A stretch of 64,000 nucleotides of DNA from assembly GCF_050947875.1 (NCBI RefSeq), contig NC_134576.1, forward strand, positions 53,072,255 through 53,136,254. The letters run 5' to 3'. The DNA is from Dermacentor variabilis. Taxonomy: Eukaryota > Arthropoda > Arachnida > Ixodida > Ixodidae. Positions 1 through 64,000 of this stretch are shown here, in pieces; the first letter of the stretch is position 1, and the number at the start of each line of letters is the position of its first letter. A model generated the notes under the pieces. That model saw only the letters and a list, made by a program, of their open reading frames with translations. It made no database searches and was not told where the DNA came from. The position numbers and the translations under genes were made by a program.

Positions 1-900
1 AACATATTGGCATGGAACACGTTCTCTTTCCCATTTGTCAATAGCTCATAATCGACTTCGTTCCTTCGTTGCGCCACTGCGAATGGTCCGTTCCATTGCA
101 TCATCAGATTATTTTTCTATTTAGGAAGCAAAACCTACGCTTCGTCTCCCTCCTTTAAGCATTTGTCGACTGTTTTCCTATCGTAGCTCTCTTTGGAGCG
201 TCTTTTGGCTCTGTCTAGATTTTCATGGGCGGTTTTGCAGGTATTTTCGAGCTTATCCTTTAAGTCCAGAAGGTAAGTGCAAGTCATTTTCGGCTCCGCT
301 ATCATGGTATTTTTACTCCATAGCTGCTTGAGCTAATGACCGCTTCACTCGTTTACCATATAGCATTTCGAAGGGCGAGATCGCAAGGCTTGTCTTGGTA
401 TTTCGCGGCACGCAAAGAGAAGTGCGGGTAGATATCGGTGCCATTCATTCATTCACAAAACTTTATTAGTGTCCTGAAGCCCGGTATTTTCAGACCGAGG
501 CGGGCCGCGTCCACGTCGGCACCGCCAGGCCGAGCCTTATGGCGTCATCATGGACCCTCTGGACGGCCCGTAGCTGATCGGTGCCAGTCCCCCGGTCATT
601 CTTGGAACATTTTCCGTATCATTGTTTTCAACGTGCTATTGAACTTTTCTGCTAATCTGTTAGCCATATGTGGTAGGGCGTTGTAAACAACTGACGGATA
701 CACATGATTGCATTTATCTCTTTCATTAAATCTGAGGCAAAGTTCGACCCTCTGTCACTGAGTATCTCTTTCGGTACCCCATATCCTGAGAACTTTTCCA
801 ATAAAGCGTCAGCTTATTGTCTTGTCTAAATCCATGGTTTTTGGTGCTCGACAATCGTGATGATGAGTATCCTGGCAGGCTCGCCACTATTTTGTCGCGG
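1..900 (-). pseudogene. Ty3/gypsy integrase relic (minus strand)
   Basis: Read on the minus strand, this is the core and downstream part of a gypsy integrase. About 715-800 gives GYGVPKEILSDRGSNF, which carries the second catalytic Asp. About 630-690 gives a decayed TPYH block where the catalytic Glu motif should lie. About 335-395 gives SPFEMLYGKRVKR, the usual integrase tail motif. Frameshifts and stops separate these pieces, so no protein is made. The first catalytic Asp and the zinc finger are not recognisable above about 830. The relic runs off the left edge of the window, and a LINE tail interrupts it at 443-576. Confidence 0.75.
443..576 (-). mobile_element. LINE 3' tail inserted in the gypsy relic, with 9-bp target duplication
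   Basis: This 134-bp fragment lies inside the integrase relic and is flanked on both sides by the 9-mer ATCGGTGCC (434-442 and 577-585), a perfect target-site duplication. On the minus strand it ends in AATAAAGTTTTGTGAATGAA plus further GAAT repeats. Its upstream part resembles the end of the RNase H-bearing LINE at 19.8-23.2 kb (a CCGTCCAGAG-type block, then GGCTTGGCGGT-type sequence). It is therefore a severely 5'-truncated copy of the same LINE clade. Removing it restores the integrase reading between the two flanks. Confidence 0.85.
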
Positions 901-950
901 TTACCGGCGCACAAGACATTAATCCGAACACACACACAAAACACGTTCAT

Positions 951-2952
951 AATGTATCACACCAATTAGTCCCGGTCAAAACTACATACAGCCGCAAGAA
1001 AGGTTACACTGAATTTGATCTCTTACCTTTCTACTAATATCTTCACCGAGTTCTTAAATCATTTCACAAGTTCTTAAAACGCCTCAATAAGGCACATGCG
1101 ATGAGTCGGTGTAGTTCTTTCGCATTGCTTGGTGGACTAGTGGCATCTCTGCTGAGGGTTGTCTCGATAGAATAGGCCTGGCTTGTGGAGTGTTGTCAGT
1201 GAGGGCGCGGTTGTCCCCGTAGCATAGGACGGGGCCGTTGTCCTCGGACCAAGCGCTTACTGGCGACCACGGTGCACAGCCGCGGGGCGTGGAGGACAAA
1301 TCGTGACTGGTGCAGAGCCACCTGGTGCCTCTTCCTGCTCGAGTCTTCAATCTCGACGTCCTTGCTTTACCGCCGTCTTAGCACAGTGTTCTTGCGGACT
1401 TCTTCCTTCTGCTGCTCTAGCGGTGTTCTCCCATTTCCCACCTCGCTCCTTCCAGTCCACATCAGTGTTCTTCCTCTTCCTTCTTCTCTCTTCTTCTTGT
1501 TTTCCTACTTCAGCTCATGACATTCAGATACCTCACCGGTACCCACCAGAACATTGATTGAAGCAGCATTCATGATATACTGCTCGACCATTGCGCTACA
1601 GTCTCCGCGAGCTACCTGCTGGTTTGCATGTTTTACCTAAACCGCGCCACACGTGCAACTGACGCAGGCTAGCGAGCATGCTTCGACTGGACCTGTGCAG
1701 GAAACCGCCGTGGAAATGGTACAAAATGATGCATAGCGCTGTGCTGAACGCTTGTAACAACCTTAAAATTGCAATTTCTGTGTACATGCCGCTAAGAGCG
1801 GTGGGGGAAATCGTTAAAACACTTCATTGGTCATCCTATGAAGAGCTGATAAAATAGAAGGTAAATAAGAAACGAACCTGCCATTAACAATAGCGTGGAA
1901 ACGCTTAGCTGGCCTAACGGGATTTTTTAACCAGCAAAACCACACGTGCACAACGGAGGGCCGTGCAAAGGAGGTGAGCTGGGTATGTGCGGAACTCTGA
2001 AAAATTCACAGATCAAAGAAATACTCGTCAGTATGATGGGGCATGTATCGCAATTTCTATCTGGCGACGACTAAACCGTGCTGCATCTGTTTCATTCTGG
2101 CGTCATAGCACCAGTTTTTTTTTAAATGTTATATGACCATAAGAAAATCCGTCGGTCGATGATTCCTTCAAAGCACAACACGATTATGTATCGTGATTTA
2201 TGGGAATCAGTGACTGCTAATGATGGAATTTCATATGCGATGTTTCTGGCCTTATTCATCACAATCGCGAAGTTTAAATTCGACTGGTATGCGGATTTGG
2301 AAAACCCGTGTCTTACACGCGGGCTCGGCATAGTATAGCAAAGTCGCTAGCTGCCAAAACCATTCACTGATTTGTACTTGTTGAGCGTCTTGAAAACTGC
2401 TCGCATAACGGACATTCTTGTCAGCAGACGTTGGATGGCTCAAAAACTGCGCGCAGAGCACCCCACCAGAGAAAAAGAAGTCACGCAGGAACTTCTCTAG
2501 GAGTTGTCTAGGTATGCGTACGCATTGTGCCACTTATCTCCACGCAGCCCGGTGTCATTATGAATGTTATGAATCCTGATCCTATGAGTAGAAACGACAG
2601 CGATGCGGCGACAAGAACTACTGTGAACGGCAGCGCAAGGTGAATCATGATGGAATAAAACTACTGCAGATGGCGGTGGCAGACGGGGCCGCGCATTGAT
2701 TATGTTCCGATCCTTATACGGCGTTATCGCTCTTAAGATCCTTATCCATCCGCATCAAACCATACTCTGGCAGCTGCGGCGTCTCTCGCAGGCCTTTCCT
2801 GCAAAGCCACCTGTGATGGAGACAGTTGCGCGTTTAAGGGAGACGGATGGGCCCCAATCATGAAAGCGATCTGCGATGGCGGCAGGGAGTGCGGCGAGTT
2901 TCTTAAACGCTGGCGTTCTCGCCCTTAGTTTGCGTTGAAGTGAGAGGCAGCA
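951..2952. other. Intergenic stretch without recognisable gene
   Basis: No ORF here has a recognisable domain. The only visible structure is a pyrimidine-rich (TTC/CTT) tract at about 1384-1515, which produces short low-complexity ORFs on the plus strand. The rest looks like aged non-coding DNA. Confidence 0.6.
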
Positions 2953-3221
2953 CACTCTAAGAAATGTTTAGACCCTTTGGAATGTATATTTGCCACACAA
3001 CAATAATCGTCATCTGTCTTGTCCGCATTTCCTTTCTTTAACGCGGCGAGCCCGGTACTTTCCAGTAACGAACGGCATGCGCGTTATCAGCATGACATAG
3101 CATGCCCGACAGGAAAGTAACGAGCGCAGCGTTTTCTAGAAAGGAAATGTGGGCAAGACGGATGACGATTATTGCTGTGTGGCAAATATACACCTCAAAG
3201 GGAGCAACTGTTTTTAGAGTG
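2953..3221. mobile_element. Fold-back MITE, copy 1
   Basis: This 269-bp unit begins CACTCTAAGAAAT and ends TTTTTAGAGTG. Its two ends are inverted copies of each other for about 90 bp. ACAACAATAATCGTCATC on the left matches GATGACGATTATTGCTGTG on the right, and CTTGTCCGCATTTCC matches GGAAATGTGGGCAAG. The middle carries GTACTTTCCAGTAACGAACG and a weak inverted GGAAAGTAACGAGC. There is no coding sequence. It is a non-autonomous DNA element; the superfamily is not determined. Confidence 0.8.
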
Positions 3222-3257
3222 CACGAAGTTGAATATTACTCGCTGCTGCGGGCCCTA

Positions 3258-3526
3258 CACTCTTAAAAGAAATTGCACCCTCTGGGTCGTAACTTGACAC
3301 AGAACAATAGTCGTCATCTGTCTTGTCCACATTTCCTTTCTTTAACGCTGCGAACCCGGTACTTCCAAGTAACGAACGGCATGCGCGTTATCAGCTTGAC
3401 AGAGCATTCTCGGTAGGAAAGTACCGAGTTCAGTGTTTTCAACAAAGGAAACGCAAGCAAGGTAGTTGACGATTATCGCTCTGCGGCAAATGTACACTTC
3501 AATAGGTGCACATTTGTCTAAGAGTG
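3258..3526. mobile_element. Fold-back MITE, copy 2
   Basis: This is a second 269-bp copy of the preceding MITE in the same orientation, starting CACTCTTAAAAG and ending CTAAGAGTG. The copies share GTAACGAACGGCATGCGCGTTATCAG-type core sequence and the inverted CTTGTCCACATTTCC arm. They differ at many positions, so this is not a fresh tandem duplication. Only 36 bp separates them. Confidence 0.8.
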
Positions 3527-3780
3527 CATCGTGAAAGCGATCGTCTTATTGGATGGACGGTGAGTTTTTCTCGTTGGGCAAGCATAGAAATGCCCACGCA
3601 TTAAAAAAAGAGAGATGTCCTCTCAGACGGAAGCGATCCTAATTGGGAATTGAAACGAACCGTTTGTCAGCTCGGTGCAGGCGCATGTTAGATGGGGTAC
3701 GTTAAACGTGCCTTTCCCGCCGTATCTTTGGTATGAACGCTCGTTTCAAGTACATGGAAAGCCTGTAATTTATAAAAGGT

Positions 3781-4012
3781 AAATTATGGGGTTTTACGTG
3801 CCAAAACCTCTCTCTGATAATGAGAGACGCCGTAGTGGGGGACTCCTGAAACTTGGACCACCTGAGGTTCTTTAACGCGCACCTAAGTTTAAGTACACGT
3901 GTGTTGTCGCATTTTGCCCCCATGGAAATGCGGCCGCCGTGGCCGGGATTCAATCCCGCGACCTTGTACTTAGCATCCCAAAGCTTTAGCAGTCTGCAAT
4001 CATAGACACAAA
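3781..4012 (-). mobile_element. tRNA-derived SINE (Ruka-like), minus strand
   Basis: Reverse-complement copy of the tick tRNA-derived SINE. Plus-strand blocks are GGGGTTTTACGTGCCAAAACC (3' end of the SINE), GTAGTGGGGGACTCC, GGTTCTTTAACGCGCACC and the head GGCCGCCGTGGCCGGGATTC, whose reverse complement carries the B-box-like GATTGAATCCC. The family matches what I remember of Ruka SINEs in ticks. Confidence 0.8.
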
Positions 4013-4335
4013 TACCGGATGTCTTAAGATAACGCAAATCGCCCATGGCATATCACACTAAGTTACGTATTCTGCTGGATTAGCCGCAAACGCGGACGGC
4101 ACTTAAACTGAACATCAAAATGGATAAATGACTCATTAGCAAAAGTTCCATAATAACCTTTAGAACTAATTACCTTAGTGCATATACTGCAATACATGAA
4201 CTGAAGCGAGTGGCTTCACTAGGCACATACACATCGAGGAAATTTTGAAACTAGCAGCAGTTCTCATATACGCGCTGTCACACTTGCAGTAAGAAGGCTT
4301 TCTTGTTGTGCTTATCTTTTTAAGAAAGCGCATTT

Positions 4336-4572
4336 ACCCGCCGTGGTTGCTCAGTGGCTATGGTGTTAGGCTGCTGAGCACGAGGTCGTGGCATCGAATC
4401 CCGGCCACGGCGGCCGCGTGTCCATGGTTGAGAAATGCGAAAACACCCGTGTACTTAAACTTAAATGCGCGTTAAGGAACATCAGGCGGTCTAAATTTCG
4501 GGAGCCCCCACTACGGCGTGCCTCATAATCAGAAAGCGGTTTCGGCACGTAAAACCTCCCCAATTTAATTTC
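4336..4572 (+). mobile_element. tRNA-derived SINE (Ruka-like), plus strand, nearly full length
   Basis: This is the most complete SINE copy in the window. It starts ACCCGCCGTGGTTGCTCAGT, where TTGCTCAGTGGC fits a polymerase III A box. GCATCGAATCC at about 4391 is the B box. The body follows with GGCCACGGCGGCCGC, CACCCGTGTACTTAAAC and CCCACTACGGCGTGCCTC, and it ends CGGCACGTAAAACCTCCC. It is oriented head-on to the copy at 3781-4012, so the pair forms a loose inverted repeat. Confidence 0.85.
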
Positions 4573-4723
4573 TTAATGTGCATTTTATGTATTGAAGACG
4601 TATAATTTACGGAACACCGATGTATGTCGTCGCACACATTGAGAACGCATATCCCTGAATTAGTGCCATCCTCAGAAATTGTTTTAATTGGATATGACAT
4701 AGTGAAAAAAAAGATGCATACTA

Positions 4724-4916
4724 TGGGCTTTTACGCTCAAAAACCTCGGTCATATTACGAGGCACGCCGTAGGGAGGCACTCAGGAGGTTTGGACCACTC
4801 TGGGTTCTTTAACGTTCACCTGCATCAAAGTACACGGGTGTTCTGCCCCCATCGAGATGTGGCCGCCGCGACCTTGTGTTTAGCAGCCCAGCACCACAGC
4901 GACTAAGCAACCAGGT
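4724..4916 (-). mobile_element. tRNA-derived SINE (Ruka-like), diverged minus-strand copy
   Basis: Plus-strand blocks GGGCTTTTACGCTCAAAAAC, GAGGCACGCCGTAGGGAG, GGGTTCTTTAACGTTCACC and GCGACCTTGTGTTTAGCAGC match the SINE in reverse. Part of the tRNA head is lost: the segment with the B box after GGCCGCCG is shortened. Confidence 0.75.
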
Positions 4917-5216
4917 TGGGTGGCATTCATGTACAACGGGTTACAGTATGTAAACTGCGACATGTGCCGTAATGTAATTCGTTTAAATGGTAATTAAAAT
5001 TTATATTAGTCAAATATTTGATTTCCCGTGCAAATAATGTCTGTTACGTAGTAATTGAGCTCAAAAACTAGAATTGTGCCATATGCTACCAGTGAATTAA
5101 AGAAGATAGCCCGTTGCATACTACGTACGAGAGATCCACGTGGGCGCGGCAATAATAACACGCATTTCCTCGAACGAAGCCGTTATAGAGAGCAACAGTT
5201 CTGCAACTGATCTTAC

Positions 5217-5420
5217 TACGAGGTCGCCTAGAAGGCGCAGGATCAAATCCCGGCCACTGCAACCGCAATGCAATGGGGGCAAAATTAAAAAACGCCCGTG
5301 TGCTGTCTGTTGGGCTATTGGGTGCACGTCAGAGAACCCCAGATGGTCAAAAAGTTACCCACTAAGGCGTGCTTTAGATCATATCCTGATCCGGGCACGT
5401 AAAACCCCAGATTTTCATTA
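5217..5420 (+). mobile_element. tRNA-derived SINE (Ruka-like), diverged plus-strand copy
   Basis: ACGAGGTCGCC, then GGATCAAATCCCGGCCACTG, CGCCCGTGTGCTGTCTG, AGAGAACCCCAGATGGTC and GGGCACGTAAAACCCCAG are SINE blocks in order. About 11 bp (CTAGAAGGCGC region) is inserted near the B box, and the 5' head is poorly preserved. Confidence 0.65.
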
Positions 5421-7196
5421 ACTACGAGTTCACCTAAGGTTTCGTAATCATGAGCCGACGAAATTGAGCAGATTTAGATTCATGCCTTGCTGTACAAACA
5501 CCGATGCCAATTAACGTAGGCGAAGCACAAATAGTGAGTCAAATTGGTGGCGCCAAAGAAAATCATGCGCAAAGTGACGTACTCTCATCGTCCTCCCGGG
5601 AATGCAGCCATGAGCAGTCAGCCAGGAATATCGCGATATTTTAGTAATGCAGACCAGCAGTCATACGTGTGACTGTCACTCGACCGAATGCGCAGCAGAG
5701 TGAAAATAAAACAGGTGTGTCACACGCAATCAGCACAAGCTGAAGCGAAACACGTTCCCGTAACAGCAAGTGTGCGAATTAGCACGAACACGAAGAAAAA
5801 TGAAATTAGAGGCGGGAATATTTTAGAACGGCATTGCCGTGCCACCCAGATATGGACGAATAATAAACACGCCAAACAAATTATTTCGGCTATGCGAGTT
5901 TGGCTGATCACGTACGTTACAGTAAATGCGCGAATTGCGGGCCAGTGGAAGCGCAAGAAGCGCAGTTTTATGTCGCCATAACGACCGACACTGTTGGAAT
6001 CCTTAAAATGTCGGAATGCGTACAGCACCCGCTGGGAATATCCCGTCATGAACATGTAATTCTCCTTAAAGACCCTATTTATACAAAGGTACGAATTCTC
6101 CCGTACGCTTTCCGCGGACCATAGATGGCTGCAATTAGGAATCAAAGTGTCTCTGTTGGTACAACATCTTGCAAGCGTGTCAGGATCACGGAGAAAAACA
6201 TGAAAACGCGAGAAATAGTCGCTCACAATGCCGGCAAAAAGCACTCATTTATGTGTGAAATTACATCTCTTAAGGTTAGATTGTACACCACGGCAAGCTC
6301 GCAGTACACCTTTCGAGCGCATCGCGCAAACGTTATTTGTCCATGCAAAGTACATTTCACGGCAATAATTTTCAGGAATAAGGCACTTTCGTGTTGTGCT
6401 CACATTTTTTTTGGTCAGCAAAACGCAGGCATCGACGAGGCTGGATCCGCTTTCCGAGTCAAAGAAGTGACGCCGCGTACTTCAAGGGTCAACAAGGGTC
6501 GTTGGTTAACGCATCGAAACCACAAAATGTAGAGCTTGCTTCACAGAGAACTTATATAAGCTTGGGGAAGGGAAACTGTACCTTCCACCGTACAATGGCA
6601 ATAAGGGTAGTGGCCTTGTGAACCGAAGTATGCGACCGAGAGATGGCGCTAGAAAAATTAAAGCTACTGTCATCATTATTACGTATTACGTATTACGTAA
6701 TACATTATTATGTTACGTGTAACCGCTACGGTAGCGGCTGGTGGTGCTCGTCGCGCTGCTCGCTCACTGGTTTTGGGCGCTTTGTTACCGCTTTCGGGTG
6801 GTATTCGAGTCTGCCCAAGTCTGACATGACGACAAATATCTTTATTATGTCGCCAGGTGACCGAGAGGCCCCTCAACTGGCAAAAAAAAAAACAAAAAAA
6901 CTTCATACAAGTAAGCTTACATCGTTTATTGTTATGGTGAATGAAGCAGTATATGCCATAATTTTCATACAGGTCAGATGGAGTTAATGCTGTCAGTTAT
7001 TGAGTTTACAACATACAGAAACACAGATAGCCATCTATTTAATAATCCCGTTAAAATTGAGTTTTCTCATCCCGTTCAGCCACAGCAAGGATAACGAATC
7101 TTCAGACAACAATATTTATGCTGGGCTACCCTCGTACTTGTATGCCGTACAGTGCTACTTTACATGTTTCATAGTTTATTGTCTGCGTTCAACGAG
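5421..7196. other. Intergenic stretch; one unidentified 174-codon ORF
   Basis: The longest open frame is on the minus strand at 5720-6244 (174 codons). It is rich in hydrophobic residues and Cys. I recognise no domain, its composition resembles translated non-coding DNA, and nothing supports a splice or start context. Around 6680-6715 there is a short TACG/ATTACGT repeat with local self-complementarity. Otherwise I see nothing here. Confidence 0.5.
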
Positions 7197-7600
7197 TTCA
7201 GCTATATTAAAAAAAAAACTTCGAAAGGGCTCGGCAAATATTTACTTTCCGCCAGATAAGGTCGAGCTACAATGTCCCATTGTTTTCATAACACATTGGC
7301 GAGAGGCACGAAGTGTAGTAGTAAAAAATTGTTGTGCTACATTTTACATCACACATTGTCCACGCTTGATATTTTGCGGCTCATTTAGTGTGGAGGTGCG
7401 GCAGGAAAGGCTTCGACGCAGATTTCGAGAGCGGACAATGTGTGATGCTAAATATAGCATAACGTTTTTTTTTACTCCTACACTTCGTGCTTGCCGCCAA
7501 CGTGTTATGAAAACAATGGGACATTGCAGCTCCAGCTTATCTTGCGGAAAGTACATCTTTGCCGAGCACTTCTGATGTTTTTTTTTAAATATAGCTGAAA
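7197..7600. mobile_element. Fold-back MITE with ~165-bp arms
   Basis: TTCAGCTATATT at the left and AATATAGCTGAA at the right begin a long inverted repeat of roughly 165 bp per arm. Matching blocks are CTCGGCAAATATTTACTTTC with GAAAGTACATCTTTGCCGAG, AATGTCCCATTGTTTTCATA with TATGAAAACAATGGGACATT, and CACACATTGTCCAC with GCGGACAATGTGTG. The unpaired centre (about 7363-7430) has no ORF of interest. The ORF on each strand simply reads the arms. Confidence 0.85.
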
Positions 7601-7829
7601 TCGCAGGAAAGTGAGCAACGTTGTGGAGACAACAGTGCTGAGAAGGACCTTCGCAAATATTGTCTGAATAAGCAAGGACACCTAATAAACATGTAAGGTC
7701 GACTAATGCTCAGTAATACTTGGAAAATGGAATTTACCGTGCCATGTTGAAAAAAAATATCGGTTTGTGTGTTCAAACAAGTCAAAGAGCGTGCAAGGAG
7801 ATGAACATTTCAATTGAGTAACACAGGTG

Positions 7830-7924
7830 AGTAAGGGAAGCCTCAGCCTGGAGCCAATGTTTCAACAAAAACATTTGTGAGGGCCATGACGACGACAAGT
7901 TTCCACTCTGAGGCTTCCCTTACT
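7830..7924. repeat. 95-bp hairpin at the left edge of Element A
   Basis: AGTAAGGGAAGCCTCAG (7830-7846) is exactly inverted at 7908-7924 (CTGAGGCTTCCCTTACT). The loop, read on the minus strand, contains CTTGTCGTCGTCATGGCCC and TTTTTGTTGAAACATTGG. That layout is reminiscent of the long-terminal-repeat-like (PLTR) ends of Penelope-like elements elsewhere in the window (a stem, then CGAAACGTT-like sequence). It may be a Penelope-like PLTR remnant next to, or interrupted by, Element A. The identity is uncertain; the hairpin is certain. Confidence 0.6.
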
Positions 7925-7944
7925 AAAGGTTTTCCCGCTAAATT

Positions 7945-8125
7945 TAATCCAAGCGCCAGCCAATTTATTCCGAGCGCCAGTCAATTTAATTTAAGCGCCA
8001 GTCAATTTAATCTAAGTGCCAGTAATTTTAATCCGAGCGCCAGTCAATTTAATCCAAACGCCACTCAATTTAATCCAAACGCCAGCCAAAATAATCCAAG
8101 CGCCAGCGAATTTGATCCAGCACAA
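7945..8125. repeat. Subterminal 21-bp tandem array, Element A left end
   Basis: About nine tandem copies of a 21-bp unit close to CAATTTAATCCAAGCGCCAGT. Because 21 is a multiple of three, the array leaves a 94-codon frame open (7877-8161) with a FNPSASQ heptad. I regard that as a by-product of the array. Confidence 0.9.
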
Positions 8126-8661
8126 CGGAATTCAAGAACCTTTGCATTTCAAGACTTCTGAAAATTTGCGAACACATTGTGAGCTAACACCTTGAAAATG
8201 AAAGAGCGTGGTGGTAGACCAGTAGCTATCCTGCCACGGGACTAACGACAACTTTTGGAGGTTTTGAAGCGAAAAGCTTCACTACGCTATAGTGAACACC
8301 GCGCATCGCGCGAGCCGGCGTATGTCGGATTGGCTCCGTGAGCGTGTTCGGAGTCGAATGGGCTCCGCGAGCGTGTCGGAGTGTTCGCAGTCGGCGCAGG
8401 TGGCCACTGCCCCGCGCTATGCGTCATTGTTTGACGTTCGCCGCAAGCGCGTGTTTATCGCGGAGGCCGACAATATAACCGCTCGCTAGGGTATAGGCGT
8501 GCGCATTCAACATGGAAGTAGAAGAGAGTCATACTACCGATACAGAGAGCTGTGTTTATGGCTGTACAGAAATCGCAAGACAATGTGCCCAACAGTGATG
8601 AATAAAGAAGTTTAATAATCCTGCATAACTTATGGTATATATCATCGATAATCAATTTGCC

Positions 8662-8892
8662 TAACTACACAAGGCACACGTATAGCATAACCATAGGCTA
8701 AATCATAAAGCATAACCATAAACTGAACCGTCAGCAGATCCATAACTTCAACCATAAGCATATCCATAAGATAAACCCTAAGCATATCCAAGGCTAAATC
8801 ATAAAGCATAACCATAAGCTAAACCGTAAGCAAAACCATAGGCTAAATCATAAAGCTTAACCATAAGCTAAACCATAAGCATCACCGAACCT
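8662..8892. repeat. CCATAAGC 12-mer array, Element A left arm
   Basis: About 18 diverged copies of a roughly 12-bp unit, AACCATAAGCTA or AACCATAGGCTA, with a higher-order pattern (AACCATAGGCTAAATCATAA recurs). It forms a superficially telomere-like, strand-asymmetric tract. Confidence 0.85.
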
Positions 8893-9654
8893 TTTCGCTT
8901 CGAGATATCCAGGCTTAACCTTAGCTAAGCCCCAGCCAATTTTTTTTTATTTTCTACTTCGTTATGAGAGCGACACAGAAGATGAACATTCTTCGAATTA
9001 TTTGAGAGAAAACGTCAGCATGAGTACGTCGAGTTAATGGTACACATTCGATTTAGTCATGGCTATCAAACGATACAATAAAGGTTGATTCGATGATAAT
9101 CATTAGGCCCTCGCCGGGAGGCTTCGTTCGCTAGCGAATACGATTCACTATTCTACTGCGATATCCGCAGCCTCCAATCAAAGACCTTGTCATCGGTACC
9201 GCTAAAACAGTCATGGATACCATTTAATTGCATAACTAATATGGTCAAGCAACTAGTGATCACAAGTAAAATACATTGCGCAGTTCGGGGTTCTTGGTGT
9301 TTTGTGCAACATGGCGTCATATACGTCCAATGAAATGCGATGAAACGAGTGACTCACTATGCCTACTATAAACTCGTATACTTAAGTCACTGGTGAACAT
9401 TATTCACCTATTTTACTATCCCAGAGGCAGCTTTCCCTCGTGGGTGCCGTCAATACTATCAATGAAGCTGTAGCACGACGAGTACTTTTGCGTTACCACT
9501 GCCAACTGATACCGCCGAGTTTTAAGGCATCCCTAGTGGTGCGCTCTCCGCGATGTTCTCGAATTTGCATGCAGAATAGCGTGATAGATATGAAATCAAA
9601 TGTAATTCAGACGGCAATTCACAAACCATAATGTGATAACTATAGGAAATACTA

Positions 9655-10390
9655 AGATTGATTGACTCTAGTGATGAAGAATCACTTTGTGTAGTTTGAT
9701 GGTCAGAGCCATCATTCATGCACGCCGTGAATGTTATAAATGAAAGTGTCAATAAATGAGAGTTTTAATCAGTCAACATTGCTAATTTACATCGCAGAGC
9801 CATTAGTGATCACTAGCGATAAGCTCTGTTCGGTGTTCTTGCACTTTTATGCTGCATAGCGTCATGCATGTCAAATGAAACTTTTAAACAATGATCCAAT
9901 TATGATCATTTACGATCCCTGAGCATTTGGTCTGCTACCATTGCTACCTGATAGTGAAGAGTGAGTAGTGATCACTAGTGACAAGCTCAGTTCTTTGTTT
10001 TCGTACTTCTCGCAGCCTAAAGTCATGCGTATCAAATTAAAATTGAGTCAAATCGCAATACAAGTTTAATAACTAGGAGGTGCTAAGCATTTGTCACTAG
10101 TGATTACGAGTCACTTTGGTATCGCGGCGGCAGCCATCAGTCGGGCACGTAGTCATTGATATCTATCAAAATGTTATTGAATTAGTATTTTCTCTACTAC
10201 TATTGCTACCTGATAGTAAAGTGATCACGAGTGATAAGCTCAGTTCAGCGTTCTGTTACAATTAGAGTTTGTAGTGTCATGGAAGTGAAATGATAATTCG
10301 AAGGATGATTCAAATTTTATAACCTGGGGTTACTAAAATTTAGTCACTAGCAATCACGAGTCACTTTGTCAATGGTAGCCATCATTCGTT
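9655..10390. repeat. Inner TCACTAGTGA repeat array, Element A left arm
   Basis: Diverged copies of a composite repeat of about 160-250 bp. Recurring pieces are GTGATCACTAGTGAC-like palindromes (9806, 9968, 10221), GTCACTAGTGATTACGAGTC (10095) and GTCACTAGCAATCACGAGTC (10346), and a CATGCATGTCAAATGAAA-type block. Each copy places TCACTAGTGA next to its own inverted half-copies. The same motifs occur in Element B. Confidence 0.75.
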
Positions 10391-10500
10391 CATTTTGCTC
10401 TAGGTGAATATTTCTCCTCTGAGATTTCAGATGTGGTCGAAATACTGGTGGTCAGTTGTGACTATGTTCACTTCAATTTTCTTCACTACCTGCAAATCAC

Positions 10501-11048
10501 ATCTTCATGGGCTTAAAATGAAAGGCCGCTCAAAAGGTAATTCGATTATGAAGGCTAGGAACTGACATGTATGAGCCAATTGACGCAAAGAAGCCGAGGT
10601 GACGTTATAGTTGCCAACTTTTTGAATTCTTAAGCCTTGTTTCACTAGAACGGTGCAAGAGGCACCAATTGATTTGAAGAAATAAATGGAAACAAAAATG
10701 ATAGCGTAGCAGGAGCAATGCTTCATCAATTGGCTTGTAGTAGATTTATTTGCAAAAGATCTAATTCGATATTTAGCAGAAAGGGTTAGTATGTTTAAGT
10801 GCCTTTAAACTCTTGTGAAGCAATTGATTGCGTTGGAAAGACGACGCCTGTGAATTGTGCATGTAAACACTGACCATAAGAGCTACGCGTAAATATGTGA
10901 GAGGAAAACTTTATTGTTATAAAATAAAAACACTTTGTTGGAAGACTGTCGACTTTCCTTCGAGTGCAGCACTGAGCAGTTTTAACACATCGTGGCCCTC
11001 CAGGGCAGCTTGCACAAACGTGTAGTTGTGCCTGTAGTAAGCAGCGCA
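10501..11048. other. Element A spacer, 3' of the transposase
   Basis: A 74-codon minus-strand ORF (10505-10729) has no recognisable domain. The remainder is non-coding, and I see no polyadenylation signal clear enough to call. Confidence 0.5.
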
Positions 11049-12090
11049 CTAAACTCGCAGGATGTGCTGCATTGACTCTCCCGCGGTCTCAACCAACAGT
11101 GCCCGGCGATGCTGTTTCTTGGAGATACCTGGTGGTGTCATGAAAAGACGGTCGCGCCGTTCAGCAAGAAAAGCCTTCACACCAGCCTTGAACTTCGAAA
11201 AAACTTCTTCGATTGGATTGAAGAATGGGCTGTAGGGTGGAAGCCGCTTCACTGAGTGCTCAGTAGTGGCCAAGAGAACCTCCTCAGCATGGCGGTGCGC
11301 TGGCGCGTTGTCAAACAAAAACACAGCTTCAGTGCCAGGTTCCTGATGATGAACCTTCTTGGACAGATCATCGAGAAATTCGTTGAATACAGCCCAGTGG
11401 ATCTTGTCCACTAAAGTCCAATTCATAAGGCCATTTGCAGACATGCAAGCCAAAACATTTATATTCGCACCCTTTGTGCTGGTTGCAAGACGAATAGCTG
11501 GGGCAACTCGTTTCGCTCTGCCAAAACTTTTTGCGCACCACACGTTGAAATTCGTTTCGTCGATGTAGTACCGCGTGACTGTGGTACCCTCGTTTTGAAG
11601 CCACTGAGCGAACTTGCGGCGCTCTTCCTTGACATCAGGACGGTTGCAGTCAACCGGCCTCTGAGTAATTAACTTAAGTGTATAACCATGGCCATCGAGA
11701 AGCCGATCGGTGGTAGACTTGCTTATTTCGGTACCGGGAAACCTCTATCAACGACATCCGGATTTGCATAAGCGTGAAGGATGGGTTCTTTTCTAGAATT
11801 TCACGCAGAGTATTGACCACATCTCGGTCAAACTTTTTTGACGAGCTACCACGTGTCTTGGCTGTTTCGCGATCTGTTGCGGTGATTGAGCGCACAGTCC
11901 TTATATTTATTCCCAGTGTTTCGGCCAATTGCTTCAAGTCCCCACCTCGTCGGTACGCATCGATGATGCGGGAACGATCCACGGCAGAAACGCGAGCGTA
12001 CTTGGTCTTTTCTTCATCAGGCATCTTTCTTGGTCGTCCAGCAGCTCGCACCTTGCCTGATTCCATGGCACAAATTTTCAAAATATTCAC
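11049..12090 (-). pseudogene. DDE transposase of the IS630/Tc1/mariner superfamily (one frameshift)
   Basis: Minus-strand gene of about 346 codons between the arms of Element A. The N-terminal half (12090 to about 11745) has a basic RPRK segment and a helix-turn-helix around LKQLAETLGINIRTVRSI. The reading frame shifts once near 11745. The second half holds the DDE fold: YYIDETNFNVW (first Asp, about 11550), FLFDNAPAH (second Asp, about 11311) and LPPYSPFFNPIEE (Glu, about 11209; spacing 33 or 34 residues depending on which Glu is catalytic, as in DD34E/D enzymes). Two possible starts are at 12090 and 12066. With only one lesion it is nearly intact, and the frameshift could even be a sequencing error. 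Its role would be cutting and joining at the element ends. A related decayed copy lies at 34655-35600. Confidence 0.85.
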
Positions 12091-13862
12091 TTTACATTAG
12101 AGCTGAGGAACGCCTCTCACGATGATCGCACAACGACTGACGCTGGTCATCTTCCTGTCGTCTGCACGGAAGTGCTGCACCAATGATAGAATCAACCGCA
12201 TGTCGTCTGCTTTACTTAGAATGGTAGTCTTTCCTCTCGAACATTAGTTCAAGAATTTATGTTTCGTACAAAGCTGCCATAATTCCCAGACGCAAGCTCT
12301 TACGGTCTTTATTAGCCGGTATAACGAAGTGCCTCGTTTACACTATCCAGACAATCGTGGTAACACCCCACGGACCACTGCAACTTCATTAGTCGTCTGC
12401 TCGCGCCCTGCAAGAAATGGCTTTCACTATCTTGAACCTTCTGCGAAATTTGAGCGTGACACATTCGACAAATATCAGTCAAGCTTCGTTTTGCCTCCTT
12501 GCGTTCACTGGTGTAACTTGACGCGCTAGCACAAATTATTAGGCTGATGAATAAAACTTACTTTGAACTTTTTCTGTACGACATCAAAGCACTTTGATGC
12601 TCGGAAGTCTAGCTTTTGCAAAACCCACCTAGCTTCTTGCGAGCCCATAGTATACAGGGATGGTCTTACTTTTGCCTAGCCAGTAGCATATGGCAAATAC
12701 CGGAAGCGAAACTGTGATACTCAAACGGGAAAATTCATTGTGGCCATTCGAAGGGCTTCTTAAAGTCGAAACACGAAAGTGGCAGGCTCATGGTGGTCGC
12801 GAGAGTAAGCTTTGCCGCAGTTCGAGATTCGCCACTTTTGTCAGCCATTGATGAAGCTCAGGAACTGCCTGGCCTTTGCTTCACAAGCACGCATCCAGCG
12901 GACGCACACAGTGAACAGAATTATACAGGAATATTGACAAGAAGAGGGCATCCCATACGATGGACCTGACTAATGTCCACAAACAATGACTGATAGAGAT
13001 GACGATAAGCAAGGCCATATATACAAATTAAGCTCTCCCTAAAAGGAATAATGTACGCAGAAACACGTCAAACCAAAACAAATGCAACCGTTCTCGGCAT
13101 TTATCATTTACCATGTTATTAGCATGGCCCTCTTTAAGTGAAGGAAAACAAAACACAAATTGTAGTGCACGCAGTTATGCTTGCTTTTCAAGAGGCGTGA
13201 TGCTTTTTTAAAAAATTATTGTAAAGCCATTCTTGCCCATGGCATCTTGAGCAATTAAGTGTCCATTCCAGTTTTTTTGGGCCGTTTCGTCGTTTGTTGC
13301 CGCGCTTTTTACTCATTCACATCATTCGCTTTTTCAAAAAATTTGTTAGAACAGCAAACCGTCAAATGGGCCACCTTTTTCTGAACGTATCAGACCTGCG
13401 AAAACGTTCTGTACGCATCACAGCTACCATATGCTTTGTAAAGCACCCTGAACGTCCTGTTCATTTGATAGCGTAATACCGCAGTTTACATATGTGCGAC
13501 GTACGGGAAATGTGACGTGATCTGTCTTCTCCAGGGGCCAAACCATATGAGATCCTACACAGCGTAATCTAATCACGCTGCTAACGACTTTTCGTGAGAT
13601 GCCCTTACAGGGAAGAATTGTATATACCCGGCAAACAGAACTGTGCAAAATCACTATTTATTGCTAATGACTTGCTGATGTTCTTTATATTCTTCAAATT
13701 ATTGCTGGTTTATTGAAACTTTACCCAATTCCAGCGAGTACAAGTAGACTCTGTAATGGTAAAAAAGTTATTGATATTTACTAGTGGCTCAAACTTCTCA
13801 TTTCATGATTGTCCTAACTTAATCACCTTTTGAGCAATGTTTCATTTTATGTCCATGAAGCT
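12091..13862. other. Element A spacer, 5' of the transposase, with a possible LINE relic
   Basis: This is the likely promoter side of the transposase. At 12329-12529 a plus-strand frame contains FDKYQSSFVLPPCVHWCNL. It loosely resembles the FFPRTV..WN.L end of CR1-type LINE proteins and is followed by a GATGAATAAAACTTAC tail. It could be a decayed LINE 3' end, but the match is weak. The remaining sequence to 13862 shows no gene. Confidence 0.35.
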
Positions 13863-15062
13863 GTGATTTGTGAGTAGTCGAGAAAATTAAAGTGAACGTA
13901 GTCACCATTGACCACCAGTAATTCGATCACATCAGCAACCTCCGGGGAAAGCAATTAGGGGAACACATTCAATACCTGTGGCAAAATGAACGAATGTTGG
14001 CTACCGCTGTTATAACAAAGTGATTCGTGATTGCTAGTGACTAATTCTTATCATCTCCATGTTATTAATCTTGAATCATCGTTTGAATTACGATTTGACA
14101 TGCATGACGCTATCCAGCATAAAAGTGCAAGAACACCGAACAGAGCTTATCGCTAGTGATCACTAATGGCTCTGCGATGTAAATTAGCAATGCTGACTGA
14201 TTAAAACTCTCATTTATTGACACTTTCATTTATACCATTCACGGCGTGCATGAATGATGGCTCTGACCATCAAACTACACAAAGTGATTCTTCATCACTA
14301 GAGTCAATCAATCTTAGTATTTCCTATAGTTATCAAAGAATGGTTTGTGAATAGCCGTCTGAATTACATTTGATTTCATATCTTTCACGCTATTCTGCAT
14401 GCGAATTCGAGAACATCGCGGTGACCGCACCACAAGGGATGACTTAAAACTCAGCGGTATCAGTTGGCAGTGGTAACGCAAAAGTACTCGTCGTGCTACA
14501 GCTTCATTGATAGCATTGACGGCACCCACGAGGGAAAGCTGCCTCTGGGATAGTAAAATAGGTGAATAATGTTCACCAGTGACTTAAGTATACGAGTTCA
14601 TAGTAGGCATAGTGAGTCACTCGTTTCATCGCATTTCATTGGACGTATATGACGTCATGTTGCGCAAAACACCAAGAACCCCGAACTGCGCATTGTATTT
14701 CACTTGTGATCACTAGTGGCTTGACCATATTAGTTATGCAATTGAATGGTATTCTTGACTGTTTTAGCGGTACCGATGACAAGGTCTTTGATTGGAGGCT
14801 GCGGATATCACAGTAGAATAGTGAATCGTATTCGCTATCCACCGAGGCCAAATGATTATCATCGAATCAACCTTTATCGCATCGTTTGATAGCCATGACC
14901 AAATCGAATGTGTACCATTAACTCGACGTACTCATGCTGATGTTTCCTCTCAATTAATTCGGAGAATGTTCATCTTCTGTGTCGCTCTCATAACGAAGTA
15001 GAAAAAAAAATTGGCTGGGGCTTAGCTAAGGTTAAGCCTGGATATCTCGAAGCGAAAGGGTT

Positions 15063-15268
15063 CGGTGATGCTTATGGTTTAGCTTAAGGTTAAGCTTTAT
15101 GATTTAGCCTATGGTTTTGCTTATGGTTTAGCTTATGGTTATGCTTTATGATTTAGCCTTGGATATGCTTACGGTTTATCTTATGGATATTCTTATGGTT
15201 TAAGTTATGGATCTGCTGACGGTTCAGCTTATGGTTATGCTTTATGATTTAGCCTATGGTTATGCTAT
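15063..15268. repeat. CCATAAGC 12-mer array, Element A right arm
   Basis: Inverted partner of 8662-8892: TTATGGTTTAGC and TTATGATTTAGCC units alternate over about 200 bp. Confidence 0.85.
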
Positions 15269-15827
15269 ACGTGTGCCTTGTGTATTTAGGCAAATTGATT
15301 ATCAATGATATATACCGTAAGTTATGCAGGATTATTAAACTTCTTTATTCATCACTGTTGGGCACATTGTCTTGCGATTTCTGTACAGCCATAAACACAG
15401 CTCTCTGTATCGGTAGTATCACTCTCTTCTCCTTCCATGTTGAATGCGCACACCTATACCCTAGCGAGTGGTTATATAGTCGGCCTTCGCGATAAACACG
15501 CGCTTGCGGCGAACGTCAAACGATGACGCATAGCGCGGGGCAGTTGCCACCTGCGCCGACTCCGAACACTCCGACACGCTCGCGGAGCCCATTCAACTCC
15601 GAACACGCTCACGGAGCCATTCCGACATACGCCGGCTCGCGCAATGCGCGGTGTTCACTATAGCGTAGTGAAGCTTTTCGCTTCAAAACCTCCAAAAGTT
15701 GTCATTAGTCCCGTGGCAGGATAGCTACTGGTCTACCACCACGCTCTTTCATTTTCAAGGTGTTAGCTCATGTGTTCGCAAATTTTCAGAAGTCTTGAAA
15801 TCCAAAGGTTCTTGAATTCCGTTGTGC

Positions 15828-15990
15828 TGGATTAAATTCACTGGCGCTTTGATTATTTCGGCTGGTGTTTGGATTAAATTGACTGGCGCTCGGATTAAAA
15901 TCTCTGGCACTTGGATTAAATTGACTGGCGCTTAGATTAAATTGACTTGCGCTCGGATTAAATTGACTGGCGCTAGGATTAAATTGAACG
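15828..15990. repeat. Subterminal 21-bp tandem array, Element A right end
   Basis: Inverted counterpart of the left array, with units close to GGATTAAATTGACTGGCGCT plus one base. About eight diverged copies lie just inside the terminal CGGGAAAACCT. Confidence 0.9.
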
Positions 15991-16219
15991 GGAAAACCTG
16001 CAGTCCACTGTTGATTGGCTGAATGTTAAGCCAAACTTGTTCCCAGTATATTTCAAAAAAAAAAATTTGGGAACACACTGTTCAGGTTTATCAACTGCTC
16101 TTTGATGAGAAAGAAAAATTGTTTTTATTGATTTGTCATGTTTGAGAAGTGGGGAGTAGGCCGGCTGTTTGCATTTGCCTTTTCTAGTTATCGCTTACGG
16201 TGCAGGGCTTGACTAGTTT

Positions 16220-17045
16220 TCATGCAGACTATACATGAGCGTTTTGTAGTTAAGAAATGTAAAATAATGTTGGTATCAAGACCTAATTTTAATCCTAGCA
16301 CTTATCATCTGAACAACGTTCACCTAGAGTTCATCATGTCATATAAATATCTTGGTGTACACATTGAAAATAACTTAAGCTGGACAATTAATATAAAATA
16401 CATGATTATCAATGCTAATCTGAAGCTCGGGCACTTCTGGTGCAACTTTTCCGAAACACCGTCTACTTCAAAACTACAGCTTTGCAAGACTCTAATGGCC
16501 TCGAAACTTGAATATGCATGCGTAGTATGGGATCCTAGTAGTGTTAATCTTATAACTTCACTCTACTCGTCTCACTTTTTCAGTATAACCGTATGACCAA
16601 TACCTCAATGAAAACTAACCTAGTACTTATTCCAGTAGCTAACCGCCGCAATCTCGCCAGTCTTTCGCTAATTTATGAAAATTTCCATCACGTCACACTT
16701 CCCGAGTACTTCATGCTGCGACCTCGGTACATTTCAAACCGCGTTGATAATCGCAGTAAGGTAGGAATTTATTCATGTTACGCGAAGTACTTTCAATCTT
16801 TCATCCTCCGTACATCTCAGTAATGGAACGACCCTCCAGCTCAAGTGTGTTATCTATCGCAAAAGGCAAACTTTTTTTCAAAACATCAGCTAACATTACG
16901 TGCTGAGGAGACATATTGCGTTACCAGAACTCAGAGCACTTGTATGTGTGTTTGCATTACCCTACTATTTTGTAACCACTTCCCGTTTTAATGTCATATG
17001 ACACTGAGGGTACTTTTAATAGAAGGTACAATAATAAACTGAACA
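16220..17045 (+). pseudogene. CR1-type LINE, C-terminal ORF2 relic
   Basis: A plus-strand frame from 16222 reads the region after the RT domain of a CR1/Jockey-type ORF2: YKYLGVHIENNLSW, then KLQLCKTLMASKLEYACVVWDP (conserved post-RT block). A frameshift near 16575 leads to NRRNLASLSLIYE and, near 16822, WNDPPAQ, corresponding to the WN.LP end motif. The tail has TTTTAATGTCATATGACACTGAGGG-like sequence and ends in ATAATAAACTGAAC. The RT and endonuclease parts are missing (5' truncation). Confidence 0.75.
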
Positions 17046-19800
<2,755 letters not shown>

Positions 19801-19829
19801 CGTACAATTGCCTCTCTCGCGACCTCGGC

Positions 19830-22800
19830 GCAGTTGGTGATGGCATCGAGTACCTCATGACTGAAATTCTCATGAACCCACCCAGAAAGGGCCTAAGAAG
19901 AAACAGCCTTTATATCCTCAACGTATACTGCAGCCCCAGCTACCGCAGGGCGAGGGCGGACTCTCTCCTCGAGAGGGCCGTCAGCCTGGCCGTTGGACAC
20001 CCCCTTGTTGTCGTCGGGGATTTCAACGCTCCACATAGGGTGTGGGGGTACACCCATGACACGCCCAAGGGACGCGAACTGTGGCAGACCGCGATGGAAC
20101 TGGACTTGACCCTTATCACCGATACGGACTTCTCCACTAGGAGAGGCAACTCAGCATGCCGGGACAGTACCCCAGACCTCTCTTTTGTCAAGAACGTAGG
20201 GGAGGTCAAGTGGGTCAACACGGCTCTAGACCTCGGAAGTGACCACTACGTCATCGAAGTCTCCCTCCCGATAGCCCGCTATAAGACGAGGAAATTCAAG
20301 CTGATCGACTGGGACGTTTTCCGCAAGATCAGAGCCGAGCGCGCACCGATGGCGGAGACAGATTTTGAAGGTTGGTGCAAAGGGATAAAGGATGACGCCG
20401 CGGCGGCAAACAAGGAGGTCGTCACTGAGCTCGACGTTGACAAGATGGATAGCAGATTGGCGCACCTGCTGGAAGCCAAGCAAGCCCTCCTCACGAGGTG
20501 GAAGGGGCAGAAGCATAACAGGAGGCTCCGCAAGAAGGTTTCGGAGGTTAACAGGGAGATCGAGCAGCACTGCAAGAACCTGTGTAAGCAACAATGGGAT
20601 GAGCTTTGCGAATCCGTCGAGGGTCAGCTCAGATCAGGCAAGAGCTGGGGTCTGCTCAAACACCTTCTCGATGAGGGCAGCACCAGATCCAGCCAGAGAC
20701 GATCCCTCGCGCAAGCCATCCACCTCGTTACGGACTCTACCCCGGACGAGTTGATTGTCGACAGGCTCATAGACAAGTACCTGCCTGTCGCGGATAGCTC
20801 TGCCCCTACCCAGTTCCCGGACTACGCGGGGTGTGCGGTGCCGGAGTTGGACCAGGACTTTACCGCGGCCGAGATCCGAGATGTCCTCTTCTTACCCAAC
20901 GTGAAATCTGCCCCTGGTCCAGATGGCGTCACTAACAGGATGCTGAGGAATCTCGATGGTGAGTCGATCGACTTCCTCACTGAAAGGATTAATGAAGTCG
21001 GGCGCAGTGCACAGGTCCCCACACAGTGGAAGGCGGCCTGCATGGTACTCATCCTCAAACCCAGTAAAGCACCAGGAATAGAGAATCTAAGACCAATTTC
21101 CGTGGCGTCCTGTGTTGGTAAGGTTGCAGAGCGTGCCCTGCTCAACCTTCTCAAGGTGCACATCGAGGCCAATGACATGTACACCCATAATATGATTGGT
21201 TTCAGAGCCGGCCTATCGACACAGGACGCCATGAAGCTGATAAAGCATCAGATCATCGACCGGAGCACGGGAGATACCAGAGCCATCCTTGGACTAGACC
21301 TGCAGAAGGCGTTCGACAATATCTCACACGAGTTTATTCTCCAGTCAATTGCCGGCCTCGGGCTCGGGAAGAGGGCCTACGACTTCGTCCGATCCTTCCT
21401 TAGCCAGAGAACTGCCAAGCTCAAGATTGAAGGATACCTTTCGCAAGAGATCACCCTCGGTTCACACGGCACGGCTCAGGGCTCAGTCATCTCGCCAACA
21501 TTATTTAACATCGCAATGATCGGGCTTTCTAAGGAGCTCGCGAAGATTCAAGGAATGAACCATACTGTCTACGCAGATGACATCACCATCTGGTGCGTCG
21601 GCGGGAGCGACGGCTAAGTTGAAGCCGCCATGCAGAGCACGACAAATGCGACCGAGCACTTCCTCCGCCCACTGGGCTCAGATGTTCTCCATCAAGATCT
21701 GAGCTACTTCTCTACAAGAAAGGACCCTGAGGTGGTGGCCATCGCGATTGGAAATCGGCGTGCGAAAGCGAAATACGGCGTTTCACTGGCGACGGGTCTC
21801 CGGTGCCTAGAGTGGGCTCGCTCCGAATATTGGAGATGTATATCGAGTCTAACGGTTCCGATGGAACTGCACTCAGAAAGATCACCGCCAAGACGGAGAG
21901 TGCTCTCGCCCTCGTTGGGAGGATCGCCAACAGGCACCGGGGAATCAAGGAAGACAATATCATCCGCATTATACATGCTTTTGTTCTCTGCCACCTTTCA
22001 TACTCGGCGGCCAAGCATAATTAGCATGCGGCTGAGAGGAACAAGCTCAATTCACTCATCAGAAAGGTTTTTAAGCTTGCCCTCGGCTTGCCTGCAAGCA
22101 CCCACACTGAAAACCTGTTGAAGCTCGGAGTCCACAACACGCTCGAAGAGATTATCGAGGCACAAGAGCACTCACAGCTGCTCAGGCTATCCGGCACCCC
22201 AACGGGCCGCGAGATACTCGACGAGATGGGCCTCAATTCTGTCGACCCGTGCCCTGACGCCGTGCGGATTCCCAGCGACATCAGGTCTCAACTGCACATC
22301 GCGCCCCTGCCCCGCAATATGCACCCTGTAAACAACGTCGGCAGACGTCGGGCCAGGGGTACAGCTATACTAGAGCACGTCCGCAATAACCACATTGAGG
22401 CAAGCTTCGTGGATGCCGCGGCATATGTCCAACAAGAGGCATTCGCCGTCTAAATTGTAGACTCGCAATTCAAGGCTCACTTGTTGCGCTACGGTACGCA
22501 CTTCGAGGCCCGTGGTAGCCAAACAGATTGTAATGGCGCTGGCTCTGCTCGATGGCCGCAGAGAGGCAATATATAGTGATTCCAAGGCAGCCATTAAGGC
22601 CTACCAAAGCGGTATGGTCTACCCTCAGGCCCTCCGCATTCCCCAAAGCGCCAAAAGTATCTCTCCGCATTCTCTCTTTTGGTTTCCCGCTCACTTGGGG
22701 TCAATGGAGGGTTCTCCCTGTAACCCTAACAAGGGCGCACACGAGACCGCGCGAGCACTCACTGACCGCGCCGCCTCAGCAGTCCCTCAGCCCCGCGGGG

Positions 22801-23247
22801 AACCCTTGCTTACGTTTAATGAGATCACCACGCACTATTATCTGTCAAGACGGGTCTTCCCCCTCCCACACCCCGCCTTATATAGGGCGCGGGCGGTTAC
22901 CCTTCTACTTTTACAAGCCCGTGCGTACCCTAACCTCGCGGTTTTTCATGCCATATACCCCGAAAGATATCCCAGTGCGGACTGCCCTGCCTGTGGACTA
23001 AGGGCAAAATTGGACCATGTGTTGTGGGAGTGTGAAGCCATCGGCTCCTCCTTCAGCGAGGATAGGTGGGCTGCGCTCTTGGGCAACCCCGAACTCAACG
23101 ACCAAACCCTGGCCGTCCAGAGTGCCCGCGATCGGGCCGTCAAGCTCGGCTTGGCGGTCCGTACGTGGGACTAGCCGGGTGGCGTGGGGTCTCCCCTGCG
23201 TCTTCTCTGGACCGAAATAAAGTTACTTCACTCACTCACTCACGCCT
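19830..23247 (+). mobile_element. 5'-truncated I/Jockey-group LINE with endonuclease, RT and RNase H
   Basis: One continuous element of about 3.4 kb. Order: partial AP-type endonuclease (19830-20280), linker, RT (about 20840-21620), thumb and linker (21620-22450), RNase H (about 22510-22790), CCHC finger (22984-23035), and a 3' end with GACCGAAATAAAG and a TCAC-repeat tail. ORF1 and the start of the endonuclease are absent. The RNase H places it with I-type rather than CR1-type LINEs. The fragments at 443-576 and 27507-28051 are related. Confidence 0.9.
21618..23174 (+). pseudogene. LINE ORF2 continuation: linker, RNase H, CCHC finger
   Basis: Beyond the stop, the protein continues in three frames. 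21630-21690 and 21803-22024 give the post-RT region (RKITAKTESALALVGRIANR, HAFVLCHLSYSAAKH). 22021-22453 continues with KVFKLALGLPASTHTENLL. 22512-23174 holds the RNase H, with YSDSKAAIKAY (catalytic Asp) and WFPAHLGSMEG..AHETARALTDRA (His and Asp region). The first RNase H strand is destroyed near 22450-22510. The closing CCHC finger is CPACGLRAKLDHVLWEC, typical of I/Jockey-type ORF2 tails. Confidence 0.85.
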
Positions 23248-25333
23248 TGCGTGCGTGCAAATGGGTGCACGTATATGTATGTGCAGTTAAGGTGACTGGT
23301 GGTTTTGTATGCGTTCTCTGTGTTTCCTGCCTTCGCGAAAGGATGAACTAAATGCAAGCCGTGTGAATATCTTTATTAGGATACCGAACAGATAATTGTG
23401 CTTTGATGTTTTGTTAGGCCAAAACTCGCTTATTCGTTGCCTCAGGATATCAGCTTTTTTGACATCTGTGGCTCTGTAAAGGAAGTGACTAAATCAAACA
23501 TGCACTGTGCTAGCGCGACTTACGTAAAACTTGCTTTCTTTGGTCTTATGATAAACCGATCTGTCTAACATGCGTAGCGTCTATTTGTTCTGATGATTGC
23601 GACTTGCGCTGCAATTTGCTTCTTTATGAAGAGTACGAATGAAAGAAATCTCACAAATACCAGCCTTACCTTGTACAAATCGCGCAAATATATTGCTAAT
23701 TTTCGCAATGTACGTGAATGGTAGGCTGTAACGCCTTTAATCTGTCTCAGCTTCAAGTTTAAACCTGGCACCGAATCGCGCGGTTCAGATAATTTAGTTT
23801 ATGCTTGCCAGTCGCGTTGCTTCGCTAGTAATTTAACTATCAATGCCAAGGCCAAATCCTACATGCATCTGGGGCTGACATTTTCATTTCACATGATATG
23901 CGCTTATTAGTTAGGCCGATTTTCATAGGCTCAAATATAGTCTTTTGCGGTCGGGCGTACTCTTGATATGTTGCTTCTTTGAACCGTGTTCTGTTCCATG
24001 GGTAAACGTATTCAAATTGTTTTTTTTCTTGGCTGTTAGGACGAATTTGATGTACTTTGTTTTTTAAGTGCTTCAGATTTCATTGAATATCTTACTCTCG
24101 ATTTTTTATGCGATCGGTTTAGTCTTTGAGGTCACCAGTCGCACCAGTTGAGGTCACCAGTTGAAGTCACGACTGCGATGCTCCGCGCAGTGATGACGTT
24201 TTTTTCCTTGAAGTTAAAGCGGGCTGATATATAAGTCGTATGTATTTTTATGTGCACCGTGTTTTTTATGTACCGTGTTCAGTATCCTAGTAGTAACGCC
24301 ACATTTGCTTAAATCGTTTTTCTATGCAAGCCAATAAATAGTTATTGCTTTTCGTGAATTGTTTGGTTACATGCACAGTCATTATACTACGCGTTTGGTC
24401 GATCGACTTTTCCAATCCGACCAACCTCCGTGTTGCCTGTTGCCGCAAAGGAAAAGCCCGCATATTGTCAGGAGAAAAAGTGCGGATATGTCGCCACTAT
24501 GAGTTAGCGCCCCGCTCGTGCAGTCGCCACTGAGGACAACAGTAAAAAATGCTGCGTCATATATCCGGGTCCGTGTGTCTTGCGTTTCGCGCAGCAAGAG
24601 CTGTAGTGTCAATAAGTTGGGGTATAGCATCGATATAGAGATAATTTACGTCACGAAAACGTACCAGCAATAAAATGAGCCCCCTGTAGGTATCTCGTCT
24701 TAAAAAAATAATTGAAACACGGCGATGGCTATGCGTTGAACAGTGTGCAGCGCGTTATTTGCTCCCGTATCTGTGTTTCATGTGCATTTACGCACGTCGT
24801 TGTATATATTTCTAACCAAATTGCGCATTCACTAAAGTTCTGATTGATATTGGCCTATGCAAGTAGGCGTTGTCAACAGAGTTGAGCGCTATTAATGTTA
24901 CTCTCAATCCAGGTTTTCTTGGGACGTGCGTATAGACGCTTTGAGAAGGTACCGAGAAATGCACGCATTTATACTAGATATAGTCATTTTGGAATTATAT
25001 GTAACAGCCGTGTAGGCTGTTACATATCTGAGAAAAGCCGACAAAAGCACCGAAAGGTCTTATTTTAGCCATATCCAAAAAGAGATTAGCACAGTCATCT
25101 TCGATACGTTTACGCAAAATGTTCTCAAGCCGTGTTCTGACTACGTTTTAAAGACGTCTTAGCAACATGCAAACAGAAGGCATTTTAAGAAGACGTCTCC
25201 TAGCAATCTTTTGCAGAACGTCTTCCACACGTGCACCAGGAGACGTCTTGCAGCTGTCCTAAATAGTTTTAGTTCTTTTGCCTGGTCCGAGACGCCTTCA
25301 AAATGTTTGCGTTGAGTGGGAAAGTTGCCTGCT
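23248..25333. other. Non-coding stretch with a short perfect hairpin
   Basis: No gene recognised. GAGGTCACCAGTCGCACC and GAGGTCACCAGTTGAAGTC repeat at 24128-24175. A perfect 13-bp stem with a 5-base loop (ATATGTAACAGCC, GTGTA, GGCTGTTACATAT) lies at 24997-25027. AGACGTCT palindromes recur at about 25151, 25192 and 25252. Confidence 0.6.
24997..25027. repeat. Perfect 13-bp stem-loop
   Basis: ATATGTAACAGCC (24997-25009) pairs with GGCTGTTACATAT (25015-25027) across the loop GTGTA. No function is apparent; it may be the core of a small fold-back element. Confidence 0.8.
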
Positions 25334-25735
25334 GAAACATCGGAGCAAAGGGAGGCCAGATTAGCGCGTTATGGCGAAGCTTGCCGAGCACGCAAGTGTG
25401 CCAAGATCGAAGCTACTCCAACCGCCGCCGTCCTGCACCTAACAACAAGGAGAATCAGATGAAGCCGTGGATGCAAGCATTGGGACTCGAAACGAATGTT
25501 TGACGAATGACATCCTTCGGCTGGCGGCAAGCTCGACTGCGAAGGCCAGATTTCACTGCGACCTCACGGACTACACGTTCGGCAGCGCGTGTAGCGTGTA
25601 TAAAAGACTGTGGCCTAACTTCAATGAAACTGTGTACATAGCCTTTGCAAAACAAAGTCAAACAGATCTTTCTCTCACGATAACTAGGTTTACAAGAGTT
25701 AAACATGAGCCAACTTTTGCTAGCAAAAAAAAAAC
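25334..25735 (+). pseudogene. Relic of a Helitron-associated-type protein (STPR-like repeat and Cys block)
   Basis: Two adjoining plus-strand frames. 25334-25462 reads ETSEQREARLARYGEACRAR, like the basic 23-residue (STPR-type) repeats. 25467-25739 then contains FHCDLTDYTFGSACSVYKRL followed by W. This resembles the F..NF....FG.-C-VCDRLW block that I recall following such repeats in Helitron and Pif1-like proteins of arthropods. The expected CxVCD is CSVYK here, so a key Cys is lost, and a stop plus a frame change separate the two parts. Identification is from memory and tentative. Confidence 0.4.
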
Positions 25736-25739
25736 ATAA

Positions 25740-27121
25740 GAATTTTGTGCAGGTATTTTACCTGTCTGTGATAATTCAAGCTAACACAAATCGGCATTTT
25801 TTATAGATCTCCCTGCTTTGCTGCTGTGAACACCATTTCTTTAAATGTAGACGAAGAAACACCTGAGTCATCGCTATTTGTGCATGAAAGCGTAAGTTTA
25901 TTGATATTTTATTAGTGAATTGTGTTCTAAACATTGCTCGACTTCCTCAAGTGGCTTAAATTCGAAAAAAGATTGCAGCAATATAAATATTCATTGATTT
26001 CTTGGTGTGAACTTAGGTCCTACTAAGTATCTGCAGTTATTCCTTATGCACTGCTCTTGCAGTCGACGTCAGGGGCATGTTTTTTTCTGTGCTACGAAAA
26101 GAAGATTCCTTGGAATATACAGGCTATTGAAATAACGCTGCGCTGTGTTAATTTTCTCTACACTCTAAGATGTTTGTAGTTAAGGTTGCATCACTACATT
26201 AAACTTGCTTGGTTAAGCACAGCAATCCCTTTATATAGTACAGCCAAATATGCGTGACTATGCTTCTTGATTAGTAAGCTTTCTTTGTTGTCATAGCACA
26301 AAAAAAGGGTTCCGCTCACATAGTGTAGTGCATTCTGGCCACAACCAGGAACAGGCAGGCTTCCTGAACCTCTGCGTCGAATGAAAGGCTGTTCATGCTG
26401 AAAAAGGCGGATGAAGGAGTCGTCGCAATGATGAGTGCATTTTTATATGTTAAACACAGTATATGACATGCAATCTGCAACGCCAGTACAGTCTATTTGG
26501 AACAAATTCGCAGGATGACACTGTTATCAGGATTTTAATTCCCGAACTTTGCGGAGAAATACATTGGCGTTCCAGCTGCTTTTGTGTTTCAATTCATCAG
26601 ACGAAGTTTTTTGCGTAACGAAAGCAAGTGAAATGATAGTGCACTTTTACCGAAACTGCGACCGTACAGATCTCATGAAGTGGGTCTTGCACAAAATTCT
26701 TTTCAAGTGGATTTGTCTTGTTGTCTCATCCGCTAGAATGTGTAAATTGCAATATGCGCTATAAGGTAATTACTTAAAAACCTAAATAATGCATATTTGG
26801 CAATTAGACAATTATGAATTTCAATTTCTTGTGGAAGTAATGTCCGCCTCCTTGAGTAGACCAGCTCATTGACTAGAATTAGGCAACTCTTAGATATTTC
26901 TGAGTGCTCTCTCAAACATTCGCTATATTCTACAATAAAGACGCTGTGAACCCTTGAATTACTGTGATCAATTGGAAACTACGGCTACTTGCTGTGGTGT
27001 TTAGCGAATGAGCGTGTTATTGTATGACTGTTTTGGCATACCATGAAATAAACTTTTTAGCACTTTGCATTCAAAGCATAACAAATGCCTCCTTTATATC
27101 CGTTGCAAATTACTCGCGCTG
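25740..27121. other. Non-coding stretch
   Basis: AT-rich and without recognisable domains, structural RNAs or long repeats. The short ORFs have no supporting features. Confidence 0.55.
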
Positions 27122-27122
27122 C

Positions 27123-27192
<70 letters not shown>
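27122..27192. repeat. Compound microsatellite (AT)n(GT)n
   Basis: About 38 bp of AT repeats pass directly into about 32 bp of GT repeats. The overlapping Tyr-Ile and Cys-Val ORFs are artefacts of this tract. Confidence 0.97.
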
Positions 27193-27194
<2 letters not shown>

Positions 27195-27506
27195 GAACCA
27201 TGTGCATATATGTGGAGCATAGCATCACATGTGTACCTGACAGGCTCATCTGCTTCGCACTGCAAAGGCGCCCACGTGTGCAATTTTCATGGCTATTTGA
27301 AGATTTCATAAAATGGATGCATGCGTGAACTATATTATATATAAACACATTCGTGCTCGAGTTATATAACTTCAGCGAAACTTTGAATGTAGAGATGCAC
27401 TCTCACATGAATCAGACCAATGATCAATATTGTTGCAGTCCCTAGTTACACTTTTCACAGCATGGCTCATACATACGAATCATTTAAAATTTTTATACAT
27501 ATATGT

Positions 27507-28051
27507 ATAAAAATATATATATGTATAAAGACCTCACCCAACACTACAGACTCGAAAGACGCACATTCCCGCCACCGCACGATAAATTGAACAGGAACGA
27601 GGCCGTAACATTACGCTTGCTCCAGACACACACCTACCCTAGCCCCGCTATCTTACACCACTGCTATCCGAGTTTGTATCCAACAGACACGTGTAAAACA
27701 TGCGGACACAGAGCAACGCTGCGACACATGCTCTGGGAGTGTGCCGGCAACAACGGTAATCAAAGCAGCTCCGTTGGCGACGCGTCCAGAATCGCGGCTG
27801 TTGCCAGAGTAGGAGAAGGCTCGAGCTCCGTTCTTCCCGACGCCGCCCCGGATGCGGGAGCCGCCGGGGACCTTCTCCGTAGGCGTCGCCGCCGCTGGGA
27901 GGCGGCTATCAGAAGTTCAGAGCTGGGAGACCAGCTCTGGGCCGTCCGGCAAGCCAAAGATGCCGCTCGTGTCCAAGAACTTCGAGCCGTCACCTGAGGC
28001 CACCACATCAAGAACTGCCGGACTATTCTTTACTAAAGTATCTTCTTCTTC
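27507..28051 (+). mobile_element. LINE ORF2 C-terminal fragment, same clade as the 19.8-23.2 kb LINE
   Basis: The plus frame at 27503-27997 gives LTQHYRLERRTFPPPHDKLN, RLLQTHTYPSPAILHHCYP and the CCHC finger CKTCGHRATLRHMLWEC, matching the order in the large LINE (THYYLSRRVFPLPHPALYRA, CPACG...LWEC). The end WAVRQAKDAARVQELRAV corresponds to the LAVQSARDRAVKLGLAV tail. The 3' end has a TTC-repeat tail. TACATATATGT occurs at 27496-27506 and 28052-28062 and may be an 11-bp target duplication, though the AT-rich context weakens this. Confidence 0.8.
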
Positions 28052-28062
28052 TACATATATGT

Positions 28063-29788
28063 GTATTATGTCACTATAGCTCAACTTCGAAAACCCTGAG
28101 GTCCAAACGACTGCAAGCATTATGCCACGGGTCTCCTTCGTCTATAAAATTCACCACTTCAAAGCTCGGTTAAAGCTATTGACGCATTGAATGTGTGACC
28201 CTTCTCAATGTGTGTTAAATCACGCGAATTAAATGAAGGGTTTAGGTGGACCCCTTTCGTTGGCGTGTTTTCAGAACACCCTATACTTTCTTTACATAAG
28301 CATCGTTGTTGTAGCTTGTGTCAAGAGGCAACTTTTGAAATAGGTGCTAATCTACACCTTTACGCCCGTATTCAGCAATGCATCTTAACTTCAAGCCGAT
28401 GCTTGACGTCATTTAAAGGATGCCTGTCGTGAACTCCCCAAAAGAAATGCAATGAGCGTCTTGCGCGCGTTTGCAGCAGCCGTCATTTATATCGTCAATT
28501 TTAAGTCACGATTTCCGAATGCGGTGGTTGGGGTGTGGTCTGTGCAGCAAGCCTATTTACACCCTTCTCGGTGTGGAACTTTTCTTGTGTAGACACCGGC
28601 TTATGTTGTTACGTAGCATGCACTATTTAGTTGTTGTACCACTTGGTTGCCTTCGGATTCAATTGTTTATTTGTATCTCCGGCTAAATGGCGTCTGTGAG
28701 TTCCTTATAATCCGGGACTGTTGCAGGAAAAGCCTGCGTTTTCTTCTCTGTGCTTGCTATTTCTGATGTTTGCGTGCATTTATTTGTACGTATTCGGTTT
28801 CTGATGCCTTATATCTTGCGTCAGTGTCTCTCCTTGAAGTTTGCAGGCTCATGATCACTACCCAGATTATCTGCTTGGTGTGATCATCATTTAGTCTAGT
28901 CGTTCGTAAACAGGTTCTCATTTTATGGCGTAGTCCATACAGGAAGGTCCAGGAAGGTCCAGGAAGGTCCAGGAAGGTCCAGGAAGGTCCAGAACTGTCT
29001 GCGACATTTTTCTCTGTTACTTTCCCTGTTACCAGGTTCTGTTCTTAGCGCACAAATTGCACTAAATAAAAGTTGTAAGTAGAGTCCCTGTCTAGTTATT
29101 TCATGTGCGCCTTGATATCTCCACTAGTACCTGACCTAATTTCGGAATTATTATCGTTTCTAATAAGGTCAATCAATTATCTAGTTAGATATTCGCGATC
29201 ACCACCCCATAATTGGTTAAGCTACTTCCAACCACTTCTTTTTCGTACCGAGTGCGACAATTCTCTAAATGCTGCTTACCCTATGCCACTTTGTAGCCAG
29301 CCTAATTAGCATTCATGCACTGCAGATTTTACTTGACTCAGTCTTCCTGTTGTACCATTTACATATGAAATCACCAATACTATGGGAGCTGCTCCATATC
29401 TCGTAGGAGTGTTTCGATGAAAGGCACCCGCTTAGAGCTTCGTAATTCAGGTACGTTTGAATTGACTTCCACTGATCCTGCTTGCGACCATCCTGTACGT
29501 TTTTGTAGCAATTCTTACGGTCTTCAGGAATTCGGATACGGCTCGAAGTTTAGCAGGATCGGGAAGAATGGCTCTTTAAAGATAACATGGCCTAATACAG
29601 TCAGTTTTAGAGCTGCAAATAAGCACATGCCTAAGTTAAGCTGGAGACCAGGATTCCGGAGAGAGGTCAAAACCTGATGTAAACAGCGAAGATGGGTCAG
29701 AAAATCAGGGGAAGAGACGACAAAGGCGTCGAAGTAGCAGAGACAAGTATTCTCAGAAGGGTTTAGGTGCGAGCTAGTTGGTACGGAT
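28063..29788. other. Non-coding stretch with a small minisatellite
   Basis: No gene recognised. At about 28938-28994 the 11-mer CAGGAAGGTCC is repeated five times in tandem. A TTGCACTAAATAAAAGTTG motif at about 29058 could be an old retroposon end, but it cannot be assigned. Confidence 0.55.
28938..28994. repeat. 11-bp minisatellite (CAGGAAGGTCC)x5
   Basis: Five perfect tandem copies of the 11-mer, with partial units at each side. Confidence 0.95.
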
Positions 29789-29898
29789 CATTCATTTAAA
29801 ACTGCGCCAAAAACGCGGACAAGGGAGGACACAGGACGAGCGCTGTCCTGTGTTGTCCCTTGTCCGTGTTTTTTGGCGCTGTTTTAAATATGAATGAC
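29789..29898. repeat. 110-bp inverted repeat (fold-back)
   Basis: Outer TTCATTTAAAACTGCGCC pairs with GGCGCTGTTTTAAATATGAA. Inner CAAAAACGCGGACAAGGGA pairs with TCCCTTGTCCGTGTTTTTTG. At the centre ACAGGACGAGCGCTGTCCTGT is itself nearly palindromic. It abuts the gypsy RT relic at 29890 and may be part of a small MITE or a Penelope-type end. Confidence 0.8.
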
Positions 29899-30236
29899 AA
29901 GTATGCTACCTCAGGCCGCGAAGGATGGCCTCCATCATGCGTTTAAACGTGGCGAGCGCGTTGCACAGGCCGAACGGCCTTACAGTGAATTGATACAAGC
30001 CGTCTCGAGTTACAAACACGGTTTTAGAACAGTCAGCGTCAGACATGTGCACCTGGGAGTAGCCAGAGCGGAGATCTAAGTAGGAAAAAACTCCGCTCCT
30101 TGTAAACAGTGAAGTGCGTCGTCAATACGTGGCTACGGGTGCACATCCTTTCGGGTAATCTTGTTAAGCTTTCGATAATCAACGCAAAATAGTGTGATGC
30201 CATCATTTTTCTAACTAGGACTACTGGTGATTATCG
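29890..30236 (-). pseudogene. Ty3/gypsy reverse transcriptase fragment (minus strand)
   Basis: On the minus strand, RT motifs appear in order across frameshifts and stops: SPVVLVRK (30236-30213), VDYRKLNKITRKD, PRIDDAL, DLRSGYSQV, then GLYQFTVRPFGLCNALATFK and MMEAILRGL (to 29890). It stops before the YxDD motif. The fragment is distinct from the intact-structure gypsy at 48.9 kb (for example GLYQFTVRPFGLCNA against GLYEFKVLPFGLCSA). Confidence 0.85.
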
Positions 30237-30489
30237 TGTGGAACTGACTATTCTGAGAGCTTGATCAAAGTTAAAAGTGTAAAGGGGGTTTCTTGCGGTC
30301 GTGGAGGAGTAGCGACAAACATACGACCACCCGGTAGGGTGCAGCCAGAGAGTGAACTGGGTACGAGCCACGCGATGTGGTGGGGGGGGGGGGTGTAACG
30401 AGGCTTTTCAGCCGGCCGATCTTCGTCACAAAAGGAACATAATGCTACGACCCACCACCTTCGACTAATGAAGAAGACGACAGTGATCG

Positions 30490-30592
30490 GGACGTTGCAC
30501 GTGTTCTGCCATCTGGGCTGTCCCTGTAAATCGTGTATTTTTGTAAATCATGCCTCACTTCCATAAATTTGACGTCCCGGCACACATTTGTG
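30490..30592 (+). repeat. Probable 3' part of a gypsy LTR, followed by a primer-binding-site-like motif
   Basis: The stretch ends TTGACGTCCCGGCACA and is followed by TTTGTGGAGGTGCGGGGT, closely resembling TGGTGGAGGTGCTGGG after the 5' LTR at 49126. A gag frame follows at once, as expected. No partner LTR is present, so the left boundary is a guess. Confidence 0.5.
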
Positions 30593-30615
30593 GAGGTGCG
30601 GGGTAGTTTCACCAC

Positions 30616-31700
30616 ATGATGGAGCTCCAAAGCAGTCGGCGCTGCGGTGCAACTACCATGGCAGACCAGCCTGAATCTGTGTCTGCGCCACCGACCAAGA
30701 ATGCTTTATCTCACCCTCGAGACCCTGCAACATTCAACCTGGCCGATGACGCTTACGCGGAGAAGTGGCTGACACAAAACAAACGGTTGAGCGATCACAA
30801 TCACTGGGACCTGTCTGTCATGCTAGCCAATGTGGTCTTTCGTCTGAGTGGAACGGCGAAGGTATTTTAAATTCATGAGGCCGAATTTGGGAGCTGGGAT
30901 GCATTGAAGCAAAAGCTCCGTGACCTGTTCGGTAAGGCCTCCCGTCACAAAAGCGCTACGAAGAAACATATGCCAACGCGAGCCCAAAAGTCCACGGAGT
31001 TGTACCTGTCGTACATACAGGACGTGTTGGCGCTGTGCGGTAAAGCTTACAGCCTTATGCCACAGCCTGAGAAGGCTGGCCACGTACTGAAGGGTATAGC
31101 GGACGACGCATTCAATCTGCTCTCGTGGAGAAATTCTGCTACCATTGGTGCCGGATTAAGGAGTGCCAGCGCTTCGAGCAGGCCAAATACCGTCATGACG
31201 TCTTCGTCTGCAAAGCAGCCGCCATCTCACACCTTTGACCGCCTTCGTTCGAAATGATGAGGATTGTCCGCCGCGAAATCGAAGTGATCGCTCCAGCTAG
31301 CCTCTTTGCCAACTCTAACACCGGTGACTCGAACGCGTCATCGGTTTCACTCCTCGAATTCGTCGTGCGAAACTAACTCGCGAACCTCGGAGCTCGCGCT
31401 GCTTGCGCCGTGGACAGTCGTACGTCCACCCTCGGCACCCTGCTTATTGCAGGACTGTAGACGATCGACCTATCTACTTTAACTGCCACCGTGTCGGTCA
31501 CGCTGCTTGCTACTGTAAGAACCGCTGGTCGTATCCGCAATGTACTGTACCCTTTGCCCATGCTCGCCGCCTCGATCGCCGCGCTTTTGAGCCACCATTT
31601 GCGGCACACCCATACAGTCCTGACGCTGAGACGAAATGGTTCAGCTGCTCGTCGTCCCCTAGTGGTCACCAGTCCCGCTCGCACCATTCAGCTGTCCGTT
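30616..31700 (+). pseudogene. Gypsy gag relic, truncated by Element B
   Basis: Plus-strand gag-like sequence. 30616-30868 is a first open piece (DPATFNLADDAYAEKWL), ending in a TAA. 30904-31140 continues with WDALKQKLRDLFGK and KSTELYLSYIQDVLALCGKA, the retrotransposon gag helical domain. A frameshift follows, and around 31455-31520 there is a broken zinc knuckle, IYFNCHRVGHAACYC, in which the first Cys is replaced by Tyr. No protease or pol follows: at about 31716 the sequence passes into the Element B repeat array. Confidence 0.75.
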
Positions 31701-31715
31701 CTTCCGCTTCTCGCC

Positions 31716-32366
31716 GTGATGTCACCATGGTTCTCACCCACGCATGCACTGTCTTGACCTGTCGGCATGCAGATGAAACAAAATGGCTTTCAAAGGGTGA
31801 CAACAGGCTCACTATCACTCAGTCCCATGATGTGGTCACTAGTGACTAACGTGACGTCACCGCGCTTTTTACCAAACCACGCACTCTGCTAACATGTCGA
31901 CTTGTATTCAAACAAAATGGCTCCCAAAAAGTAACAACCTGCTCACTATCACTCAGTCACGTTAGGTGATTGCTAGTGACTCACGTAACGTAACCACGGT
32001 TCTCGCCCACGCATGCACTGCGCTAACCTGCCAACATGCATATCGAACAAAATGGCTTTCAAAGGGTAACAACTGGCTCACTATCAGTCAGTCTCATGAT
32101 GTGATCACTATCGACTCACGTGATGTCGTCACGCTTTTCACCCAACCATAAACCCCACTAACCTGCCGACATGCATATCAAACGAAACGGCTTTCAAATA
32201 GTAACAACCTGCTCACGATCACTGAGTGAAATGGAGTGGTCACTAGTGACTCACGTGACGTCACCATAATTGCACGCGAGCATCAAGTCCCCTTACGTAC
32301 CAACACGTATATCAAAAGAAATGGTTTTGAAACGGCAGACGGCTCCTGACTACCGCTCAATAAAGG
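31716..32366. repeat. 135-bp tandem repeat, Element B left arm (~4.8 units)
   Basis: Register landmarks are GTGATGTCACC (31716), AGTGAC (31841, 31975, 32245) and ATCGAC (32110), giving a period of 134-135 bp. Each unit carries GTCACTAGTGACT-like palindrome, GTGACGTCACC, CATGCATATCAAACGAAA and a CTCACTATCACTCAGTC block. Confidence 0.9.
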
Positions 32367-34654
32367 GCAACTTTGGCGAGTTTTTCATCATGTCAAGGTA
32401 ACAGAGTATTAGTGTCCCCAAAATTGCCCGTCACGCGTATGATGTAAGAATTGTTCCGCAAATTTGAAAATAATTTGGATAAGAAAAAAGCGCTAGATCG
32501 AAACTGAATTCTGACCAAGCAGCCAAGCGAAGCTCTTCGTGAGACGTCACCAGCGTCGCCAGCGTTGAAGGCACGCCAGTCAAGGCGCTCTCGCCCGCTG
32601 TGCGTACAAAACCAGCAAAGATAAAAAGCTCAACAGATTCTTGACGGAACCGGCCCTTCAGGTGACAATGTCAGCGGCACCAGTTTTTCGGATCTGTACA
32701 ATATTGACAGTTATGATTCAGGCGAATTCAATAGTCGCGAGTCGCCGTTCGCATTCTAGCCACCACCCCGAGAGCCAGCGCCACTGCGCCACGTATTGTG
32801 CTGCAACATGAAGACCAAGAATAGCCCCAACCACTGATTTTATACGTGCTGCTTGCTAGTTTAGGCGTTTTACCCTTTGTCAGGGAAGCGCTTCGCATGC
32901 TCACTGTAGATGTGGAGCGCGACTTTCCGCATTTGTATGCCGCAAGTACGCCGCTGACACTACAGTGCACCCAGCAGCGCATTTGTTTACATCGGCTGCA
33001 GTGTTGCGGAATGGGCGCCCTCTTTATATTCGAATTTCATTCTGTGGAATTAGAACTTGCCGCAATTCGATTCTTTTCAATTTCTTGGAGTGACAAATCT
33101 TAACCCAATCCTTCTCCTGGAATGGCTGAATAGTTCAATTCCATTCCTGTAATTCCTCAACGTACGAAAGGCTTCTCGGTAGGTTTATCTAGTTAACGAT
33201 AATCGCACATTAAAGCTGATGTCACCAGATGCGTTAAGAACGGCAAAAATATGCAAACCACATTAACAATGCCGAGGGATAGTAGCTTGGTGACATATCT
33301 CATGCAATACGACCACCCTACTAATTGCCATATGGGCAGTTCTCCCGCTACCTATAGTATTTTCATGGTCAGCATGTTTTAACAGCTTGTGATGTTTAAT
33401 ATTGTTTATGGTTAAATGTGTTAGTGCTAAAAGGAAAGCATAGCGCATTTTTGCTTAGGTGTCGTCATGATATTGAAATGCTACAATAAATGTGGCAAGC
33501 AGTGCAAGGCGCAAAGAGTTTCATTTTGGTTTAATGGATCAAAATCTTGCAGCGAAACGTCATGACCTAAATGGGCACTTCACCATTTAGTTTTGAAACC
33601 CCGAAGTGTAAACGACGGCTGCTTCAACGGTTAGTTCTAAAGACAAAGAAGTGCGATAAAACAATTGCCTTCTGTTTGTTGCGCTTCACAAACGTGAGCT
33701 GCTCGAAAGAGGTTCATGACTGCCGATTTTCTTTTGCTGTCATTATCAGAGATGTCGTAGAAAACATGCGTTCATGTCAGCTGACGTCGCAAGGCAAAGT
33801 TGAAAGCAAGGGGAAGCGTCTAGCGTTTGCTTTCCAATAGGTCAGTGGCTTAGCTGTGTCTGCGCAAGTTCCTTCTGTAACGTGAAGAGAAATATTGCCT
33901 GCAATAGATCCAGGCATATGTCCTTTTGCCAGATGTTTTTAAAACATCAGTCTGCTTGGCCCCGCGTGGCCTCGCTGACTGGTCTTATATTCCAGGCAAC
34001 TGTACTTCGGGGCAGAGCGATTTGTACTGGAAGTGGTGACGTACGCAGGATTTCAATTTCCCAGGGTAGGGGGGTAATCTCCAAAAGAAAGGAGAGGGAG
34101 ATCACGAAAGGAGAAAGATAGCGCGGAGCACGAAATACAGTATGACAAAAATTGCTTGAACAAGGAACCAAACAGATCCAAATAATTTAAAACGTAACTT
34201 AGGAACACCGTGGGCATTCTTTATATGATGTTTCAGTTCTGTTTGGTTTTGTCCTTGGTGGTACTTCAGTATGGTTGATTGACTTTGTAATATGAGATCT
34301 GGAAGTCGCGAAAACTAGGTGCCTGCGCTGCGGCAGAAAAATAATCCTCAGCCACTATTTGATGGGAAGCAGAGTTCGTCACCTAAGCCATGGCAGCAAA
34401 TGCGCCATGAATCCTCAAGATAAAAAAGGGAAACACGCTCGAAAATTTGCCCAAACATGATCCGGGGGTAGTTCTTTCTCTATATTTGAGCTGACCACCA
34501 TGGAAGATGGGACTCCTGAAGACAAATAGGCGAGTGTCGCACGAAAGCGGGGTCCTTCGTTCAAGGACCGAAATGAGCCGAGAAAAAAAACAGGGTGTCT
34601 GATGTCGCCGGAGAATGAATCGTCGATGCCTCTAGGTATCGCTGGGTATAAACT
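32367..34654. other. Element B spacer, upstream of the transposase relic
   Basis: No gene recognised. An 89-codon ORF at 33571-33840 has no known domain. Around 33020-33165 there is TTC/GAATT-rich sequence of repeat character. The 2.3-kb stretch may include later insertions. Confidence 0.45.
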
Positions 34655-35600
34655 AGACGCTGGGTATAAACGTAAAAACTGCAAGGTCAATTGTACGGGC
34701 AGACCGTAAAGTTTCTATGAAAATGGGTGGCTTTGTCCGAATGTCTGGCACCGACGTTGTTGCCGTTGTAACAAGAACTTTTGACGAAAACCCAATGGTG
34801 ACGCTGAAACAGATAAAGATAACCGTTGTACAAGACATACCAGAAATCACAATCTGCACCAGTTCAGTTGAGCGCCTGCTCGACGCGCACATCTACTCCA
34901 TAAAATTAGGGACCCAGAGGCCGGTGGACTACGAACGCTGCGACGTGAAGACGAAGAGAAAAGTGTATGCACAATGGTTGCATACAAATGCGTCCCAGGT
35001 TGGCCCCTTTTACGCCGACGAAACAAATTGCAACATATGGTGCTAAAATTCGGCCGGGCAAAAAAGGGCACGGCAGCGCTGCACACGATGACTTCGACGA
35101 AAGGCGCGAACATCAACAGCATCGCCTGCATGTAGTAACGGCGTGCTGCACTGGCTAATTGTCGAAAGGGTCCATTGCATGGTATTTAATTACTTCCTCG
35201 GTGACGCGTCTGCCATGAACGTATCTGGGGTGCCGGACACAGATGCCGTGTTCCTTTTTGACAACGGTTCCAATGACAAGCGCGCAGAACAGGCAACTAT
35301 GGTCAGCTAGAACCAATACTTCAAGACCTTGCAGCTGCTGCCACAGAGCCTCTTTTTTTAAATCCAATTGAGGGAGTTTTCTCCATGTTCAAATATCAAG
35401 TTAAAAGGTACGTCAGAGTGTGGCGCGACGCAGTGCTGGTGACTCCACAAGAAGACACACAACCGGAGCAAAGGGGCTCGTTGTTCGTGGATGCTGCAGA
35501 ACACGTAATTCCACTTGTTCAGTGCGTGGTTTGCGCGGAATTCGATAGGCACATCTTTTCTTTTGTTCAGGCTGCGCTCAGAGAGGACGAAGTGTAGTAG
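34655..35600 (+). pseudogene. DDE transposase relic, related to the Element A transposase
   Basis: The plus strand begins with LGINVKTARSIVRADRK, matching the helix-turn-helix of Element A (LGINIRTVRSITATDRE). 34717-35046 carries VERLLDAHIYSIKLGTQRPV (compare DRLLDGHGYTLKLITQRPV) and FYADETNCNIW, the first-Asp block. After frameshifts, 35155-35310 has DAVFLFDNGSN, the second-Asp block with the following His region changed, and 35366-35410 has NPIEGVFSMFKYQV, the Glu block. At least three frame changes and several stops make it inactive. Divergence from the Element A protein is large, so the two are separate lineages of one family. Confidence 0.8.
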
Positions 35601-36210
35601 GCCTCCTCGGGCAGTCCGATGGCTTCTTTTGCAATCAAATGCCGCATTGAATAAATTACATGTTTGTGTTCAGGAGATCTCAAGGAACTTTTTTTTACAT
35701 CTGGTGTCGAGGAATATGTCTCACTAAACTCATGACGAATCTATATTGCAGGTTAACCTTCCTGCAGTTCATTTGTGAACTTTGTGCGAAAAAAATGCGC
35801 ACTCAATCCTACAGATCCCTGATTCAACTAGTCCTAAATTTTCCACCTGTATTTCGCTAACACTCAGCGAGCAACAAAATATTATTGCATAGGTATACAC
35901 TTCGCTATCAGGTCGGTACTATAAAAAGTTCCTGGTCATATTAGAACAATTTTTCTATAATGAGAAATTCAATTCTTTTGTAAAAAAAAACGTGTCACTA
36001 AATGCATATATATTGCCCGTGAAAAATAATTTGCTTGTATATCAGTGCCGTAATTACTTGAGGGTGCGTACTAAATATTCTTCAAGGTTATGCCGTGTGA
36101 GTCACCATGTTAATACGGATTGCACCTGTAAAATCACCTGCCCTCTAGCCCATCTGCTAGCACGAGCACCTCAGAACAGCGCAGCGTCAGCCACTATTGA
36201 CCACGACATG

Positions 36211-36775
36211 TTAATGAGCGATAGTCAGCAGCTAGTTGCCCTTTCAGAAGCATTCCTTTTCACATACGTGTTGGCGGGTAAGGGTAGTTGATTGCTCACG
36301 TGCGACTGTGGTGACGCCGCGTGAGGCACTAGCGATCAACCCATTTCACTCAGTGATCGTGAGCATGTTGTTACTCTTTGAAAGCCGTTTCGTTTGATAT
36401 GCATGCTGGCAGGTTAGTAGATTGCATGGTTGGGTGAAAAGCGTTGTGACGTCCCCTGAGTCACTAGTGACGACATTATGGGACTGAGTGATACTGAGCC
36501 TGTTACCTTTTGAAATTCATTTCGTTCGGTATGCATGTCGGCAGATAAGGAGAGTGCATGCGTGGATGAGAACCATGATGACCTCACGAGAATCACTATT
36601 GGTTACGTCATTTGACTGAGTGATAGTGAGTGGGTTATTATGCTCTGAAAGCCATTCGTGTGATATGCTAGTCGGCAGGTAAGGAGAGGTGCGGCGGCGG
36701 TGACGTCGAGTGAGTCACTAGTGACCTTAATAATGTGACTCAACAATAAGCCGTTGCACTCTCCGAAACATTTGC
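36211..36775. repeat. 135-bp tandem repeat, Element B right arm (inverted)
   Basis: Reverse-complement counterpart of the left array. CACTAG/CACTAT landmarks at 36327, 36462, 36594 and 36716 give periods of 135, 132 and 122 bp. GACTGAGTGATACTGAGCC and CATGCATGTCGGCAG mark each unit. About four units. Confidence 0.88.
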
Positions 36776-36800
36776 ATGTCGGTAGCGCGGAGGGGGGGGG

Positions 36801-36956
36801 AGGGGGTATTCTGTAAGAGTCCACTTAGTGGAATGTTCATTTCGGCCTCTGCTGATTGGCTAGGGCCGCTCGTTCCCTTTTCTCTCGTACAGCTGCATCC
36901 AATGAGCAACGGCCTAAATGGACAGTCCACTAGTTGGGCTCTTACAAAATACCTCC
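36801..36956. mobile_element. 156-bp fold-back MITE in the Element B right arm
   Basis: GGTATTCTGTAAGAGTCCAC at the left is inverted at the right (GTGGACTCTTAC-type; read as GGGCTCTTACAAAATACC). The arms extend about 45-60 bp through GGAATGTTCATTTCGGCC and GGCCTAAATGGACAGTCC. No coding sequence. It lies just outside the 135-bp array and inside the 21-bp array. Confidence 0.75.
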
Positions 36957-37419
36957 CTGGTGTGCACCAAAGGTGCATGTGTATTGAGCGATAATGAGTA
37001 CTCGTTTAATCTTCATGTCAACTGCCTGAGTAATGGTGGGCAAGTTCTTACTCATTCGACTCATTTAAAATGTGCATAGAGTGAAGGATAGGAATCGCAT
37101 GTCGTGAACGCAACCCAAGTCGCGTAATGTGCATCACGATTGTGACTCACTTATGCGAGTATATGTTGTTACACGGAAAGGCGACTCTATAAGGAGGAAA
37201 TGAGTAATTTACCGCGCAGTCGCGAATGTTTCTCCAGCAGCCGTTACGGCACTGGTAGCATGGAAACTGTGCACCTATAGTGCTGACACCAATACAGTGA
37301 TGACCCCAATTATTATGTGGCATTCATGACGCCTGTTTGGACCTTTTTGCAAGAATTATTGCTCCTCAATCAAATTCCAACATGTATGAATTGACTCTCA
37401 CGGCGTATAAAATAAATGG

Positions 37420-37610
37420 CTTTTGGATTAAAATGACCAGCGCCATGAATAAATCAGTTGGGCACGCTGAATAATTGGATGACGCTGGGAATAAAGGTGT
37501 TGGTGCTGGGATTAAATAATTGGCACTTGGATTACAAATGTTGGCGCTGAAATTACATAAGCTGACACCTGGATTATTTGCAATGGATGCTTGGATTTTT
37601 ATCAAGCGGA
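37420..37610. repeat. 21-bp array at the Element B right end
   Basis: About nine diverged 21-bp units, for example GGATTAAATAATTGGCACTTG and GATTACAAATGTTGGCGCTGA, of the same family as the Element A units. The adjoining end GCAAAAACTGCAG resembles GGAAAACCTGCAG at the right end of Element A. Confidence 0.8.
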
Positions 37611-37615
37611 ACAGC

Positions 37616-38531
37616 AAAAACTGCAGACGCGTATGGTCACGGATAGAGTCAGCGTAAGTCATGTTTGCGGGTGACGAAGCAGGTTCTGGCTGGAGGACTG
37701 TCTCAGTTGGCAATACTGTTGCCAGGGCCCGGTGCAGCTCATCGCGAAATAGGCTTGTCACTGCTGAGATTTGTGGGGCTGTGGCAGGGAGCACTTTTAA
37801 TGTTCTTTACGAATTATATAGCCTGAAATGTCACGCGAAGGCTATTAGCGTCGAGTGCATTCGCTTCAGCGTTGCTAGGAGCAAGATGTGGGATGTCACG
37901 GTTGTACTGCCTGGCCCATACCTCAAGTGATTTTAAAGCGAAGCTTTCTATGTCTCACCTATTCGCCCGTCATCGCAGAAAACGCACAGCAGGAAAGCCA
38001 ACTTACGCCACCTGCATAGAAAACTACAGTTTGCATTCGCAGTCGTACGCATAAGAATACTGAACTTTTGTGTTCAGTGAATCCGCGATGTGTTTCTGCG
38101 CCGCCGGAGACTGGTGTTGGTTTTGGCCATAAGTGACCAATATTATTGCAATTAAGCACTTTGAAGCTTCGCCGTTGTGCGAGGTCAAATTAAGCCTGAC
38201 GCAGTCACTTCGACGGCCGCGAATAATCATAGGCGTGAATACGCCGAGCAGCCATGGGGCAGCCTCCCAGCCGACTACTGGGATTCACCGGTTCCACAAC
38301 CTGCTTTCTACAAGTGCCACACCGTGTACCATGCCCACTTCGATGGAATTACAAGAAATCCAGTCCATGGAATTCGCTTCAAACAACCAGAATGTGACAA
38401 CGTCTGACCGCGCCACGTCAGTATTGCACGACACGTAATCCAACTGGACTGACAATTATATATATATAATATATCCCAGTCAAAAATTCCAACAAGACCA
38501 TGTCTGTTGGCTATGCGGAAATCTGGCATAT
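37616..38531. other. Non-coding flank of Element B
   Basis: Contains GATTTTAAAGCGAAGCTTTC (37931), a small palindrome, comparable to GAAGCGAAAAGCTTC in Element A (8268). A 101-codon plus ORF (38133-38438) has no recognisable domain. Confidence 0.5.
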
Positions 38532-38692
38532 CGGCTTGTCGGCCTGTCGGCCTGTTGGCTTGTCGGCCTGTTGGCTTGTCGGCCCGTTGGCGTATTGGCC
38601 TGTCGGCCTGTTGGCGCATTGGCCTCTCGGCCTGCTGGCGCATCGGCCTGTTGGCTTATCGGCCTGTTGGCTAATCGGCCTGTTGGAGCTCA
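38532..38692. repeat. GGCCTGTTGGC minisatellite
   Basis: About 16 copies of a roughly 10-bp unit alternating TCGGCCTGT and TGGCTTGTC types. Both strands stay open, giving repetitive ORFs that should not be taken as genes. Confidence 0.95.
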
Positions 38693-40142
38693 TTGCCTAA
38701 GCCTATTAGGCGTGCACATAAACAGACCTGTGTTATTTGGCATAAAATAGGTCTTTCTCTGAATACCTGAAATTCACTTTATTTACCGAAAGTACCACAG
38801 TCTGCAAAAAAGCTTGCGGCACAAACAATCACTTCCTTCACACGTCGCCCGGCTTCTGTGAAAAGTGCTTTCAAACATTCTTCATCCTTTTTTTCTGGTC
38901 TTCATCGCGCACATCGCGGGCCATGTATCACTGCCCAAGAGAGCTTAAAGTAAAAAGCAAGGAGCAAATTCAAAAACATATTTATAAATGCAGTTGGAAT
39001 GTATATGTATGCAGTGAAGCGTTCCACAAGTATGCATAAGGCTCGAGTGCTATAATACGTGTTTGTAGTATTTTAGTCAATGTGAGTGCAAAGTGAATTT
39101 AGGTGGCATATTGGCAAAGAATGCAATGCACCTGTGAATACGACCAGCGTTATAGGGGTAGAACAGGGCAAGCTGGCTTGTCTGCAATATTTGTTTGGGG
39201 TCACCCAATCACTCCTGAGAAGCAGAAATGTGACCGCCCACATGGATGCGCCATCCCACAGACAAGTATGAGCCATTCAGCGAGAACGCACAAGCATCAG
39301 CCACCGTCGGCAAGAGAGATGCAGGCAGGTTCACTGAGAAAGCTTTAATTTAATTAATGATGTGGATCTCGTACACATCTGTAGAAATAGATGCAACTGC
39401 TCATTTGTGTTAAATAGCAACACACTGTTCATTATTTTCTGTTTATGTGATTGCAATCTGTCACCAAGCAGCTTTAAATGGTGCAGACTCTACCCTTAAC
39501 GTCTACACTGGAGCACAATAAGTGGCAGACAATGACTCTTGCATACTAACCCCTGGTCACTGAAGTGGTTGAGAGAAGTCTATCTCTGTGCATGTTGCCA
39601 GAGAATGTAGATTTTGTGCATGCATTTATCGGTAGCGATGCCATGACATGGACAAAATACCTGTTGGCCAGGTAGCATGCAAGTTCATATGCATGCAACA
39701 ACGCATTGACAAGCCTTTTTTGGTTACTCCTGGAATATAACTTCCTGGCAAATTCATTATTTAAGATTCGTGAATATTGGGACGATTAGGCACCGGCCAC
39801 CATGAACCCCCGACCCTACGCTCAAAGACAGAAACTATAGTAACTGCGCCATGCACTGTGGTTTTACTTGAGTGATGAACAGCACAGCTAAACTAAACAC
39901 ACAGAAAGTTCTTTTCATCGACAATCGACAGCCAACATAGCCAACCTTACACATGCAAGGGGCTTCGTGGTCCAATACTTCAGCGTGCTGAATTCCTATG
40001 ATTTATGAACATTGCAAGGTTCAAACATTTGAATAAGGGAAGTGCGCACTGGTCGGCCACCTCAGTTGAAACAGTAGTTCACTGAATTGAAAGATTTCAC
40101 TGCATGTCACAGTATAATATCTAAATGCACTACATAGCATAC
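38693..40142. other. Non-coding stretch downstream of the BEN-type exon
   Basis: No recognisable exon. A plus frame at 39103-39348 (81 codons) is the best candidate but has no known domain. Later exons of the BEN-type gene, if any, would be on the minus strand here or further left. Confidence 0.45.
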
Positions 40143-40363
40143 CTTTTAGTGAGGCCACCTTTTTGGGGGTTAAAGCGGGCCTCGGCTCCATCTGCCCCTT
40201 TGCCCGGTACTGATTTGACAGTGTTCCTGTTCCGTTGCGTCGCCTCAGTTGATCTGGCATCCAATTGACAGTGGTTACCATGTAGCAAAAAGGGAATCCA
40301 CTGAGGCACGAAACAAGATGCCCCAGCCTCCTTTTCGAGCCACCGGTTGCTCCCAGCATAGAT
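40143..40363 (-). pseudogene. BEN-domain exon (third recognised exon) with an apparent frameshift
   Basis: The minus strand has a good acceptor (TTCTTTATATTCCAG before 40363) and a donor (CTAAAAG then GTATGC after 40143). In phase 0 it begins IYAGSNRWLEKEA, like the start of a BEN domain. One base out of frame, near 40316, it continues HLVSCLSGFPFC and then GTGTLSNQYRA...EPRPALTPKKVASLK. That fits the BEN pattern of a (S/T)GT-SN motif followed by kpaLtP-K. The frameshift suggests a pseudogene or a base error. The frame also reads on past the donor as FRYYTV, so the exon may end later (to 40021). BEN domains bind DNA and act in chromatin repression. Confidence 0.6.
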
Positions 40364-40967
40364 CTGGAATATAAAGAATTTCATTAGGCATTATATTTCA
40401 ACACGCACAATAAACACCATTTAGAATATCCTGAAATAGCATGAGCTGCATATGCCTGTGCTGGTGGACATTACATATGAGAGTTCTGGCAATTCACCCT
40501 TCAGTCTTTTCTTAAATGAGAGCCCACCACCGAAATAACACAAACAATGAATTGTTATACAAAATTCTCTGCATGACTAAGGCAAAATAATTAAACAAAC
40601 TGACTCTGCAGAAAGCCTAGCTTTAAGCAGCATAGCCAGGCAAAATTTGGCATTTGAAATACATGCGGAAAGGAAAGTTCCAAAAGATATGGTTGATCGC
40701 TCTTTCATAGGAGTCAGTGGAACACAAAAGTAAAACATGTCGTCACCAAGGCGGTTGCATATTTATTGTACATGAAGAATTAAGTTGCAAGAAGTCATCA
40801 ACGGCACCCTACCACTACACAGGGATCCTCGACAATTGTCACAAGCGAATGTAGTAAAACGACTTGTGACCGGGAAACATCCCCTAAAGACACTGCATTG
40901 CACGCGCTTGATCACTGTTTATCCGCCATAAAACACAGTCTTTCGAAAGCTGTACAAGGGTAACCGA

Positions 40968-41385
40968 ACGTGTTCTTAGTAAATCGCTTCGTGAACTTGC
41001 GCTCTGCTGCAGCGTCCTGTTGGCAATTGGCGTCCTGCTGCCGAGTTGCTTCAGTGAAGGTGCGAGCATTTTGGTCTGGCTTCGTAGTGTCTTGGGCAGC
41101 CGTTTGTGATGCACTCAGCTTCAGGAATGTGAGTGTCAGAGTTCGTAGCATGCACCGCAAACGTACAAAGTCGTTCTGCTTCACACTAGTGTGTGTCTCG
41201 CCAGACAAAAGCGAGATTCGCCCATTGACGTTGTTGCCTTCTTGCGCCGCTTAACGCCACAGTTTTCTTAGTTCGTGCCATCGCAAGCAAAGCCGCAGGC
41301 AGCATGTAAGCACTGCTGATACATGTTAACGCTGCACTCCGTAGGTGGCGAGACGTCAGAGACTAATCTGACACGAAGGATAAAC
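40968..41385. repeat. Left arm of a ~1.1-kb palindrome in the BEN-gene intron
   Basis: Inverted relative to 41675-42105. Matching pieces include AAAGCGAGATTCGCCCATTG with the reverse of CAGGTGAATCTCGCTTTAG, GCCGCTTAACGCC with GCACTAAGCGGC, and GTAAGCACTGCTGATACATG with CATGCATCATCAGTGCTTAC. Its minus strand has a 98-codon frame (KQNDFVRLRCMLRTLTLTFL) parallel to the plus-strand frame in the other arm. Confidence 0.8.
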
Positions 41386-41674
41386 AGTGTGCGAAAAGTG
41401 TTTTAGAAACGAAAGTGTTTTATGCCGGGGTACACCATCAACTTTGTGTAACTCATGTGACGTCGGCGTAAACACGTCAAATATTGTCTGTGATGACAGG
41501 GATGGCTCCGCCATGTAGGAGCGGTGAAGCAAAGTACTGCACTATGACACTAACGAGCACCGACAGTGAGCGTTTCAGTAATTTCACTGCAGCGGAGGCT
41601 TCAACACCGTGTAGCCCGATGTAGGCAGTGTAGGCCTTCAGCTGAGGTTACCACGCAGCTTCCGCACATGGTTT

Positions 41675-42105
41675 GTCTCTCCCGTCCGATTAGCCTGTGA
41701 CACCTCGTTGCCTATAGAGTGCAGCTTCAACATGCATCATCAGTGCTTACACACCGCCTACTGTTTCGCTCATGATGGCACCAACTAGGAAAACTGCTGC
41801 ACTAAGCGGCTCAGAAAGGCAGTGACGTTGACAGGTGAATCTCGCTTTAGTCCGGCTAGGGACACGCCAACATGAAACAGAACGCCGTCACGTGTTTGCA
41901 GCGCAAGCTGCGAACCCTGCCATTTCCATTGCTGAAGCTGAGTGCGTTGCAACTGGCTGCCCGAGGCACTACAGAGTCGGGCCAAAATGCTCATACCTTC
42001 ACCAAAGCGACTTGGCAGCAGGACTCCGCTCACCAATGGGACGCCCTTGCCAAGCAAGCCTGCAACATGGTCGCCAACCTGCAAATCGTGTGCCTTTCGC
42101 TACAG
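41675..42105. repeat. Right arm of the same palindrome
   Basis: The plus frame 41872-42210 (112 codons) reads KQNAVTCLQRKLRTLPFPLL and LKLSALQLAARGTTESGQNA, clearly related to the minus-strand frame of the left arm (KLSASQTAAQDTTKPDQNA). The arms look about 70-75% similar. The 290-bp centre (41386-41674) has no ORF of note. The unit could be a fold-back element or a divergently duplicated gene start; the protein is unknown to me. Confidence 0.75.
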
Positions 42106-42584
42106 TGGACCATGAGTTCACAAGGCAAACATGGAAGAGCTTCTATGAAGACACACTTAACTTTCGTGTTCTACAAATTCCTACGAAAGTGTAATGAACC
42201 ATATTTTTAATACTAAAACTGAAAATCCCGCCACTGCTGCTTGTCCAGCATGACCCCTGAGAGTAGGCAGTGTCCGCGATATGGTATATTTTCTTGAAGT
42301 GCCTGTGTAAGAACTTGTGTCATAGCCGTCAACCCCCAGGTACATGCATCAGCTGCTTAGGTGCTGCTTAGAGACTGCTAATACAAAAATTATGCAATCA
42401 ACAGAGCTGTTGTTTTGTCAAGTGAGCAGGCACAAGAGATGACTTCCATGCAACGCTTTTAAAAATGTAAGCATACCTCTAAATACCAGGCTGCATGGCC
42501 TAGCACACAAATTCAGGTTTTCATGCTCCACAACTTCTCTTGCCATGAAGGAAAAAGGCAGACCCGAAGGTATAATAAAATTAC

Positions 42585-42682
42585 CTTTCCATCATCTCTC
42601 TCACTGTCGATCACAGTCTCGAGACCCCCTGGCAGTTCGCTCATGAGAGCGTCCTCTAGCTCCTGTGAGGTCCAGGGTTCTC
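42585..42682 (-). CDS. Second exon of the probable BEN-domain gene
   Basis: A 98-bp minus-strand exon between an acceptor (CATTGAAG, 42683) and a donor (GGAAAG then GTAATTTT, 42584). In phase it encodes EPWTSQELEDALMSELPGG and then LETVIDSERDDGK, an acidic linker. It enters with two bases that complete a Gly codon, matching the phase-1 end of the exon at 59195. It leaves in phase 0, matching the start of the exon at 40363. No domain is recognised in it. The case rests on splice signals, phase and composition. Confidence 0.5.
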
Positions 42683-42690
42683 CTTCAATG

Positions 42691-43584
42691 ACAAGCGTTT
42701 AATAGGAATAACAATTGGACACAGACAAAAGTAAAGGACATGTTATGTAGTACACATTGCAAATCAACGTTGCTACACTGACAGAAATTTTAAAAGAAAT
42801 GAATGCTACTTTGACAAAATTAGAAAGCCTGACGATACCTCTCAAAGTAATAAATGCACTGAAAGTGTATGGTCCTGTTTTATCCTGAAGCAGTTTTCAA
42901 CATGCTGTTTATATTTTGCTTTGCTTTCATTGGAGTCACTTTGCTCGAGGCTTCCACCTGCACTGCCTATAAATAAATCCTAGCAGTGGCGCATTAGTTT
43001 GAGATCAAACTTCAGTAAAGCCAAAGAAATTATGATGTAGAACAGCTGTAGCAGACTACTAGAGCTCAAGTAATATGTTCATAATTTTGCAATGCTGCTA
43101 GCTGTGAACAATGATATTTAAGTATTCGCTATTATTTTTTACTACCAGTACAGTGTTTCTGATGCGTGACAATTCATTCTACAGCACTACTTTAACTAAC
43201 AAAACAACTAATAACCAGGCTACTTTCTAATAATGCAGTATAATGGCAGAACAACACAACTCCAGTCAAGAAAGAAAGTGGGTGGATGCTAACTCTTCAT
43301 GGTGCTCTGCAACACGAGACGCACCTGCAAAATCTATTGCACATGTGCATAGAAAGAGATTTCAAGCAAAAAAGGATGGATACGTGATCAATAACTGATG
43401 GATTTTACACATTACAAGCCGCGCTGTAAGTGCAGAATAAACTCCAGAGCTACCTATCATGTAGCAGGGAATAAAATTATCCACAGGAGACGTGAAAGGA
43501 GCCCTGCAAAACTTCCAAGAAAGCTTTTCGAGCGGATCCAATAGGATCATCATGACAAAGTGATTTTGTGCCCTTCATGTGACG
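42691..43584. other. Intronic stretch without recognised feature
   Basis: AT-rich, short ORFs only. No domain or repeat recognised. Confidence 0.5.
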
Positions 43585-44075
43585 GAAATCATCATCATCA
43601 TTATCATTTATTTACCCTTAAAGGCCCTTGGCTTAGGGCATTACATAAGGGGGGGGAGCAGTCGTTACATATACAATGGTCGGTAACAACAAAAAAGCAA
43701 TACAAAGTGCAGGATTCATGTTCAACATTAACATCATTAGAAGCATCAACACTACGATAGACGCAGTGGCTCAAGAACAACTTGGAAACAAAACAAAACA
43801 CGCATACACATTCAAGAACACGGCAAAGTAACTCAGATCTTGAAATGTGCTGTTAATAAGTGCCTGAATTTATTAGGTTCTATTTCAGTAACTATGGAAT
43901 CGGGTAAGTCATTCCACAATGTAATGGAGCTAGGTAAAAAAGATTTATTAAATGAGTTTGTGGAGCCATGTATGCGCTGCAAACTTAAGGAGTTGAAAAG
44001 ACGGCGTGAGGTGCGAAGCGGCGGGTGTAATACAGAATTTCTTAGCTGCGGGAAGGTATAGTATAATCAAATGGA
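43585..44075 (-). pseudogene. CR1-type LINE 3' end (minus strand)
   Basis: Read on the minus strand, 44060-43840 encodes FNSLSLQRIHGSTNSFNKSF then LPSSITLWNDLPDSIVTEIE, the conserved C-terminus of CR1/L2-type ORF2 (the WN.LP motif). It then has a 3' UTR with GTAATGCCC..GGGCC-like sequence and a GGGTAAATAAATGATAATG tail ending near 43585. A plus-strand reading of the same DNA has no meaning. It is the same broad group as 16220-17045 but better preserved. Confidence 0.8.
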
Positions 44076-44884
44076 ATCGAAGAGAGGCATTATGATCATT
44101 GATTAAAATTCCATGCGCAATTTATGATCGCACAATATTGCAAGTACTGTGAAAAAAATAACAGATGCATGAAAATGTATATGCATAAAAAGAGCACGCT
44201 TAAGAAAACATTTTCTACCGAGTTCATCTGGAACCATCTGCTCAGCGCTGCTGCATGGCAGTACATATTGAGGCAAAAGAAAAAATATTTAATTAGCTTT
44301 TCTGCCAATTTTTCATTAATTAGTTCTGTTTAAACAACTGCTTACACACAATCACGCGAATTATACAAGCAATGAATCAACTTACTTATAACAAATATTA
44401 CGAGTCGCACTCATCCAATGGCTTTCTTTTATCCACAGAGTGGCACAAATGCACGACACTCCTTTTATCATATATTGGGTGAATGCTGCGTACAAGATGG
44501 CACCAGTTCCCCCCCCTCAAAAAAAATTGTCTGTGGCTGTAGTTTGCAGAATTTATTTGGAAATCTCACTCCCCAGGGTTTTAGAGATTGTAGTGTGTAG
44601 TTGGACATCTCTATTGACAACCGCTACCTTTTTCAATGCGAAAATCATTGCGCATTTCAATGTTTCCTCACTGCAAATGAACAATTGGGCTTGGGTAGCT
44701 CTAGTGCGGCATGTTCAGAGCTTCAACTTAATACAGACGATTACGAGGAAGAGTACAAATCTCTGGTAGCCTCACTAGCCTGAATGCGGCTCAATGAAGA
44801 TGCTTTTCCACTGGCACCTCTGTGGTTTCCTATATTCACAGGGCCAGAAATTATGTGTCATATGGGGCCTCTATTCCAAGAAAT
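44076..44884. other. Intronic stretch without recognised feature
   Basis: Several ORFs of 60-110 codons, none with a known domain. AT-rich non-coding DNA. Confidence 0.5.
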
Positions 44885-45421
44885 GTCAAGCTTCAAATAG
44901 ACAGTTTCCGTGATAATGTCTATCTGCAACTTTGGACGATGAGGAAAACGAGAAGAAGGTGAAAGCAGGAGTCAACGTTTCGACAAGTGGACTTGTCTCC
45001 TTCAAGGAGACGTATGCTTTCCTCGCCACTGTATATATAGAAAGCATATTTAGCGCCAGCAAAGAAGGACGGAAGGGAGACGGCACCACAATGTGCTATC
45101 ATTGTGGTGTCGTCTCCCTTTTGTCCATGTTTGCTGGCGTTAAATATGCTTTCCGTTTACCAACGTGCCCAACAAATGGCAATGCTGAAGTATATAGAGG
45201 TGGGGTGCTTATAAAGCGGAAAGGGTGTAAGGCGAGTGGGTGCCGCAACTAGCGAAGGTGTGTCAGCGTGTGGAATTGAGAATAAAGGAGCGCTGCGCAC
45301 AAGGCCAGTGACCCTGCCGAATGTCAAGGACCTGTCAACGCCCGCGTATTAGCCGGCGTGTCAACGGCGTCTTACACGCCGGCTGGGAAAAAAAGTAAGC
45401 AAAAAAATATAAGAAATCAAA
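44885..45421 (-). repeat. Penelope-like element terminal region (PLTR), minus orientation
   Basis: On the minus strand this is the 3' flank of the GIY-YIG reading at 45422-45748. It has TTCCACACGCTGACACACC, CTTACACCCTTTCCGC and a TATATATACAGTGGCGAGG block, then the conserved hairpin GACAAGTCCACTTGTC followed by GAAACGTTGACTCC. The same series recurs at 48840-48940 plus 54359-54480, and at 57690-57870. A further fold-back (GGGAGACGGCACCACAATG with CATTGTGGTGTCGTCTCCC) lies at 45076-45119. Confidence 0.75.
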
Positions 45422-45748
45422 CTAAGTGTTGTTGTCTATAGCTTGAAATTTGGCATAGCGAATAGATTCTAAAGCTCCCTTTGAAACGTTTATGCCTATT
45501 GGTTGCAATGTCTTGAACTTATGGATAAGGTATGATTCCCTGTATTGTCTTTCTTGTTCAGAACGAAAAGTTGTTTGTAAGATGTAGGGTTTAAATTCAT
45601 CAAAGTTATGACCTGGTTGGTTGAAATGCTCGGCGACGGCTTTGGGAAGCTTTTCAGCTGTGTCCGCATGATATCCGTTTAATCTGACATTCATTGATTG
45701 TCCTGTTTCACCGATATATTGTTTCTTACAGAAGGAACGTTCAAGCAT
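45422..45748 (-). pseudogene. GIY-YIG endonuclease domain of a second Penelope-like element (minus)
   Basis: 108 codons: the frame contains KKQYIGETGQSMNVRLNGYH, a GIY-YIG signature (QYIGETG, R), then KLPKAVAEHFNQPGHNFDEF and a tail QERQYRESYLIHKFKTLQPI. Such GIY-YIG nucleases end Penelope-like reverse transcriptases. The RT part of this element is not adjacent. Instead, another Penelope-like unit precedes it (46053 onwards), so this is the remaining 3' part of a separate element. The ORF start at 45748 is only where the frame opens. Confidence 0.8.
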
Positions 45749-45749
45749 T

Positions 45750-47287
45750 TAAATCGCATTCGAACTTGAACAAGTGAAGCTAGATTTGACTTCGTGTGTA
45801 GTATAACTATTTGTGGTGCTCTTAATTTTAATGTTGGTGCACGAAAGACGTGTTCGTGCACGAAAAAGTCAGCCAACAGCATTCCCCCTAATAAGAGCTC
45901 GCTAAAATACATGTTTATTTGCCGCAATTGAACACTCACAAAAGAAAGACACATAAAGACAAGACAGGCGGCACTTCCAACTGATTTATTTTGGGCTGTG
46001 ACCAAAGAATATATATATATACACGCATGCGCTGGCTGTTCACAGATGTGCGCTACCCGGCGGTCAAACAATCTAGTTTCTGATTTATAGAGCACGATAG
46101 ATGTATCACTAATGCGATTTGTTCCTTTCTTTTTATATAGTAGGCTTCCATTAGCTCACGTGCGGTTTGAAATCTACTTCTGCCAAGAATCCTAATCTCA
46201 GAAAACCGTGGTTTGCACATGCAGGCCTTGCAGTGCGCAGAGAAATCTGCCACGTCATCTTTCATTAGATTTAGTTCGTGTTCCCTGGCTCGTTCATTTA
46301 CGCAGCGTCCAGTCTGTCCTATATAAGACTTGCCGCACTCAAGGGGAATTTCGTACACCACGCCTGTAGCACATCTCCCATAGGACGTGCTATGCTTTTT
46401 GCCACAGCCTTGCGAACCGGTCTCGTCGCGTGTGGTTTTCGAACAGAGTCGACCCAGTTTGACGGGGGCAGAAAAGGCAATGGGTACACCATACCGGCCT
46501 GCCACCTTCTTGAGGTTATGGGAAACCTTATGAACATAAGGAATCACTGCAGGTCTTACGGTTCTGGCTCTTTCTTGCTCCCTTGTGGAGCTGGTACCTT
46601 TAACTTTCCGTAAAAGGCTTTCAGTGACTGAGGTCACCAACGAGTCAGGGAACCGTGCTTCTTTCAGTCGCTTAATCTGATTATTGAACGAGGCCTGCAT
46701 CGTGTGTGTACAAGATTTTTCGAGGGCAGACTACAGGCAGAGGATAGCAATTCCACGCTTCACAATTTTGGAATGGCATGAATTATACGGCAGCAACCCT
46801 TTGTTGGCACGTGGGAAATATTGCCAACATGCTTGTCCATCATGAAAGGTTAATCTTAAATCTAAAAATTGCAGGGTGTTACGCTGTGGCACTTCATGCG
46901 TAAACGAAAGCCCTTTACCATTGTCGCTAAAATGTTTAAAATATCATCGCAGCGCTTCAATGAGCCTTGTCTGTTAAAAAGGATTAAAAAGTCGTCCATG
47001 TATCTAAAAACATTTAAAATGTTTAAAGTGCTGTCCCATTTAAAAGCCTCTTGGAGCAGTCAGTCAACACTAGATAAGAAAATGTTGCACAGCAGCGGCG
47101 CAATACACGAACCAATGCAAATGCTGCGTTTTTGCAAGAAAAGCTGTTTGTCAAAGGAAATAAAGGTACTATTAAGATAGGCTTCCAATAATGTTAAAAA
47201 GTCCTCAAGCGTAACACCAGCTGCATTTTGAAAAGCTATGATGCCACTTTCTTCTATGCACATCTCTATGCACAGCTTTTCTTGCAA
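45750..47287 (-). pseudogene. Penelope-like reverse transcriptase and GIY-YIG, minus-strand copy (5'-truncated)
   Basis: The minus strand from 47287 reads FLQKRSICIGSCIAPLLCNI, the RT motif B region. A decayed YMDDF block follows near 47000. From 46700 comes a 215-codon frame: HNLKKVAGRYGVPIAFSAPV, KLGRLCSKTTR, then the GIY-YIG domain VVYEIPLECGKSYIGQTGR, with CVNERAREHELNLMKDDVAD, a CKACMCKPRFSEIRILGRSR block and RELMEAYYI. The N-terminal RT fingers are absent. The 3' UTR (46050-45900) ends with AAATAAATCAGTTGGAAGTG-type sequence, then the second GIY-YIG fragment. It is inverted and about 90% similar to 47276-48342. Confidence 0.88.
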
Positions 47288-48342
47288 AAACGCGGCAGTT
47301 GCATTGGTTCGTGTATTGCGCCGCTGCTGTGCAACATATTGTTATCTAGTGTTGACGACTGCTCGAAGAGGCTTTTAAACGGGACAGCACTTTAAAAATT
47401 TTAAAAGGTTTTAGATACATGGACGACTTTTTAATCCTTTTTAACAGACAAGGCTCATTGAAGCGCTGCGATGATATTTTAAACATTTTTAGGGACAATG
47501 GTAAACGGCTTTCGTTTACGTATGAAGTGCCACAGCGTAATACCCTGCAATTTTTAGATTTAAGATTAACCTTTCATGATGGGCAAGCCTGTTGGCAATA
47601 TTTCCCACGTGCCAAGAAAGGGTTGCTGCCGTATAATTTATGCCATTCCAAAATTGTGAAGCGTGGAATTGCTATGCTCTGCCTGGAGTCTGCCCTCGAA
47701 AAATCGTGTACACACACGATGCAGGCCTCGTTCAATAATCATATTAAGGGACTGAAAGAAGCACGGTTCCCTGACTCGTTGGTGACCTCAGTCACTGAAA
47801 GCCTTTTACGGAAAGTTAAAGGTACCAGCGCCACAAGGGAGGAAGAAAGAGCCAGAACCGTGAGACCTGCAGTGATTCCTTATGTTCATAAGGTTTCCCA
47901 TAACCTCAAGAAGGTGGCAGGCCGGTATGGTGTACCCACTGCCTTTTCTGCCCCCGTCAAACTGGGTCGACTCTGTTCGAAAACCACACGCGCCGAGACC
48001 GGTTCGCAAGGCTGTGGCAAAAAGCATAGCACGTCCGATGGGAGATGTGCTACAGGCGTGGTGTACAAAATTCCCCTTGAGGGCGGCAAGTCCTATATAG
48101 GACAGACTGGACGCTGCATAAATGAACGAGCCAGGGAACACGAACTAAATCTAATGAAAGATGGCGCGGCACATTTGCCTGCGCACTGCAAGGCCTGCAT
48201 GTGCAAACCACGGTTTTCTGAGATTAGGATTCTTGGCAGAAGTAGATTTAAAACCACACGTGAGCTGATGGAAGCCTACTATATAAAAAAGAAAGGAACA
48301 AATTGCATTAGTGATACGTCTATCGTGCTCTATAAATCATAA
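47276..48342 (+). pseudogene. Penelope-like reverse transcriptase and GIY-YIG, plus-strand copy (5'-truncated)
   Basis: The 307-codon frame (47419-48342) begins at the catalytic motif (MDDFLILFN; RYMDDF, with a stop and frame change just before it). It continues through LQFLDLRLTFHDGQACWQYF, SKIVKRGIAMLC, HNLKKVAGRYGVPTAFSAPV and GIY-YIG VVYKIPLEGGKSYIGQTGR with INERAREHELNLM, ending YKS-stop. Upstream, 47276-47345 reads motif B in another frame. It is broken at the same RT position as the minus copy, so the two meet head to head near 47,170-47,276. Confidence 0.9.
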
Positions 48343-48499
48343 ACTAGATTGTTTGACCGCTGGGTAGCGTAGATCTGTGAACAGCCAGCGCATGCGCGTA
48401 TGTATATATATATTCTTGGGTCACAGCCCAAAATAAATCAGTTGGAAGTTCCGCCTGTGTTGTCTTTGTGTGTCTTTCTTTTGTGAGTGTTCAATTGCG

Positions 48500-48939
48500 G
48501 CAAAAAACATGTGTTTTAGCAAGCAACAACTAGGCCAACAAGCAGTTCTAAAGGCATGCTGTCGCCCCAGGTGCAAAACCTGTAGGCACCTTCAAAGTGT
48601 CATTGAAATTAAAAGCACCGCAAATAGTTATACGACACAGGAAGTCAAATCTAGCTTCACTTGTACAAGTTCGAATATAATTTATATGCTTGAACGTTCC
48701 TTCTGTAAGAAACAATATGTCGGTGAAACAGGAAAATCAATGAACGTCAGATTAAACGAAAAAGCTTCTCAAAGCCGTCGCCGATCATTTCAATTAACCA
48801 GGTCACTGGTTGATTTCAATCACTGGCCTTCTGCACCGCGCTCCTTTGTTCTGAATTCCACACGCTGACACACTTTCGCTCGTTGCCGCCCCCGCCCGCC
48901 TTACACCCTCTCCCCTTTAGAAGAACCCGACCTATATAT
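48500..48939 (+). pseudogene. Second GIY-YIG fragment and PLTR start, plus copy
   Basis: 48470-48868 encodes CCRPRCKTCRHLQSVIEIKS and then YMLERSFCKKQYVGETGKSM plus NVRLNE, a Cys-rich lead-in followed by GIY-YIG. It matches the minus fragment at 45422-45748 but keeps more of its 5' side and has an internal deletion after NVRLNE. The 3' flank (CACACGCTGACACACTTTCG, CTTACACCCTCTCCCC, CCTATATAT) equals the PLTR. It is cut at 48939 by the gypsy insertion and resumes at 54359. Confidence 0.8.
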
Positions 48940-49126
48940 TCACGCGTGCGTCTATTCTTCTATGCAGATGACAACGAAGATAGGGACATTAACGGACTTC
49001 GTCTAGTGGGTCAGTGCGATTCGGCGAGGATGAAGAAGACGTGTCTCTGGCCTGTTTTGTATTTGAACAAGTTGTCCTGTGGCTCTTGAACGTCTCCCTG
49101 TCTACTGTCCGCGTTGTACTGCGACA
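48940..49126 (+). repeat. 5' LTR of the gypsy element
   Basis: 187 bp, from TCACGCGTGCGTC to CGTTGTACTGCGACA. Nearly identical to the 3' LTR except for an about 8-bp insertion (GTCAGTGCGATTCGGCG against GATTAGGCG) and a few substitutions. The first bases read TC where the 3' LTR has TG. Confidence 0.9.
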
Positions 49127-49127
49127 C

Positions 49128-49145
49128 TGGTGGAGGTGCTGGGTA
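49128..49145 (+). promoter_or_regulatory. Putative primer-binding site
   Basis: TGGTGGAGGTGCTGGG starts 1 base after the 5' LTR and begins with TGG, as needed to pair with a tRNA CCA end. The matching tRNA is not identified. The motif is shared with the gag relic at 30590. Confidence 0.6.
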
Positions 49146-49311
49146 CTGACCGCGCCTGATGCTCGGGAGTCCTGGGAGTCGTTCCTCTAGCGCGGACGCG
49201 TTATCACCAGTTTCAACACCCGTGCACCTCTTTAGTCGTCGACTGCTAGGCCTTGCCCCGGAGTTCTCCCCTCTTCAACCACCTCTCTCTAGGAGCTCCA
49301 CACATCTCGCA

Positions 49312-50587
49312 ATGACCGAAACCAGCCCAACGCAACCACCCCAAAGCATCCGGTTTTCCAGTCAACAGCAAGTAACCGTTCTGCATCCTCTGGTTCCCGA
49401 TCGCTATCGCGGAGCAGTCTTCGAAGACATTGAAGACTGCCTTGACAAATATGAACGCGTCGCGCAGATTAATCAGTGGACTGAGCAGCAAAAAGCTCTC
49501 CCACGTCTATTTCGCCCTTGACGACAGCGGCCGTACTTGGTACGAAAACCGCGAAGCTAGCCTAACGACATGGAACGACTTTCGTCAGAAAATCACAGAT
49601 GCTTTTGCGAGTTCCGACCGACGCGACCGTGCCCAGCAGATGATGGAGCTACGCGTACAACAACATAATCAGTCGGTAACAATGTTCGCCGAGGACATGG
49701 CCCGCCTATTTCGTAGAGCCGACCCGAACATGACTGAAGAAAGAAAGTTGCGCTACCTCATGCGAGGTGTAAAAGAGCAGTTGTTCGCGGGACTTGTGCG
49801 AAATCCACCAGTCACTGTCACTGACTTTATCAAAGAAGCTACGGCTATTGAGCGGGCTCTTTATCAGAGATGCAGACACTACGATCGACTGTCCACCAGC
49901 ACCACGATCAATACCGCCGCAGTGACTGGCGAGTATCAGAACCCCTTGCGGGAATTGATCAGAGAACTCGTCAGAAAAGAAATTCAAAGGATTCTGACAC
50001 CGACAGCGGATAGACCCGGAGCGTCAATCGCAGGAGTGGTGCGTGACGAAATCAGGCACGTGTTCCGTTACAACCACACCGCCGTACCACCAGCCTCCGA
50101 CAGCCCTCCTTGGTCGCCGCCACAAGAGGAGGCTTCGAGGCGCGCACCCGTCACGCAGCTACAGTCATACCACCAGCCGCCGTTCACAGCGCCTTGTTCA
50201 ACGCCGCAAAACGACACTACGGGACGGCCGCAATTTCGGAGAACCTACGCATGGCGCGCCTTCGATAGGCGCCCACTCTGTTTTCACTGCGGAGGCGTCG
50301 GCCACATTTCGCGCCATTGTTGGCATCGCGACACATCATTTCGACCTCTTCGTCCGTGGTCCTATGGTCGACGTGCAAATGACGACTCCATGCTACGCCG
50401 CGACGAAACTACTTTGCAGGGACCTCCAATAGCGCACCCGAATAACGAATCTGTTCCGCATGTTAAGTCCGATTTCGGCCGTCGGTCGCGCTCTCCAACC
50501 CCTCCCCGTCAGATGCCTTCCCCTACTGGACGTACTTTTGCTGACCTCCGAGGACGAAGGTCGCCCAGCCCACGCTGGGGAAACTGA
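49312..50587 (+). pseudogene. Gypsy gag (one frameshift)
   Basis: Starts at the ATG at 49312 (MTETSPTQPPQSIRFSSQQQ). The frame changes near 49490 and continues in 49430-50587 with HVYFALDDSGRTWYENREAS and FAEDMARLFRRADPNMTEER, the capsid-like retrotransposon gag domain. The zinc knuckle CFHCGGVGHISRHC (CX2CX4HX4C) lies at about 50277-50320, before a basic Arg/Ser/Pro-rich tail. The protein would coat the element RNA. The single frameshift is its only lesion. Confidence 0.88.
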
Positions 50588-53500
50588 AAGCGGCGACCTC
50601 TGGGGGTAAGGTTGCAGGCCCACCGCAAGATAATAAAAAGCCCCCGACACTCTCGCCGGAGAACGACGTGAAGACGATAAACCCCGACACCGAAGAAATT
50701 GTGAGCGCCGACATTGATGTTTTCGTGGATGGATAGCCGGTGACAGCGTTAGTCGACACTGGTGCCAACTTCTCTATAATGAGTCAGGATCTCGTCCTCC
50801 GTCTGAAGAAAATAAAGATCCCAAGGACGGGACCCCTCATAAGGACGGCAGGCGGGCAATTACTGATGCCTATTGGAAGATGTACTGCTAGAATTAGCAT
50901 CCGGGATTCTTCTTTCGTGGCCACTTTCATCATTCTTCCTGTGTGCTGTAAGGATTTGATTATTGGAATGGATTTCCTGAAAGAATACGGCGCGGTTATT
51001 AACATTCCGGACTGCATGGTGACGTTTTACAAGAGCCCTGGTTTAGTCCATTGCTCATCGCCGCAACTCAACTCCTTTCGTCTAGCAGAAGACGACGTCG
51101 TCATCCCACCTCGATCACGAACCCTTGTTACGGTAGCATGTCACTCACGTTTCATTGCGAGGGAATTGCCGACCAAATTACTACGTTGTTGCTTACTCAC
51201 GGTATCTCGGTCGCACGAGGAATCGTAAATGTCACCGACGGGCGCACTCACTTGTTACTAACCAATTTTAGCACAGAACAACGGTACTTTCCAAAGGGCA
51301 CGGCTGTGGCTTATTTTGATGGTGTTGCGGATGTTCGAGGCTGCTGTTCGCTACTCGAAGAAGCCCCTACGCAAGGCCCAGCTTCGGCACTCGACGTCAG
51401 CACTGCTTTGTCGCAGCACGAACGAGAGCGGCTTCTCACGCTATTGTCGAAGTTCAATGACTGCTTTGCGTCGACGTCCACCGTCGGACGGACGCCTCTA
51501 ACGAAGCATCGGATAATTACAGAGATACGGCAAGACCAATTCACCAAAATCCTTATCGTGTGGCTCCCAGAGAAAGTGAAGCCATACAACAAGTGACATA
51601 AATGCTGGAAGACGACGTGATTCAACCATCAACGAGTCCCTGGGCATCTCCTGTAGTTCTAGTTAAGAAAAAAGACAGCAGCTTGCGTTCCTGCGTGGAC
51701 TACCGAAAACTAAATCAAGTGGCAAAGAAAGACGTGTACCCACTTCCCCGTATAGATAATTCACTCGACAGGCTTCGTCACGCGCGTTACTTCTCTTCAA
51801 TGGACTGAAAAAGCCGATATTGGCAAATCGAGGTAGATCCGAGAGACCGTGAAGAAACTGCTTTTGTGACGCCAGACGGCCTATACGAATTTAAAGTCTT
51901 GCCTTTCGGCTTGTGCTCTGCCCCTGCAACATTCCAATGCCTCATGGATACTGTGCTTTCCGGTCTGAAGTGGAAAACCTGCTTAGTGTACCTGGACGAC
52001 GTGATCGTGTTCGCAGCTTTTGAAGAACACCTCGAACGGCTTGAAGTGGTCCTGCAGTCCATCCGGTCCGCCGGCCTCACCCTGAAGCCGGAGAAGTGCC
52101 ACTTTGGCTTCGGGGAACTACAGTTTCTCGGTCACGTCGTCAGCCACGCAGGTGTCCGGCCGGATCCTGAAAAATTTGCACCCGTCGCACAGTTTCCCGT
52201 ACCATCCGATAAAAAGGCTGTCAAGTGCTTCGTCGGCCTCTGTGCCTATTACCGGCGGTTTATTGCGGACTTTGCTCGCATTGCGTCGCCGTCAACTCGC
52301 CTGACGAAAGACGATGTTGCTTTGGCATGGGGCGACGAAGAGCAAGGTGCATTCACTGACTTGCGGGAACGTCTCCAGACGCCTCTAGTGGTTGCTCACT
52401 TTAATGAGACCGCTCCTACATTGCTGCACACTGATGCCGGCAATGTTGGCTTGGGAGCTGTTCTTGTGCAGTGGCAGGAGGGCACAGAAAGAGTACTTGC
52501 CTATGCAAGCAGAACACTCACGCACATAGGCTAATTACTCGACAACTGAGAAGGAATACCTCGCCGTAGTATGGGCTGTTATGAAATTTCGCCCATATTT
52601 GTCTGGCCGCCACTTCACAGTTATCAGCGACCACCATTCACTGTGTTGGTTGACGAACCTTAAAGACCCTTCGGGACGACTGGCGCGTTGGAGCCCACGG
52701 CTGCAAGAGTTTGACATGACTGTCAAGTACAAGTCGGGGAAACGACATACGGATGCTGACTGCCTGTCTCGATCGCTGATAGAGTCGTCTGCTCCACCCG
52801 CAGAAGACTCGGCATTTCTTTGTGTTCTGGACACGTCCACCATCGCCCAACAACAACGGGACGACCCTGAGTTGCTTGAGCTCATCAATTACTTAAAGGG
52901 CAGATCTGCGAAACCACCTAGAGTTTTCGCAATAGGCCTGTTGTCGTTTTGTTTGCGGGTCAAAGTACTCTACAAAAGAAACTTTTCCTCGACCGGGTCC
53001 CCCTATCTGCTCGTCATTCCTGCAGCGCTTCGTACGGAAGTACTTCAAGCCTATCACAACGAGGTGACTTCTACTCACTTAGGCTACACGAGAACGTTTG
53101 TCAGAGTGAAGCAGACGTACTACTGGCCGAGACCTAACGCCAACGGGAATCATCACGTCCGCACTTGCCTCGACTACCAGAGGCGCTAGTCGCCTCTATC
53201 GAAACGAGCCGACCTCCTGCAACCCGTCCAGGTTCCTCAAAGACCATTGGACCAAATCGTAATGGATATATTGGGTCCGCTTCCTACTTCTACCGCCGGG
53301 AATCGCTTTGTTGTCGTAGCAACCGACTGTCTCACAAGTTACGCTGAAACAAAGGCAATCCAGATAAGCACAGCGGAAGAGGTGGCGCGCTTTTTCATTG
53401 AGCAAATTGTGTTGCGACACGGCGCACCAACCGTCGTAATACCAGACCGAGGAACCTCTTTCACGGCTCCGCTTTTAGATCACGCCTTGCTGCTAAGTTT

Positions 53501-54101
53501 AACGGCGAATCAGAAATCAACCACCTACCATCTACAAACCAACGGATTAACAGAACGCCTAAACTAAACAATTGAAGACATGCTCTCCATGTACGTGGAT
53601 GTTGAACATAAACATTGGGCCGACATCCCACCGTATATCACCTTTGCATATAACACGGCGAAACAAGAGACGACGCGCATGACTCCGTTCTCCCTTGTTC
53701 ATGGGCGGGATGTATAAACGATGCTGGATGCGATGCTTCCACATGACTTTGACGACACTGATACCGACGCCGCTGTGTTTACGCAACGCGCAGAACAGGC
53801 TCGGCAACTCACGCGCTTGCGGATCTGCCAGCAGCAAGACTACGACGCAGGGCGCTATCACCTTCACCGCCGAATAGTAATCTATGACGTCGGCGACAGA
53901 GTGTGGGTTTGGACACCCATACGAAAACGAGGCCTCTCCGAGAAGCTGTTAAGGCGATACTTCGGACCATATCGAGTGTTGCGCCGACCCCGTGACGTCA
54001 CGTACGAGGTCGTCCCCGATATTCCCAATTGTACGCGGCCCCGCACGCACCGTCCTGAACTTGTGCACGTTGTCTGCATGAAGCCTTATGTGAGCGAATA
54101 A
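50588..54101 (+). pseudogene. Gypsy pol: protease, RT, RNase H, integrase
   Basis: Spread over several frames. Protease: ALVDTGANFSIM (50745), with a stop in front. RT: SPWASPVVLVKKKDSSLRSC, VDYRKLNQV, then after a stop at 51806 GLYEFKVLPFGLCSAPATFQ and VYLDDVIVF (YLDD at 51989-52000). RNase H: TLLHTDAGNVGLGAVLVQ and, after a stop, VISDHHSLCWL. Integrase: zinc-finger region ending TCLDYQRR (last Cys is Tyr), catalytic VMDILGP, PDRGTSF and NGLTERLN. Tail: DVGDRVWVWTP and RYFGPYRVLRRP (GPY/F module), ending YVSE. At least six stops or shifts make it non-functional. Confidence 0.9.
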
Positions 54102-54179
54102 CGATGCGAGAGATCCTTAATTCCGCAAGTGACACTTCTAGTCTAGCACCAGGACGATGCTCTCTTAGGGAGGGACAAA

Positions 54180-54358
54180 TGACGCGTGCGTCTATTCTTC
54201 TATGCAGACGACAACGAAGATAGGGACATTAACGGACTTCGTCTAGTGGGATTAGGCGAGGCCGAAGAAGACGTGTCTCTGGCCTGTTTTGTATTTGAAC
54301 AAGTTGTCCTGCGGCTCTTGAACGTCTCTCTGTCTACTGTCCGCGTTGTACTGCGACA
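54180..54358 (+). repeat. 3' LTR of the gypsy element
   Basis: 179 bp, TGACGCGTGCG to CTGCGACA, with standard TG..CA ends. Preceded by the purine-rich AGGGAGGGACAAA. Confidence 0.9.
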
Positions 54359-54490
54359 ATATACTGTGGCGAGGAAAGCATACGTCGCCTTGACGAAGAC
54401 AAGTGCACTTGTCGAAACGTTAGCTCCTGCTTCCACCTTTTTCTCGTTCTTCTCATTGTCTTGAATTTCCATCTCCCGCCGTCTTCCTGT
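54359..54490 (+). repeat. Penelope-like PLTR, distal part beyond the gypsy insertion
   Basis: Resumes ATATACTGTGGCGAGGAAAG, then the hairpin GACAAGTGCACTTGTC with GAAACGTTAGCTCC, and TTGTCTTGAATTTCCATCTC. Together with 48840-48939 it matches the single uninterrupted copy at 57690-57870, which proves the gypsy insertion. Confidence 0.85.
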
Positions 54491-55940
54491 TTTATCTGCA
54501 ACTTAGAAACACTGACAGACAACAGAAACTATCAAATGAACTGCTGATATGGAAATAAAGAAAGCTACCCATAAAACTTAGCCATAAAAATGGAGAATAG
54601 TGATGGTTTCTTGAAAAAAAAGGTTGGCTTGGAAATAGCGAAGGCACGTCTCGATAAGACTGTGCTTATCTTAATGTTTTCCACACAGATGGGTGTGAGC
54701 ATTATAAATGTGTGAGCCAGTGCTTTGAATAGTGCTACATGTATGCAGGTGAGTGTCGTGAAAGGGACTCGATAAATATGAGCGAGTGCACAAATAAAAT
54801 ATTGGTTAGCAAAAACAAGTGTCTCACAATCTGTTCCTGAGAACTAAGCAATGGTGTCAAAGAAATCTCACCATGCTGCTCTGGCAGGAACATGGTGGGG
54901 CTGTAAAAGAACGCAGCAGCAGTGCTGCATCCTGAAGATAATGCACAGGCAATGTTATTGCAAATCAGTTCTGCAGAAATTCACGAAATAGAGGAAGCTT
55001 CATAAAAGTGAAAAAAATGTCATGCACATGTGCACTCATGCACATGACATGTTACTCGAGAGGAAATTTGTAGCTTTGTGCTGCTGTAGGGTGGAGGACA
55101 ATTTTTTTGCTTTCAACAATAACACTGAACAGCAGTCACACACGAGGGTGGCAAACAAGAAAAAAAGACTGGCCCTGTCCACGAAGTATTATCTTACGCA
55201 AAGGCTGCAAGGCTTTTGACCCACTGACACCAGATAGCCTATCACTAGGTTTTGCAATGATAACACACCGACAAGTCGTTGTATATTACTTCTATACATT
55301 ACAAAGTAAACATATGAATGCAGCAACTTGAAATGACATGGCTGATTAACTTCCTTTAGACTTTGAACAGGTAACCCACTCGAGAGCAAACTTTCTCATC
55401 TCCTTGAACAGCATTCACAACGTTCTTCCCCTGCCATGTCCCATAATGGAGTCAAGAGGCTATGATATGGTAATGTTACAAGCTCCACCACTTTTTTCTT
55501 CCCTTTCTTTTGCAAGGAATATTTCCACATTTGTTCGGGCGCACTTCACAGTAAACCCGTGGTGTTCAGCCAACTAGTGCAGTGTGGACAAAGCCATGGT
55601 AAGCAAGATCTGTGGTGACTGCTCACTGGGTGTAGTGCAAACTTTTGGTTGAATTCTCACCTGTTTTAGGCACATGCCTATGTACTACCTTCTAGACATG
55701 ATAATCACGTGTACACATTTGTTCACAATATCTAAACCTGGAGCCCCTTGTGAGCCATTTAGACAAGAAAATGTGTTTATCGGTAAATAGGTATTCCTGA
55801 CCCGAGTTGGCAGGCCACTGGATCCAGCAATGCCTGATACAAGCACATAGCATCTGTCATGTTGGCGCATTCAACATGACCTTCTTCTAATGGCTTGATT
55901 TGTGGGTTTCCACATCTCAAAGTAACACTGCAGCTATGAG
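54491..55940. other. Intronic stretch without recognised feature
   Basis: No domain, tRNA or clear repeat seen. Short ORFs only. Confidence 0.5.
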
Positions 55941-55944
55941 AGAT

Positions 55945-56125
55945 GCCATAGTGGTGGACTGTGGAATTAATTTGGCGACATGAGCTCTTTAATGTGCACC
56001 TAAATCTAAATACATGAGTGTGCTTTCATTTCACCCCCTTCAAAATGAAGCTGCCATGGATGGGAATCCAACTATCAACCACATGCTTAGCAGCAGAATG
56101 CGAAAGCCAATAAGGCACCACAGTG
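55945..56125 (-). mobile_element. tRNA-derived SINE (Ruka-like), old minus-strand copy
   Basis: TGAGCTCTTTAATGTGCACC, TAAATCTAAATACATGAGTG, TTTCATTTCACCCCCTTC and GATGGGAATCCAACTATC follow the SINE in reverse (GTTCTTTAACGTGCACC, AAGTACACGGGTG, GCCCCCAT, GGGATTCGATCCCG). Heavily diverged. Confidence 0.6.
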
Positions 56126-56310
56126 GGTATAGTGTTAACTACAGACTTTCTTTGGACACTGCTGGACACGGTGCGGCACCAATTTGCGGGCCTGAAGTAC
56201 CTGATTGTCCCGTAAAAAATAATAGCGCTAACCAGGACGACCACAAAATGAGAAGGACACACACAGAAGTGCTACTAACAACTATTATACTCCCCGCCAC
56301 AATGCACATA

Positions 56311-57550
56311 TATACACCATGGCCACACATGCGCAGATGTAATCAAAATTAACACATCACTTACGCCAGGCAGTTAACAGATATGTTAGCTCAAAAACTG
56401 GCACTGGGCCACTTAAAGAGATAAGGATGTGTCACTGACAGCCGCCTGCTTTTTTCTTTATGTGATAAGCTTCTAGTACTTATCGCGCTTGCTCGCTTTC
56501 GCTTCGCCCCAGAGTCAAGGTGTCATCAATGCGCGGTGCACAATTGCGGCAAGTATTCAAATGGGACGCAAGATATGTCCCTCTGTCAGCATTACTGGTC
56601 GCTTTTCCGGATTGTTCCCTGAGTCACTCATTGATACATTGCCGGGTCTGAACGATGGGAACATACAATATCCCATGCCTAATTTTGCAGCCTCGCCTGT
56701 TATCACTGCATATGCGGGCACAGTTTCGCGAACTTATTCGGAGCAGATAAATCCAGAGGGACACCGTGCCTACCTGTAACCTCTTAAGGTTGTGGGAGAC
56801 CTTATGTATATAAGGCACCACCACAGGTCTGAACGCTTCACGTTCTGTCGTCTAACTCGTACTCGGCTTTCTGATTTTCAACCTCTGTAACAGACTTTCG
56901 GCTATAGCTGTCAAAAGTATCATAAGGAACCCTGCTGCCAAAAGCCGGAGAACCTGAGTATTAAAACCTTGCCTGCATTTTATTTCACACACCATTTATT
57001 GAGAGTTGAATCCATGCATTGGGATGCTTGCCTCTTTTGACAATTCTTGAATGCTCCGACTTGAAAGACAAAAGCTCCGTTTGTGCCCGAGGAAGGTAAA
57101 CCCAACAAACATGACGTTCACAGATCTCAAAGTTAAGATCAAGGAACTGCAAATGATTACTGTGGGGTAGGTAGTTCGTGGGCAAATCTTAGTCGTTGAC
57201 CACATTGATTAAAACACTTAAAACCTCATTAACAGTATCCAGGTAGGAAGAGTCACACTTTAACAACACTAAAATCTCGTCGACGTATCTGAAAACCTTT
57301 AAAACCTTTCCCTCTTTAATTGTGCACCACGCTTTTATGAGACCTTGATTCTGGGGCGAAGCAAAAGCGAGCAAGCGATATTAGCACTAAAGCTTATAAC
57401 ATAAAGAAAAAAGCAGGTGACTGTGTCAGTGACACATGCTTATCTTATTACGCCGTGGAGTGTTTTTAAGCTCACATGTCTGTTAACTGCCTGGCATAAG
57501 TGATGTGTTCATTTTGATTACGTTTGTGCATGTGTGGCCATGGTGTATAC
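56311..57550 (-). mobile_element. Penelope-like element copy 3 with inverted flanking repeats
   Basis: TATACACCATGGCCACACAT (56311) through GTGCACAATT (56549) is inverted at 57317-57550. The arms of about 235 bp match through ACACATCACTTACGCCAGGC, TGCTTTTTTCTTTATG and CGCTTGCTCGC. They run into coding sequence at their inner ends, so the left arm is an inverted partial copy of the element. Between them, minus-strand Penelope-like RT pieces remain. Confidence 0.75.
56600..57374 (-). pseudogene. Penelope-like reverse transcriptase relic (minus)
   Basis: The minus strand, in several frames, reads VFRYVDEILVLL (57374-57189; the catalytic YMDDF is altered to YVDEI), then HLQFLDLNFEICERHVCWVY and HSRIVKRGK (57185-56985), then VPYIHKVSHNLKRLQV (56824). 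The order and motifs match the copies at 45.7-48.3 kb (LQFLDLRLTF..CWQYFPR; SKIVKRGI; PYVHKVSHNLKK), but it is far more diverged, so it is a separate lineage. No GIY-YIG is seen. Confidence 0.75.
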
Positions 57551-57665
57551 AGGGCGTCCCACATAATTTGAGCCAAGAATTTAAAAATGAAAGGCGCGTC
57601 GAAGCGAACTGAAATGAACGCATACTATTCACAATAGCCTATAGTAAGACAATTTTTTGTTTCCC
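57548..57665 (+). mobile_element. Possible DNA-transposon end (CAGGGCGTCCC type)
   Basis: TACAGGGCGTCCCACATAAT at 57548 resembles the CAGGGTGTCCCA terminal motif common to arthropod DNA elements. No second end is visible, and the piece stops at the PLTR copy. Tentative. Confidence 0.35.
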
Positions 57666-57689
57666 CATAATTCACTTGCTCATTGCCTC

Positions 57690-57870
57690 GCCCACCCGCC
57701 TTAACTCCTCTCCCTTTTAGAAGAATCCTACCTATATATGCTATACCGAGGAAAGCATACGTCACCTTGAAGAAGACAAGTCCACTTGTCGAAATACTGC
57801 CACCCCATTTTACCTTGTTCTCGTTTTGCTCATCTTGAATTTCCATCTCCCACCTTACCCGTGTTTTTCA
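57690..57870 (+). repeat. Solo Penelope-like PLTR fragment
   Basis: Contains GCCCACCCGCCTTAACTCC, TTTTAGAAGAATCCTACC, TATATATGCTATACCGAGG, GACAAGTCCACTTGTC then GAAATACTGCC, and TTGAATTTCCATCTCCCACC, in the same order as 48840-48939 plus 54359-54480 but uninterrupted. No ORF is attached. Confidence 0.8.
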
Positions 57871-59194
57871 TGATTAGTCACTCTGATCGGTAAGCTTTCT
57901 GTTGCACTAAAAGATAGTTACCATGAAAATTGGTTGTCAGTCCCTTTAACAGGCCTTAAACCCTTTGTGATTTTGTGATTGGAGCTCACATACTTTTATC
58001 AAGACTGAAAGCAGGATAAATGGCTTTTTTGTTTTCCTTGACTAACTTCTAACATAACATTGTGCTTTTCAATTTCAAGATAGCAATAATAATTCAAAGC
58101 TAGCATTCATACTGTTCCCAGAACATTGGAGTGGCAGGTGCAAAATAAAAAAAAATTGGCAAAGGCCGGCAATATTTCCCTCAAGCACTCTGTAAGCTAT
58201 AAACAAACAAAATGGCTATGCTCAAACGAAGAGTTATTACAGCTTTGCTTCTGCACTTCACTTTCTCAATCATGCTTTTCTGTACAGCAAATTGCACATT
58301 CCATTACATCTGCAATCAAAGTTGGCACGTCATGATGGTCAAATGTGTTCAATGCATGGACTCAATTGGCAGAAATTACGTGCTTTCATCGAGCAGACCA
58401 AGCAGTTCGTGTTCCAGTGTGGTCCGATACATAAGTGCCAAAAAAGGAGTGGTGGGTAAACGTACCTTCCCTTTTGTCCTCTTCTTCCCTTTCCCCTTAT
58501 TCATGTTCATTGTTCTTCTAGGCCTTTTGCTTAGGAACAATTCCATTTCCTCCTATGTTTCTGCACAGGAACAGAAAATAGCCACGTTTGAGCACAGAAA
58601 TGAAATAGTATTGCATAATGCATACACAACAGTGACAGTATAGATTACAACTTTTTCTCTTTTTGGTATCTTGCTACACAAATGTAACATTACACGAAAG
58701 TGCTTCGCTACTCTTGTTAGACCTGATATTCCACTATTGGCGAGCATCGGAATTATATACAATGGCAAGATTTGGAGGCGATTCAATTTTTACCTGCTAT
58801 AACTACCTAAGAGAATATTACCATAGCTAACATTGCACATGTGTGATGCCAGTAACTGAAAGATGAGGGTAAAGTTCCAAGGCAAGATTTTTAACTTCCC
58901 AAAGGGTAAATGCTTCTCTCCAATTTTGAAAGCTCCCAGTATAATTATAATTATGCTTTATTGTCAAATTTTTTGACGGGGTTGCTCATCCAGTGACTTC
59001 AAATTCGGTCCAATTTACATGTTAAACGCCAATAATGCCCAATTGTACGAACTTACACTTGCAGTGATCTCCAATTGCGAGCAACTGGGTCCCATTGAAA
59101 ACTCCAATTGGACTCAATGTTTTCTTTTATTTAGCCTTTTCGGCAACCCAATATAACTATCCAGCGACACAGTATTGTTTGTGTAACAGCTTAC
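57871..59194. other. Intronic stretch without recognised feature
   Basis: A 143-codon plus ORF (58212-58643) has hydrophobic stretches (a possible membrane segment near FVLFFPFPLFMFIVLLGLLL), but it lies inside the inferred intron on the opposite strand and has no supporting signals. CCAATT-rich sequence at 59010-59115. Confidence 0.45.
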
Positions 59195-59459
59195 CTGCCA
59201 TGTGAATTACCTTGGCTTTATAGTATCCATCAGAGACACTATTGTCGCCGGTCCACCAGGCTTCGTAAGATTTGGCGCCGTCAAAATGGGAAACGCTTGT
59301 TGGATTAAAGTCTCTTATGGCACCGGGTCGATAAACCTCAGTTTTCGAGTCAATCTCGTACAGCACGCACGAGCTTTTTGTCGGGGAAAGCACACTAGAA
59401 GATCGTGGCGAATATGCTTTGTAGAAGTTTGTGCAGTGAAAGAAAACAAATGCACACAC
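59195..59459 (-). CDS. First recognised exon of the probable BEN-domain gene
   Basis: The minus-strand frame encodes SSCVLYEIDSKTEVYRPGAI, then RDFNPTSVSHFDGAKSYEAW and WTGDNSVSDGYYKAKVIHMA. This W/Y-rich module resembles the N-terminal region I recall from arthropod BEN-domain proteins (V.Y.....V.....I..F.P.......Y...W......YY.A.I). The donor is clear: ATGGCAG then GTAAGC at 59194, phase 1. The 5' end is unsure. It may start at the ATG at 59459, or be spliced in near CTTCTACAAAG (about 59418). The intron to the next exon is about 16.5 kb and filled with transposons. The product would be a nuclear DNA-binding factor. Confidence 0.5.
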
Positions 59460-59639
59460 AGCGTCGAGCTATGGACACAGCTTCAGGGCAAGCGATCAAT
59501 CCGAACCATTGCAATCGTGCTCCCAGTGGTCGCCGACGTGTATACACAAATCTTAAAACACCTGCACGTCCAGTATTTTAAAAGCTGTAATCATACACCA
59601 CTTTATTTTTTTACATTTGTACGCTGGATTTAGTTCTCT

Positions 59640-61463
59640 ACCTCGGAGAGGCCGCACAGAGTGTTGCCGTAAGGTAGAATGCTGGTTTACCTGGAAGAAA
59701 TGAAACACACTACAAACACCTGGAAATTACGTAGTCTGTTGTTGTGCGAGCACGACCCTTGCTCCCCATCCACTCAAGAAGATAAGAAAAAAAGGTTTTC
59801 ACCACTGAAATAAATTAGAGCGAGTTGGTATGGATTCATGTAACTGAAATTGCTGGTGTGCAAACACAGGTATGTGGGACGAAAACGGCAAGAAAGACGC
59901 GGGCGTTTAATTCTCTCATCCTTTTCATCCTTCTGGCCATTTTTAACCTTTTCGTGTTTGCATTTTTGTCCTATGTTGTCACCAAACTATTTCCTTTCCT
60001 CCATGCAACTAGTCCGCCAGCACATCCTCATGAAACGAGGGCTGCAGCTGGCATCAAGCGGCGCCACTTCTTTAACTTGTGGCTAGTATCCCGGCCGTAA
60101 ATGCGTCAGCACATCATCCAGAGTCTGGCGTTCAGCACGTTAGCGCAAAAGCTTGCAGCTTGAAGCTTGCGCGGTTATGCAGGAACATAACGTTTATTGC
60201 AAGAATACTGCATCTGTGTGATTGAAGTGTATGGATATGTATTAAAAAAATGATGAAAAGCAAGCGTGTGCCTATGGTTTGTGTGAGAAAGTACAGCTGC
60301 GGACAAAATTTTCATGTGATCTTTTTTTAATGATGCACATTACATCCTAAGTATTCACCACTTAATTGACACCCGCGCGCGTGTGGAATCCAAAGTTACG
60401 ATAGAGTGAGTTACGGTAAGCTAAAGGACAAGAGCCATGTCAAAATGTACATGAAGAAAATTTGACGACGTGTAGCGTGCACAGTTAACGCAGAAACTAT
60501 TAGTGATATTTTGTATCCATATTCATGCATTATCAAGGATTTATCCCATTTTTTGTAGAATATAAGTAAGATGTTTTCACTACAACGAGCATATAAATGC
60601 CGTTTGTAGCAAACATATTTACATTAATAATAAAGGCCACATTTCTTTGAAGGCTTTCGTTCATCTGCTGCATACGAGAGCGCTTGCACGTTCATTCCTT
60701 CCTCCTCTTGAAGCGCTTGGGTTCACCGAGAGCAAGGGGAATGTAAACATGTCCGCAATAGAGATTAGTAAGAGGAGATTCGAAGATTGGTCGAAGAAAA
60801 TTAGCCAAACGGCATGCAACAGTGGTGCACAAAAACGAAGCTCTCAATAGGGATACAGATAGTTCGGTAGAAGGGCTTGGTGGCGCAACGCATTACCTCG
60901 TTCCAAAGGGAACACTCATAGCATTCATCCACTCATCCTTGATAGACGTAGGAAACCTAGAAAACAATGACATCTATCAGCGCGTCAAGCGAGAAATCCC
61001 GCTGCGTAACTGACGCACGTTCGGCCGCTAGACCGAAATATAGTAGTGTATGAAGTGTCGCAAATTCTACGAAAACGTTACCGGCAGTACCTGCAGCCTG
61101 GATTGAGCAGCCAAGTCCCAAGGTAAACTCGAAAGTACGCGTCAAAAAGAACCACACTTGCCGCCGCTACTACTAAGGCACGTATATATGCATTGGAAGC
61201 TTGAACTTTATAGAATTCATTGGAGTACAAACACCAAATAAAGAACGGATAATAAGCAGCAATAGCTATGCGATATGTTACGAAAACTACACGCCAAGCG
61301 CCGTCTTCACAGCCGACATGACTATCGGAAAAATTACGTGTGGTGCACGAAACATTTTGGGTGCTGTGCCAGTGCTGCCATCGATTATTTAAAGCCCGTT
61401 TATTGGCCTGTGAAGCACGCAAGAGCGCGGCACCGGCACCCGCAGCGGCAGGCAATGGCGTTG
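59640..61463. other. Non-coding stretch upstream of the BEN-type exon
   Basis: No gene recognised. Would include any promoter of the minus-strand BEN-type gene, but no motif is clear enough to call. Confidence 0.45.
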
Positions 61464-61625
61464 CACTGCTGAGCTCGAGGTTGGATCCCGGCCATGGCGG
61501 CCGCATTTCGATGTAAGCGGAAAGCACAAATGATCGTGTGCCTAAGTTTGAGTGCACGTAACTCCCCCACTGTGGCATGCCTCATAATCAGATCTTAGGT
61601 TTTGCAAGTAAAACTCCAGGATTTA
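61464..61625 (+). mobile_element. tRNA-derived SINE (Ruka-like), plus-strand, partial
   Basis: CTGCTGAGCTCGAGGTTGG, ATCCCGGCCATGGCGGCCGC, ATTTCGATG, GTGTGCCTAAGTTTGAGTGC, CCCCCACTGTGGCATGCCTC and CATAATCAGATCTTAGG are SINE blocks in order. The A-box head is missing, and an internal deletion removes the GGTTCTTTAA block. Confidence 0.75.
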
Positions 61626-61980
61626 TTTTGTTTAACGTTGCCGGAACGCACTGAGCCGGTACGCTGAAGGTGCAGAAGGTTCTCGCCATTAACCGCGCGA
61701 CATTATGGAGCTGAAGACGTGTGGCATCTCTTTGAATACGTAACTCATTACTGCACGTTTCCGGAATTGAACATAAATAAGAATTTAAAAAATCGAGCGC
61801 AGCCGACTTTGCATGTTACTCATGGTGCTATGCATAACATTTACCTTGCACAATTTAGTTAGTGTGTGTCAACATTCCTCAAAGCTTCCCTGCAAGCAGC
61901 ATTAACAGATATAACACTAGAGTTCGAAATGATGTCACTGTGATGATATCCCATTTTTCATTTGCGCCACGTTGTTTCAG

Positions 61981-62445
61981 AACACGCCAGCCAACCTGCA
62001 CAGCCCTCCCATGGATGCCACTTGTGGCATTTGCACTCAAGAATACAGTGATGATTCAAGGCAAAACAGCTCCGGCCTGGCAGGAATATGTGCTGGTGCG
62101 AATAGGAGTGCAACTGCCAGTTCTGTGTAAGAAGCGGAAACTTGCCAAGCTATAAGTGAAACAGATATTCTTTGTGATGATGGTGCAACAAGCTTCAGTG
62201 GCAGTGAACTCAATTTTGCTTTTGAGTTGAGCTCCGAAGTGAGTCTGTTCAAGAAACAGATGAAATGGCCAGCAATGATGAAGAAAGTACACAGATGCAT
62301 GATTCTGAAGTAAGTGGGAGTGAAGCTGCAGGAGATGATTTCGTTAAGTATTTTGGAAAACTCGGACAGGAAACCCTACCTTATCAGGAAGAACAAAAGC
62401 ATAAGCTTTCCTGCTTGTGCTTAATACATTGCCACTGAAGGAATG
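61981..62445 (+). pseudogene. Unidentified coding-like stretch (possible exon or transposon ORF)
   Basis: After a plausible acceptor (GCCACGTTGTTTCAG, 61980) a plus frame reads SPPMDATCGICTQEYSDDSR, GLAGICAGANRSATASS, then one TAA (62128), then EAETCQAISETDILCDDGAT and SELNFAFELSSE. A frame change near 62250 leads to ETDEMASNDEESTQMHDSEV, then GDDFVKYFGKLGQETL and a stop. Ser/Glu/Asp-rich composition on both sides of the stop looks like true coding origin. I do not recognise the family; an acidic N-terminal region of a transposase or nuclear protein is one possibility. TGTGTAAGAAG at the stop could alternatively be a splice donor. Confidence 0.4.
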
Positions 62446-63159
62446 AAATGGGCACAAGTTCGAGAGCTTTAACTTTGATCAATGCGCTGTTTGGGGTGAA
62501 AGTTGTGCCATGCGTTACCTACTCCCAGAGAAAGCTCCCAGAGAAAGCAAGAAAGAAGCGTTAAGGGTGCAATGGTACCTCTTCATGATGCAGTTTGTTT
62601 AAGAAGTCACGAATGTTGGAACTCTAGTATGGTTTCTTGCTGAGGCGGTATGAACATGCTGCATCAGCATTTCGGCGTTGGTGCATAACGGCTGTGGTGA
62701 CCACAGACTGTAACTGAGACGCTAATGTTAGTGCAGACTTGAGTAGCAAGCAAGGCGCATTAGCTAGTGTGGGAATGATTGCTTATGTGGATTTGTATAA
62801 GCGTTCCCTTTTTCGCTTTGCACATTATCGTCACTTTGTGTTTTATATAATTTAGTGCACTATTACAAATATTATTAAATACATAGCAGAGTTCTCGCTT
62901 GCCAGATTTGACCAGAGGACCTCGACCATAGTAGTAGGGTATTTAAACCAGTACGCCGCTTATATGTCCTTCGCCAAGGCCCGTAGAACACCCTTGGGAT
63001 TTCTCTAGGGCAAGCAAGCGTGCTGAGACACTTGACGAATTTAGATTTGGCCATCCATCTCTGAGTCAACGGAGTGGCAACTGTGTAAAAGTTCTCGACC
63101 GCGGACACGCCTTGCTAGCAGCAAACTTGGTTAAAAAAACTAGCTCTGGTCGAAATCGG
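62446..63159. other. Non-coding stretch
   Basis: No recognisable feature. Confidence 0.5.
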
Positions 63160-63530
63160 CTGGTGAATGTGCCACTGTGGACCAGAAACACTCGATGCAA
63201 AGTAAGGCACAGGCGCAGACTCACCCCAAGCAGCTTCCACGCAAAAAGGCTGCCTTGCGAACTTGGGGGATCAAACATACACACAACCTTTCTCTTTAAA
63301 ATGCAATTTTACTCTCCTCAACACAGGCTACAGTAGACTGCCGGGGTCGTAAGATGTTGGGCTGGAGGCGGAGGGGAGATGCCTGCGGTCAGCGAAGGGG
63401 GCTGAACCGGAGGTGGCAGCGAGGCTGCAGGCATGCAGCCCGCTGCTTGCCAGGTCTGTCTCCTCAATGTTTTCGAGGCACCTCGGTTTCTGAGAAAAAC
63501 GAGGCCTGATAGTGACGGCACTGTGTTCAT
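63160..63530 (-). repeat. Probable LTR of a gypsy element (minus orientation)
   Basis: It lies directly downstream (minus sense) of the integrase tail. On the minus strand it has CCACCTCCGGTTCAGCCCCC, CCAACATCTTACGACCCCGG, CAGTCTACTGTAGCCTGTG and GAGGAGAGTAAAATTGC, a pattern I associate with tick gypsy LTRs. No second copy is in the window, so the limits are estimates. Confidence 0.5.
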
Positions 63531-63559
63531 TGGTTACACTCGATCATCCTGCGCAATCT

Positions 63560-63770
63560 CGTCCCGAGAGAGTCCGCACTCGCTGTCCGATGCCAATTAA
63601 ATTGTTTCGCCTAGTCTGCATGGGCGTTTGTGACATAGTCTGGCCACGTCGATCCCTTTGATATTCATAGATTCGAGATGCGGTATGTGTCTGCAGGCAG
63701 CACTTCTGTAACAATGTACGGGCCTCTGTGTTTAGGTTGCATCTTCGTGGGCTGTCCTGTGTCCTTAACT
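63560..63770 (-). pseudogene. Gypsy integrase C-terminal tail (minus)
   Basis: On the minus strand, from about 63755: KMQPKHRGPYIVTEVLPADT then YRISNL, the GPY/F module that closes gypsy integrases. It is followed across a stop by a region matching the usual YATTAHVSQLK tail in decayed form (YVTNAHAD). The rest of pol would lie to the right, at or beyond the window edge, but 63770-64000 is not recognisable, so the relic is probably truncated. Confidence 0.75.
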
Positions 63771-64000
63771 GTTGTGGTTGTGGAGGCGGCGGTAGTCGAT
63801 CTCCCCCTTGTATGTGCCATCCTTTCTTCCGCGTGAGAATAGGGTTGCTGTACGCGGAAGTACTATTACAGATTAATCTATATGATATCATCTCTATCTA
63901 TATGGTAGCAATCTCTATCCACCCCCGCCTCTGGTAGTAGGAGCTAAGGTATGGTGGCTGGGAAACCGCTTGCTTCTAGGGAGCGCGACGATTTTCTTCT

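Follow-up and report, generated by a model that had tools for sequence, protein, structure and literature searches.

Elements of the Tc1/mariner type usually have short ends, and in Tc1 itself 34 residues lie between the second D and the E of the catalytic triad. According to published accounts, Tc4, present in C. elegans and more widely in nematodes, arthropods, and tardigrades, has a fold-back structure, aligns with the TcMar group, and uses a CT..AG-type target, with a DDD triad and a TNA duplication in CTNAG; Mcmar1, a mariner of Meloidogyne chitwoodi listed among the DD34D elements, carries 355-bp terminal inverted repeats (TIRs) that are enlarged by direct repeats and palindromes and tend to a Foldback-like structure. 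The literature describes Galileo of Drosophila as having long, internally repetitive TIRs, the repeats of which bind the THAP domain of a P-type transposase, and duplications of 7 bp, rarely 8 bp. Foldback, Tm1, and Tetris are described there as possessing composite, array-built inverted arms and gene-less members, Tm1 (9-bp duplications) and Tetris (8- to 10-bp duplications) being assigned to Mutator.

The tick family described here combines features of these systems. It resembles Tc4 in its fold-back ends and CT..AG-type target, but has a DDE triad and a TA duplication; it shares with Mcmar1 TIRs that repeats and palindromes have enlarged; it resembles Galileo in its long, repetitive TIRs and Foldback, Tm1, and Tetris in its composite arms and gene-less members, but duplicates TA and encodes an IS630-type enzyme. 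We put at about 93% the probability that it is an IS630/Tc1/mariner cut-and-paste family whose ends grew into Foldback-like, array-built inverted arms, because gene and arms form one unit with CAGG..CCTG ends and a TA duplication, and because both open frames and gene-less copies occur. The superfamily is indicated by the DDE transposase, the TA duplication, and TIRs with a defined end, and the Foldback-like character by long TIRs made of tandem arrays. In contrast to usual IS630/Tc1/mariner elements, the TIRs are array-built and 0.7 to 2 kb long, and CTAG is preferred as the target. No tick element of such a build was found in the open-licence PMC literature, as far as its accessible portions go.

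Within the window, i.e., the whole stretch of 64,000 nucleotides of Dermacentor variabilis DNA analysed, positions 7926 to 16000 are occupied by a single transposon copy (element 1), in which inverted arms of 2.65 and 2.2 kb flank a broken IS630-type DDE transposase gene (Table 1). The arms, previously put at 2.57 and 2.14 kb in a sequence-only reading, were confirmed by blastn, which paired positions 7927-9899 with 15999-14071 (93.7% over 1974 columns) and, in the inner part, 10220-10578 with 14164-13785 (73%). At E ≤ 1e-10, the window yielded 25 rows of inverted pairs, versus none in 20 Markov shuffles. As had also been proposed, each arm comprises three kinds of tandem array, with units of 21 bp, 12 bp, and, centred on a palindrome, ~135 bp. 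Matches to RTCACTAGTGAY with at most two mismatches numbered 34 (7.3 expected), 21 of them located in the arms of element 1 and 1 in its spacer.

Table 1. Features of elements 1 and 2, in window coordinates
Feature	Position	Strand	Basis
Left target-duplication copy, TA, after C7923 (CTA)	7924..7925	.	sequence; CTA/CAGG rule from genome copies
Left arm, element 1; first base A, most other copies C	7926..10578	+	
Left-arm tandem array of 21-bp units, copy number 8.5	7941..8119	+	
12-bp tandem array, left arm	8684..8886	+	
Palindrome-centred array, left arm; spacing 98-162, mostly ~135 bp	9249..10462	+	
IS630-type DDE transposase gene, broken (frameshift + stop); DETN, FLFDNAPAH, NPIEE present	10983..12087	-	
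Right arm, element 1, last base G	13785..16000	-	
Palindrome-centred array, right arm	13901..14720	-	
12-bp tandem array, right arm	15064..15271	-	
Right-arm tandem array of 21-bp units, copy number 7.6	15828..15987	-	
Right target-duplication copy, CA (most copies TA), then G16003	16001..16002	.	sequence
Element 2 left arm remnant, 135-bp array; outer left end missing, retroelement-like sequence adjoins	31715..32363	+	
Decayed transposase of element 2, closest to P0012/P0033 (Dermacentor silvarum)	34500..35594	+	
Right arm of element 2 with 135-bp palindrome array; boundary 36790 placed by eye	36180..36790	-	
Diverged 21-bp array, outer right part of element 2	37408..37576	-	
Element 2 probable right terminus, ..AAAACTG then CAG	37577..37623	-	sequence; inferred by analogy with element 1

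The window holds an older copy built on the same plan, element 2 (31715-37623), which belongs to another subfamily. The two subfamilies differ at about 40% of residues and have their ends, arrays, and gene position in common. A candidate third transposase copy at 20640-20957 was discarded, the place being a LINE frame that is matched by a seemingly chimeric gene model, P0052.

Gene and arms recur together as one unit across the D. variabilis genome. The sequence-only reading had named a predominance of armless gene copies with short TIRs of their own as an observation that would speak against it; in this genome, arm blocks adjoin the gene in all 20 copies fetched, and on both sides in 15 of them. 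These were the best-scoring 20 of 42 non-window rows, so that well-kept copies are favoured. The result bears directly on the explanation that a Tc1/mariner-type element landed by chance in an unrelated foldback element, for which one could cite the short ends usual for this class of gene (26 to 30 bp in a published account), the lack of any duplication of at least 4 bp within 12 bases of the ends when element 1 is taken by itself, and eight exact inverted 10-mers, some overlapping, around the element 1 gene (shuffle mean, 1.0). Against such nesting, besides the constant presence of arms, the gene-to-arm offsets are alike in the two subfamilies, no inverted pair (16 bases with at most two mismatches or 20 with at most three) surrounds the gene in elements 1 and 2, and the TA duplications sit at the outer ends. 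For the copies examined, the universal arms and outer-end duplications rule chance nesting out, and we assign it a negligible probability overall.

Arms near or over 2 kb, as noted earlier for element 1, proved to be a property of one structural form: by blastn, element 1 and a further five two-ended copies related to it have outer arms of ~2 kb (in two pieces in two of them), whereas the other forms have TIRs of 0.7 to 0.9 kb. Three gene-less elements (L029-L031) measure 2.2 to 2.5 kb. Palindrome arrays may be two-sided or mostly one-sided, and both layouts occur in both subfamilies, a distribution that fits gain of arms as well as loss. It is conceivable that long arms arise through continual conversion between both arms of one copy; the arms of element 1 are 91 to 97% alike in the outer 2 kb and only 77% in the inner part, and those of L017 are identical over the tested block. 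However, a copy's own arms were nearest relatives in only 5/11, 4/11, and 2/9 copies, depending on the segment, and long arms are common to other copies, which points to inheritance of the long form. As a general maker of arms, conversion is thus unsupported by the nearest-relative counts, and we regard it as unlikely.

Comparison of genome copies placed the true end, CAGGTTTTCCCG, one base outside the end read previously. The sequences given then, AGGTTTTCCCG and CGGGAAAACCT, are present, but their outermost base was misplaced: the element begins not with AGG but with CAGG and ends with CCTG, corresponding to A7926 and G16000 in element 1. The pattern CAGGTTTTCCCGCTCAATTTAATCC identified 47 exact ends, and the backward-pattern control identified none. 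After one of two ends with a common 20-base flank (L040 and L041) had been dropped, the flanks of the 46 distinct exact ends read TA in 40, CTA in 38, and ACTA in 30 cases. Among two-ended copies, both flanks read TA in 12/18 from the element 1 subfamily (9/14, and 3/4 further pairs of ends) and in three of four from the second subfamily, for which ends were counted with a pattern lacking flank letters, adding the right end of L062. In L018 and L062 the last G is lost, and CCT abuts TAG; TA is absent on one or both sides in 5 of the 14 two-ended copies, including element 1, and in L029. The TA duplication predicted beforehand was thus borne out by the flanks of genome copies and by the empty sites of L017, the one insertion examined in this way, 9 of 10 of which read CTAG with a single TA. 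The unit accordingly duplicates TA within a CTAG, often ACTAGT, target, with the consensus (A)CTAG(T).

These flanks also bear on whether the arms are moved by another enzyme, e.g., of the Mutator type, with the IS630-type gene as a long-standing passenger. In favour of this, published sources place the majority of foldbacks in Mutator, and gene-less copies exist. Yet neither the 8- to 10-bp duplication of Mutator-type Foldbacks nor the 7- to 8-bp duplication of Galileo and the P superfamily was seen at the ends examined, only TA, with a single TA in the empty sites; TA in CTAG fits IS630/Tc1/mariner. Moreover, the D-D-E triad is kept in genes of both subfamilies, and in the open-frame list the rest of the element 1 spacer shows only frames below 100 aa. 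We therefore hold a foreign mobilizing enzyme to be very improbable. The TNA in CTNAG and DDD triad of Tc4 were likewise not observed, the target being TA in CTAG and the third catalytic residue E (NPIEE).

The transposase of element 1, encoded in two frames with one later in-frame stop, shares 94% identity with a protein of Dermacentor andersoni and contains the three motifs noted previously (YYIDE, FLFDNAPAH, and YSPFFNPIEE). Genes with a full open frame exist elsewhere: L012, L017, and L020 have 361-aa frames with the D-D-E triad, and L010 (361 aa) has all three motifs, although in a separate scan it was, like L059, rejected by the motif filter. The transposase matches of L060 (215 aa counted from the first M) and L059 contain no internal stops and begin only at residues 12 and 13, respectively. 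With the NCBIfam IS630 model NF033545 (cutoff, 100 bits), P0001 (116) and P0066 (131) scored above and P0012 (99.4), P0015 (93.4), and P0029 (87.3) below the cutoff, whereas each of these five proteins lay above the cutoff of DDE_3. Likeness to IS630/Tc1/mariner extends to an N-terminal helix-turn-helix, a single frame of ~360 aa, and a Mos1/Sleeping Beauty fold, the best fold match by E-value being full-length Mos1. The spacing between the second D and E is 33 residues, versus the 34 of Tc1. In the open-licence PMC literature, the label DD33E is used for a transposon in the case of a bee pogo variant. No THAP model was among the Pfam matches, and no relatives were found in the viral contig and genome contig collections searched.

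In the mechanism that we propose, the transposase would bind the repeated sites in the arms, pair both ends, excise the element, and paste it into CTAG; it would also mobilise the gene-less copies in trans. The ~135-bp arrays carry the palindrome TCACTAGTGA, the core of which, ACTAGT, equals the target consensus of the family. That this match is more than chance seems quite unlikely to us; the element would then carry arrays of target-like sites that act as decoys, that receive self-insertions, or that reflect recognition of arms and target by the same DNA-binding surface; if true, the palindrome array would be a working part kept across both subfamilies despite their divergence.

Few elements combine a Tc1/mariner-type enzyme with long, repeat-built ends, and although this form of the combination is new, the machinery is of a known kind. 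The distinct family postulated earlier is supported, its novelty being limited by Tc4 and Mcmar1, which precede it with fold-back or enlarged ends in the Tc1/mariner group. Foldback-like, array-built ends have thus arisen with an IS630-type enzyme too, beside the Mutator and P-type cases. Since the frame is still open and the target duplication clean in some copies, the purpose of long repetitive ends becomes testable with a small one-gene enzyme. By analogy with Galileo, ectopic recombination in the genomes of ticks is likely to occur at the long inverted arrays. The genes are already in tick gene sets, labelled as "hypothetical" or "Tc1-like" proteins, so that repeat libraries may lack the arms. 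Capture of a host gene in the 12-bp array was considered and rejected, a protein search returning five candidates, none at E ≤ 0.1. As a side observation, translation of the 12-bp array yields a Gly/Tyr-rich sequence.

Everything that the sequence-only reading had described for element 1, a transposon copy in which array-built arms surround a broken IS630-type DDE transposase gene, is present in the window sequence: two inverted arms with three kinds of array, ends that match, and the transposase. The outer arms align over 1974 paired columns with 93.7% identity and the inner part with 73%; an inverted pair at an E value of ≤1e-10 was obtained in 0 of 20 shuffles of the window sequence. Compared segment by segment, the two arms agree at 91% in the 21-bp array, then at 97%, 97%, 95%, and 96%, and at 77% in the inner palindrome block. 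A protein search with the peptide encoded by one frame of the 12-bp array found no relative, and the more distant genome copies L021 and L023 to L028 gave no match to this array.

Features in the window and observations attached to them
Feature	Position	Strand	Remarks
Palindrome immediately left of element 1	7193-7603		Separate, 79%; perhaps an unrelated MITE
Element 1	7926-16000
12-bp array	8684-8886 and 15064-15271		One frame reads as Gly/Tyr-rich peptide
Transposase gene, element 1	10983-12087	minus	Two frames and one later stop
LINE-type frame	19761-21617		618 aa; endonuclease and reverse transcriptase domains
Decayed retroelement adjoining broken left end of element 2	30904-31711		gag-like frames, zinc-knuckle-like motif by eye; no Pfam match in one frame tested
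Element 2	31715-37623
MITE-like insert, right arm of element 2	36809-36960		Ends GGTATTCTGTAAGAG / CTCTTACAAAATACC by eye
16-bp tandem array, about 1 kb past element 2	38524-38686		TGGCTTATCGGCCTGT
Self-inverted stretch	45609-48805		3.2 kb, 89%; frames on either side resemble GIY-YIG/Penelope type by eye; no Pfam match in two frames tested

The gene and its arms move as a single unit with defined ends, inserting at CTAG sites with duplication of TA. A genome search with the gene returned 43 rows, which include the window copy and in a few cases represent pieces of a single copy. Of the other copies, the 20 with the highest scores were retrieved together with some 4.45 kb of sequence to either side. 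Whether the gene occurs mostly without arms had been proposed as the deciding comparison, and arm blocks were found in all 20 of these copies selected by score. They flank the gene on both sides in 15 (L009 to L011, L013 to L021, L023, L024, and L028) and on one side in L012, L022, and L025 to L027, where the other side holds at most a trace within the fetched stretch. Among the two-ended copies, arms of about 2 kb in elements of 8.0 to 8.2 kb are found in element 1, L009 to L011, L013, and L015 (split in two in L011 and L015), terminal inverted repeats (TIRs) of 0.7 to 0.76 kb in elements of 5.9 to 6.2 kb in L016 to L020, and TIRs of about 1 to 1.2 kb, as single alignments, in L021, L024, and L028. 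A 361-residue frame with all three motifs is retained in L010, L012, L017, and L020; in L014 the frame has an altered second motif.

The copies share the terminus CAGGTTTTCCCG. The matching ends of the sequence-only reading exist, but they stop one base short of the true end seen in the genome copies, because element 1 carries A in place of the first C. Its junctions read C-TA|AAGG ... CCTG|CA-G, so that the right TA appears as CA. TA flanks 16 of 18 left and 10 of 15 right ends, chosen by us from fuzzy matches and including element 1, and stands on both sides of 9 of the 14 two-ended copies. In the whole genome, 47 exact copies of the 25-bp end were counted (backward control, 0); the 46 distinct flanks, some of which overlap with the 18 left and 15 right ends, carry TA in 40 cases, CTA in 38, and ACTA in 30. 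TA/TA was observed for L030, L031, and the L053/L054 pair, and CA/TA for L029. The L053 and L054 ends (G000:C9:38904008-38913262), exact, 9.2 kb apart, and with TA on both sides, are absent among the rows of the gene search. When both L017 flanks were fused at a single TA, the query matched a common repeat across the junction in at least 40 places (515 candidates, 40 of them scored); these empty sites, i.e., loci without the insertion, are paralogous. Comparison of these empty sites with the occupied L017 site bore out the predicted TA duplication, the 10 fetched sites reading CTA|G in nine cases and CTG|T in one. ACTAGT is common to the target and the arm palindrome, a possible lead only, the chance fit of a given 6-bp palindrome being 1/64.

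Gene-less elements of 2.2 to 2.5 kb have the same ends as the gene-bearing copies, with TA on both sides in two of three. The enzyme may bind the repeated arm sites, then draw both ends together, and would cut the element out and paste it elsewhere; the same enzyme could serve the gene-less copies in trans. By analogy, such binding would parallel that tested in Galileo, the nearest tested case, whose long repetitive TIRs are reported to contain several binding sites for the THAP domain of the transposase. Arm-to-arm conversion within a copy, considered as a general cause of arm length, was found not to be general when arms were compared among copies.

The closest relative of the element 1 gene is a Dermacentor andersoni protein (94% identity). 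Organism-named relatives of at least 41% identity come from ticks only (Dermacentor, Rhipicephalus, Hyalomma, Ixodes, and Ornithodoros), many rows being nameless, followed among the named rows by a firefly protein (28%). Of five transposase-related proteins, all exceed the DDE_3 cutoff; P0001 (116 versus a cutoff of 100) and P0066 exceed that of the NCBIfam IS630 model, and P0012, P0015, and P0029 fall below it. The AlphaFold model of P0001 (mean pLDDT, 79; pTM, 0.59) has full-length Mos1 as its best fold match by E value, with low overall TM-scores, and reaches TM-scores of 0.68 to 0.76 by target length against the catalytic domains of Sleeping Beauty and SETMAR. In open copies, 82 and 33 residues lie between triad members. 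In its transposase, ends, and TA duplication, the family belongs to IS630/Tc1/mariner. Tc4 is a fold-back element grouped with TcMar that has a DDD triad and duplicates TNA in CTNAG, whereas the tick family duplicates TA in CTAG; Mcmar1 has repeat-built TIRs of 355 bp, compared with likewise repeat-built arms near 2 kb here. The combination therefore has precedents, smaller in scale or from another enzyme lineage. We rate the tick family as a variation on a known kind of element; searches of open-licence literature listed no tick family that combines an IS630-type enzyme with three arrays and arms of about 2 kb.

Element 2, an older element of another subfamily, contains a decayed relative of the gene with an inverted 135-bp array on either side; for three of the five units on the left, the best pairing partner is the in-register unit on the right. 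The exact palindrome TCACTAGTGA occurs six times in the window, always within the arms of the two elements. Allowing ≤2 mismatches, RTCACTAGTGAY has 34 window matches (element 1, 21 in the arms and 1 in the spacer; element 2, 9 in the arms; elsewhere, 3). The 11 matches to CATGCRTRTCAAAYRAAA (1.1 expected) all lie in arms of both elements on arm-consistent strands, and the 20 to the 21-bp unit (0.6 expected) lie in element 1 arms (15) and the right arm of element 2 (5). The distance from gene to arm is 404 and 585 bp on the 3' side of the gene and 1.7 and 2.1 kb on the opposite side in the two elements. The tree joins element 1 to P0001 and element 2, for which no more than about 30% of the columns are filled, to P0012 and P0033, in two groups (support, 94/94 and 100/100). 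Both groups include Rhipicephalus proteins, which, together with the same plan in each, implies that this plan probably predates the split of the two subfamilies.

A genome search with P0012 returned 117 rows, in which both subfamilies and fragments are pooled. In the four copies of the second subfamily that were fetched (L059 to L062), the TIRs span 888, 888, 676, and 697 columns, and their outer ends bear 21-bp arrays. Four to six palindrome sites lie on the 3' side of the gene, with one extra opposite in L060; two-sided and mostly one-sided palindrome arrays are both found in both subfamilies. Both ends are present in all four copies and CTA|..|TAG in three (3.8 to 4.25 kb); in L062 the final G of the right end is lost and CCT directly adjoins TAG. 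L061 retains a 363-residue frame with the triad kept.
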